Source: Myxococcales bacterium
GTDB taxonomy: Bacteria > Myxococcota_A > UBA9042
Length of the DNA: 42,152 nt
Direction: 5' to 3'
Assembly (NCBI GenBank): GCA_023954815.1
Contig: JAGSHB010000030.1
Span: forward strand, 1 to 42,152
Shown here: in pieces, positions 1-42,152 of the stretch
How positions within the stretch are numbered: the first letter of the stretch is position 1
Layout of the letters: every line of letters starts with the position of its first letter
The notes under the pieces: generated by a model
Databases searched by the model: none
Seen by the model: only the letters and a program-made list of their open reading frames with translations
What the model was told of the DNA's origin: nothing
Translations under genes and position numbers: made by a program

Positions 1-1703
1 ACGACGTGGGCCACATGCAGGGCGCCATTGGGCCCGACCAGATAGCGAGACTCGCCGAGCTCGTGAACCAGCAGGGTCTGCCGCTGATTGGCGAGCACCA
101 ACTCGATCTCCAAAGGCTCCGGCGTCGGAGGATGCTGGGGAATTCCCCCCTGCGCGGCGAGGAAGAAGGCGTTGACGTCGGCGTGACGCTGACGGCGATA
201 CTCGACGATGGCACCAAAGCACAGCGCCTCGAATGTACGGCGATGCTGCGCAACTTCACCGTCGGCCAGCGCCCGATCCAGCCAGCCGGTATCCGCCGAG
301 CCATCGGTGACCTCATCGCGCTCGAGTAGTTCGAGCAGCAGCGCCTTGTTGGTGGCGCCATCCTCGATCACGACCTGCAACTCGCTCAGCGCGCGGCGCA
401 ACCTGGCAACAGCCTGCCGCCGGGTGGCGCCCGTCGCGATGACCTTGGCGATCATCGAATCGAACTCGGCGGCGATGACACTGCCCTCAGCGATCCCGCT
501 ATCGACCCGGATTCCTGGGCCGGAAGGGGGACGAAACACGGTGACTTTGCCGGGACTGGGCGCAAAACCGCGGGCTGCATCTTCGGCACACAGGCGGGCT
601 TCAATAGACCAGCCACGGACCTGAGGTGGCGTGCCATCTGCGTTCAAGGCACCACACTCGGTGAGGCTCAAGCCGCGAGCGACGTCGATCTGCGCGTGCA
701 CCAGATCGATCCCAGTCACGCATTCGGTGACGGTATGCTCGACCTGTAGCCGGGAGTTCACCTCCAGGAAACACGCCTGCTCCGTCACCGGGTTGTAGAG
801 GAACTCAGCCGTGCCCGCGCTCTGGTAGCCGGCCTTTTCCGCCAAACGAACCGAGCTCTCGCAGAGCAGGCGCTCCATGTGGGGCGGCAGCACAGACGAG
901 GGGGCCTCTTCCAGGATCTTCTGGTTACGGCGCTGGATGCTGCAATCGCGGACGCCGAGCGCCACCGTCTTGCCATCGGCACCGCCGACCAGCTGCACCT
1001 CGACATGGCGAGCGCCCGTCACGCAGGCCTCGAGCAACAAGCCACCTGCGCCGAAGACCTTGCGTACTTCCTCGCGCACGGCGCCGACCGCAGCCAAGAG
1101 CGCATCGGCGCTGTCGACCTTGCGAATCCCGCGACCGCCGCCGCCGGCTGATGCCTTGACCATGATGGGGTAGCCGATGCGGGCTGCTTGGGCGATGATT
1201 TCGTCGGGCTCGACCTCGGCTGGCACTTGCCACCAGGGCGCGAGTGGTACGCCGCAGTCTTCAGCGAGGGTTTTGGCGGCGATCTTGTCGCCCAGTCGGT
1301 CCATGGCTTCAGCGGACGGACCCAAGAAAATGAAGCCAGATTGCTCCAATTTACCTACAAAAGCAGCGTCCTCGGCCGCAAACCCCCAGCCGGGCCAGAC
1401 CGCATCGCATCCCGAACGCCGCAGGGCCGCGATGACCCGATCGATGTCGAGATAGGCGCTGATCATGGCGCCATCGGGGCCTGGCACCATGGCCGGTCCA
1501 ATGCACAAGGCGTCGTCGGCGAGTCGCGTGAACGGCGAGCCTGCATCGGGCTCGGTGTACAGCGCCACCGAACTCAGCTGTGTCTGCCGTTCAGCGTTGT
1601 AGTCACGCACCGCGCGGCAAAAGCGCACCGCGGGCTCTCCACGATTGAGGATAGCGATGCGGCTCATCTCGGCCGCGGGGGAATTTGGGTGTGTGTGGCT
1701 CAT
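1..1703 (-). CDS. Acyl-CoA carboxylase, biotin carboxylase part (partial, runs off the window)
   Basis: The N-terminal 567 codons of an open frame that has no stop before the window edge. Biotin carboxylase carboxylates a biotin carrier with ATP and bicarbonate, the first half-reaction in making malonyl-CoA. The N-terminal domain starts near AILNRGEPAVRF. The ATP-grasp glycine loop KASAGGGGRGIRKV lies near residue 180, and the family signature EVNSRLQVEHTVTE near residues 311-325. The BC C-terminal domain (GWSIEARLCAED onward) ends around residue 450-470. About 100 further residues continue into a linker or biotin-transfer-like region, so the protein is longer than a stand-alone AccC (about 450 aa). 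It may be a fused BC-BCCP-CT carboxylase, but that part is not visible. The ATG at 1703 overlaps the acpS stop as ATGA, which supports translational coupling and this start. A second in-frame ATG is at 1667. It is the last visible gene of the fas operon. Confidence 0.9.
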   Translation of the reverse strand, partial: MSHTHPNSPAAEMSRIAILNRGEPAVRFCRAVRDYNAERQTQLSSVALYTEPDAGSPFTRLADDALCIGPAMVPGPDGAMISAYLDIDRVIAALRRSGCDAVWPGWGFAAEDAAFVGKLEQSGFIFLGPSAEAMDRLGDKIAAKTLAEDCGVPLAPWWQVPAEVEPDEIIAQAARIGYPIMVKASAGGGGRGIRKVDSADALLAAVGAVREEVRKVFGAGGLLLEACVTGARHVEVQLVGGADGKTVALGVRDCSIQRRNQKILEEAPSSVLPPHMERLLCESSVRLAEKAGYQSAGTAEFLYNPVTEQACFLEVNSRLQVEHTVTECVTGIDLVHAQIDVARGLSLTECGALNADGTPPQVRGWSIEARLCAEDAARGFAPSPGKVTVFRPPSGPGIRVDSGIAEGSVIAAEFDSMIAKVIATGATRRQAVARLRRALSELQVVIEDGATNKALLLELLERDEVTDGSADTGWLDRALADGEVAQHRRTFEALCFGAIVEYRRQRHADVNAFFLAAQGGIPQHPPTPEPLEIELVLANQRQTLLVHELGESRYLVGPNGALHVAHV

Positions 1704-2131
1704 ATGTCAGCGTCCTGCCTGGCCGAACCGGCCCTTTCCAAGATGACAAATGCGGTCGCTACCTGGCCGTCGTGGCTCAGGGAGACGTGCGGGCGCAAGG
1801 CGCCGAGTTTTTGGGTCTCGTCGGCCACGCGGCCATGGAGACGCAGAGCGGGTCTGCCGAAGCGGTCGTTGACGACCTCGATATCGCGTAGGTCGATCCA
1901 CCCGAGAGCCGGTGGTTGACCGTAGTTTCCGATGGACCACGCTTTGATGAAGGCCTCTTTGGCGGCGTAGCGAGCGGCGAGGTGCACGGCCGGGTCTTTC
2001 GATGGCCTCATCGCGGAAGAGACCCGTTCTGATTCGGTAAAAACGCCAGCGGCAAAGGACGAGGCTGGATCCGCAAGCTGTGTGCGGAAGCCGTCAATGT
2101 CGACGATGTCTGTGCCAATGCCCAAAATCAT
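1700..2131 (-). CDS. acpS: Holo-[acyl-carrier-protein] synthase AcpS
   Basis: 143 aa, slightly longer than typical AcpS (about 125 aa). It transfers 4'-phosphopantetheine from CoA to a serine of acyl carrier domains. Family motifs are all visible: GTDIVDID near the N-terminus (Asp8 is the metal ligand), RYAAKEAFIKA at about 54-64 (Glu59 and Lys63), and HVSLSHD near 114-120. It starts 32 bp after the fas stop and ends overlapping the carboxylase start (ATGA). The obvious substrate is the ACP domain of the adjacent synthase, because fungal FAS carries its own PPT domain but actinobacterial FAS-I relies on a separate AcpS, as here. The same fas-acpS order is found in Mycobacterium. Confidence 0.95.
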   Translation of the reverse strand: MILGIGTDIVDIDGFRTQLADPASSFAAGVFTESERVSSAMRPSKDPAVHLAARYAAKEAFIKAWSIGNYGQPPALGWIDLRDIEVVNDRFGRPALRLHGRVADETQKLGALRPHVSLSHDGQVATAFVILERAGSARQDADI

Positions 2132-2163
2132 GCGGTGTGCCTAGCCCCGTTCGGTCTGATCCG

Positions 2164-5100
2164 TCAATCCACTGTGCGTGGTTCCGGGTTGATTTCAATG
2201 CGCCCCTCCGGGTCGAGGAGCATCGCCAACTCTTCGGCTTGTTGGCTGATTGGCCGGGTGGTTTGCCGCTCAAACAGGTCCGCGTCGCCCCGCAGGATAC
2301 GTACCCGCCGTGCCATGGATTGACGCTCCCGCTCGGCCGCTTTGGACCGCCACGCTGCCCAAGACGGACCTGTACCTTCAGGCCCCTCCTCCCGGCGCAG
2401 CATGGCCTCAAAGGTGAGACTGTTCAGCACGAGCGCGATGGCGCCGACATGACCAAACCCCAAACTCGTGACCAACCCTGCACGCATCGGCTCGCTGCTA
2501 CGCATCGCACGATCGCTGAAGGTCAGATCGGAGAACTTCCGCATGGCTGGATCGACACACTCCAGATTGCGATTACCCGCGACGACGCCCTCTGTAAGCG
2601 ACTGGCACAGCCCGATGAGCTGGAAAGCAGCCGCGCCACCCTTGCTATGACCGGTGAGGGTTTTTTGGGAGACAATGTGCAGCGGATTTCCCGCTGAACG
2701 CCCGAGTGCACGGGCAATTGTCTGGTGAATCAGATTTTCGTTGGGATCGTTGGCGGCCGTCGATGTGTCGTGCTTGTAGATGACCTTGATGTCGTCCGCG
2801 TCGAGTCCGAACCGGTCCAAAGCCTGTGCGAGCGGTGACCGTTTACCCCCCATCGCTGCGGCCACCACGCCGAGCCCAGGCGCCGGAATTGAGGTGTGAA
2901 CGCCGTCGGAAAATGAGCCGGCCCAGGCCAAGACGCCGCGTACGGGCAACCCCAAATCGCGCGCCACATCACCACGGCACAATAAGATGGTGCCGCCCCC
3001 CTGCGCCTCGACAAATCCTCGGCGCCTGAGGTCGTTGGCCCGGGACATCTGATCGGGAGCGAGGCCCATGGCCGTCATCTGCTCGGTGTTGGCCGTTGCG
3101 GCCATGTCCGCAAACCCGACCACAGCCTCGCCGCCAACGTCGTCGAAGCCACCGGTGACGCTGAAATCGACGCGACCGGACAAGATCTTGTCCATGCCCT
3201 CGGCCAACGACACGGCGGCGGTGGCACAGGCCGCGACCGGATGCACCATCGGCCCGTAGCTACCGATGTAGGACTGCACGGCATAGGCCGCCACCACGTT
3301 GATCAGACTCTCCTGGACGATGTCGCCCTGGCGCTCCCTGTCCAGCAGCTGATCGGTGAACAGGCGCCGAATACTCTGCATCCCGCCCATACCGCTACCC
3401 TGGGTGTTGGCGACGCGTGCCGGGTGTACGTGGGACATCAGCTCATCGGGCCGCATGCCAGCGCTCAGAAAGGCGTCAGCGGTGGCCACGAGATTCATCA
3501 AGGTGACGCGATCGACGCTCTCGATCATGTCTCCCGGAAGGCCAAATCGAGCGAGTTGCGTCCCCGTGGGCAGCATACCGAGCACCTTTCGATCGAGCTT
3601 GGCGATACGCGGAACACGGATTTCTGCGCCGGCGGTACGGGTCACTTGCCAGCGACCAGCTGTGCATGAGACCCGGGTATGCGCTGGGTCGGCAGCGACG
3701 AACGAGCGCGCTTCTGCCTCGTCCATCACGTCGAACGAGAAGTCGCGATCGAGCCACGCGGTCGCCAGCACAGGCAGCGCGTCGGGGTCAAAGCCGGCGG
3801 CGACCTCCTCCGTCCAGCGGATACCGGACGCCTTGCGCACGGCGTCGCCATAGCGCGTGGTGATCTCGCTCTCTGTGATGGGCCTGTCGGTGGCCACATC
3901 GTACCAAGAGCCGCCACGGGCGCTGTCTTTCCAGGTACACAAGCCACACATCCAGGCCAGCTCGATCACCGCTGCCGGCGCCAACTCGTCCTGCACCTCC
4001 AAGGCCCAGCGCGTGCGGGCGCTGCCGCAGGGGCCCAACTCGCCGACGCCGACAATGACCACTGTCTCGGACAGTGGCGCGCTGGGGAGGGGCCAATTGC
4101 CTACCTCACCCTGCGCTTCTGGCCATGCTGGCGGCCACGAAGGAAGGGGGGTCACTGTAACCGCGGGGGTTGTGTCGTCCCCCAGCGCAAGCAGGGCCCG
4201 TTCGGCCGTGCGCAACGTGTTAAGCGCCCGCGTATGCCGCACTTTGTCGGCCAAATCGGCTCGAATCCGGCCAACCACTGCACGAATATCGGCGATTCGA
4301 CCAAACCCACCCGTCAAATCAGCCTGAAGCGGTGCCGTGCGGGCAAAGTCAGCGACTTCGTCCGTGCAGAGGGCAGCCAGGAGCCAACCCATTTCGGCGT
4401 TGGCAAACGTACGAGCGCCAGTCCGATGCTCCAGCTCCGCTGCGACGGAATCGTTGGCATCCATCAGGCCCGTACCGCGAACCCAGCCAATACGCGCCGC
4501 GCACAGGGTCGTCGCCGCGGCCCACGCATCGCGCTCCGAATCCCATTTATTACAAAGCACTTCGAGACCAGCCTTGGTTTCGGCATAGGCGCCGTCCCCA
4601 CCGAACCCGCCGTGATTGGGCGACAGCGGCAGCACCACATGAGCGGGCCGCCCTGGCATGCCCTGGCGCCGATAGCGGGCGCCAATCGCACCGACCAAGC
4701 GCTCGACGCCGGTGAGCATGACGCGGATCGCCGCCTCGGAGCGCGCGCTGAAGGTATCGAGCGTCGCCGAATCACCCAAAGCGGCAAAAGGCACGATGAT
4801 ATCGGGCGAAAAGGGCGCTTTCAGCTCGCGAACACGGGCGCCGTCGGGCGCTGTGACCCGCTCAAATAGCCACGAAACCAGCGCGTCGACATCTTGCTGC
4901 GAGGCTTGGTTGAAGGGCACCACATGCAATTCGGCGCCAGGGGCTGCCTCGGCTTGATAAAATTGGCTGTACCAAGCCATCCGCTCCCGTTTCGGAGAAC
5001 TTGTTGTCACCACCACACGGGCACCGCCGCGCAACAGATGCCGCACGATTTCGATGGCGATCGAGCCTGGGCTCGCGCCGGTGACCAGGGCTGTACGGCC

Positions 5101-8100
5101 TACGAACATCATCGGCTTGACGGCGCTGTCTCGCAGGGCGGAGAGCCAAGCGGCGTCTGCTGCTGGATCGGCAAGTTGGACGTGGGCCTGCTCGTCTGCG
5201 GGGCGCAAGCTCGTGATCAGCCGCTCAATAGCGCCGGGCGCCGTATCGCTGATCTCCGAAAACGTCCGCCCACCTGTGGCCGTGAGCTGCAGAGAGGGAC
5301 GGCTTGGCGACAGCGGCATCACCTGTGCCCCCCGGCCGCTGGCCAAATCTCGCAGGGCCGCTGCGAGCCAAGAAACACCCGCCTGCTCGGCTTTTTGCGC
5401 GTGAAATAGCGCTCTGCTGACGACCGCGGAGTCGGTTGCAAAGGCGGTCAACCTAGCGAGCTTCGCCAGCGCCTTGTCGCGCTCACCCCGGCTCCCGTGG
5501 TGGTACGCCAACGTGACGTCGCGCCGGGCCCAGGCCCACGACGAAGTCAGCGCCACGTGCTGTTGGGCTGAAAAGCGCGGCGCCACCCAGTCGAGCCATG
5601 CCTCGCCATGCTCTGCCGCGAGCAGTGCGGCGGTGTCGGCGTCAGGGTCCTGCGTCACTTGTCCTGGCGCCTCAGCAGCAAGCCCGAGGCGCTCCGAGGC
5701 ATCGCCGATGATGGACGCGAGCAGGCCATCTGGGCCCAGAATCTTGTCCTCAAGCTGCTGGACCACCGCAGCATCCACAGCGGCGCCAGCCGTCTCCGCG
5801 ACCTGGTCCACAGGCGAAATCGGCGAGCCGATGGCGCTGGAGAGATGGCTCGCTAGTGTGTCGAGAACTGGCGTGACGTCCGCTGGGGAAGTGGCCACAT
5901 CCAGAGCCACAAATGCGCCGCCGCGGGCCGATTCGCCAGCGCGATCGACCAAGCACAGGGTGTTGAGCGCTGCAGCGACCAATCCATCACCGAGCCCGAA
6001 ACGCTGGGCTAAAATCGCGCTGACGTCTCTGCGGGCCAAGCCAGCGCGACCGAAGACGCGGCGGACCGATTCATCCTGCGCCTTGCCGAGATAACCTCCC
6101 GGGCAATGCCACGCGCCAGCCCGCTGGGCCAATGTATCTGCGAGCTTGGCGATCGGAATCTCGTGCGCGCCGTCGATGGGCCCAGCATCGAACTCGGCGC
6201 CGATGTCGACGAGTGCCTGATTGCGGCGCGAAGAGACGCCGCCAAACAGATCGTCGATGGTTTCGCTGCCCTGCACTTGCGCCACGTGCACCTTTGCCTG
6301 CATCGCCAGCAACGTCTTCAAGCCATCGAGGTGGGAGACCGGCCGATCGGTGACAGCAGCGATGGCATTGGGTTGCGGCGGCGCGGCTACGACGACCGGA
6401 CTCGCCGCCGGTGTCGTCGTGACGTCACGTGTGCGCGCGTCATCGACGACGTCGGCTGCGGTGGCATCGACTGCCGGAGCTGGGGCGTCGGTTGGCAAGA
6501 CGGACTCCAGGGTCACCGTGTCCCGCATCATGACGCTATCGGCGTCCATCCCGACATTGCGCACCCGCGTGGACGTGTGGCCCTTCGCCGCTATGGTCTG
6601 TTTGGCCATGGTCGCGACAGTCGGCTGGGTGGCCAGGCCGACCTCGACCCACTCCCCGATCGCCAAGCCGCCCTCGGAGGCTGCACTAAGTAGGACATCC
6701 TGGCTCTCGATCCACCGAACAGGACTAGCGAATTGAAAGGCGAAGAGCTCCCGAACCAGGGTGCGCGCGAAGGCGTCCGGCTCTTGGACCAACGTCTCGT
6801 ATCCATCGAGCAGCGCTTGAATTTCCGGGGCAGAAGTCGCGTCAAACATCGCCTGGACGAAAGCGAGATCGAGCGAAAAGGGGATGGCGACAAGGTTGGG
6901 CACGTAGGTCCCGATGAGCCGGAGATAGCCGGTTGGGGGCAGCAACCGCTCCAAGACGGTGCGAAATGCGGGCACGCCATCGCGCAGACGCGTGCTGTGA
7001 AAGGGCACGTCGATACCGGGCACGAGGACCCACGGCGACTTTGCACCTGGACGCTGACTGGCCATCAGTCGCCGCTCTAGCTCTGCGAGAGCGGGCAGCG
7101 CTCCCACGGTTGCGTATTGCCGACCCCGCACATTGAAGTTGACGATTTCGACAAAACCGCCGGTTTCTTCGGCGACATCGCGCACCAGCTCAAGGGCGCC
7201 CTGGTGACTCATCCCGGCATGGTGGGGGCGAATGACGCCCATGGCATACCCGCTGCGACCGGTGGCATCGCGAGGAACGCAGGTGTGCATGGTCATGCCG
7301 CGCTGCCAAACCACACGCACGACGGTTTCAAGTGGTAAGACCTCGGCGACGGCGCTCAGCGCATTGTACTCGCCGATGCTATGACCACAGACCACCGCCC
7401 CGTCGACCAGCGTTCCTGCTTCCCGCAGCTCTGCGACCTGGGCATGGGCCAGGGTTGCCATGGCCACTTGGGTGTACTGCGTGAGATGCAAAACGCCCTT
7501 GTCATGGATGTCGTGGCGGCCCTGGCAGATGAGTTGCTTGGGGTTGTTGCGCACCACATCGAGCAGCGAAAAGCCAAGCTCGGAGCGGGTCACCCGGTCA
7601 GCGGCATCCCACACGGCGCGAGCGGCGGCCGACCTGTCGTAGCCGTCCATGCCCATGCCTTGGCGCTGAATTCCCTGACCGGGAAAGACGTAGGCCGTGG
7701 GCAGCGGCGCGATGACCGCACTCGCCGACAGGGCTGTGCCGGTTGGCGTCGTCACCGTGATGTCGGCGATCAGACGCCCTTGCTCGACTCCGGTACGAAC
7801 GGCGCGCAGCTCCAGCGGCTGTCCCGGTAGGACCGGCGCTTGAAAGTGCGTGTCAAATTGCAGGAGGCGGGCCGCATCGCCTGCACACAGCTCACTGACG
7901 ACGAAGGCACGGGAACGGGCGGCGGACCACATGCCGTGGACGATGGGGCCACTCAATCCGGCTAGCCGCGCGATTGCAGTGCTGCGATGGATGGGGTTGT
8001 AGTCGCTGCTGACCTCCGCCCATGAAGACAGTTCCATGGGCGCGCGATCAGCCACAGCGGCCAAATCAGATGGAGCCGTCGCCACCCGCTTGCTGTCCGC

Positions 8101-11100
8101 GCCAAGGAGTTGGCGCAGCGCTACGAGTGGATGCACCCCCGTATGATCGGCCGAAAAGCGCTGATCGAGCTTGCCGCGACCAAGGGCTGAGGTACCGGTG
8201 ATCTGTACGTCCGCTCCAAAGCGAACGCCCTTGTCGGTGTGAGATGTGCGCTCACTACCGATCAGGGTCAGGGTCTCCCCCATCTGCGGGAGCTCGGAGA
8301 AAGAGAGCCACTCATGCTCGACCAAGAAGGCCAGCTGGGCCGGGTCTTTGCAGACCAGTTGCGCGGTGATGTCGCGCTCAGTCTCTGTGATTAGACCGGG
8401 GTTGAAGCCGCGTAGGAAGAAGACTTCGTCAGCCGTGGCGACCAACTGCAACCCGCGATGCAGCGCCAGCGTCGCCTCGACGCGCGTACCATCGCCGCTG
8501 CCATGCGCGATGTGGGTCAGCTGCGCGGTCACCTCGACCTGCTCACCGGCCACCAGCGGCCAGCCGGCGGCGGGCACAACGGCATGTTCCAGGTGCACCA
8601 AGTTGAGCAGGCCAGCGGCGAGTTCATCGCAGCTCAGCGCTTGCATCAAGGCTGGAAACCCAAGGCTGAAGACCAGATCTGCGCTCATCGCGGGCGCGTC
8701 CTCTTGGTGCACACTGCCCGGAAGCACGCCGCTCAATCGGCCATAGGCCTTGGCGACCGGGGCATCGACGGTGGCGGGACAGGTGATGGGCTCAAAGAGA
8801 TGACAGGCGCCGAGGGGCGCTCCGAAGAGGTTGAGGTGATAGAACTCCCGGACCTCATCTGGCGACAGCGCAGACAACAGGACGCTGCCCGCCGGTGTGA
8901 TGAGGAAGTGACGACGCAGCGGAGCGGTGGGACGGCCCTTTGCTGCAGGTAGAGAGACCGTAAACGTCACGGACGGCCCGGACATCGACAGCGTGACGCG
9001 CTCATCTGATGCTGTGGACAAGTGCCACGACAGGGACGAAATCACGTCGTCTGTGTGGGTGATCGTCAGTGTAGCCCCTGGCTCGGCGAGGCAGACTTGG
9101 CGAACCGGGTTGGTCACCAGACGGGCGTCACCGGGTTCATCAGCAAAGACGGTGTCGGCGGCGAAGACTGCGGCAATCGGCCCGGAAAATCGGGCCGCGA
9201 GCGGTTGGAACCAGCTGTGTGAGTCCACATCTGACACAACGTGCCAGGTGGTCTGATCCCCCGAGGTGTGCGATTCGATGCCTGCCGGCAGACCAACGTG
9301 GGCCGGCACCTGCAAGAAAGCGCGATGCGACAGGGCTTGATCGCCAACATGAGCGATCATGGCTTGTTCGAAGCGACCGAGCAGGTGGGCGATCGGCTCA
9401 TCTGCCGTCTCGATGCCACGCAAGGCCTCTGGGCCAGGGATGATCATGACCTGATCGGCGTCAAACCGAGGGTCATGCGCCTGCCAAAGCGAGTCGGACT
9501 TGTACCAGCGGCGCACGTCCGCATCGATCGTGGGCACGAAGTTCACCGGCTTGCCGGGGCGTGCGCAGATCTTCTTCACGAAGGTGTCTTCGTCGACCGG
9601 GTGGGGCAGCTGGCTGCTGGCGTGGGGGTAGCGCTCGAGCAGTTCGGCGATGACGGCGGTGGGGTCATCGAGCGCGGCGATATCGCCGACGAGACTAGCC
9701 ACCTCTGCCGCCGAATGGTGCAGGCGCCCCTCAGCCAGCGCGATGACATCGGCCACGCGCTGCCGATAGGAGACGTCGGGCCAGATGCCGTCCTCGTACG
9801 GACCCGAGCGCCCAATCGCCATCAATTCGACAAGCCGGTTGAGCACAGACGACCAGCTCATCCGGGCAAAATCACCGAAATACGGCTTCGCGGTGGCATC
9901 CAAGGCAGCGATGATGGCGGGCCGCTGAGCCGCGATCGCTTCAGCATCGCCAGCGACGCTGTCGAGTAGTCGACCACAGCGCGCGGCGGCGTTGTCGAGA
10001 TAGTGAATATCCGCACCGAGCTGGCTCAATCCAGAGGTCATGCCGCCCACGACGGCACCAGAGGGGACCCAATCGGTTGTTCCAGCTGCAGCCACGAGCG
10101 CCGCTTTGACCTGGGGAGAGGTGGCCGCCTCCTTGCACGCCATCGTCACGGTGCCGAGCAGCACGCCGTCGATGGGCATGTCCCGCAGACCGTATTTCTT
10201 CGCCCAGTGACCCACGACGAGCGCGGTGGCCCGCTCGGCGTCGGCAATACCACCGCCGACGCACAAGATGACGTTGGCACGCTGCCGCACCTTGTCGTAG
10301 CAGCGCAGCAGCAGGCCCTCGAGATCTTCCCAGCTGTGGTGACCGCCCGCTTTGCCGCCCTCCAGGTGCATAAAGACGGTGTGAGCTGGCGCGGCGTCCG
10401 CGATGGCCAACACCTGATCGACCTGCCGTACCGTGCCCGGCTTGAAGACGTTCAGATGCATACCGAGCGCCGCCCACTCGCCGAGCAGCATCGCGCCTTC
10501 GTCTGCGCTGGGAATGCCGGCGCTGACGGTGACTCCAGCTATCGGGATCCCAGATTTGCGGGCTTTTTGTACCAATTTCGCGCCGCTGAGATGCAGATCC
10601 CAGAGGTAGCGATCCATGAACAACGCGTTGAATGTGAACGTCGCTCCTGGTGTCAAACGACCGGCGAGCTCCGCCATGCGTTTGTGGAAAATGTCGGCGG
10701 TGACCTGACCACCACCGGCGAGTTCTGCGGTGAAGCCAGCATTTGCCGCAGCGGCGACGATGGGGGCATCGGCGGTGGTCGGTGTCATACCCGGCAAGAT
10801 CACAGGCGCGTGACCGGTGGCGCGACTATAGGCGTTGTCGAGACGAATCGTGCCGTCGGCAAGCTGGACGCGACCGGGTGCGTAGTCGCTGTACTTGGGC
10901 GGGTACGTCACCCCCTTTGGCGTCAGTAAAGCGGCCCGTCCCGAGGGTTCTGACAGCGACAACACAGGCACGCCTAGACCAGCCAGTCGGTTTGTCGTCA
11001 GGCGAGCCACCCCAGGCCCGACGCCAAAGTCCAAAACGGCGTCTGTACCACGAGCGACGGCGCCATCGATGACGTTTGCCCAGCGCACCGGATCGACAAA

Positions 11101-12141
11101 TTGCAGGCGCATGACCTTGTCCAGCAAGGTCGCTGCGGTCACAGCGTGGCCCTCAGCGACAAGGGCCTCGGCGAGCGGCATCCCCACCGCAGAGTCGAGC
11201 ACGCAGAGCGCCAATTCGGCCGGATTGATGGTGAAGCCTTCCTCAGCCATCACCTCCCGCATCAACTCCAATCCAGGCGCATTGAACGCGCTATGGAAGG
11301 GGCATTCGACGGTCAGGGGATGAAAGGCGAACGTGAAGGCAGATCCGCCCTTGCGGGCTTGTTTCTCGGCCGATTGGCGCGCGAGCAGCTTGGCGTGGAG
11401 ACGGTCGACGGCAGCCGGTGTGCCACTGATCACGTGCCGCGTTCGACCGTTGATCATGGCGATAACCAGCGGCTCGGCCTCCTCATCAACCAGCCCAGAC
11501 AAAGACGCAATGGTCGGTCCCACGACAGCCGCCATACATGGGCCATCAGCGTCCGTCACACCTGTGCGGTCAGCCGCGCACCACCCCTGCCAAGCCAAAT
11601 AGACCGCGAAATCTGCCACACGCTGGGCGTCGATGGCGCCGCGATGGTGGGTCTCCGACACCCACAGCGCTGTCATGAGCCCCTGGGAGTAGCCAATCGC
11701 CGTATCGATGACGCACCGCTCGTCCGTCACGTCGAAGGCAGCGGCGAGGCCGGACTCCAAAATCTGAATGTAGCGAACCACCTGAGTCAAAAAGATGGCG
11801 GGCTGAGATACGGCGCCGCTCTGCAACGAGCGCGCGGGCGGCACATCGCTGGTGCCCCGCAGCCAACCCAACAAGTCAAATCCATGACCGCACAAGCCTG
11901 ACCAACGAACCCGCTTGCTGTCTCCGAAGACCTGTAGACGCGCAGCCGCAGCCTCGACGATGGGCCAACCGGCCGGGCAATCGACCAGCACGCTCCGCAA
12001 TTCAGACAGCCAGGGCGTGCCATTGCCGCCGAAGCTAATGGTCGCGCGCGCGTTTCCCCGGGCCAAGTCATCGGCAAGCGAGCCTGGAGCTGCCGCGCGA
12101 ACAAAGGAATGACTTCCTAGCGGTGAAATTGAGACGGACAT
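2164..12141 (-). CDS. fas: Type I fatty acid synthase (mycobacterial-type FAS-I megasynthase)
   Basis: About 3,325 aa from ATG 12141; mycobacterial FAS-I is about 3,070 aa. It builds acyl-CoA from acetyl- and malonyl-CoA. Domains, numbered from that ATG: acetyltransferase with GYSQG near 150 and FHS near its end; FMN-type enoyl reductase with EGGKAGGHHSWEDL near 600; MaoC-like dehydratase with SDYNPIH near 1380 and IVHGMW; malonyl/palmitoyl transferase with YVFPGQGIQ, GHSIGEY near 1590 and PGIDVPFHS; a Pro/Ala linker and one ACP with GGVSSRRNQ (predicted phosphopantetheine Ser1970); ketoreductase with VTGASPGSIA near 2355 and AYAETK near 2518; ketosynthase with VAACATAAVS near 2972, KHDTSTAANDP near 3122 and TLTGHSKGGA near 3160. 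There is no C-terminal PPT domain; acpS follows. I prefer ATG 12141, preceded by GGAG at 5 nt spacing, over an in-frame TTG at 12228 that lies within a TTGACA box. It is certain to be FAS rather than a PKS from the fungal-type ER, MPT and KS signatures. Confidence 0.97.
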   Translation of the reverse strand: MSVSISPLGSHSFVRAAAPGSLADDLARGNARATISFGGNGTPWLSELRSVLVDCPAGWPIVEAAAARLQVFGDSKRVRWSGLCGHGFDLLGWLRGTSDVPPARSLQSGAVSQPAIFLTQVVRYIQILESGLAAAFDVTDERCVIDTAIGYSQGLMTALWVSETHHRGAIDAQRVADFAVYLAWQGWCAADRTGVTDADGPCMAAVVGPTIASLSGLVDEEAEPLVIAMINGRTRHVISGTPAAVDRLHAKLLARQSAEKQARKGGSAFTFAFHPLTVECPFHSAFNAPGLELMREVMAEEGFTINPAELALCVLDSAVGMPLAEALVAEGHAVTAATLLDKVMRLQFVDPVRWANVIDGAVARGTDAVLDFGVGPGVARLTTNRLAGLGVPVLSLSEPSGRAALLTPKGVTYPPKYSDYAPGRVQLADGTIRLDNAYSRATGHAPVILPGMTPTTADAPIVAAAANAGFTAELAGGGQVTADIFHKRMAELAGRLTPGATFTFNALFMDRYLWDLHLSGAKLVQKARKSGIPIAGVTVSAGIPSADEGAMLLGEWAALGMHLNVFKPGTVRQVDQVLAIADAAPAHTVFMHLEGGKAGGHHSWEDLEGLLLRCYDKVRQRANVILCVGGGIADAERATALVVGHWAKKYGLRDMPIDGVLLGTVTMACKEAATSPQVKAALVAAAGTTDWVPSGAVVGGMTSGLSQLGADIHYLDNAAARCGRLLDSVAGDAEAIAAQRPAIIAALDATAKPYFGDFARMSWSSVLNRLVELMAIGRSGPYEDGIWPDVSYRQRVADVIALAEGRLHHSAAEVASLVGDIAALDDPTAVIAELLERYPHASSQLPHPVDEDTFVKKICARPGKPVNFVPTIDADVRRWYKSDSLWQAHDPRFDADQVMIIPGPEALRGIETADEPIAHLLGRFEQAMIAHVGDQALSHRAFLQVPAHVGLPAGIESHTSGDQTTWHVVSDVDSHSWFQPLAARFSGPIAAVFAADTVFADEPGDARLVTNPVRQVCLAEPGATLTITHTDDVISSLSWHLSTASDERVTLSMSGPSVTFTVSLPAAKGRPTAPLRRHFLITPAGSVLLSALSPDEVREFYHLNLFGAPLGACHLFEPITCPATVDAPVAKAYGRLSGVLPGSVHQEDAPAMSADLVFSLGFPALMQALSCDELAAGLLNLVHLEHAVVPAAGWPLVAGEQVEVTAQLTHIAHGSGDGTRVEATLALHRGLQLVATADEVFFLRGFNPGLITETERDITAQLVCKDPAQLAFLVEHEWLSFSELPQMGETLTLIGSERTSHTDKGVRFGADVQITGTSALGRGKLDQRFSADHTGVHPLVALRQLLGADSKRVATAPSDLAAVADRAPMELSSWAEVSSDYNPIHRSTAIARLAGLSGPIVHGMWSAARSRAFVVSELCAGDAARLLQFDTHFQAPVLPGQPLELRAVRTGVEQGRLIADITVTTPTGTALSASAVIAPLPTAYVFPGQGIQRQGMGMDGYDRSAAARAVWDAADRVTRSELGFSLLDVVRNNPKQLICQGRHDIHDKGVLHLTQYTQVAMATLAHAQVAELREAGTLVDGAVVCGHSIGEYNALSAVAEVLPLETVVRVVWQRGMTMHTCVPRDATGRSGYAMGVIRPHHAGMSHQGALELVRDVAEETGGFVEIVNFNVRGRQYATVGALPALAELERRLMASQRPGAKSPWVLVPGIDVPFHSTRLRDGVPAFRTVLERLLPPTGYLRLIGTYVPNLVAIPFSLDLAFVQAMFDATSAPEIQALLDGYETLVQEPDAFARTLVRELFAFQFASPVRWIESQDVLLSAASEGGLAIGEWVEVGLATQPTVATMAKQTIAAKGHTSTRVRNVGMDADSVMMRDTVTLESVLPTDAPAPAVDATAADVVDDARTRDVTTTPAASPVVVAAPPQPNAIAAVTDRPVSHLDGLKTLLAMQAKVHVAQVQGSETIDDLFGGVSSRRNQALVDIGAEFDAGPIDGAHEIPIAKLADTLAQRAGAWHCPGGYLGKAQDESVRRVFGRAGLARRDVSAILAQRFGLGDGLVAAALNTLCLVDRAGESARGGAFVALDVATSPADVTPVLDTLASHLSSAIGSPISPVDQVAETAGAAVDAAVVQQLEDKILGPDGLLASIIGDASERLGLAAEAPGQVTQDPDADTAALLAAEHGEAWLDWVAPRFSAQQHVALTSSWAWARRDVTLAYHHGSRGERDKALAKLARLTAFATDSAVVSRALFHAQKAEQAGVSWLAAALRDLASGRGAQVMPLSPSRPSLQLTATGGRTFSEISDTAPGAIERLITSLRPADEQAHVQLADPAADAAWLSALRDSAVKPMMFVGRTALVTGASPGSIAIEIVRHLLRGGARVVVTTSSPKRERMAWYSQFYQAEAAPGAELHVVPFNQASQQDVDALVSWLFERVTAPDGARVRELKAPFSPDIIVPFAALGDSATLDTFSARSEAAIRVMLTGVERLVGAIGARYRRQGMPGRPAHVVLPLSPNHGGFGGDGAYAETKAGLEVLCNKWDSERDAWAAATTLCAARIGWVRGTGLMDANDSVAAELEHRTGARTFANAEMGWLLAALCTDEVADFARTAPLQADLTGGFGRIADIRAVVGRIRADLADKVRHTRALNTLRTAERALLALGDDTTPAVTVTPLPSWPPAWPEAQGEVGNWPLPSAPLSETVVIVGVGELGPCGSARTRWALEVQDELAPAAVIELAWMCGLCTWKDSARGGSWYDVATDRPITESEITTRYGDAVRKASGIRWTEEVAAGFDPDALPVLATAWLDRDFSFDVMDEAEARSFVAADPAHTRVSCTAGRWQVTRTAGAEIRVPRIAKLDRKVLGMLPTGTQLARFGLPGDMIESVDRVTLMNLVATADAFLSAGMRPDELMSHVHPARVANTQGSGMGGMQSIRRLFTDQLLDRERQGDIVQESLINVVAAYAVQSYIGSYGPMVHPVAACATAAVSLAEGMDKILSGRVDFSVTGGFDDVGGEAVVGFADMAATANTEQMTAMGLAPDQMSRANDLRRRGFVEAQGGGTILLCRGDVARDLGLPVRGVLAWAGSFSDGVHTSIPAPGLGVVAAAMGGKRSPLAQALDRFGLDADDIKVIYKHDTSTAANDPNENLIHQTIARALGRSAGNPLHIVSQKTLTGHSKGGAAAFQLIGLCQSLTEGVVAGNRNLECVDPAMRKFSDLTFSDRAMRSSEPMRAGLVTSLGFGHVGAIALVLNSLTFEAMLRREEGPEGTGPSWAAWRSKAAERERQSMARRVRILRGDADLFERQTTRPISQQAEELAMLLDPEGRIEINPEPRTVD

Positions 12142-12199
12142 GGGGGCTCCACAATCGACAGCCGAACGGCGATAGACCGCCCAGTCTAGATTGCGGGGC

Positions 12200-12228
12200 A
12201 GATTGGGAGAGGTCAGATCATCTGTCAA
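12200..12228 (-). promoter_or_regulatory. Candidate fas promoter (-35) with overlapping palindromic operator
   Basis: Reading toward fas, a perfect TTGACA lies at 12228-12223. It overlaps by one base an 11-bp perfect palindrome, CAGATGATCTG (12224-12214). A matching -10 is weak (CAATCT at 17-nt spacing, 12205-12200), so the promoter call is tentative. The spot is between the tetR stop (12265) and the preferred fas ATG (12141), which suits an operator for the TetR protein encoded just upstream. Confidence 0.4.
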
Positions 12229-12264
12229 TCAAAGGGTTTCATCCGCAATGACAGTCGCGTTCCG

Positions 12265-12879
12265 TCACTCGATTACGCGGCCGATCGCCGGGCCCATCAC
12301 GGCCATGAATTCACGCACGGAAACGGTCGCATCTGCGCGCTCTGGGTCGCTGATATCTTGGATGATGAGTCCGCTGTAGGCCCCAAAAATGACCGCCGCG
12401 ATACCTCTGATCTGCGATTCTGTGCAGCTGTTTTCGAGCGCAGGCCGCAGAATCTCGGCGATGGCGGTGCGCGCGCGGCGGTAAAATTTGGCCAGCGCTT
12501 GTTGGATCGCGGGATCGCGGGTCGCGTGGGCGGTAAACTCCAACCAGAGCGGTACGATAGCCCGGCCGCGGTGAATTTCCCGGCCGAGCGCTGCGGTCAC
12601 AGCCGACAGGTAGTCATCCCCGAGCACCGCGTCTTCGAACTGCTCATATAATTCGTCCATGACCTCGCGGGTCCAGGTCTCCAAGATATCGACAAAAACA
12701 TCCTGTTTGCTGGGGTAGTGCCAATAGAAGCTACCCTTGCTGATCGCCGCCTGGGCGCAGATCGCATCGACCGTCGTCTCGTGATAGCCGCCCACCCGGA
12801 AGCAGTGGAAGGCGGCGAGGCGAATCTGCTTGCGCTTTTCGGCAGCGCGTTTTCCGACGGTCGGTTTGGTCGTTGGCAT
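12265..12879 (-). CDS. TetR-family regulator, probable local regulator of fas
   Basis: 204 aa. The N-terminal helix-turn-helix spans about residues 15-60 and includes the typical TetR run AISKGSFYWHYPSKQDVF. The C-terminal ligand-binding part (about 65-204) is helical and not diagnostic of a ligand; acyl-CoA is a reasonable guess from context only. It lies on the same strand as fas, 123 bp upstream of the preferred fas ATG, and could be co-transcribed with it. In Mycobacterium the fas-acpS operon is controlled by the TetR-type protein FasR, so function may be parallel, but I cannot say whether this protein is orthologous. An AGGG lies about 9 nt before the ATG. It is transcribed divergently from the sensor kinase at 13023. 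Confidence 0.9.
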   Translation of the reverse strand: MPTTKPTVGKRAAEKRKQIRLAAFHCFRVGGYHETTVDAICAQAAISKGSFYWHYPSKQDVFVDILETWTREVMDELYEQFEDAVLGDDYLSAVTAALGREIHRGRAIVPLWLEFTAHATRDPAIQQALAKFYRRARTAIAEILRPALENSCTESQIRGIAAVIFGAYSGLIIQDISDPERADATVSVREFMAVMGPAIGRVIE

Positions 12880-12908
12880 GGGAGCGGCCCTGGCAAAATT
12901 AGTCGGTG

Positions 12909-12952
12909 GACTGATGAGTCGGGACGTTCTGCGCGGCGCGCGGGAGTGTCAA
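12909..12952 (-). promoter_or_regulatory. Candidate promoter/operator of the first tetR gene
   Basis: On the minus strand a perfect TTGACA (12952-12947) lies about 70 bp before the tetR ATG. Downstream of it is a perfect inverted repeat GACT-GATG-AGTC (12909-12920), partly overlapped by an imperfect one, TTAGTC-GGTG-GACTGA (12899-12914). The -10 at 16-18 nt spacing is poor. The core GATGA is shared with the palindrome upstream of fas, but the similarity is short. Confidence 0.25.
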
Positions 12953-13022
12953 GTCGGCTGTCTGGGCATCGAGTCAAAGCTCCCCCCTTGCGGCCAGATG
13001 CCAGAGAGGTTCCACTCGGGTC

Positions 13023-14639
13023 GTGCATCGCTTTTCCCTATCGACGCGGATCTTCATCGCCTTCGCCATCGTCGTGGCGGCGTTTGGTACTGCTGCCGCT
13101 TATGGGGTCGCCACAACCATGGGCCTGCGTCATGAATTGGGCTTTTTGCGTAAGCGCACGGTTCCGCTGCTGCGCACGTTGCGGGACAACGGCCTGGAGC
13201 TACGCGGCTTCGATGAGGCGTTGCAGCGCGCTGCCCCGCACGACCTCGATTGGGTAGCGCGATTTGTGCCAAACGCCCGACCTTTCCGCCGTCTCGATGG
13301 TATTTTGAGCCAAATTGGGGCGCTGCACGAGGACGCCCGGCCACCGCGCTTGGTGCGCCTGCTCGTCGGTCCGCCGGCCCCGGTGCCGGCCATTGGTCAA
13401 GACTTGGTCGCGCTGAGAACATCCCGCGATGCCGCGATGCGGATGGCCCGCGACACCGCCCTGTTGCCGCTGCTTGGCCCGCGTTTTGAGGCGGCGACCG
13501 ACGAAGTGGCTTTTTCCAGTCTCGTGACCGCTTTGCAGCGCGCCGTGGCTGACAAGCGCTACACCGATGCCGCGCGGCTGGTGGTCGAGATCAGACGCAT
13601 CGTGCGGCGAATCCATCGCGGCGTGGAGGGCGTCGAGCGCCAGCTAGAATCCGCTCTCAACGATCGGTTTGCCCAGGCGCAGCAGAGCGAAGCACGACTC
13701 GGCATCGTCGTGGCGAGTTCTGCCGCCATCGCCCTGTTGGTCGCGGTCATTGTGTTGCTGGTGATGGTGATCACACTGCGTCCCATGGCCGCGCTCGCAG
13801 AGGTGGTGCGCCGTTTTGCCGCTGGAGAGCGAACCGCGCGGGCCGATACCGGCGGCGCCGCCGAGATTCGACAGCTGGCCGTCGAGTACAATCGCATGGC
13901 CGATGCGCTAGCGGAGCGCGAGCGCGAGATCGCCGCCCAGCGAGAAGATCTGGCCCGTTCCGAGCGTCTCGCGACCTTGGGCCACATGGCCGCGCGGGTG
14001 GTCCACGAGATCAGAAACCCCCTGAGCTCCATCGGCCTCAACGCTGAACTGTTGGCCGACGAGCTCGACGACAGCGATGAAGCGAGAGAGCTGCTCAATG
14101 CTATCGGCGCGGAGGTTGAAAGGCTCCGCAACATCACCGAGGGCTATCTGCAACGGGCGAGGCCGACCCCCCAGATCGAAAAGCGCGTCACCCTGAGTCT
14201 ACTGCTGACGCGGCTGGCCGATTTTGCCCGGGCAGAGCTCGCTGAACGCGGTGTCAGCGCCCACGTCTCGGCGCAAGATGGGGTCTCCGCTGACATCGAT
14301 CCGCGCATGCTCAGGCAGGCGCTGTGGAACCTGGTGCGCAACGCGTGGGAGGCGATGCCCGATGGCGGAACCGTCTGGGTCGAGGCCCGTCATGGCGGGG
14401 TGCCCGGAAAGGCGGAAGTCATCATCGCGGTCGAGGATTCCGGGCCAGGAATCCCCATGGAGCTTCGCGCGCAGCTGTTTGAGCCCTTCTTTACCACCAA
14501 AGAGACCGGCACCGGCGTGGGTCTGGCTTTGGTGCAAGAGGTGGCACGGAGTCATGGGGGTCAAGTCGGGGTGGTGGCCGGACAACATGGCGACGGCGCA
14601 CGCTTTGAGATCAGCCTGCCGGCGCCTGGAAACCACTGA
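13023..14639 (+). CDS. Membrane-bound sensor histidine kinase
   Basis: 538 aa from a GTG start. It has a first membrane segment at about residues 8-30 and a periplasmic sensor region of about 195 aa. A second membrane segment lies at about 226-252, followed by a HAMP domain (about 253-305) and a coiled stretch. The HisKA domain has phospho-acceptor His328 in VVHEIRNPLSS. The ATPase domain has N-box NLVRNAWEAM near 436, G1 EDSGPGIP near 470 and GTGVGLALVQ. These features define a class I, NtrB-like transmembrane kinase. No response regulator is encoded next to it, so it is an orphan whose partner and signal are unknown. The gene is divergent from tetR and convergent with the helicase, ending 51 bp from the helicase stop. 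Confidence 0.93.
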   Translation: MHRFSLSTRIFIAFAIVVAAFGTAAAYGVATTMGLRHELGFLRKRTVPLLRTLRDNGLELRGFDEALQRAAPHDLDWVARFVPNARPFRRLDGILSQIGALHEDARPPRLVRLLVGPPAPVPAIGQDLVALRTSRDAAMRMARDTALLPLLGPRFEAATDEVAFSSLVTALQRAVADKRYTDAARLVVEIRRIVRRIHRGVEGVERQLESALNDRFAQAQQSEARLGIVVASSAAIALLVAVIVLLVMVITLRPMAALAEVVRRFAAGERTARADTGGAAEIRQLAVEYNRMADALAEREREIAAQREDLARSERLATLGHMAARVVHEIRNPLSSIGLNAELLADELDDSDEARELLNAIGAEVERLRNITEGYLQRARPTPQIEKRVTLSLLLTRLADFARAELAERGVSAHVSAQDGVSADIDPRMLRQALWNLVRNAWEAMPDGGTVWVEARHGGVPGKAEVIIAVEDSGPGIPMELRAQLFEPFFTTKETGTGVGLALVQEVARSHGGQVGVVAGQHGDGARFEISLPAPGNH

Positions 14640-14690
14640 ACCAACTCGAGCAATTGGGGCGGCTGCCGCTGGGACCGAAAATGCGAGCCC

Positions 14691-16679
14691 TCACCGACTC
14701 TCGTGAAAGGCCTCAAAGAAGCCGCTGACATCGTCGTAGTCGTGCGTACAGGTAGCATCTGGCAAGGCGCGAATCAGAGCGCGGCCATAGCCTTTGGTGA
14801 CCATTCGCGGGTCTAGGATGGCGACGACGCCCGTGTCCTGCTGAGAGCGAATCAACCGGCCGAAGCCTTGCCTCAGTGACAGCGCCGCGGCCGGCAGACT
14901 GAGTTTGCCGAATGACGAGTTCCCCTCCGCCTCCACGCGCTCCGATCGGGCTGCGAATAGGGGGTCGTCGGGCGGGGGAAAGGGGATCTTGTCGAGCATC
15001 ACGAGGCGCAGATCATCGCCTGGCAAATCCACTCCCTGCCAAAACCCCATGGTCGCAAAAAGCACCGCCGGCTGCTGCTCGGAAAATCGCGCCAAGAGCG
15101 CGTCCCGACTCTCCTCGCCCTGCATCAAGCAAGGCACGGTCAGCACCTTTCTGAGCCGCGCGTAGGCGTCTCGCATCCCGCGATAACTGGAGAAAAGCGC
15201 AAAAGCACCGCCAGCACTGGCATCGACCAACCGCGCGATCTCCGCCGCCACCGCAGCCTCGCGGCCCCGCTGAAAGGGCGCTGGCAGGTGCTTGGGCAAA
15301 TAGAGCAGCGCTTGATTCGGATAGTCAAAGGCGCCCGGCACGCGCAGGGTCGTGACGTCCTCCGCCAGACCGAGACGGCTACAGAACGGCTTGAAGTTGT
15401 CGCCCATGGCCAGGGTCGCCGACGTGAAGATACGCACGGCAGGCTCGGCGAGAAGCGTGCGCTGCATCACTGGCCCGACCACCACCGGCCGCGCCACAAT
15501 GGCGGTGCTCCGCGAACGCGCCTCGACCCAACGCACCATGCCATCGGCCTCTTCGGGGGATAACAAGGTGGCCAGATCGGTCTGCAGGGTCTCCAGGTTG
15601 TCTCGCACCCTGGCCATCGCGACGTCTTGGGCGAAGGTCCCCAGCACGGTCCACAGCCCATCACAGGCCCGGTGCAACTTGCTGTGGCTGGCATGCAGCC
15701 GGATGAGGGCCTCATCATCGAGGCGCCGCTGCCCGGCTTCGTCCCGCGCGGCTGAAAAGAGCGCTGCTGCCGCCACGCCGAGACCACGCAGGCGCTTGTG
15801 CGCATCGTCGGCGCTCCTGGGCTCGTCGGCATCGAGATTCACCAGCACTTCGCCCACATCTCGGCGCAACCGGTCGACGCGATTGGAGGACACAGACTGA
15901 CCAAAAAAGTTCGACGCGACGTCTTCGAGGGCGTGGGCTTCGTCGATGACCAACGCCTCGGCCGCCGGCAGCAGCGCGGCGCCGTCAAAGCGCTCTCGCA
16001 CCGCAAAATCAGCCAATAAGACGTGGTGATTGACCACGACCACATCCGCTTTGAGGGCGCGACGTCGGGCTTGGGCGACGAAACACTGCTTCCATGAGGG
16101 GCAATCGCTACCAAGACAATTGTCAGCGGTGGAGGTGACCTCGGGCCAGATCGGGTGCTGGTCATCGACGCCTTCGACCTCAGCCACATCGCCAGTGTCG
16201 CTCAAGCGCAGCACCCGCGTGACGGCCCGCAGCGCTGCCGGCAACGCCATCCCCATACCGCCGTGCCGGCGCAAGGCTAGCTCCGTGCGCTCGTGACAGA
16301 CGTAGTTGCCCCGGCCCTTTAACACGGCGACGGTGACCTGAGCCCCGGTGGCTGCGATCGCCGTCGGCAGGTCATGGAAGGTGAGTTGGCCCTGAAGCTG
16401 ACGGGTGGCGGTCGAGATGATCGTGCGCTGATTAGCGGCGAGCAGCGGCAGCAGATAGGCCAGGGTCTTGCCTGTACCGGTGCCAGCTTCGATCACCACA
16501 TCTTCGCCGGTGTGCACCGCATCGGCGACCGCCGCCATCATGACCCGCTGGCCCGGTCGCGCTTCGAAATGAGCGAGATCAGCAGCCAGCGCCCCCACGG
16601 CCGTCTGCCAAGCAAGGTGGTGAACGGGCGCATTGCCGCCATTGGAAGGGGTAGTTGTAGGCGATGACGGCTGGTTCAA
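14691..16679 (-). CDS. dinG: DinG/YoaA-type ATP-dependent DNA helicase (iron-sulfur superfamily 2)
   Basis: 662 aa. A 5'-3' DNA helicase of the XPD/DinG group, acting in repair and in resolving unusual DNA structures. Walker A EAGTGTGKT is at 64-72 and the DEAH box (VIDEAH) near 244. Four cysteines placed like the Fe-S cluster ligands lie between them: one in YVCHE near 127 and three in CLGSDCPSWKQC near 186-197. Motif VI-like GFGRLIRS lies near the C-terminus. The start is TTG, overlapping the stop of the upstream membrane-protein gene (TTGA), which points to translational coupling; the next in-frame ATG is 46 codons on and close to Walker A, so TTG is favoured. YoaA is an alternative name for close relatives. 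Confidence 0.9.
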   Translation of the reverse strand: MNQPSSPTTTPSNGGNAPVHHLAWQTAVGALAADLAHFEARPGQRVMMAAVADAVHTGEDVVIEAGTGTGKTLAYLLPLLAANQRTIISTATRQLQGQLTFHDLPTAIAATGAQVTVAVLKGRGNYVCHERTELALRRHGGMGMALPAALRAVTRVLRLSDTGDVAEVEGVDDQHPIWPEVTSTADNCLGSDCPSWKQCFVAQARRRALKADVVVVNHHVLLADFAVRERFDGAALLPAAEALVIDEAHALEDVASNFFGQSVSSNRVDRLRRDVGEVLVNLDADEPRSADDAHKRLRGLGVAAAALFSAARDEAGQRRLDDEALIRLHASHSKLHRACDGLWTVLGTFAQDVAMARVRDNLETLQTDLATLLSPEEADGMVRWVEARSRSTAIVARPVVVGPVMQRTLLAEPAVRIFTSATLAMGDNFKPFCSRLGLAEDVTTLRVPGAFDYPNQALLYLPKHLPAPFQRGREAAVAAEIARLVDASAGGAFALFSSYRGMRDAYARLRKVLTVPCLMQGEESRDALLARFSEQQPAVLFATMGFWQGVDLPGDDLRLVMLDKIPFPPPDDPLFAARSERVEAEGNSSFGKLSLPAAALSLRQGFGRLIRSQQDTGVVAILDPRMVTKGYGRALIRALPDATCTHDYDDVSGFFEAFHESR

Positions 16680-18370
16680 GGCGCTTTTCCCGGGAAGAGT
16701 TGCGGACGCACAACCGATGGCTCCGGGGCGGCTTCTCCAGCGCCGTAGACCCGAACACTGAGATGCGCCAAGACGCGATGGCCATCTTCGACCAAGCGAT
16801 AGCCCGCCTTCGTGAGGCGTTGGTGTAAGGCTGAGACCGCTCCGTCCCCACCGGCGCCTTCCTGGGGCTCAAGCGCCCAGCGATCACCCACCAAAACCAA
16901 CCTGCGAGGCTTATTTTTCAGCCTTTTTGCCAAAGCAGCGCTGCTGGCAGGGACGGCAGCCGACGTGCGATAGACGCGCTCCAAATCGGGCCACGGTGCC
17001 AGGCGCCATGCGACTTGTAGGCCGCCAATCCCTAGGGTGAGCACGTCGCCACCCCGCGAGACATTGCCCGCGACGAAGCGTGCGACCTTGGTCGACGCCA
17101 TGCGACCCTTGTCCTGCACACCGACGTAGGTGTGATGCGCGCCGAGGCCAAACTGCAACAAGGCGACCAACACCAGAATTGGAACAGCGCGCCGCCCGGA
17201 AGCGAGTTCTTCACCGCCCAGGGGCATGAGGGCAAACGCGGTCGCGCCGAGGCCTAAAAACATGGCGACAAAGGGTCGTGCGATAGCCAACGCATCGGCG
17301 ACGCCAGCTGGATCAGACCTCATCCCGGCCCACGATGCCCAGGCTACGGCGCCGATCAACGGGATCAGCAACGGCATCACGTCACGCTCGCCGAGGGTCC
17401 GCGGAACCGTGCTGTGAGCTACGCCAAGACTACGCCAGCCGTCCGCCGCACCGGCGCCAGCAGCGTTCGACACAGCGTCTTGGGTCGGCCGTGCATCCTC
17501 ACGGACGACGCCGCGCCACAAGCCGATCAGAGCGAGCGGCCACAGCGCTGCGCCCGCCAAAATCCGCCACATTGGTGCGCTCGGAGCGTCAACCAGGGTC
17601 GCGATGCCGCCGGTCGCACCGCCCGGAGAGAGGGTGACAAAAGCGTCCCAACCCGAAGCTGCGCTCAAGGGCGGGGCGCCGCCATTGGTGGCCGCATGGG
17701 CGAGCCAGTCGCTGGCTAGGTCGAGGCCCGGCATCCAAGCGCCAGTCATGGAAAACGAGCTCACCGTCCCCGCGGCAGCGGCTGCCAGCCATCCCACGGC
17801 TCCCACCTGACGCGGTCGAGCGAGGGTGACCGAACGCGCGATGGCGTACAGGCCCGCGGGCAAGACCAGCAGGCTCATCGGACTGAAGAGCGCGGCGAAG
17901 AACAACAGCAGCGTGGACCAGCCAATCGCCTTTGTTTCCCCACGACGGAGTCCGACGCGCAGCTGCCACAGCGCCGCGAAAGCCAGCAGGCCGAGCCACG
18001 GTGAGCCGTCCGCTCGCCACCCTTCGTCGAGGCCGAAAGGCGCGACGGCCAAGATCATACCGGCGACGAGGCCGCTGAGCGTGCCCCATCCGTTAGCGCG
18101 GGCATACGCGACGGCGACGAGCGGCAAGGCCACATCCGCGACCAGGGCGGGCGTGCGCACGAGCGCCGCAAACCCGCCGCAGATCTGCCGCCACGCGCTG
18201 AGTAGCAGGTGCAGGACAGGCGTCGAATGCCCCTCCGCTGGCAGCGCCCAGGCCGCAGCCACCTCGCCCCCGCCCATGTCCACGGAGAACAGGTGCAACG
18301 CCCGAAGCGCTAGGGTGACAGCGACGACGCGAATAACGAGGCGGCGCAGATCCTTGGGGTCGATGGTCAT
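16676..18370 (-). CDS. Multi-spanning inner-membrane protein of unknown function
   Basis: 564 aa from ATG 18370, which has AGGA 9 nt upstream. The open frame extends a further 61 codons, but that stretch lacks membrane character and would overlap the methyltransferase gene, so I exclude it. At least eight hydrophobic segments are visible, for example LVIRVVAVTLALRALHLF, LPLVAVAYARA, LLLFFAALFSPMSLLVLPAG and VPILVLVALLQFGLGA. A soluble C-terminal domain of about 140 aa follows the last segment. The first loop (FSVDMGGGEVAAAW) resembles the acidic loop of GT-C glycosyltransferases such as PMT/ArnT, but I cannot confirm the family. Its stop overlaps the helicase TTG start, so the two are coupled. 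Confidence 0.75.
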   Translation of the reverse strand: MTIDPKDLRRLVIRVVAVTLALRALHLFSVDMGGGEVAAAWALPAEGHSTPVLHLLLSAWRQICGGFAALVRTPALVADVALPLVAVAYARANGWGTLSGLVAGMILAVAPFGLDEGWRADGSPWLGLLAFAALWQLRVGLRRGETKAIGWSTLLLFFAALFSPMSLLVLPAGLYAIARSVTLARPRQVGAVGWLAAAAAGTVSSFSMTGAWMPGLDLASDWLAHAATNGGAPPLSAASGWDAFVTLSPGGATGGIATLVDAPSAPMWRILAGAALWPLALIGLWRGVVREDARPTQDAVSNAAGAGAADGWRSLGVAHSTVPRTLGERDVMPLLIPLIGAVAWASWAGMRSDPAGVADALAIARPFVAMFLGLGATAFALMPLGGEELASGRRAVPILVLVALLQFGLGAHHTYVGVQDKGRMASTKVARFVAGNVSRGGDVLTLGIGGLQVAWRLAPWPDLERVYRTSAAVPASSAALAKRLKNKPRRLVLVGDRWALEPQEGAGGDGAVSALHQRLTKAGYRLVEDGHRVLAHLSVRVYGAGEAAPEPSVVRPQLFPGKAP

Positions 18371-18489
18371 TGCACCGGTCCTAGTCAGCGGCAATGGCGC
18401 TGGAAGCCCGAGATTGTGGGATATTCGCACCGAACCGGCGAAGCATTGGCCCCGTGCGGGCGCTAGCTTCGGGAGGAGCTGGCCTCGGG

Positions 18490-19278
18490 TCAAGCCCCAG
18501 ACGCACGCTGTTGAAGCAGCGCCCAAGCAACATTGCGCCGCCCCCCCAGCCATCTGGCCACCGGCGGCAAAGGCGGATGGCGATGGGGTTCGACCTTCAC
18601 GATCACCCTCGGCGCAACGCGCAACGCGTGGGCGAGCGTCTCGTCCGTCGGCCAGCCGCTGGCAGCGACCTGGCGCAGCTGAACCAGATCTTCAGCGCGA
18701 AATTCCGGCGCCTGATACATGGGCGACAGCACCACCGCGTCGAAGCTATTTGTGGGCGCGCAGGCCAGAAATTCAGCCTGATCGGCGCAAATCGTCTCGA
18801 TCCGCAGCGCCGCAGCCCGCAGTTCGGGCAGCGCACAGCGGGCCAGCCCGTCCGTCGTGATCGCGTGGACGATGGGGTCGATTTCGAGACCGGTCACGAC
18901 CGCGCCGGCATCCGCTGCGACGATGGCGTCGTGCCCCTGCCCCAGGTTGGCGTCGAGCACCCGCATCCCAGGCTTGCAGGCCAGCGCATCGAGCAGTGGA
19001 TCGGGATGGCCAGCAGCACGAGAGCCGACCCGCACCCGCGCCAAGCCGGGATGCCACCGCCACAGCGTGCCGTCCGGCGTCTTCGCGTGCAGGCCTTCGG
19101 TCGGGTGGACGATCAGCCATCCGCCAGGCCCATGCCGGGCTGACATTTTGGCCAGCGATTGATTCCCGCGCCGAAATTGGGCAAGACGCAGCCGGGCAGC
19201 GACAGCTTCGGCGGCCGCATGCCCCGCGGCGCCCGTCCTGGACGCTGCGGTCACACGCCATTGTCCACGGGTCTGCAT
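18490..19278 (-). CDS. Class I SAM-dependent methyltransferase, RsmJ-like
   Basis: 262 aa, with AGGGGAG about 6 nt before the ATG. The Rossmann SAM-binding loop VLDANLGQGHD is at 107-117 and is followed by an acidic strand end LEIDP at 131-135. A catalytic-type LSPMY at 184-188 resembles the DPM[YF] motif of RsmJ, the 16S rRNA guanine-N2 methyltransferase. The HPGLARVRVGSRAAGHPDPL segment before the fold matches the RsmJ layout of an N-terminal part leading into the SAM domain. The Asp of the usual DPM motif is Ser here, so the target could differ. It is divergent from deoA, and its stop lies 119 bp before the preferred membrane-protein start. Confidence 0.7.
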   Translation of the reverse strand: MQTRGQWRVTAASRTGAAGHAAAEAVAARLRLAQFRRGNQSLAKMSARHGPGGWLIVHPTEGLHAKTPDGTLWRWHPGLARVRVGSRAAGHPDPLLDALACKPGMRVLDANLGQGHDAIVAADAGAVVTGLEIDPIVHAITTDGLARCALPELRAAALRIETICADQAEFLACAPTNSFDAVVLSPMYQAPEFRAEDLVQLRQVAASGWPTDETLAHALRVAPRVIVKVEPHRHPPLPPVARWLGGRRNVAWALLQQRASGA

Positions 19279-19449
19279 GTCGCTCCCCTAAAATTCATGG
19301 GCCGAGTGGCCTCTTCATCGTGATTGCAGCAGCAACCTTGCCCCTTGGCGCAGCAAGCCTACACTCGGGCGCTCAGCCCTTTGTTTTGCACATCGCAAAG
19401 CTGGGCGACAGTATGAGCGCCGGCCAGTCTTTGGCTCAGGAGACAGTTT

Positions 19450-20802
19450 ATGCACTACCGTGCCGCCGAGCTTATCGCCGCCAAACGCGACGGGGCAGCT
19501 CTGTCCAAACCCGCTATCGACTTTCTGATTCGCGGCTACGTCGACGGTTCGGTTCCGGACTACCAGATGGCCGCCTTCGCTATGGCCACGTTTTTCAAAG
19601 GGATGACCGCCGACGAGACCGCCTGGCTGCTCGATGCCATGCAGCGCTCGGGTGATGTCTTGCACTGGGATGACCTCGATTTCCCAACCGCCGACAAGCA
19701 CTCCACCGGCGGGGTCGGCGACAAGATCAGCTTGCCCCTCGCCCCGGCCGTCGCCGCTTGTGGCGTGGGCGTGCCGATGATCTCGGGTCGCGGTCTGGGT
19801 CACACCGGCGGCACCCTCGACAAGCTCGAATCGATCCCTGGCCCTGGCCGCGACGGTAAAGGCGGCGGATTCGACGTGCGCCTGAGCCTCGAAGACTTCA
19901 AGGCGATGGTCGCAGAGCTCCGCGTGAGCCTGATCGGTCAGACACCGAACCTCTGCCCCGCTGACCGCAAGATGTACGCCCTGCGCGATGTCACCGCGAC
20001 GGTGGAGTCCATTCCGCTGATCGTCGCGTCCATCATGAGCAAGAAACTGGCCGAAGGCGCCGGTAGCTTGGTCCTCGACGTCAAGGTCGGCAGCGGCGCG
20101 TTCATGCGTACGGTCGACCAAGCGCAGTTGCTGGCCCGGGCTATGGTCGACGCCGGTCAACGCTGCGGTCGCAATGTGACGGCGTTTCTGACCGCCATGG
20201 ATCGGCCGCTCGGCACCCACATCGGCAACGCACTCGAAGTGGTGGAAACGATCGAGCTGCTGCGTGGCGGCGGCCCGGCCGATAGCCGCGCGGTGACCTG
20301 CCGTCTTGGCGGCGAGATGCTCAGGCTCGCTGGCACGGTGCCGGACATCAATGCGGGCGAAGCGGCCATCGCCAAGTCGCTCGATGATGGCAGTGCGCTG
20401 GAGAAGTTCCGTAAGATTGTGCAGGCCCATGGTGGCGATCCACGGGTGGTCGATACGCCTGAGCTGATCTTGCCGCAGGCCCCGATTGTGCGGCCAGTCT
20501 TGGCCACGGGTGACGGCGTGGTCGGCGCGATGGATGCGCTGCAGATCGGTCTCATCTCCGTGCGCCTCGGTGCGGGGCGCAATCGCAAAGAGGATGACAT
20601 CGACCCGTCTGTCGGGCTCGTCTTCGCGGCTAAACCGGGAGATACGGTGGTGAAAGGCCAGCCGCTGTGTTGGGTCCACGCCGGGGAAGAAGCCCGGGCA
20701 CAACGCGCCATCGCGGAGCTGCAGGCGGAGCTGAGCTTGCTACCCGCCGGTCAGATGCCGGACCAACTGCCGCTGTTCATCGACGCGATCTACAAGCCGT
20801 AG
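19450..20802 (+). CDS. deoA: Thymidine/pyrimidine-nucleoside phosphorylase
   Basis: 450 aa. It cleaves thymidine, deoxyuridine or uridine with phosphate to free base and (deoxy)ribose-1-phosphate in nucleoside salvage. The N-terminal helical domain is followed by phosphate-binding KHSTGGVGDK (83-92) and the family signature SGRGLGHTGGTLDKLESIPG (112-131). A central phosphorylase fold and the usual C-terminal domain (from about 340) follow. The length is typical of TP/PyNP. A clear Shine-Dalgarno AGGAG lies upstream of the ATG. Thymidine phosphorylase and broad pyrimidine phosphorylase (pdp) are not separable from motifs alone. Confidence 0.93.
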   Translation: MHYRAAELIAAKRDGAALSKPAIDFLIRGYVDGSVPDYQMAAFAMATFFKGMTADETAWLLDAMQRSGDVLHWDDLDFPTADKHSTGGVGDKISLPLAPAVAACGVGVPMISGRGLGHTGGTLDKLESIPGPGRDGKGGGFDVRLSLEDFKAMVAELRVSLIGQTPNLCPADRKMYALRDVTATVESIPLIVASIMSKKLAEGAGSLVLDVKVGSGAFMRTVDQAQLLARAMVDAGQRCGRNVTAFLTAMDRPLGTHIGNALEVVETIELLRGGGPADSRAVTCRLGGEMLRLAGTVPDINAGEAAIAKSLDDGSALEKFRKIVQAHGGDPRVVDTPELILPQAPIVRPVLATGDGVVGAMDALQIGLISVRLGAGRNRKEDDIDPSVGLVFAAKPGDTVVKGQPLCWVHAGEEARAQRAIAELQAELSLLPAGQMPDQLPLFIDAIYKP

Positions 20803-20860
20803 CGCCACCAGAGCCCTACCAAAGCGTCAACGCGCACATCAGCAGACGCGGCCACTAGCG

Positions 20861-20898
20861 CGATTCGTGCGAATCGGCCGGAACTTCAACGGATTTTT
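20861..20898. terminator. Palindrome between convergent genes, candidate bidirectional terminator
   Basis: A perfect 7-2-7 inverted repeat CGATTCG-TG-CGAATCG (20861-20876) lies in the 118-bp gap between the convergent deoA and iminopeptidase genes. A run of five T follows about 17 nt later (20894-20898), after a second short CCG...CGG pairing. The placement fits a terminator, but the spacing to the T-run is not classical. Confidence 0.4.
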
Positions 20899-20920
20899 GC
20901 TGTTGCCGCTCACGTTTGCA

Positions 20921-21868
20921 TCATAGCTGCGTGGTGCGCATGGCCTCAGTCGCTGCGACCAGGGCTTTCAAGATCGGCGGCTCAAGGGCCGAATGCCCGG
21001 CGTGAGTGACCATCTGCAGCTGCGCTTTGGGCCAACGCTCCGCCAGCTGCCACGCGGTGATCGGCGGGCAGACCATGTCATAGCGCCCCTGCACAATGTG
21101 GCACGGCAGATGGGTAATCTTGTGGATCTCGTCGAGCAACTGACCCTCGCGCAACCAGGCGTCGTGGACAAAAAAGTGGGTCTCGATGCGGGCCAACGAC
21201 AGGGCGAATCGGGCGTTGGGATGCTGAGTGGCATCATCGGGGGACAAGCGACTGCAGCTCATCTCCCACTGGGTCCACGCCATGGCGGCTTCGGCGGCGC
21301 GCTCAGGATCGCTGGATCGGAGCCGTTTGTAATACGAGGCGACCACGTCGGACCGTTCCTCGGGCGACAGATGCTCGATGAAGAGGCGCCAGGCTTCAGG
21401 GAAGACGCGACCGGCGCCGCCGCCATAGAACCAGCTCATCTCCGCACGAGAGGCCAGGAACACGCCGCGCAAGACGATGCCAGTGACCCGATCGGGGTGG
21501 GCTTGGGCGTACGCCAGGGCCAGGGTCGACCCCCAAGATCCGCCAAAGATGAGCCAACGCTCCACACCGCGGTGCTGGCGGAGTCGCTCGATGTCGCAGA
21601 TGAGATCGGCGGTGGTGTTTTCGTGCAAGCTCGCGTGCGGAGTCGAACGCCCACAACCGCGCTGGTCGAACAGGGTCAGGTGCCAAAAGTTCGGATCGAA
21701 GAGGCGCCGATTCCAGGGCGCGCAGCCGCCACCGGGACCACCATGAATGAAGAGCGCAGCGGCGCCGTCAGGGTTACCCGAGCTTTCCCAATAGACGCGG
21801 TGAACCCCACTCACGGGCAGATGACCTTGGGCGAAGGGCTCGAGCGCTGGAAAGAGAGGCAGCGTCAT
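20921..21868 (-). CDS. pip: Proline iminopeptidase (S33 alpha/beta hydrolase)
   Basis: 315 aa from ATG 21868; a TTG two codons upstream is less likely. It releases N-terminal proline from peptides in the cytoplasm; no signal peptide is present. Oxyanion loop HGGPGGG is at 42-48, DQRGCGRS at 68-75, and the nucleophile elbow GGSWGS at 109-114 with Ser111. The acid is in GRYDMVCPP (about 265) and the histidine in HAGHSALEP (about 291). These and the length match the Xanthomonas/Neisseria type enzyme. It is convergent with deoA. Confidence 0.95.
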   Translation of the reverse strand: MTLPLFPALEPFAQGHLPVSGVHRVYWESSGNPDGAAALFIHGGPGGGCAPWNRRLFDPNFWHLTLFDQRGCGRSTPHASLHENTTADLICDIERLRQHRGVERWLIFGGSWGSTLALAYAQAHPDRVTGIVLRGVFLASRAEMSWFYGGGAGRVFPEAWRLFIEHLSPEERSDVVASYYKRLRSSDPERAAEAAMAWTQWEMSCSRLSPDDATQHPNARFALSLARIETHFFVHDAWLREGQLLDEIHKITHLPCHIVQGRYDMVCPPITAWQLAERWPKAQLQMVTHAGHSALEPPILKALVAATEAMRTTQL

Positions 21869-21958
21869 GCACAAACGGTACGGGACCCGCCGAGCGGTGC
21901 CAAGAAGGCGCTGAGATGCCGTAGGCTGAGATGCCGCAAGGCCGCTGAATGCTTCACA

Positions 21959-22729
21959 CTACCAAATGTAAATGCGCCGCACCGGGCGGGTCGACCAGAT
22001 AGCGGATGAGGCGTTGTAGCCCCAATCGCCTTGTTTTGTGGGCCGTGATCGGTTGCGAGCGCTACGCCGAGCGGCTTTGCGAGCGGCCCGGCGCATGGCC
22101 CGGCGGTGCGCGCGACGCTCCGATTTCGCGCGGCTCGCCCGCAGCTTGATGATGTTGCGGTGCCACTGCCGCAAGCGCCGCAATCCGTGCGGTGTACCAG
22201 CGCAGCGCTGACGCGTGCCCTTGATCGGTCCTCGGTTGATCCGCAACCACGCCATCACAAAGCGATTGAGCTCGCCTTTGATACACGGGCAGCGCCGATG
22301 CAGCTTTTCGAGGCCCACATGGACGCGGGTCAGCAAGAACTGCACCGACTCAATGGGATCGGTGCGATCGACGCCAAATCGCTGGGTCCAAGGCCAGAGC
22401 TGAATGATACCGACGGCTTTGCAGGTACCGTATCCACAGTCGCCTTTGACATCAGGGGTGTACCCCGACTCGATGCAGGCCTTGGCCAACGTCATACCGC
22501 GCAACTGCTCGGGCACATCCATGCGGCGCTCGAGATCGAGCAGGCTGCGAAACAGCCCAAGATCGATCGTTTTCCGGCGCCGATTGGACAAACCGCGACA
22601 GGACCAAAGGGCCTGGTGCATGAGCTCTGCATCGGATGGCAGCGGGCTGGGGACCTTCGCGCTCGCAGGCACAGTCCACAGCAGTGCAGCTATCAAGGCG
22701 CTCCCCACTGTGAATTTGATTCCCTGCAT
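21959..22729 (-). CDS. Secreted lytic-transglycosylase-like protein with Arg-rich tail
   Basis: 256 aa from ATG 22729, preceded by AAGGGA about 9 nt upstream. The frame extends 29 codons further, but this ATG opens a proper signal peptide (MQGIKFTVGSALIAALLW, cleavage near Ala24). The mature part has an SLT-like core: LAKACIESGY with the presumed catalytic Glu87, then GIIQLWPWTQRFG in the place of the usual GLMQLMP. Cysteines at about 84, 98 and 103 and a later CPC suggest disulfides. The last 60 or so residues hold a dense Arg/Lys/Ala stretch (about 195-240). It probably cleaves or binds peptidoglycan in the periplasm. The gene is divergent from rsgA. Confidence 0.65.
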   Translation of the reverse strand: MQGIKFTVGSALIAALLWTVPASAKVPSPLPSDAELMHQALWSCRGLSNRRRKTIDLGLFRSLLDLERRMDVPEQLRGMTLAKACIESGYTPDVKGDCGYGTCKAVGIIQLWPWTQRFGVDRTDPIESVQFLLTRVHVGLEKLHRRCPCIKGELNRFVMAWLRINRGPIKGTRQRCAGTPHGLRRLRQWHRNIIKLRASRAKSERRAHRRAMRRAARKAARRSARNRSRPTKQGDWGYNASSAIWSTRPVRRIYIW

Positions 22730-22939
22730 AAAGTCGATCCCTTGGCGGTGAATGTCGCCGCTGCCCGGCGCGCGCATCTGGCGCTGGGACGGGATCCCTA
22801 GATCCGATCGACCCAAGATCGCAAGTCTTAGTTTTTTGAGCTTTTGTGTGGCCGCCCGCCGCCGAACAGGCGATCGCCGGGCAGTGTCGCGATCGCAATG
22901 TCGTGTTCTCTGACGCTGAGCCTGCTATCTTGTCCGCCC

Positions 22940-24058
22940 ATGAATCCAAGACGTCCCATATCCGGCGGTTCCGCCACCAAAGACAAAGCTGCCGCCGGTC
23001 GCAAGCGCGCCCGTAAAGTGGCCCGCGCGATGAAGCAATCCCTCAAGAAACAGGGCCGCCAGCGGGTCAATGAACTCCACGAGGGCCGCGATAGCTTCGA
23101 GAAGCTGTCCTCCGGTCGTCTGCAGCAAGCGGCGCAAGAGCTTGAGGTCGGCGGCCACGAGCCGGCAGCGGAGGCGAAGGTCGACGGGTTGGTGGTCAGC
23201 GTGAGCCGGAAAGGCTGCACGGTGCGCCGGGCCGGTCATCCCGACGAGCGGCTCTGGTTCAACAACGCTGTGGCCACGGCTGCGGTAGGCGATACGGTCG
23301 GTTTTGACCCGGATCGTGGGGCAGATCGCGCGCTGAGCGTGGTACGAGAGCGGCGATCTTCCCTCTCCAGGCCCGATCCATTCGAGCCGGCGCTGGAGCG
23401 CGTCATCGCGGCAAATATCGACGTCGGTGTACTCGTTGTCGCGCCCATCGATGATGAGCTGCGCACCGGCGTCATCGATCGGGTGCTCGTGGCCATGCAG
23501 CGCGGTGGGGTTCAGCCCGTCCTGGTGGTCAACAAATGCGATCTACTCGCCGATGATGCCGCCGTTCGCGCCGCCATCGCGCCCTACACCGGTCTCGGCG
23601 TGCACGTTCACACCTGCGCTGCCAAGACCGGCCTGGGGGTGGCGGCCCTCCGCGAGCATGTACGAGACAAGACCTGTGTATTCGTTGGGCATAGTGGCGT
23701 CGGAAAGTCGTCTCTGCTCAACGCGCTCTGGCCACAAGCCCAACAAGAGACGGCAGAAGTACGGTCGCGTGATGGTCGCGGTCGCCACACCACCACGGCT
23801 TCTCGCTTGCTGAGCTTGCCCGGCGGCACGCACCTCATCGATACGCCTGGCATCCGCTCCTTCGGTCTATGGGAAGTCGATGCCGATGCGCTACGCGGCT
23901 GGTTCGCTGAGTTCGCTGAGCCCGCAGCGCAGTGTCGTTTCCGCGACTGCCGCCACGACGCCGAACCCGGTTGCGCAGTCCGCGTCGCCGCAGATGAAGG
24001 CACCATCGCGCCCGCACGCTACGCCGCCTACCTCAGAATCTTGAACTCGCTGGACTGA
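22940..24058 (+). CDS. rsgA: Ribosome small-subunit GTPase RsgA
   Basis: 372 aa from ATG 22940; the 32 codons before it are unlike the family and are left out. It is a circularly permuted GTPase that aids late 30S subunit maturation. The order G4-G1-G3 is visible: NKCD from residue 198, Walker A GHSGVGKSS from 250 and DTPG from 301. The zinc knuckle is Cys332, Cys337, His339 and Cys345. An OB-fold domain lies at about 80-130. The N-terminus is an unusually long basic stretch of about 75 residues, rich in Lys and Arg. No strong Shine-Dalgarno is seen. Confidence 0.94.
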   Translation: MNPRRPISGGSATKDKAAAGRKRARKVARAMKQSLKKQGRQRVNELHEGRDSFEKLSSGRLQQAAQELEVGGHEPAAEAKVDGLVVSVSRKGCTVRRAGHPDERLWFNNAVATAAVGDTVGFDPDRGADRALSVVRERRSSLSRPDPFEPALERVIAANIDVGVLVVAPIDDELRTGVIDRVLVAMQRGGVQPVLVVNKCDLLADDAAVRAAIAPYTGLGVHVHTCAAKTGLGVAALREHVRDKTCVFVGHSGVGKSSLLNALWPQAQQETAEVRSRDGRGRHTTTASRLLSLPGGTHLIDTPGIRSFGLWEVDADALRGWFAEFAEPAAQCRFRDCRHDAEPGCAVRVAADEGTIAPARYAAYLRILNSLD

Positions 24059-24334
24059 GCGCCGGTGTGAGCAAACGATCCACCTTTCATCGAGTTAGAT
24101 CCGCTGGTTTACAGATATTGTCTAATGGATCCAGGATATTTCGAGATCGTTCGATCGATCACAACCTCTGACAATTAGATCGGATTGGACCGAAAGCGCA
24201 GAACGACATACTTCGCCCGGAAAATCGGCGTTCGCGCGCAAAACCAGCGTGGCATCCGGCTCATGGCCGAGCGGGGTGGGCGGCCGGAGCGATGGCCCTG
24301 GGCAAACGGCTGACAAAGCCGCACCCTACCGACC
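24059..24334. other. rsgA-polA intergenic region
   Basis: 276 bp without a supported gene. It is more AT-rich than its surroundings around 24090-24190. It holds a 12-bp palindrome GATCG-TT-CGATC (24145-24156), two similar 9-mers TTAGATC[CG]G (24095 and 24175), and a small hairpin GGCT-GACAA-AGCC (24308-24320) just before the polA ATG. The polA promoter is presumably here, but I cannot assign -35 and -10 boxes. Confidence 0.4.
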
Positions 24335-27151
24335 ATGAGCAGACCACGCATTTTCATCATCGACGCCAACAACCACATTTTTCGCGCCTTTTTCGCGATC
24401 CGCGGCATGACCCGCGCCGATGGGCAGGCGACCAACGCGATCTACGGCTTCACGGCCATGCTCAAGCGGCTGCTGCACGACGAAAAGCCGGACTATCTGG
24501 CGATGACCTTCGATGTCTCGCGCCACAGCTTTCGTACCGACATTTTTCCGGACTACAAAGGCACCCGTAAGCCCGCGCCGGACGATCTGATCCCGCAATT
24601 TCCAATCATCCGAGACGTGGTGCGCGGCTTTGACATCCCCGTGCTGGAGCTCGCCGGCTGGGAGGCTGACGATCTCATGGCGACCTTGGCTGTGCAGGCC
24701 GAAGCGGATGGCATGGACGTCACCTTGGTCAGCACCGACAAGGACCTCTGCCAGCTGGTCAGCGAGCACGTCACCCTGCTCGACCCGATGAAGGACAAGC
24801 GCCTGGGCCGGGCCGAAGTGATGGAGAAGATGGGGGTGCCGCCCGAGCAGGTCACCCAGCTCCAGGGGCTCTGCGGCGACACCTCAGACAACATTCCGGG
24901 GGTGAAGGGCGTCGGCATGAAGACCGCCGCCAAGCTCATTGGCGCGTACGGCACCATCGAGGGGGTCTACGAAGCCATCGACGCAGGCGACAAAGCCATC
25001 AAGGGCAAGCGGCTGGAGAACCTGGTCAATGACCGGGAAAAAGCGTTCCTGTCTCGTACCTTGGCGACCCTGTCGCGCGAGGTCCCTGTCGCCGAACATT
25101 TCGGGGTCGGCAGCGGTCCAGGCTGGGAGAAGCTCAAGGTCGGCGAGCCCAATATCGAGGCGCTGCGCACCCTGTTCGAAGAGAATAACCTGCGTCGGTT
25201 TTTGGCCGAGTTGCCCGCAAAACCGGGGGCGGAAGCTGAAACTGCGCTCGCGCCTGATGAGCCGACGGGCCCCAAGCCGCTGACCCGCGAGGGCGATATC
25301 TGCGTGCTGAGTTGGCGGCAGCTGGCGGAGATGGCGATTGAGCTAGCGCAGGGGTTCGCGTTCGACACGGAGACCACCGGTCTCGATCCGCTGACCGATC
25401 AGCTCGTCGGCATGAGCTTCGCGGTGACGACGGATCGCTCCTGGTATGTGCCGCTGCGTCACCGGACGGATGATGCCCAGGCGGGCGACCAGCTGATGCT
25501 CGGCGCGGATACCGGCCCGCAGCTCGACCCCCGACAGCTGCCTGTGGATGAGGTGTTGCGCGCCCTGACGCCCCTCTTTGCTGACCCAGACGTGCCCAAG
25601 GCGGCGCAGAACGGCAAATTCGATGTGCGTGTGCTCGGTGCCGCCGGCATCCCTGTGCGCGGCGTGACCTTCGATACGATGCTCGGCAGCTACCTGCTCG
25701 ACGCCCACCGTCGCGGCCACGGTCTCGACAGCCTGGCTGACCGCTGGCTGCACCACGAGACCCTGCACTTTGCTGATCTGACCGACGCCCAGGGTAAGAA
25801 GGGGACGAAGAAAAAACCCATCTGCTTCGATCGCGTGCCGCTCGATCAGGCGACGGCTTATGCGTGTGAAGATGCGCAGGTCGTTGTCGCGCTGCAGCAG
25901 CAGATGGCGCCGGCGCTGGCCGATTCGGGATTGCAGCCGCTACACGACGACTTGGAGCTCCCCCTCGCCCGGGTGCTCGGCGACATGGAGAACATCGGCA
26001 TCTGTGTCGACTCGGCCAAGCTGCGCGCGCTGTCGGCTGAGTTGGGGCAGCGGGCTGGGGCCCACGAGCTCACCGCTTTTGAGCTGGTCGGCCGTAAATT
26101 CAACCTCGGCTCGCCCAAACAGCTGCAAGAGATCTTGTTCACCGACCTGGGGCTGCCAGCGAAAAAGCGGACCAAGACCGGGTTTTCGACCGACTCCAGC
26201 GTGCTCGAGCAGCTGACCGATCTACACGAATTGCCGAGCTTGATCTTGGCCTGGCGTCAGGCGACGAAGCTCAAGAGCACCTACACAGACGTGTTGCCGA
26301 CGCTCGTCAATCCGAAGACTGGGCGCATCCACACCAGCTTCAATCAGGCCGTTGCGGCGACAGGGCGGCTGAGTTCGACCGATCCCAACCTGCAGAACAT
26401 CCCGATTCGGACGCCAGACGGCGCGCGCATCCGTGATTGTTTCGTGCCTGCGCCCGGTCATGTGCTGCTGGCAGCGGATTACTCGCAGATCGAGCTGCGG
26501 ATCTTGGCACATCTCTGCGGCGATCCAGCGATGAAACAGGCGTTTGCCGATGGCGCTGACGTGCACGCCCGTACGGCGTCGCTGCTGTTTGATGTGGAAG
26601 AAGAAAAGGTCGAACGCCAGCAGCGGGCGATGGCCAAGACCGTCAACTTCGGCATCTTGTACGGCATGAGCGCGAGCCGTCTTGGTCGGGAGCAAGGCAT
26701 CTCCAGCAAAGAAGCCAAGGCCTTCATCGAGCGCTATTTTGCGCGCTTTCCCGACATCGAGCGCTGGAAGGCCGAGGCGCTGGAACAAGCCCGCTCAGAC
26801 GGCTACACCCAGACCCTCCTCGGCCGCATCCGAAAGCTGCCGGAGCTGCGCAGCAAGAGTCGGATGGCGAGGGCGGCGGCGGAGCGCGTCAGCGTCAATA
26901 CGCCGATTCAGGGCAGCGCGGCAGATGTGATCAAGGTAGCGATGGTGCAGGTCCATGCCCGCCTCGCCGCAGAGCTGCCACGGACGCGCATGCTGCTTCA
27001 GGTCCACGATGAGCTGGTATTTGAAGTGCCCGAAGATGAGCTCGCCGCAGCGATGGAGTTGACCAAGGGCATCATGGAGCACGCCTTCGAGCTGAGCGTG
27101 CCGTTGGTCGTCAACGCCGAGAGTGGCCAGACGTGGCTACAAGCGCACTGA
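24335..27151 (+). CDS. polA: DNA polymerase I
   Basis: 938 aa, the size of E. coli Pol I. It fills gaps and removes RNA primers during replication and repair. The 5'-3' exonuclease spans about 1-290 (FIIDANNHIFRAFF, DDLMATLA, GDTSDNIPGVKGVG). The 3'-5' proofreading domain begins near 330 and has intact acidic motifs FDTETTGLDPL (about 342) and NGKFD. The polymerase domain begins near 540, with LQNIPIRTPDG, motif A DYSQIELRILAH (about 715), motif B AKTVNFGILYG and motif C VHDELVFE (about 890). All three activities therefore look present. No good Shine-Dalgarno is visible before the ATG. Confidence 0.98.
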   Translation: MSRPRIFIIDANNHIFRAFFAIRGMTRADGQATNAIYGFTAMLKRLLHDEKPDYLAMTFDVSRHSFRTDIFPDYKGTRKPAPDDLIPQFPIIRDVVRGFDIPVLELAGWEADDLMATLAVQAEADGMDVTLVSTDKDLCQLVSEHVTLLDPMKDKRLGRAEVMEKMGVPPEQVTQLQGLCGDTSDNIPGVKGVGMKTAAKLIGAYGTIEGVYEAIDAGDKAIKGKRLENLVNDREKAFLSRTLATLSREVPVAEHFGVGSGPGWEKLKVGEPNIEALRTLFEENNLRRFLAELPAKPGAEAETALAPDEPTGPKPLTREGDICVLSWRQLAEMAIELAQGFAFDTETTGLDPLTDQLVGMSFAVTTDRSWYVPLRHRTDDAQAGDQLMLGADTGPQLDPRQLPVDEVLRALTPLFADPDVPKAAQNGKFDVRVLGAAGIPVRGVTFDTMLGSYLLDAHRRGHGLDSLADRWLHHETLHFADLTDAQGKKGTKKKPICFDRVPLDQATAYACEDAQVVVALQQQMAPALADSGLQPLHDDLELPLARVLGDMENIGICVDSAKLRALSAELGQRAGAHELTAFELVGRKFNLGSPKQLQEILFTDLGLPAKKRTKTGFSTDSSVLEQLTDLHELPSLILAWRQATKLKSTYTDVLPTLVNPKTGRIHTSFNQAVAATGRLSSTDPNLQNIPIRTPDGARIRDCFVPAPGHVLLAADYSQIELRILAHLCGDPAMKQAFADGADVHARTASLLFDVEEEKVERQQRAMAKTVNFGILYGMSASRLGREQGISSKEAKAFIERYFARFPDIERWKAEALEQARSDGYTQTLLGRIRKLPELRSKSRMARAAAERVSVNTPIQGSAADVIKVAMVQVHARLAAELPRTRMLLQVHDELVFEVPEDELAAAMELTKGIMEHAFELSVPLVVNAESGQTWLQAH

Positions 27152-27210
27152 TTTAGCGACAAGCCCGCGATAGCTCCACAGGTGACTAGGCCGAACAATA
27201 CAGCGTGCAA

Positions 27211-27232
27211 CAGCGCTTTAAGGCTGGTTTTT
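27211..27232 (+). terminator. Weak candidate terminator after polA
   Basis: CAGC (27211-27214) and GCTG (27223-27226) can pair around an 8-nt loop and are followed by GTTTTT. The stem is short, so this is tentative. It lies in the 108-bp convergent gap before the VOC gene. Confidence 0.3.
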
Positions 27233-27259
27233 CGGACTTTTCGCTGGATAGAGCCACAC

Positions 27260-27703
27260 CTAGCTTGGTGACTGGACCAGCTCGATGAGCACGCCTTCGC
27301 CGGAGAACGGCAGCAGGTCATTGCCCTTCGGGTGGATGAAGCAGACGTCGTGACCGGCCGCGCCCTTGCGAATGCCGCCGGGCGTAAACCGCATGCCCTG
27401 CTCGCCGAGCCACTTCACCGCGGCGGGCAGGTCGTCCACCCACAGGCCGACGTGGTTGAGCGCAGGGCTGTTGACCCGCGGTTTGGCGTCCGGATCGATG
27501 GGCTGCATCAGGTCGATTTCCACCGTAGCCGCGCCCTCGCCAACCAGGACGATATCCTCATCGACGTTCTCTTTGTCAGAACGGTAGGTGCCGTGGGGTG
27601 TCAGGCCCAGCAGGTCGACCCACAGATGCCGCAGCTTGCCCTTGTCGAGGCCGCCCACTGCAATCTGCTGTACGCCTAGAATTCGAAAAGGACGCTCACT
27701 CAT
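27260..27703 (-). CDS. VOC-superfamily (glyoxalase-fold) protein
   Basis: 147 aa from ATG 27703, with GAGG about 8 nt upstream; the 25 codons before it are excluded. Two beta-alpha-beta-beta-beta modules are visible: [20 protein letters not shown] at about 6-25 and [20 protein letters not shown] from 83. Plausible metal ligands are Glu62 (VEIDL), His84 and Glu141 (VLIEL); the usual first His position is Gln. The closest familiar proteins are those annotated as lactoylglutathione lyase or methylmalonyl-CoA-epimerase-like, but the substrate cannot be told from the sequence. It is on the same strand as lnt, 129 bp downstream of the lnt stop. Confidence 0.85.
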
Positions 27704-27832
27704 GACAAGACCTCGGCGGTGGGGCCGCACGCCGAAAATCGCCGCGCGCGGACAAGCTCGATGTGTGTTGCGTGCCACGGGGCTAGGGCGTGCGTCAACC
27801 GAGGGCTTGCCAAGATGGGAACCCAGCCGAGC

Positions 27833-29389
27833 CTAGACAGCGGCAACCGCGCTCTGTTGGCGAGTCCACATCGGCGCGTAGTTCTGCCAAGTGGCGCGCC
27901 CAGCAGTCACCAGCAGGAACAACAGACAGAGCCAGGGCAGCAGGTCTCCCGTCTGAGCATAGAGCGTCGGCACGTGGCGCGCTGGCACCTGCGCCACAAA
28001 TACGCGGTCGTTGTCCTCAAACCAGCTGAGGGTGGCCCGCGTTCGACCATAGGCATCGTAGGCGCCGCTGGTCGCCGCGCGCACTGGTCGCACGACGGAA
28101 AAACCGCCTTCTATCCCACGAACGCGGGCCATTTGCGTGTGATAGGGGTCGATGCCGCGCCAATCGCTGGACGGCACGACGACGACACCAGCCCCACCTG
28201 AGGCGTGCTGCAGGCCGAGGGTCGGAAAGTCGTAGTCGTAGCAAATCGCACCGGCGACCTGACCGTAGGGTCGTGTGTGGACCGCGCCGGGAACCAGCCC
28301 AGCGGTCGCGCCCTCGCCCGGCACCGGATGACGCTTGTGATAGGTCTCCAACGGACCGGTTGGCGTGAGCCAGACAAACTTATTTTCGAAGCGTGACCCA
28401 TCAGGGGTCTTGGGCACGATGTAGGCCAGCACCAAGTCGGTGCCCGTCTGCTGGGCAAAGGCCTGCCCGCGGGCCAGCAGCGCGGGTTCATCGGCCTGCG
28501 AGACCAAGGTCGCGCCTTCATTCCACACGACCAGCTGCGCGCCGCGACGGGCAGCCAAGTGGCTACGCTCAAACAGCGCGTTGTCGTTCGCGATGAGGGC
28601 CGCCGCGTCGGGGAGATGGCCTGGGGTCAATTGCAGGTCGCTGACCACACCACCGACCCGCATGGTGGGGCCGCTCTGGGCGCTGAAGATACGCACCGAG
28701 CCGTAGGTCATCACGATGAGCAGCAGCGCCATCACGACCCCGCCGGTCGGCAACCAACGACGGCGATTCCCATGGCTGACGACCAACGCCAACCAGCTAT
28801 TGACCAGCGCGATAACAAAGGCCGGCCCTGCCAGCCCCACCAAGGCGACTTGCTGTAAAAAGGCCGTATTTTCAATCTGTGTGTAGGCTAATGCGCCCCA
28901 CGATCCGAAGGCGGAGTAGCGCCAGCCCAGCCACTCCAGCACCACCCACATCGCGGGCAATAGCCACAGACCCAAGCCGTCTCCCACCCGCCTGCGCAAC
29001 CGCTCAAATCCCCACAAACTAACGCTGGTAGCCAGCGCCATGGGCACGGAGAACAGCGGCGCGAAGATCCAAGGGATGGGCGCCGAGATGATTTTGCTGA
29101 GTTGGATGACAAAGGCGACCTGCACGGCCAGATGAAACAACCCCATGGCGCGCCAACCGCGGGCAGAGCGCAGATAGACGAGCCACGGCACCAGCGCGAC
29201 CCAGGCCAACGCGCTGACATTGAAGCGCAACCCCACCGCCGCGTGGATAACGACGCCGACCAGCAGCCACAGTTTGGGGGAGAGGGCTTCGAACAAAGCC
29301 TTTCGTGGACCAGCCGGTGGATGGGTAGCCGGTGGTGGGCCATCGCTCGACGCGGGTATGACAGCTGGGGCAGTGGTGATGTGACGCAT
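27833..29389 (-). CDS. lnt: Apolipoprotein N-acyltransferase
   Basis: 518 aa from ATG 29389, which is preceded by a strong GGAGG at 5-6 nt; an upstream start 18 codons earlier is less likely. It adds the third acyl chain to the N-terminal cysteine of lipoproteins at the inner membrane. The N-terminal half has at least six membrane segments. The C-terminal half is a nitrilase-type domain with the Glu-Lys-Cys triad in VWNEGA (about 290), YHKRHPVPGEG (about 351) and AICYDYDFP (about 384). A final membrane segment lies near 490. The typical length and membrane layout argue against a soluble nitrilase. It follows the second tetR gene, 122 bp downstream on the same strand, and would mature lipoproteins such as the one at 39775. 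Confidence 0.9.
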   Translation of the reverse strand: MRHITTAPAVIPASSDGPPPATHPPAGPRKALFEALSPKLWLLVGVVIHAAVGLRFNVSALAWVALVPWLVYLRSARGWRAMGLFHLAVQVAFVIQLSKIISAPIPWIFAPLFSVPMALATSVSLWGFERLRRRVGDGLGLWLLPAMWVVLEWLGWRYSAFGSWGALAYTQIENTAFLQQVALVGLAGPAFVIALVNSWLALVVSHGNRRRWLPTGGVVMALLLIVMTYGSVRIFSAQSGPTMRVGGVVSDLQLTPGHLPDAAALIANDNALFERSHLAARRGAQLVVWNEGATLVSQADEPALLARGQAFAQQTGTDLVLAYIVPKTPDGSRFENKFVWLTPTGPLETYHKRHPVPGEGATAGLVPGAVHTRPYGQVAGAICYDYDFPTLGLQHASGGAGVVVVPSSDWRGIDPYHTQMARVRGIEGGFSVVRPVRAATSGAYDAYGRTRATLSWFEDNDRVFVAQVPARHVPTLYAQTGDLLPWLCLLFLLVTAGRATWQNYAPMWTRQQSAVAAV

Positions 29390-29511
29390 GAGGTCCTCCA
29401 GTTTTTTGGCAAAAGGGCGCCGTTCGCCGCTCAGCGACGCCAATTCGGGTGTTGATGGGTTCGATGTCGAGGTAGCAGTCGGCTGCTGCTGTCCGTTGTC
29501 GCGCTATGCCG

Positions 29512-30183
29512 CTAGGAAATGCCCCGCCAGAACAGGGCGAGCTGCTGCCGATAACAGTTCACCAGTTGATCGGGTTGATGACGCGCCAAAATCAGGGGCA
29601 CGCCAAAGAAGATGGAGGCGAGTCCCAGCAACACAGCCTGCAAGTCCGTATCAGGTGGCAGTTCACCTTGGCTGACTGCGCGCGAAATCAGCGCCGGCAG
29701 CACCGTCTCCAATCCACCGGCGGGTTGTTCCAATGCGTCGGGGTCATCGCCAAATCGCAGCAAGCGCTCCGCTGGCGAAATCGCAGGTAATTCAGGCTTT
29801 TGGCGCAAAGTCGCCTGGTGCGCGATGATCTCCAGCATCACCCCAGGATGGCGCGCGGTGGTCTCGGCCGTAGCGACAAAGACCGCCTCGATGGCGTGTT
29901 TGGTGGTCTCGCAGTCGGCCATCGCACGGCGCGCGACGAGCCCGACCTCAATGCCCCACAACGCGATGAAGTAGGTGACGATGTCGGCCTTACCACCGAA
30001 GTGATTGAACACCGTCGCCTGGCTCACACCAGCGGCCAAGGCCAGCTCGGAGATGGCGACCTCCTCCATGCTGCGAGCGTCCAACCGTTCGATGAGCGCA
30101 TCGAGGATCGCAATGCGCGTGCGAGCCCGCTTCTTGTCGCGCTGGCCGAGGGCATCAAATGCTGGGGCGGATGACGAAACCAT
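29512..30183 (-). CDS. TetR-family transcriptional regulator
   Basis: 223 aa from ATG 30183, with GGAGAGG 7 nt upstream. The frame continues 41 codons further, but that stretch runs through the promoter region and has no TetR character. The helix-turn-helix covers about residues 20-65 (RTRIAILDALIERL then AAGVSQATVFNHFGGKADIV). The C-terminal ligand-binding part is not diagnostic. It is divergent from purine nucleoside phosphorylase and upstream of lnt. Overlapping palindromes at its own promoter suggest autorepression, and possibly control of the neighbours. Confidence 0.9.
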   Translation of the reverse strand: MVSSSAPAFDALGQRDKKRARTRIAILDALIERLDARSMEEVAISELALAAGVSQATVFNHFGGKADIVTYFIALWGIEVGLVARRAMADCETTKHAIEAVFVATAETTARHPGVMLEIIAHQATLRQKPELPAISPAERLLRFGDDPDALEQPAGGLETVLPALISRAVSQGELPPDTDLQAVLLGLASIFFGVPLILARHQPDQLVNCYRQQLALFWRGIS

Positions 30184-30244
30184 GGTGAACCTCTCCAAAG
30201 CGGCGGGCATCCAATCTGGTGACGGCCCGTCTTTCGCTGATTTC

Positions 30245-30286
30245 AGTGTAGGAGGTAAGTTTTTATAGTCAACTATAATTTTATAG
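30245..30286 (-). promoter_or_regulatory. Promoter of second tetR with overlapping AT-rich operators
   Basis: On the minus strand TTGACT (30272-30267) and TACACT (30250-30245) are spaced 16 nt, a reasonable sigma-70-like promoter. The -35 box lies inside a perfect inverted repeat TATAGT-CA-ACTATA (30264-30277). This overlaps a second one, CTATAA-TT-TTATAG (30273-30286). The AT-rich island stands out in the GC-rich background. TetR binding here would block its own transcription. Confidence 0.6.
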
Positions 30287-30424
30287 CCAGCTCTACTTTT
30301 TATCACAGAGGCGGTAATGGTTGGCTAAATATGGCTGTCGTGAGAAAGTGCGGCGCTTCGCCTGGACGCAATCGGGCGAAAGAACGAAATTTTCGAGAAG
30401 AATCGAGTTGTATCAGGAGTTTGC

Positions 30425-31309
30425 ATGGGAATCAGTAGCGTCGCCGCGATCCGCGAAGCCATCGGCGTCATCGAGTCGAAGCTAGGAACGATCCAGGCAC
30501 CACTCGGCATGATCCTCGGCTCGGGCTTGGGCGGGCTGGCAGACCAGATCGAGAACCCGCGGTCCATGTCCTACAACGAGATCCCACACTTGCCCTCATC
30601 GACCGTCGCCGGGCACGCGGGGCGGTTGGTCAGTGGAAAGTGGCAAGGCCGAGACGTTATCGCGCTGAGCGGCCGTGTTCATCGGTACGAAGGCCACACA
30701 TTGGCTCGCGTGGTGCTGCCCGTGCAGCTGCTCGCTGGCCTCGGCGTACACACCGTGCTGGTGACCAACGCCGCCGGCGCTGTAAATCCGTCGTTCGCCG
30801 CAGGTGACCTGATGGTGCTGAGCGATCACATCAACATGCAGGGCGACAGTCCGCTGATCGGCAGCAACGACACGCGTCTCGGCCCCCGCTTTCCCGACAT
30901 GACCGTCGCCTACGCCGCCGAGCTGCGCGAACTGACGCTGCGCTTGGCCAAAGAGCGTGGCTTGACCGTGCACGAGGGCGTCTACGCCGCTGTTTTGGGG
31001 CCGTCTTACGAGACCCCAGCCGAGGTCCGCATGCTCGGCATTCTCGGCGCCGACGCGGTCGGCATGTCGACGGTGCCGGAAGTCATCGCTGCCCGGCATA
31101 TGGGCCTGCGCGTACTGGGACTGAGTTGCCTGACCAATATGGCAGCGGGTCTGTCGGGCGGCACCCTGCATCACGACGAAGTGAAAGAGGTGGCGGGCGC
31201 GGCGACCGATGGCATGATCGGTCTCATCGCTGCCGTCGTGCGAGGGATGCCCGACTTTGAGCTGCGCCATGAGTTCCGCAGTCACTTCGGAACGCAGTTG
31301 GTAGTCTAG
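30425..31309 (+). CDS. punA: Purine nucleoside phosphorylase
   Basis: 294 aa, with AGGAG upstream of the ATG. It splits inosine, guanosine or their deoxy forms with phosphate in purine salvage. It belongs to the trimeric PNP family: phosphate-loop GSGLGGLAD at 32-40, GHAGRLVSGKW near 62, TNAAGAVNPSF near 114, GPSYETPAEVR near 192 and LTNMAAG near 238. The length agrees with the family. It lies 15 bp upstream of the hybrid kinase gene and may share a transcript with it. Confidence 0.95.
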   Translation: MGISSVAAIREAIGVIESKLGTIQAPLGMILGSGLGGLADQIENPRSMSYNEIPHLPSSTVAGHAGRLVSGKWQGRDVIALSGRVHRYEGHTLARVVLPVQLLAGLGVHTVLVTNAAGAVNPSFAAGDLMVLSDHINMQGDSPLIGSNDTRLGPRFPDMTVAYAAELRELTLRLAKERGLTVHEGVYAAVLGPSYETPAEVRMLGILGADAVGMSTVPEVIAARHMGLRVLGLSCLTNMAAGLSGGTLHHDEVKEVAGAATDGMIGLIAAVVRGMPDFELRHEFRSHFGTQLVV

Positions 31310-31324
31310 GTTAGGAGAACGACG

Positions 31325-33139
31325 GTGCTCCAGGGCGTCATGAACTTTATCGACCGCAGTGTGCCGGTCGATCGCATCGCAGAGCCCGATGACCGGCGTC
31401 GCGGGCGTGTTCTTGTCGCTGGCTCAGTCGTGCTCACGGCGCTGGGCATCGTCTTTTTCCTCAATACCCTGCGCCTTCCCAGTAGCAAGCCGATCAACTT
31501 CATCGGTGTCGGCGGCATCACGCTGGTGTTTGCGGCGGTGCCCTTTGTGCTGCGCGCGTCCGGCAATGTACGCAACGCGGGTATGTGGGCCGTGGGCTGG
31601 GCGACTTTGCTGTTGGCTGGCTTGGTCAGCAGCGGCGGTCTGCGGGCGCCGGCGCTTGGCTGGCTGGTCTTCTTGCCGCTGCTCGCGCACTTCTTCGTCA
31701 GCCGCGCCTTCGCCATCGGTGTGTTGGTGTTTTCCATCGGCGTGACCAGCGTCGCCTATTGGCTCACCCAGCGCGGTCATCAATTTCCCATGGCCTACGA
31801 CGGCGATCAGCTGGCGCAGCTGCGATGGCTGAGCGCGAGTCTCATCGGCGTCTTCGCCATGGCGGTGGCGGTTGTCTACGATGACGCTCGGCAGCGGGCG
31901 CTGATCTTGCAACAAGAGATCAACGAGCGACTGCGCGAGACCAACGTCCATCTCGCCCATGCGCGCGACGAAGCGGAGGCGACCAACCGCGCCAAGAGCA
32001 CCTTCTTGGCGACGGTGAGCCACGAGCTGCGCACCCCGTTGCACGGCATTTTGGCGATGACCGGCACCCTGGCCGACCAACCCCTCAGCGATGACGCCCA
32101 CGAGCAAGTCGCGATTGCGGACCGATCTGCGCGCTCTCTCAACGCGCTGATCGGCGACCTGCTCCGGCTCAGTGAGATCGAAGCTGGCGCGCTCAAACTC
32201 GAACCGGCGCCGTGGCGCATTCGAGAGAGTGTTGCCGACCTGAAACAGATTTTCCTACCGCAGGCCGAATCCAAGAAGCTGACGCTGAGCTTTTCAGTGG
32301 CGGATGATGTGCCGTCAGCGGTGATGCTGGACTCCCTGCGCGTGCAGCAGGTGTGGGGCAACCTGCTCGCCAACGCGGTGAAGTTTACCGACGAGGGCGG
32401 CGTGCAGTTCGACATCCAATGGGCAGATGAGCGAAAAAGCGCTGATAATTCGGGCTCAAATCTGGTTATCAGCGTGACCGACAGCGGTCCTGGTGTGGCG
32501 GCGGAGCATCAGGAACAGATCTTCACCCCGTTTATGCGAGCGGATTCATCGGCGACCCGAAAGTACGGCGGCACCGGCCTAGGCTTGGCCATCTCCAGGC
32601 GCCTGATGGACCATATGAACGGAACTGTGAAAATTACCAGCGAGCTCGGCAAGGGCAGCGTCTTCCGTGTCGAAATCCCCACCCATGCGGTGGCGCCGGT
32701 CGATATTGTTCGTAGCGAGTTGACCGAGAGTAGCCCCACGCCACAGCAATCTCGGGTATTGGTTGCCGATGACAGCCCGATCTGCCAGGAGGTGCTGAGC
32801 CAGCTGCTGCCGGCGCTGGGCTATGAGGCGACCATGGTCTCCGATGGCCAAGCCGCACTGGACGCCTTGCAACACCAAGAGTTCCAAGCCGTGCTCATGG
32901 ATTGCGAGATGCCGGTGCTCGATGGCATGAGCGCGGTTCGCGAGCTGCGTGTACGGGAAGGCAGCGGCGCCCGGGTGCCGGTCATTGCGGTCACCGCGCA
33001 CAGCTTGAGCGACCAGCGGGATGCCTGCCTCGACGCCGGAATGGATGACATGCTGGAGAAACCGTTTCGGCTCGACGCACTCCAGGAGATGCTGAGCCGC
33101 TGGGTCGACAGGTCAACCGAAGAGTCGACCATGTCCTAG
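31325..33139 (+). CDS. Hybrid sensor histidine kinase/response regulator
   Basis: 604 aa from a GTG start with AGGAG about 8 nt upstream; an ATG five codons later is possible. About six membrane segments lie between residues 28 and 180, with almost no periplasmic domain. A coiled stretch leads to HisKA with His233 in SHELRTPLHG, then the ATPase domain with NLLANAVKFT, DSGPGV and GGTGLGLAISRR. A C-terminal receiver domain has acceptor Asp526 in LMDCEMPVLDG and the conserved Lys in EKPF. No phosphotransfer protein or output regulator is adjacent. It follows punA by 15 bp and converges on the aldehyde dehydrogenase, with only 5 bp between stops. Confidence 0.94.
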   Translation: MLQGVMNFIDRSVPVDRIAEPDDRRRGRVLVAGSVVLTALGIVFFLNTLRLPSSKPINFIGVGGITLVFAAVPFVLRASGNVRNAGMWAVGWATLLLAGLVSSGGLRAPALGWLVFLPLLAHFFVSRAFAIGVLVFSIGVTSVAYWLTQRGHQFPMAYDGDQLAQLRWLSASLIGVFAMAVAVVYDDARQRALILQQEINERLRETNVHLAHARDEAEATNRAKSTFLATVSHELRTPLHGILAMTGTLADQPLSDDAHEQVAIADRSARSLNALIGDLLRLSEIEAGALKLEPAPWRIRESVADLKQIFLPQAESKKLTLSFSVADDVPSAVMLDSLRVQQVWGNLLANAVKFTDEGGVQFDIQWADERKSADNSGSNLVISVTDSGPGVAAEHQEQIFTPFMRADSSATRKYGGTGLGLAISRRLMDHMNGTVKITSELGKGSVFRVEIPTHAVAPVDIVRSELTESSPTPQQSRVLVADDSPICQEVLSQLLPALGYEATMVSDGQAALDALQHQEFQAVLMDCEMPVLDGMSAVRELRVREGSGARVPVIAVTAHSLSDQRDACLDAGMDDMLEKPFRLDALQEMLSRWVDRSTEESTMS

Positions 33140-33144
33140 CGAAC

Positions 33145-34692
33145 CTACTCAGCCGTGCCGAAGACCCGCTTGAGCAGCGCAGAATCGCCTTGGATGGCCG
33201 TGCGCTGGAGATAAAAGTGTAGTCCGCGCTCACCGCCGAGCTCTGCGCCGCCGCCAGCCCTGCCCGGCCCTCCGTGCAGCAGCGACGGCATCACCGCGCC
33301 GTGCCCCGTGCCTTGATCGTGCACCTTGGCGCTACCCCACATGAGACGGCCGTGCCAAGGGGCGAGCTCCAGCAACAGCGGTCCGGCCCAATTGCGGTCG
33401 TTGGAAAAGACGCTCGTCACCAAGCCGCCACCACCGCGGGCGATGATTTTGGCGGCCTCCGCCACCGTGCCGTCGTAGGGCAGCACGGTCGCCACAGGCC
33501 CAAAGACCTCGTGGTCGTGCACAAACGCCGCATCGGCGCCGTCGTTGGTCAGAAAGACCTGCGGCGCGACGAAGTAGCCGGCAGCCGGAACCGCGGATGG
33601 GTCGCCCCAGACGCGGCGTGCGCCGGATGCCTCCAACGCGGCGATTCCTGCGGCCACATCGCGTTTTTGCGCGGGCGTGCTCAGGGCGCCCACCGTTGTC
33701 TTGCGATCGGTTGGATCGCCGACCACATGCTGGTCAAGCCGCTCACCGAGGCCCTCTAAGGTCGCCTCCAGCAGCGCCTCTGGGATGAGAATCCGGCGGA
33801 TGGCTGTGCACTTCTGACCGGCCTTTTGGGTCAACTCGCGCGCCACCTCGGTGAGGAACATGTGGAAGGTGTCGGAGCCGGGCTCGATGTCTGGCCCCAG
33901 GACGGCGCCGTTGAGCGAGTCGGCCTCGACGTTGACGGGCACGTTCTGGCTGATGACGTTGGGGTGCGTCTTGATCTTGGCGGCGGTGTCGCCCGAACCG
34001 GTAAAGACGATGCAATCCTGGGACTGAGCGTGGTCGAGCAGCTGCCCAACCGAGCCGCAGAGCAGGGAAAATGCGCCGTCAGGCAGGCCCGCTTGCTCCA
34101 CCCACAGCTGACCGATACGCCACGCGACGAGGGACGTCGCGGTGCCAGGCTTTTCGAATACCGGCACGCCAGCGAGCAGCGCGCAGGCCGCCTTTTCGGC
34201 CATATTCCAGGCTGGAAAGTTGAACGCGTTGATGTGAATGGCGACGCCGCGGCGTGGCGTCAGGATGTGCTGGCCAACGAAGCGCTTGCTGCGGCTGACC
34301 TGCACCTGCTCACCGTCGAGCAGCCAGTTGCGATCACCCAAGGATTTAGCGAGGTAGGCGTAGTAGGCGAGCGTGCCGGAGGCCCCGTCGATATCAAACT
34401 TGGCGTCGCCGCGGGTGGCGCCCATGTTGTCCGCTGCGAGCCCGATGAGCTCGTCCCGGTGATTGCGCAGGGACTTGCTCATGGCGCTCAGCAGGGCGCC
34501 GCGCTCGGTGAAGCTCAGCGCCCGCAGATTGGGACCACCGGTCGTGCGGGCGTAGTTGAGTGCGCCGTCCAGATCGAGGCCAGCGGTGGAGGTCTCGGCG
34601 ATGGGCTCACCTGTGACCGCGCTGTACAGGGTGCTGGTGCGGCCAGTGCCGGTCTGCCAAGAGCCGTTGATAAAGCTAGAGAGCGTACGCAT
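33145..34692 (-). CDS. Aldehyde dehydrogenase of the PaaZ/BoxD type
   Basis: 515 aa. It is a NAD(P)-linked aldehyde dehydrogenase related to the dehydrogenase half of PaaZ (phenylacetate ring-cleavage) and to BoxD (3,4-dehydroadipyl-CoA semialdehyde dehydrogenase of the benzoyl-CoA box pathway). Cofactor-site residues NAFNFPAWN and FTGSGDTAAKI are visible. Catalytic Glu256 is in NVEADSLN and Cys295 in GQKCTAIRR. The C-terminal run LLHGGPGRAGGGAELGG followed by LQRTAIQG is characteristic of this subfamily. The length equals the dehydrogenase domain alone; the C-terminal MaoC-like hydratase of PaaZ (about 680 aa) is absent. No other paa or box gene is in the window. AGAGG lies upstream of the ATG. 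Confidence 0.88.
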   Translation of the reverse strand: MRTLSSFINGSWQTGTGRTSTLYSAVTGEPIAETSTAGLDLDGALNYARTTGGPNLRALSFTERGALLSAMSKSLRNHRDELIGLAADNMGATRGDAKFDIDGASGTLAYYAYLAKSLGDRNWLLDGEQVQVSRSKRFVGQHILTPRRGVAIHINAFNFPAWNMAEKAACALLAGVPVFEKPGTATSLVAWRIGQLWVEQAGLPDGAFSLLCGSVGQLLDHAQSQDCIVFTGSGDTAAKIKTHPNVISQNVPVNVEADSLNGAVLGPDIEPGSDTFHMFLTEVARELTQKAGQKCTAIRRILIPEALLEATLEGLGERLDQHVVGDPTDRKTTVGALSTPAQKRDVAAGIAALEASGARRVWGDPSAVPAAGYFVAPQVFLTNDGADAAFVHDHEVFGPVATVLPYDGTVAEAAKIIARGGGGLVTSVFSNDRNWAGPLLLELAPWHGRLMWGSAKVHDQGTGHGAVMPSLLHGGPGRAGGGAELGGERGLHFYLQRTAIQGDSALLKRVFGTAE

Positions 34693-34791
34693 GGGGGCCT
34701 CTTCAAGTGAAAGAAGGTGGGTCGTTTGGGGTGCGCGCAGTGGGCTCTGGGCGCTTGGTCGCCCGGAAGGTAGCCGCTTGGCGATGCCGCG

Positions 34792-34810
34792 AAAAGCCCG
34801 GGCGGCCGGG
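34792..34810 (-). terminator. Candidate intrinsic terminator after the TVP38-like gene
   Basis: On the minus strand CCCGG (34810-34806), a 4-nt loop, CCGGG (34801-34797) and then CTTTT (34796-34792). It lies between the stop of the TVP38-like gene and the start of the aldehyde dehydrogenase. The stem is strong but the T-run is short. It would separate the kelch/TVP38 pair from the dehydrogenase. Confidence 0.5.
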
Positions 34811-34876
34811 AATCATCACAACGCAGTCTGCTGGAGACCGAGTCGGCGTAATTAAGATTACCGTCGCAGCCCACCG

Positions 34877-35446
34877 CTAATTGAAGATCCAATCTGCGGC
34901 GTAGGCGATGAAGGCGACGGGGGCGAGAAGCCCGACGGCGGAACCGATGACAAAATCGCGGAATTTCACGCCGGATAGCGCCAGCAAGTAGTTCAGCGGC
35001 GGGGCGACCCACATCACCAAACGCAGGGCGATAATGGTGCGGATCGGCGCCTTTCCTAGCCACGCCAGGGCTTTGGTCATCCAAGGCTTGTCGATCGCGG
35101 TCAGAGCTTGCCCACCGACGCTGCGCACAACCACGAAGGTCACCACCACACTGACGACGCAGCCGAGCCACCCGACTGCGGCACCAGCCCATGGCCCCCA
35201 CAGCAGCAACGCCGCAGCGACGAAGACCATGCCAGGAATATGGACGAGTTCACCGAGGGCGAAGAGCACCAGGTAGAGCACGACGCCCCACGCTCCCGCT
35301 GACTGAACCAGGGTGCGGACACCTTCTGCGTCGAGATCCCCGACCCAGCCCATCTTCACAGCTAGGAAAAATCCGCCGCCGAGGACCAAGACCAGCGCTG
35401 CCACCCGCAGCAGCAGCACTTTGGGTGAGGGCGGTCGTTGGCTCAC
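34877..35446 (-). CDS. TVP38/TMEM64 (DedA-like, VTT domain) membrane protein
   Basis: 189 aa from GTG 35446, with AGGTGA about 6 nt upstream. The first membrane segment is at about 12-32. The VTT domain spans about 45-180, with ELVHIPGMVFVAAALLLWGPWAGAAVG as the re-entrant loop region and IALRLVMWVAPPLNYLLALSGVKFRDF downstream. Members of the superfamily act in lipid or polyprenyl-phosphate movement across the membrane; the exact role here is unknown. It follows the kelch gene by 24 bp on the same strand, so the two probably form an operon. Confidence 0.85.
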   Translation of the reverse strand: MSQRPPSPKVLLLRVAALVLVLGGGFFLAVKMGWVGDLDAEGVRTLVQSAGAWGVVLYLVLFALGELVHIPGMVFVAAALLLWGPWAGAAVGWLGCVVSVVVTFVVVRSVGGQALTAIDKPWMTKALAWLGKAPIRTIIALRLVMWVAPPLNYLLALSGVKFRDFVIGSAVGLLAPVAFIAYAADWIFN

Positions 35447-35470
35447 GGGATCACCTAGTTGGAGTGGGCT

Positions 35471-36739
35471 TTACCACTGCTGCAATAGCTTGCGCAGGTC
35501 GCGATCGTCCATAAAGAGATCGTAAACCGGTTCAGCATCAACGAGATAGCGGCTCATCGCCTGGGCTTTGGCGCCGGGGGTGCCGTAGAAACGTAGGATG
35601 CGGTCCACCCGTGGCAAGAGCTCGGCGAGGAAATGCCCCTCTTCGAGCGCCAGTTTGTCGTTTTCAACGAGCATCTTCAGCAGCTCTTCAGCGCCGGTGG
35701 CCTCATCGGAGTCTTCCGGTGTGAGCAGCGCGTCGGGATCGATGTCGATGTCAATGATGGTCGACAGGGGCAGCCCCTTGCGGCGCCCGGGAGAGCCGCC
35801 AACCACGAAGGCCAAGTTCTCGCCGATGACGTGCAAGTGCTGACCGCGCTGCATGAGACGACGCCCTTCTCCCGATGGTGTCCACTGCTCAGTCTCGGGA
35901 TCGTAGACCTCGTCTCCGCGCAAGCCGATGCACGCCACACGTCCATCGGTCAGCAGCATCAGGGGACCACCGCCGCGAAAACCTGGCTCCACATCACGCC
36001 ACTTGTTGGTCTCGGGATCGTAGACGTGACCGTCGTGACCAAGCACCGTTCCATCGGCGAGCAACACCAAGTCACGTTCGGGGGAATCGGTGCTCCCAGC
36101 GCGCGACCATGCTGATTTTCCGGGAAAAAAGCGCTCCGCATTTGTGAGCCGCTTCTTGGTGCCGTTGGCTGCGACGCCCTTTCCACCGACCGCAAGCAAC
36201 GAGCCATCACCCAGGGTCAGGAGCGCAAATTTGCGCCGGGCGGTGGTCATGTCAGGGCCATCGGACCACGACGCGGTCTTGGGATCGAAGATCTCCGTTG
36301 ACTTCAGCACAGGCACATCGCGTCGATCGGGCCCTTCAACGCCAGCCAAGGCCTCGGTGGAGCGACCGCCGCAGATGATCACGCGACCGTCGGGTAGCAG
36401 CGCGGCGCCGTGCTCAATCCGTGGAATCTCAGGGATGGCGACGGGCTGCCAGGCGTTGTTGTCTGGATCGTAGATGGCTGCGCGGCCCACATCGACGCCG
36501 ATCCCGACGACGAGCACGTGACCAGAGGTCAGGAGGGTCGCGCTGTGGCGGTGGCTCGGCCCGGAGAGTTCAGCAGCGGGTCCCCAGCGGCCACTGGCTG
36601 GGTAGAAACGACCGCAGGTGGCATGCAGTTCGCTCATGGCGTCGTAGCCGCCGGTCACCAGAACCGACCCATCGCTCAGGGTCGTAGAGGTGTGCTCGTA
36701 GTGGGCCGAGGGCGTATCGACCAGGCGCATCGTAAACAT
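35471..36739 (-). CDS. Kelch-type beta-propeller protein with a C-terminal helical region
   Basis: 422 aa from ATG 36739, which has AGGAG 5 nt upstream; a start 9 codons earlier is less likely. About six kelch blades occupy residues 10-320, marked by repeats of DGxVLVxGG and DPxTxxW, for example TTLSDGSVLVTGGYD and VYDPETNKWRDV. No signal peptide is seen, so it is probably cytoplasmic. After an acidic linker (about 325-345, IDIDIDPDALLTPEDSDE) comes a helical tail of about 75 residues with no family I recognise. It is probably co-transcribed with the TVP38-like gene. Such propellers mediate protein contacts; the partner is unknown. Confidence 0.85.
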   Translation of the reverse strand: MFTMRLVDTPSAHYEHTSTTLSDGSVLVTGGYDAMSELHATCGRFYPASGRWGPAAELSGPSHRHSATLLTSGHVLVVGIGVDVGRAAIYDPDNNAWQPVAIPEIPRIEHGAALLPDGRVIICGGRSTEALAGVEGPDRRDVPVLKSTEIFDPKTASWSDGPDMTTARRKFALLTLGDGSLLAVGGKGVAANGTKKRLTNAERFFPGKSAWSRAGSTDSPERDLVLLADGTVLGHDGHVYDPETNKWRDVEPGFRGGGPLMLLTDGRVACIGLRGDEVYDPETEQWTPSGEGRRLMQRGQHLHVIGENLAFVVGGSPGRRKGLPLSTIIDIDIDPDALLTPEDSDEATGAEELLKMLVENDKLALEEGHFLAELLPRVDRILRFYGTPGAKAQAMSRYLVDAEPVYDLFMDDRDLRKLLQQW

Positions 36740-36902
36740 GGGACTCCTACCGAAAAATTGGCGCACCGAGGTGGGCGCGAAACCTGCCCACGGCAGACGA
36801 GTGCGTCAAGGGATTTGATGGTGGATTGCGTGTGGTAGCACGCCCACGCGCCGCATCGTCGGGCCCTATGCGCTGGTGCCCAACTGCGGCAGGGTACACA
36901 CC

Positions 36903-39713
36903 GTGTTTGCCCGCCTCCTCATCGCCGCTCTCTTCATCGCCTCTGGCGCCCTAGGTGTAGTTGATGAGGTCCTTTGGGCCCGACTTTTGGGGCTGCATCT
37001 CGGTCATGCGGCTACGGCGCACGCCACAGTTGTCAGCACGTTCTTGCTCGGCCTCGGCATCGGCTATGCCTGGCTGGGCAGGTCATCAGATGGGCTCCAA
37101 CGTCCGCTGCTGCGCTACGCTTGGCTCGAGATCAGCCTGGGATTGTGGGCGGTCGCGTTTCCGTATGCCCTCTCCGCGCTGGTCCGTGTGGCGCCGATGG
37201 ACGCGCCGTTGGGCCGCGCGCTGCTCGCCGGCGCGCTGCTGCTGCCGCCGACGATCGCGATGGGCGGCACGCTGCCGGCCCTCGTGCGCCTGCTCGGTCA
37301 AGGGCCAGCTGCGGGTGGCCGCGCCCTGGCGACCCTGTACGGCCTCAACAGTCTCGGCGCTGTGGTCGGTGGGCTCGTAGGTGGATTTTACATGCTGGAG
37401 CAGTGGGGGACAGAGCGCAGCTTGGTCACCGCTGGCCTGGGCAGCGTAGCCGTGGGGCTCTGGGCGTGGTGGCTCGATGTCACGTGGGCCAAGCAGGCAC
37501 GTGCCGGCGGCGCGACGACCGATGGGCCGACGACACGGGACGCGACCCGCTCGCCTTCAAATCCACGGCCCACCGGCTCCCCGTCGCCAAGCGCCGAGCC
37601 GGTCGTCGATCGTTGGCCGATCTGGCTGATTGCCAGCGTCACTGGCCTGGCCTCCCTGCTCATGCAGACCCTTTGGTTTCGGGTGTTTGGCGTCGTCTTG
37701 GGTTCGTCTGCCCACGTCTTTGCCTTGGTCATCACAGCATTCATTGCGGGTATCACTGGCGGTGCGGCGTTGGCCAGATGGCTATTGCGTCAGGGCGTTG
37801 CAAAAGTGACGTGGCTGGCGTGGCTCGCCGTTATTGGTAGCGCACTGTTGCTCGCCATCAGCCCGCTGCACGAACGCCTGCCGTGGTGGCTCGCGAAGCT
37901 GCGATTCGCCCTTCAGCCCGAGTCGTTTTCCAGCTGGCAGGCCGCAAAACTGGGCTTGATCGCCACGATCATCTTCATTCCGGGCGTCGCCATGGGCGCC
38001 ATTTTGCCCCTCTGCGGCCGGCTCGCCATGGGCCCCCGCCGAGTCGCCGGAGCGGCCGCAGGGGTCTTTGCATTCAACACAGCGGGCAGTGTGGTGGGCG
38101 CCGCAGTCGGGGGTACGGTAGTTGTTCCATGGCTCGGCCTGCACGGTACCCTGACCGCCGCAGTGCTGCTCTTGCTTCTGGCAGCGATAGTCGCCGAGCT
38201 GTGGCCCCTGCTGGCACCGTCTAATGTAGCGAGTGGTAGGCCAAATCGTGCGCTCAACATTGCGCCCGGTAGCCGCTTTCGCCTGATCGTCATCGCCCTG
38301 CTCTGTGCGGTTGCGCTCCTAAACACCCAGCCCTGGGATGTGCGGCTACTGAGCGCCGGGGCCTTTCGGCGCAAGCCAACAGAAGTACCGACGTGGGAGC
38401 GATGGCAAGCCCATCTACAACGCGAGCAGGTGGTGTTTTCAGCCGACGGTCCAGACGCGACGGTGGCGGTGTTGGCCCATCGGGGCGCGCACGTTCTCAA
38501 GGTCAACGGCAAACCCGATGCATCGAGCCGCGGGGACATGCTCACCCAAGTCGCCAGCGCGTGGATCCCGGCCGTCTTCGCCAAGGAGACCAAAAAGATC
38601 CTGGTGATCGGCCTGGGTAGCGGGGTCACGGCTGGGGCAGCTGCACGCCTTGGTGGGCGGGTCGATGTGGTCGAGATCTCGCCCGCCGTCGCCCGTGCTG
38701 CCGCGCACTTCCAACCTTGGAACGACGACGCGCTCAGCAAGATCAACCTCACCATAGACGACGCGCGGGCCCACCTCGACCGCACGACAGACAAGTGGGA
38801 CATCATCATCAGCGAACCGTCGAACCCTTGGGTGGCGGGTAATGGCGCGCTGTTTACCCGCGAGTTCTTTCAGTTGGCCCGGGCTCATCTGCGGCCGGGT
38901 GGGGTCATGGCGCAGTGGTTTCACGCCTACGAGATGAACGACGAGCTGCTGCGCCTGGTCCTGCGCACGGTGGTCGACAGCTTTCCCCAAGTCAGCTTGT
39001 GGACCCTATTTCCGGGCGATTTGCTGATGATCGCCACCGAAAATCCCCAGCGGATCGATGAGCGAACGGCCATGAGACGACTCCGGAGTGGTAAGGCGAG
39101 CCTCGACGCCGTGGAGCTCCGAGATCTACCGACCTTGCTGAGTCTACAGGCGCTGTCTCCGCCGGCGCTGCGTGCAGCTGTTGCCGATGGGGGAGAGATT
39201 CACGTCGACGACCGACCGCTGCTCGAACTTCGCGCGCCGCGGGCGCTGTTTCACGGGCGACGAGCTCGGGTGGTCAAAGAACGCGACGAGCGCGCGCACT
39301 CAACCCATAGCGGAAAGCAGTCCCAGACCCTCTCGCAGCTGCCGCTCCCCACACTACGCTCGCTCGCGCGCCTCCATGTGCGATTTCCGTCGGCGCCGGC
39401 GGTGTATCGCCACCGGTTGATGGCCGAATTGGCGCGCCGGGAGACAGACGTGCAGCACCTCCTCGCGCTGGTCTTTACATACGGGCGGGAAGGGCCGGCG
39501 GCCGACGCACAGGTCGCGGTGCAGAGGCTACTCGCGCGCACGCCCAACCGCGCGAAGGCCCACTTTGCCGCCGCCTTGGTCGCCCAGCGTCTCGGCCACG
39601 ACGCGCGCCCCCATCTGCATCGGTGTATCGCCCTGGGAGACGAGCCCAAGCGTCGGTGCCTGCCAGCACTGCGACATCATGACGTACCCAAGGGCATCGG
39701 CGAGGTTCGGTGA
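36903..39713 (+). CDS. Membrane protein fused to a spermidine-synthase-like domain
   Basis: 936 aa from GTG 36903, preceded by AGGG at 8 nt; a GTG nine codons upstream (36876) is possible. The N-terminal 470 or so residues have many membrane segments in two blocks split by a Pro/Ser/Thr-rich loop (about 205-235). Then comes a Rossmann SAM-type domain with VIGLGSGVTAG (about 568), VDVVEISP and IIISEPSNPW (about 636). True spermidine synthases have a different acidic motif at that position, so polyamine synthesis is doubtful. This is the common fused MFS/spermidine-synthase-like architecture of unknown function. The last 180 residues (after about 755) are basic and helical, perhaps TPR-like. 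It is divergent from the kelch gene. Confidence 0.85.
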   Translation: MFARLLIAALFIASGALGVVDEVLWARLLGLHLGHAATAHATVVSTFLLGLGIGYAWLGRSSDGLQRPLLRYAWLEISLGLWAVAFPYALSALVRVAPMDAPLGRALLAGALLLPPTIAMGGTLPALVRLLGQGPAAGGRALATLYGLNSLGAVVGGLVGGFYMLEQWGTERSLVTAGLGSVAVGLWAWWLDVTWAKQARAGGATTDGPTTRDATRSPSNPRPTGSPSPSAEPVVDRWPIWLIASVTGLASLLMQTLWFRVFGVVLGSSAHVFALVITAFIAGITGGAALARWLLRQGVAKVTWLAWLAVIGSALLLAISPLHERLPWWLAKLRFALQPESFSSWQAAKLGLIATIIFIPGVAMGAILPLCGRLAMGPRRVAGAAAGVFAFNTAGSVVGAAVGGTVVVPWLGLHGTLTAAVLLLLLAAIVAELWPLLAPSNVASGRPNRALNIAPGSRFRLIVIALLCAVALLNTQPWDVRLLSAGAFRRKPTEVPTWERWQAHLQREQVVFSADGPDATVAVLAHRGAHVLKVNGKPDASSRGDMLTQVASAWIPAVFAKETKKILVIGLGSGVTAGAAARLGGRVDVVEISPAVARAAAHFQPWNDDALSKINLTIDDARAHLDRTTDKWDIIISEPSNPWVAGNGALFTREFFQLARAHLRPGGVMAQWFHAYEMNDELLRLVLRTVVDSFPQVSLWTLFPGDLLMIATENPQRIDERTAMRRLRSGKASLDAVELRDLPTLLSLQALSPPALRAAVADGGEIHVDDRPLLELRAPRALFHGRRARVVKERDERAHSTHSGKQSQTLSQLPLPTLRSLARLHVRFPSAPAVYRHRLMAELARRETDVQHLLALVFTYGREGPAADAQVAVQRLLARTPNRAKAHFAAALVAQRLGHDARPHLHRCIALGDEPKRRCLPALRHHDVPKGIGEVR

Positions 39714-39774
39714 AGGAAGCTAGCAACAGCGCTTGAGATGCCGGTAGGGTAGGCGCCAGCCTTGGGGGGGCAGC

Positions 39775-42135
39775 ATGAACAGAACACTTGCACCGATGGT
39801 GCTCATCGCAGTTCTCACGTTTGGCTGCGGGAGCGACCCAGCTAGCACGGCGGACAAAGACGCAGGCGACGCGACCACCGCGTTGGACACCACTGCCGAG
39901 CCCCAAGATGCGGGGGAAACCGACACGGGGTCCGTGCCCGACATCGCGATCGATGCAGGCCCTGCGTTTGATTGCCCGGGCTTCTGCGACGCATTTACCG
40001 CCTGCGCGGCCGACGTCTCCACGTCCCTCTGTGTGCAGCTGTGTCAGGACAAAAAGACTGCAAAACCGGCGCAAAAGTGCCTGACCACCACAGCGGATTG
40101 CGATGCGTTTGTCGATTGCATGCTGGCTGCGTCGCTGCCCCAAACCACCCCGATGCGCAGCTTTGACGAGGGCCAGACGGGGATAAAATTCCGCGACTTG
40201 GTCGGCGACTTCACGGTACCGACCGAACGCGGCGACTGGAACTTCAAAGCGAACTATGACGGCAACGACTCCTACGTCTTTATCTTCACCACGAAGGGCT
40301 GGTTTGTGACATCGAGCGGCGTCGATTTTAGCGGCAAGCTGCTCGCCGACAGCCACGCGGTCGATCTGAAGAAGCTGCTCGAATTGGCACCGAAGAACAC
40401 CCACTGGTTCTTCATCAGCTACTTGGACAAGGACGGCACCAACAACGTCGCCAAGTACAACGCCGCCTACAAGGCCAAGTTCAACCAAATCTTCGGCAAC
40501 ATGAAGCCGCTGGACCGAGCCTGGTGGAAGCAACGCCTGCACTACGTGACCGCACCGGCGCCCATCGCCAATCAAGCGATCACCGTACCGAAGAATCTCG
40601 GCGGATGGCTGGGCCAGTACACGCAAAAACGCGCGCCACGCTACTTCGCGATCGATCGCTACCAGCGCCTGCGGCAGGTCGGCTTGCTGAGTCTCGTGGG
40701 GCAGAGCAAGTGGTACATTCAGCACCTCGCCTACGAGCCGCAGTACTACAATTTTGAGGTCGAGCGGGCGAAAAAGTACCCCACAGATGGGGTCAAAGAG
40801 GTCGTGCTGCTCGACAAGACGGTGCACAAAGCGGCCTACATCGATGTGACCTTCCCGCCGGCTGCGGAGATGGCCAAGTACGACACGCTCGAGATCGATC
40901 ACGCCCAGATGTGCAAGGACCACGACCAGGCCAACTGCTTTGAGTGGGACTACATCGCCTGGCTCAAGGTCGCCGAGCGGCCGGTCAAAGAGGGCAATCC
41001 CTATGCCAAAGAGTCGTGCACCGTCGCCGTGAAAGAGGTGCTCGCCAAAGCGGAGGTGGTGGGCACATGCACAGCCGGCGCCAACAAGGACAAGAGCTGC
41101 AAGGCCGCTGGAGACTGCCCCGATGGCAAGTGCAGCGGCTACAAGAAGGCCGTCCTGCCCATCAAACCGGTGGTGGGCGACACCAAGCCTTGCAAGTGCA
41201 TCACGCCGCGGCAGGAGGAGGTCAGTCGGGCCCACGCCTGCAAGTGGACGACCAAGCCTGTAAGTGAAAAGGCCGGCACCTGCGACGGCGGGGCCAACAA
41301 GGACAAGAGCTGCAAAGTCGACGGCGACTGCCCGGGTAGCACATGCAAGGGCGCCAAGACGGCTGTGACGGGGGTCAGCGGCTACGGCGGCTGTGGCTGC
41401 AAGACCTTGGATCTCGATGTGCAGCGGTGGATCACGACCTACCGCCGCGAGGGACATTGGATCAACGACGCCAGCCACACGCTCTATCACTTCGCCAAGG
41501 GCGGAACGGTGCGCTTTCGCTACAAACCGGCCTACCCGTACACGACGACCCTCAAGCTGAGGCTCAGAAACACCCAGAAAAACGGAGGAAAAGCCAGCGG
41601 CAAGGGCGGCGGCACGCCGTCGGAGGTGCACAAGCTCTTCGGCGGTGGCCCGTTTGGAAAGACGTATAACGACAAGTACAAGCCGGCCACATTTGAGATT
41701 CCAGCGGACGCCAAACGGGTGGAAATCGTGGTCGATGTGACCGGGCACGGTTTCGGCAAAGACACGGCCAACTGCTCCGAGTTCTGCAATCACACGCACC
41801 ACTTCTCCGTCAAAGGCGGCGGGGGGGACAAGACGTACGTGCGTGACCAGCCCTTCATCGGCGACAACTACGGCTGCGCAAAACAGGTCGGCGTCGGTGT
41901 GGTGCCCAATCAATTTGGCACGTGGACCCTGGGCCGGGGCGGCTGGTGTCCGGGCCAGGAGGTGCCATTGACGGTGTGGGACATCACAAAGCAGGCCAAA
42001 GCGGGCAGCAAGGTGACGATCTCCTACCAGGGCATGCTCTCAGGTAAGCCGTACGTACCCGTTGCGAAGAACGCATCGACGGGTGGTTTTGGCGGGCGCA
42101 TCGATCTGAAGAGCTGGCTGATGATCTACAAGTAG
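39775..42135 (+). CDS. Surface lipoprotein with a peptide-N-glycosidase F-like domain
   Basis: 786 aa. The signal peptide ends in a lipobox-like LTFGC with Cys18, followed by an Asp/Thr/Ala linker (about 19-65) and a Cys-rich domain (about 66-118). The N-terminal half (120-370) matches nothing I recognise. From about 380 the sequence resembles PNGase F. CFEWD (388-392) aligns with CDEWD, whose Asp is the key catalytic residue (Asp392 here). CSEFCNHTH (667 onward) aligns with CAEWCFRTH, keeping the active-site Glu (Glu669). PNQFGTWTLGRGGWCPG aligns with the GNWAPDRAGWCPG segment. The third acidic residue of PNGase F (TET motif) appears to be absent, near TVRFRYKPAY. A Cys-rich insert (about 410-543) splits the first PNGase domain. 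It could remove N-glycans from glycoproteins, or bind them. A poly-G tract precedes the ATG. Confidence 0.85.
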   Translation: MNRTLAPMVLIAVLTFGCGSDPASTADKDAGDATTALDTTAEPQDAGETDTGSVPDIAIDAGPAFDCPGFCDAFTACAADVSTSLCVQLCQDKKTAKPAQKCLTTTADCDAFVDCMLAASLPQTTPMRSFDEGQTGIKFRDLVGDFTVPTERGDWNFKANYDGNDSYVFIFTTKGWFVTSSGVDFSGKLLADSHAVDLKKLLELAPKNTHWFFISYLDKDGTNNVAKYNAAYKAKFNQIFGNMKPLDRAWWKQRLHYVTAPAPIANQAITVPKNLGGWLGQYTQKRAPRYFAIDRYQRLRQVGLLSLVGQSKWYIQHLAYEPQYYNFEVERAKKYPTDGVKEVVLLDKTVHKAAYIDVTFPPAAEMAKYDTLEIDHAQMCKDHDQANCFEWDYIAWLKVAERPVKEGNPYAKESCTVAVKEVLAKAEVVGTCTAGANKDKSCKAAGDCPDGKCSGYKKAVLPIKPVVGDTKPCKCITPRQEEVSRAHACKWTTKPVSEKAGTCDGGANKDKSCKVDGDCPGSTCKGAKTAVTGVSGYGGCGCKTLDLDVQRWITTYRREGHWINDASHTLYHFAKGGTVRFRYKPAYPYTTTLKLRLRNTQKNGGKASGKGGGTPSEVHKLFGGGPFGKTYNDKYKPATFEIPADAKRVEIVVDVTGHGFGKDTANCSEFCNHTHHFSVKGGGGDKTYVRDQPFIGDNYGCAKQVGVGVVPNQFGTWTLGRGGWCPGQEVPLTVWDITKQAKAGSKVTISYQGMLSGKPYVPVAKNASTGGFGGRIDLKSWLMIYK
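41062..41346 (+). repeat. Two Cys-rich 24-residue repeats inside the PNGase F-like lipoprotein
   Basis: Copies at 41062-41133 and 41275-41346 share the pattern GTC..GANKDKSCK..GDCP...C, four cysteines each. They share a 23-nt identical stretch (41080-41102 and 41293-41315), which suggests a fairly recent intragenic duplication or conversion. Similar Cys-rich motifs are frequent in myxobacterial secreted proteins. Each copy is followed by K..AV and then a Cys-containing segment (CKC, CGC). Confidence 0.8.
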
Positions 42136-42152
42136 CGCACTTTCCGGCGCAC

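Follow-up and report, generated by a model that had tools for sequence, protein, structure and literature searches.

The 42,152-nucleotide contig analysed here (JAGSHB010000030.1, hereafter the window) includes, as judged from its sequence, an intact type I fatty acid synthase (FAS-I) of the fungal/CMN kind, and its host is an uncultured member of the Myxococcota, not an actinobacterium. The synthase gene lies in a cassette together with those for a TetR-family regulator, a holo-ACP synthase (acpS) and a single-chain acetyl-CoA carboxylase (ACC). We consider it likely that this cassette is a self-contained unit leading from acetyl-CoA to acyl-CoA that replaces FAS-II in a diderm Myxococcota lineage without lipid A. 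The genes, their motifs, the operon, the absences, the co-occurrence and an empty site in a congeneric genome are read from the DNA itself; the course of synthesis proposed from them is as follows. Carboxylation of acetyl-CoA by the cassette ACC would yield malonyl-CoA, and AcpS would attach phosphopantetheine to the FAS-I ACP domain. In this synthase, whose enzymatic activity is predicted, the AT domain would prime, the MPT domain would load and off-load, and the KS-KR-DH-ER cycle would lead to long-chain acyl-CoA as the product. This acyl-CoA would go to phospholipids and to other users such as the OleA/OleC olefin pathway, and the TetR protein probably tunes the cassette to the acyl-CoA supply. 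As for the order of events, lipid A and FAS-II may have been lost, after which FAS-I would have been the sole source or, in relatives, scavenging would have taken its place.

The genes of the cassette

The features of the locus are collected in Table 1. The FAS-I reading frame runs without interruption. Pfam models were found along it in the order helical/ER-associated, MaoC DH, acyltransferase (MPT), FAS ACP, FAS_I_H and KS N/C, the AT at the N-terminus giving weak matches. Together with the motifs they define the layout AT-ER-DH-MPT-ACP-KR-KS on one chain, the domain order that the first-pass annotation of this DNA had described. The motifs that align with Mycobacteriaceae FAS are GYSQG and FHS in AT, EGGKAGGHHSWED in ER, DxNPxH in DH, GHSIGE and VPFHS in MPT, GVSSRRN in ACP, GASPGSI and YAETK in KR, and ACATA, KHDTST and GHSKGG in KS, and an alignment with Mycolicibacterium, Mycobacterium and Corynebacterium FAS indicated that the catalytic residues are intact in each domain. 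No PPT domain was found in the chain with Pfam. Among solved structures the mycobacterial FAS-I structures 4v8v and 6gjc were the best matches (about 2,000 bits), followed by the fungal FAS alpha (670 bits) and beta (550 bits) subunits. Compared with one Mycolicibacterium FAS, the identity was 50-56% in ER, MPT and KS but fell to 26% in AT and to 23% in the initial half of the DH region. The M. tuberculosis FAS-I is a barrel-shaped complex of D3 symmetry (PMC6155276).

Table 1. Features of the FAS-I locus and of the corresponding empty site (window coordinates unless another contig is named).
Feature	Position	Strand	Details
ACC N-terminus (biotin carboxylase domain), 567 aa	3..1703	-	Pfam BC domains; cut by contig end
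acpS, holo-ACP synthase	1700..2131	-	Pfam ACPS 8.8e-17; NCBIfam NF000831 137.4 vs cut-off 124 bits
Type I fatty acid synthase (FAS-I)	2164..12228	-	3,354 aa; TTG start 12228; first in-frame ATG 12141
KS domain of FAS-I (approximate)	2359..3648	-	PF00109/PF02801; ACATA, KHDTST, GHSKGG
KR domain of FAS-I (approximate)	4249..5148	-	GASPGSI, PLSPNHGGFGGDGAYAETK
ACP domain of FAS-I (approximate)	5839..6348	-	PF18325 3.9e-10; GVSSRRN
Malonyl/palmitoyl transferase (MPT) domain of FAS-I (approximate)	6589..7713	-	PF00698 6e-35; GHSIGE, DVPFHS
DH region of FAS-I (approximate)	7714..9348	-	MaoC-type active half aa 1386-1505; PF01575 5.9e-18; DYNPIH
ER domain and helical part of FAS-I (approximate)	9349..10788	-	PF08354 1e-91; GMTPTT, EGGKAGGHHSWED, GGGIAD
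AT domain of FAS-I (approximate)	10939..12078	-	GYSQG at aa 179, FHS at aa 311
TetR-family regulator, first gene of the cassette	12265..12879	-	Pfam TetR_N 1.6e-13
Histidine kinase, right-hand flank	13023..14639	+	Pfam; 82.6% identical in G051
Empty site in G051	G051:C582 (L202) 12189-12327		between ACC and histidine kinase

In the Myxococcota loci that include the FAS 3' end and the next bases, acpS is the gene immediately after FAS-I. Co-expression with AcpS has been used to activate the M. tuberculosis FAS-I (PMC6155276). The adjacency of the two genes in the window had been recognised from the start, but the operon extends further than was thought, since the single-chain ACC follows beyond position 1700. 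At the other end a TetR gene adjoins FAS-I in many Myxococcota loci. We do not claim that the window copy is an orthologue of the mycobacterial FasR, the match being weak and generic (6o6n, E 5e-4). Outside the cassette, nucleotides 36876-39713 (plus strand) code for a 945-amino acid protein with a weakly MFS-like half and a spermidine-synthase-like half.

The remainder of the ACC is located on a second contig of the host genome, C258 (G000:C258 7640-11815, minus strand; locus L201). The start of the window is repeated at the end of that contig over at least 127 identical bases, the two ACC ORFs share 46 amino acids at 100% identity, and joining the contigs renders a protein of about 1,913 amino acids. 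Complete homologues are single chains of 1,700-1,900 amino acids, about 1,850 in the usual cassette, that combine BC, BCCP, a central region and CT. A model of the central region and CT of one of them (L027; mean pLDDT 75.5) had the yeast ACC holoenzyme 5csl as its best structure match (E 1.8e-47 over 1,328 columns). By sequence and by this model, the host ACC is a single-chain, eukaryote-type acetyl-CoA carboxylase.

The usual order of the cassette in Myxococcota is FAS-I-acpS-ACC, with or without a preceding TetR gene, and distantly related families of the phylum share it. In about two dozen Myxococcota loci, counted by hand and with the window among them, a large biotin carboxylase ORF follows FAS-I at a distance of no more than about 700 bases. 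Within the class of the host, 13 of the 52 genomes have both FAS-I and ACC, 3 have FAS-I only, 2 have ACC only and 34 have neither (Fisher p 8e-8, in a test that ignores relatedness although related genomes are not independent). The ACC is more widespread in the phylum than FAS-I, being found in 149 of 379 genomes; many Myxococcota without FAS-I have a single-chain eukaryote-type ACC, for example at L163 855-6449 and L181 12944-18388.

That the host genome is a MAG raises the question of whether an actinobacterial contig was assembled or binned into it by mistake. The chance of such contamination is negligible: one end of the window is repeated on another contig of this genome, the flanks of the locus are collinear with those of the congeneric genome G051 at 74-75% DNA identity, and the operon is common to many independent MAGs from other studies.

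The host envelope and the missing FAS-II

The host assembly, of which the window is contig C188, is a 6.44-Mb MAG in 314 contigs, and its 97.1% completeness limits absence calls for this single genome. The outer membrane protein BamA was matched in the host (604 bits) and in all 52 genomes of its class, and therefore the host has an outer membrane. The first-pass annotation had suggested a Gram-negative-type host, which this result supports; placement in the Corynebacterineae, which it had named as the finding that would overturn its reading, does not apply to a member of the Myxococcota with BamA. LpxC passed the cut-off in only one of the 52 class genomes, not that of the host. Because BamA is present and LpxC is missing in 51 of 52, members of the class probably have an outer membrane without lipid A.

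The models for FabF, FabH, FabZ, AcpP and LpxC gave nothing over cut-off in the host, which does not agree with the initial expectation that it would normally use FAS-II. Only three KS_C domains were found: one belongs to FAS-I, and PKS-like frames of contig C125 contain the other two. Therefore, as far as sequence models can tell, FAS-I is the only de novo fatty acid synthase detected in this genome, a result that covers FabF/B, FabH, FabZ and AcpP. The same pattern holds for the class: FabF (TIGR03150) passed the cut-off in 246 of the 379 phylum genomes and in none of the 52 of the class, the best class match (about 1e-117) lying below it. Elsewhere in the class FabH passed only in G023, FabZ only in G030, and AcpP only in G023 and G028. 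We attribute the matches of G023 (FabH, LpxC and AcpP) and of G030 (FabZ) to odd contigs or to contamination.

A divergent or unassembled FAS-II to which FAS-I merely adds, as it does in mycobacteria and in the Myxococcota families f30 and f34, would be compatible with a host assembly in 314 pieces and with the canonical FabF that accompanies FAS-I in 12 of the 21 FAS-I genomes outside the class. We regard this as quite improbable for the host, since FabF is in no class genome, the other markers appear only in the odd G023, G028 and G030, and an absence in at least 49 of 52 genomes is beyond chance gaps. For the phylum as a whole, the 12 of 21 genomes with FabF indicate that FAS-I both adds to and replaces FAS-II.

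We weighed whether the one FabH-like protein of the host could initiate FAS-II and decided against this, as the adjacent genes code for an alpha/beta hydrolase and an OleC-like olefin beta-lactone synthetase, which makes OleA its most likely identity. The OleA-like, alpha/beta hydrolase and OleC-like genes stand in a row at about 62900-66700 of G000:C212 (L204 2897-6690), and their probable function is the synthesis of long-chain olefins from acyl-CoA. The host also has a PlsX-like protein, below the family cut-off, which counts against replacement of FAS-II in so far as PlsX normally depends on acyl-ACP.

Another possibility is that the cassette makes a special lipid, for storage, for signalling or as an olefin or PKS precursor, while the bulk of the fatty acids comes from prey or the surroundings. 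The OleA/OleC and PKS genes of the host could be seen in this light, as could the many class members with neither FAS-I nor FabF, the congener G051 without the cassette, and the Bradymonabacteria, in which FabB/F and FabI are missing and scavenging of fatty acids has been proposed (PMC7460792). We find it unlikely nevertheless: this FAS-I has every domain of a housekeeping synthase as well as its own ACC and AcpS, it is not inside a specialised-lipid cluster, and the well-studied bacterial homologues are general synthases. Thus replacement of FAS-II by the cassette remains the reading that we favour.

Several other class genomes, G033-G036, G045, G048, G008, G014 and others (77-97% complete), are without FAS-I and without any KS_C domain, and the genomes of the phylum family f41 gave no FabF-like match at all. 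Both groups are candidates for complete fatty-acid auxotrophy.

Distribution, probable loss and origin

The FAS-specific Pfam family PF08354 was found in 16 of the 52 class genomes and in 37 of the 379 phylum genomes. Among 14 control genomes only Corynebacterium glutamicum had it. The taxa with FAS-I among the matches listed were Myxococcota MAGs, Corynebacteriales, Aeromicrobium, Solirubrobacter and Candidatus Ancillula, and no FAS-I relative was found in viral contigs. The FAS-I of Solirubrobacter phytolaccae (L114) is that of a Thermoleophilia actinobacterium, and its KS stands beside Myxococcota in one tree. One record titled as a Klebsiella pneumoniae MAG (L044, CAMDBH010000006.1) is a mislabelled Myxococcota contig with genes as in G040:C6.

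In the congeneric genome G051, rated '100% complete', the 11.3 kb with acpS, FAS-I and TetR are absent. The DNA that matches window positions 31-1671 and 13003-16613 is contiguous there except for 137 bases, so that the histidine kinase gene directly adjoins that of ACC, and tblastn found no trace of acpS, FAS-I or TetR in this genome. As the retained ACC is the cassette's own and its gene order has long existed in the phylum, we read the empty site as a loss. The genus, then, can do without the cassette, as this close relative shows. The loss implies that G051 obtains its fatty acids elsewhere, which fits the scavenging proposed for Bradymonabacteria (PMC7460792).

In a FAS-I tree of 57 sequences a branch with SH-aLRT 97 separates the Actinobacteria from the remaining sequences, and the window groups with the Myxococcota, outside the actinobacterial (CMN) clade. 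The window FAS-I is about 41% identical to actinobacterial FAS and 60% to that of a congener. The label 'mycobacterial-type' given to the synthase by the first-pass annotation thus fits its architecture and not its lineage. A recent transfer of fas-acpS from Corynebacteriales to the host could account for the domain order and the gene adjacency, both as in Mycobacterium, but it is highly improbable in view of the identities and the grouping just given. Moreover, the G+C content of FAS-I (0.645; GC3 0.735) is like that of the remainder of the contig, and no ACC was seen directly beside FAS-I in the actinobacterial loci examined. The sequences do not support a transfer from mycobacteria; of the two explanations first offered, an old transfer or a wider distribution of FAS-I, the occurrence in 37 of 379 phylum genomes shows the second to be the right one. 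Descent within the phylum does not appear to be simply vertical, because members of the class occur in at least two separate parts of the FAS-I tree.

The actinobacterial clade lies beside or inside the more diverse Myxococcota set. A KS tree with FabF as outgroup was rooted among the Myxococcota, with a very long outgroup branch (2.7 changes per column), and an AU test did not reject a root on the actinobacterial branch (p 0.218). At the position of KHDTST in the Actinobacteria and most other Myxococcota, the deep members L179, L180 and L181 carry HGTST, which is also found in FabF. Because the FabF-rooted tree puts the deepest FAS-I branches in Myxococcota and these deep members keep the FabF-like motif, we tentatively raise the possibility, itself doubtful, that the cassette of FAS-I and single-chain ACC is older and more diverse in Myxococcota than in Actinobacteria, and that the FAS-I of Actinobacteria, and perhaps of fungi, as well as the eukaryote-type ACC derive from a source similar to Myxococcota. 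For the single-chain ACCs an actinobacterial origin was proposed in 2019 (PMC6491548).

Relation to known fatty acid synthases

The combination of FAS-I with a eukaryote-style ACC has until now been presented as peculiar to mycobacteria, corynebacteria and fungi. According to a 2022 review, FAS-I among bacteria is restricted to Corynebacteriales (PMC9260719), a range that is widened by its presence in about a tenth of the sampled Myxococcota genomes. Searches of the open-access literature turned up no description of FAS-I in this phylum. The results suggest that FAS-I suffices as the only synthase of a Gram-negative-type cell. The reason we offer is that without lipid A nothing essential would need 3-hydroxyacyl-ACP from FAS-II, as suggested by the joint loss of LpxC and FAS-II. 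The finding also alters forecasts of fatty-acid auxotrophy in Myxococcota that rely solely on the absence of Fab genes. The predatory Bradymonabacteria share the loss of FAS-II (no FabB/F, no FabI); the paper that describes them infers scavenging and, in its available part, mentions no FAS-I (PMC7460792). The class of the window probably differs from them and seems to be uncultivated.

The closest known systems are the mycobacterial FAS-I of M. smegmatis (4v8v) and M. tuberculosis (6gjc), to which the window FAS-I is similar in its single chain, domain order, nearly full-length homology, KS KHDTST and ACP SSRRN motifs, and separate AcpS encoded in the adjacent gene. On the other hand, it belongs to a separate clade, has 3,354 amino acids versus about 3,090, is accompanied in its operon by TetR and a single-chain ACC, and occurs in a diderm without FAS-II or LpxC, while mycobacteria keep FAS-II to elongate the FAS-I products (PMC9260719). 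In Corynebacterium, FAS-I is likewise the only de novo synthase, with no FAS-II (PMC9260719), but the host is an actinobacterium and the operon is without a single-chain ACC among the loci examined.

The ACC can be compared with SACE_4237 of Saccharopolyspora erythraea, the first bacterial homodimeric multidomain ACC (PMC6491548). Both are single chains of about 200 kDa with the organization BC-BCCP-central-CT and a eukaryote-like central region; the window-type ACC, however, belongs to Myxococcota and, in those that bear FAS-I, shares one operon with FAS-I and acpS.

Fungi pair their FAS with a single-chain ACC, and the alpha subunit of fungal FAS carries its own PPT domain. The domains of the fungal alpha6beta6 enzyme are homologous to those of the window FAS-I and their overall order is equal, but they are divided between two subunits instead of lying on one chain, and the window has acpS in place of the PPT domain. 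With its FAS-I and eukaryote-type ACC, the operon parallels in a bacterium what fungi have, and the pairing bears on the origin of eukaryotic FAS and ACC.
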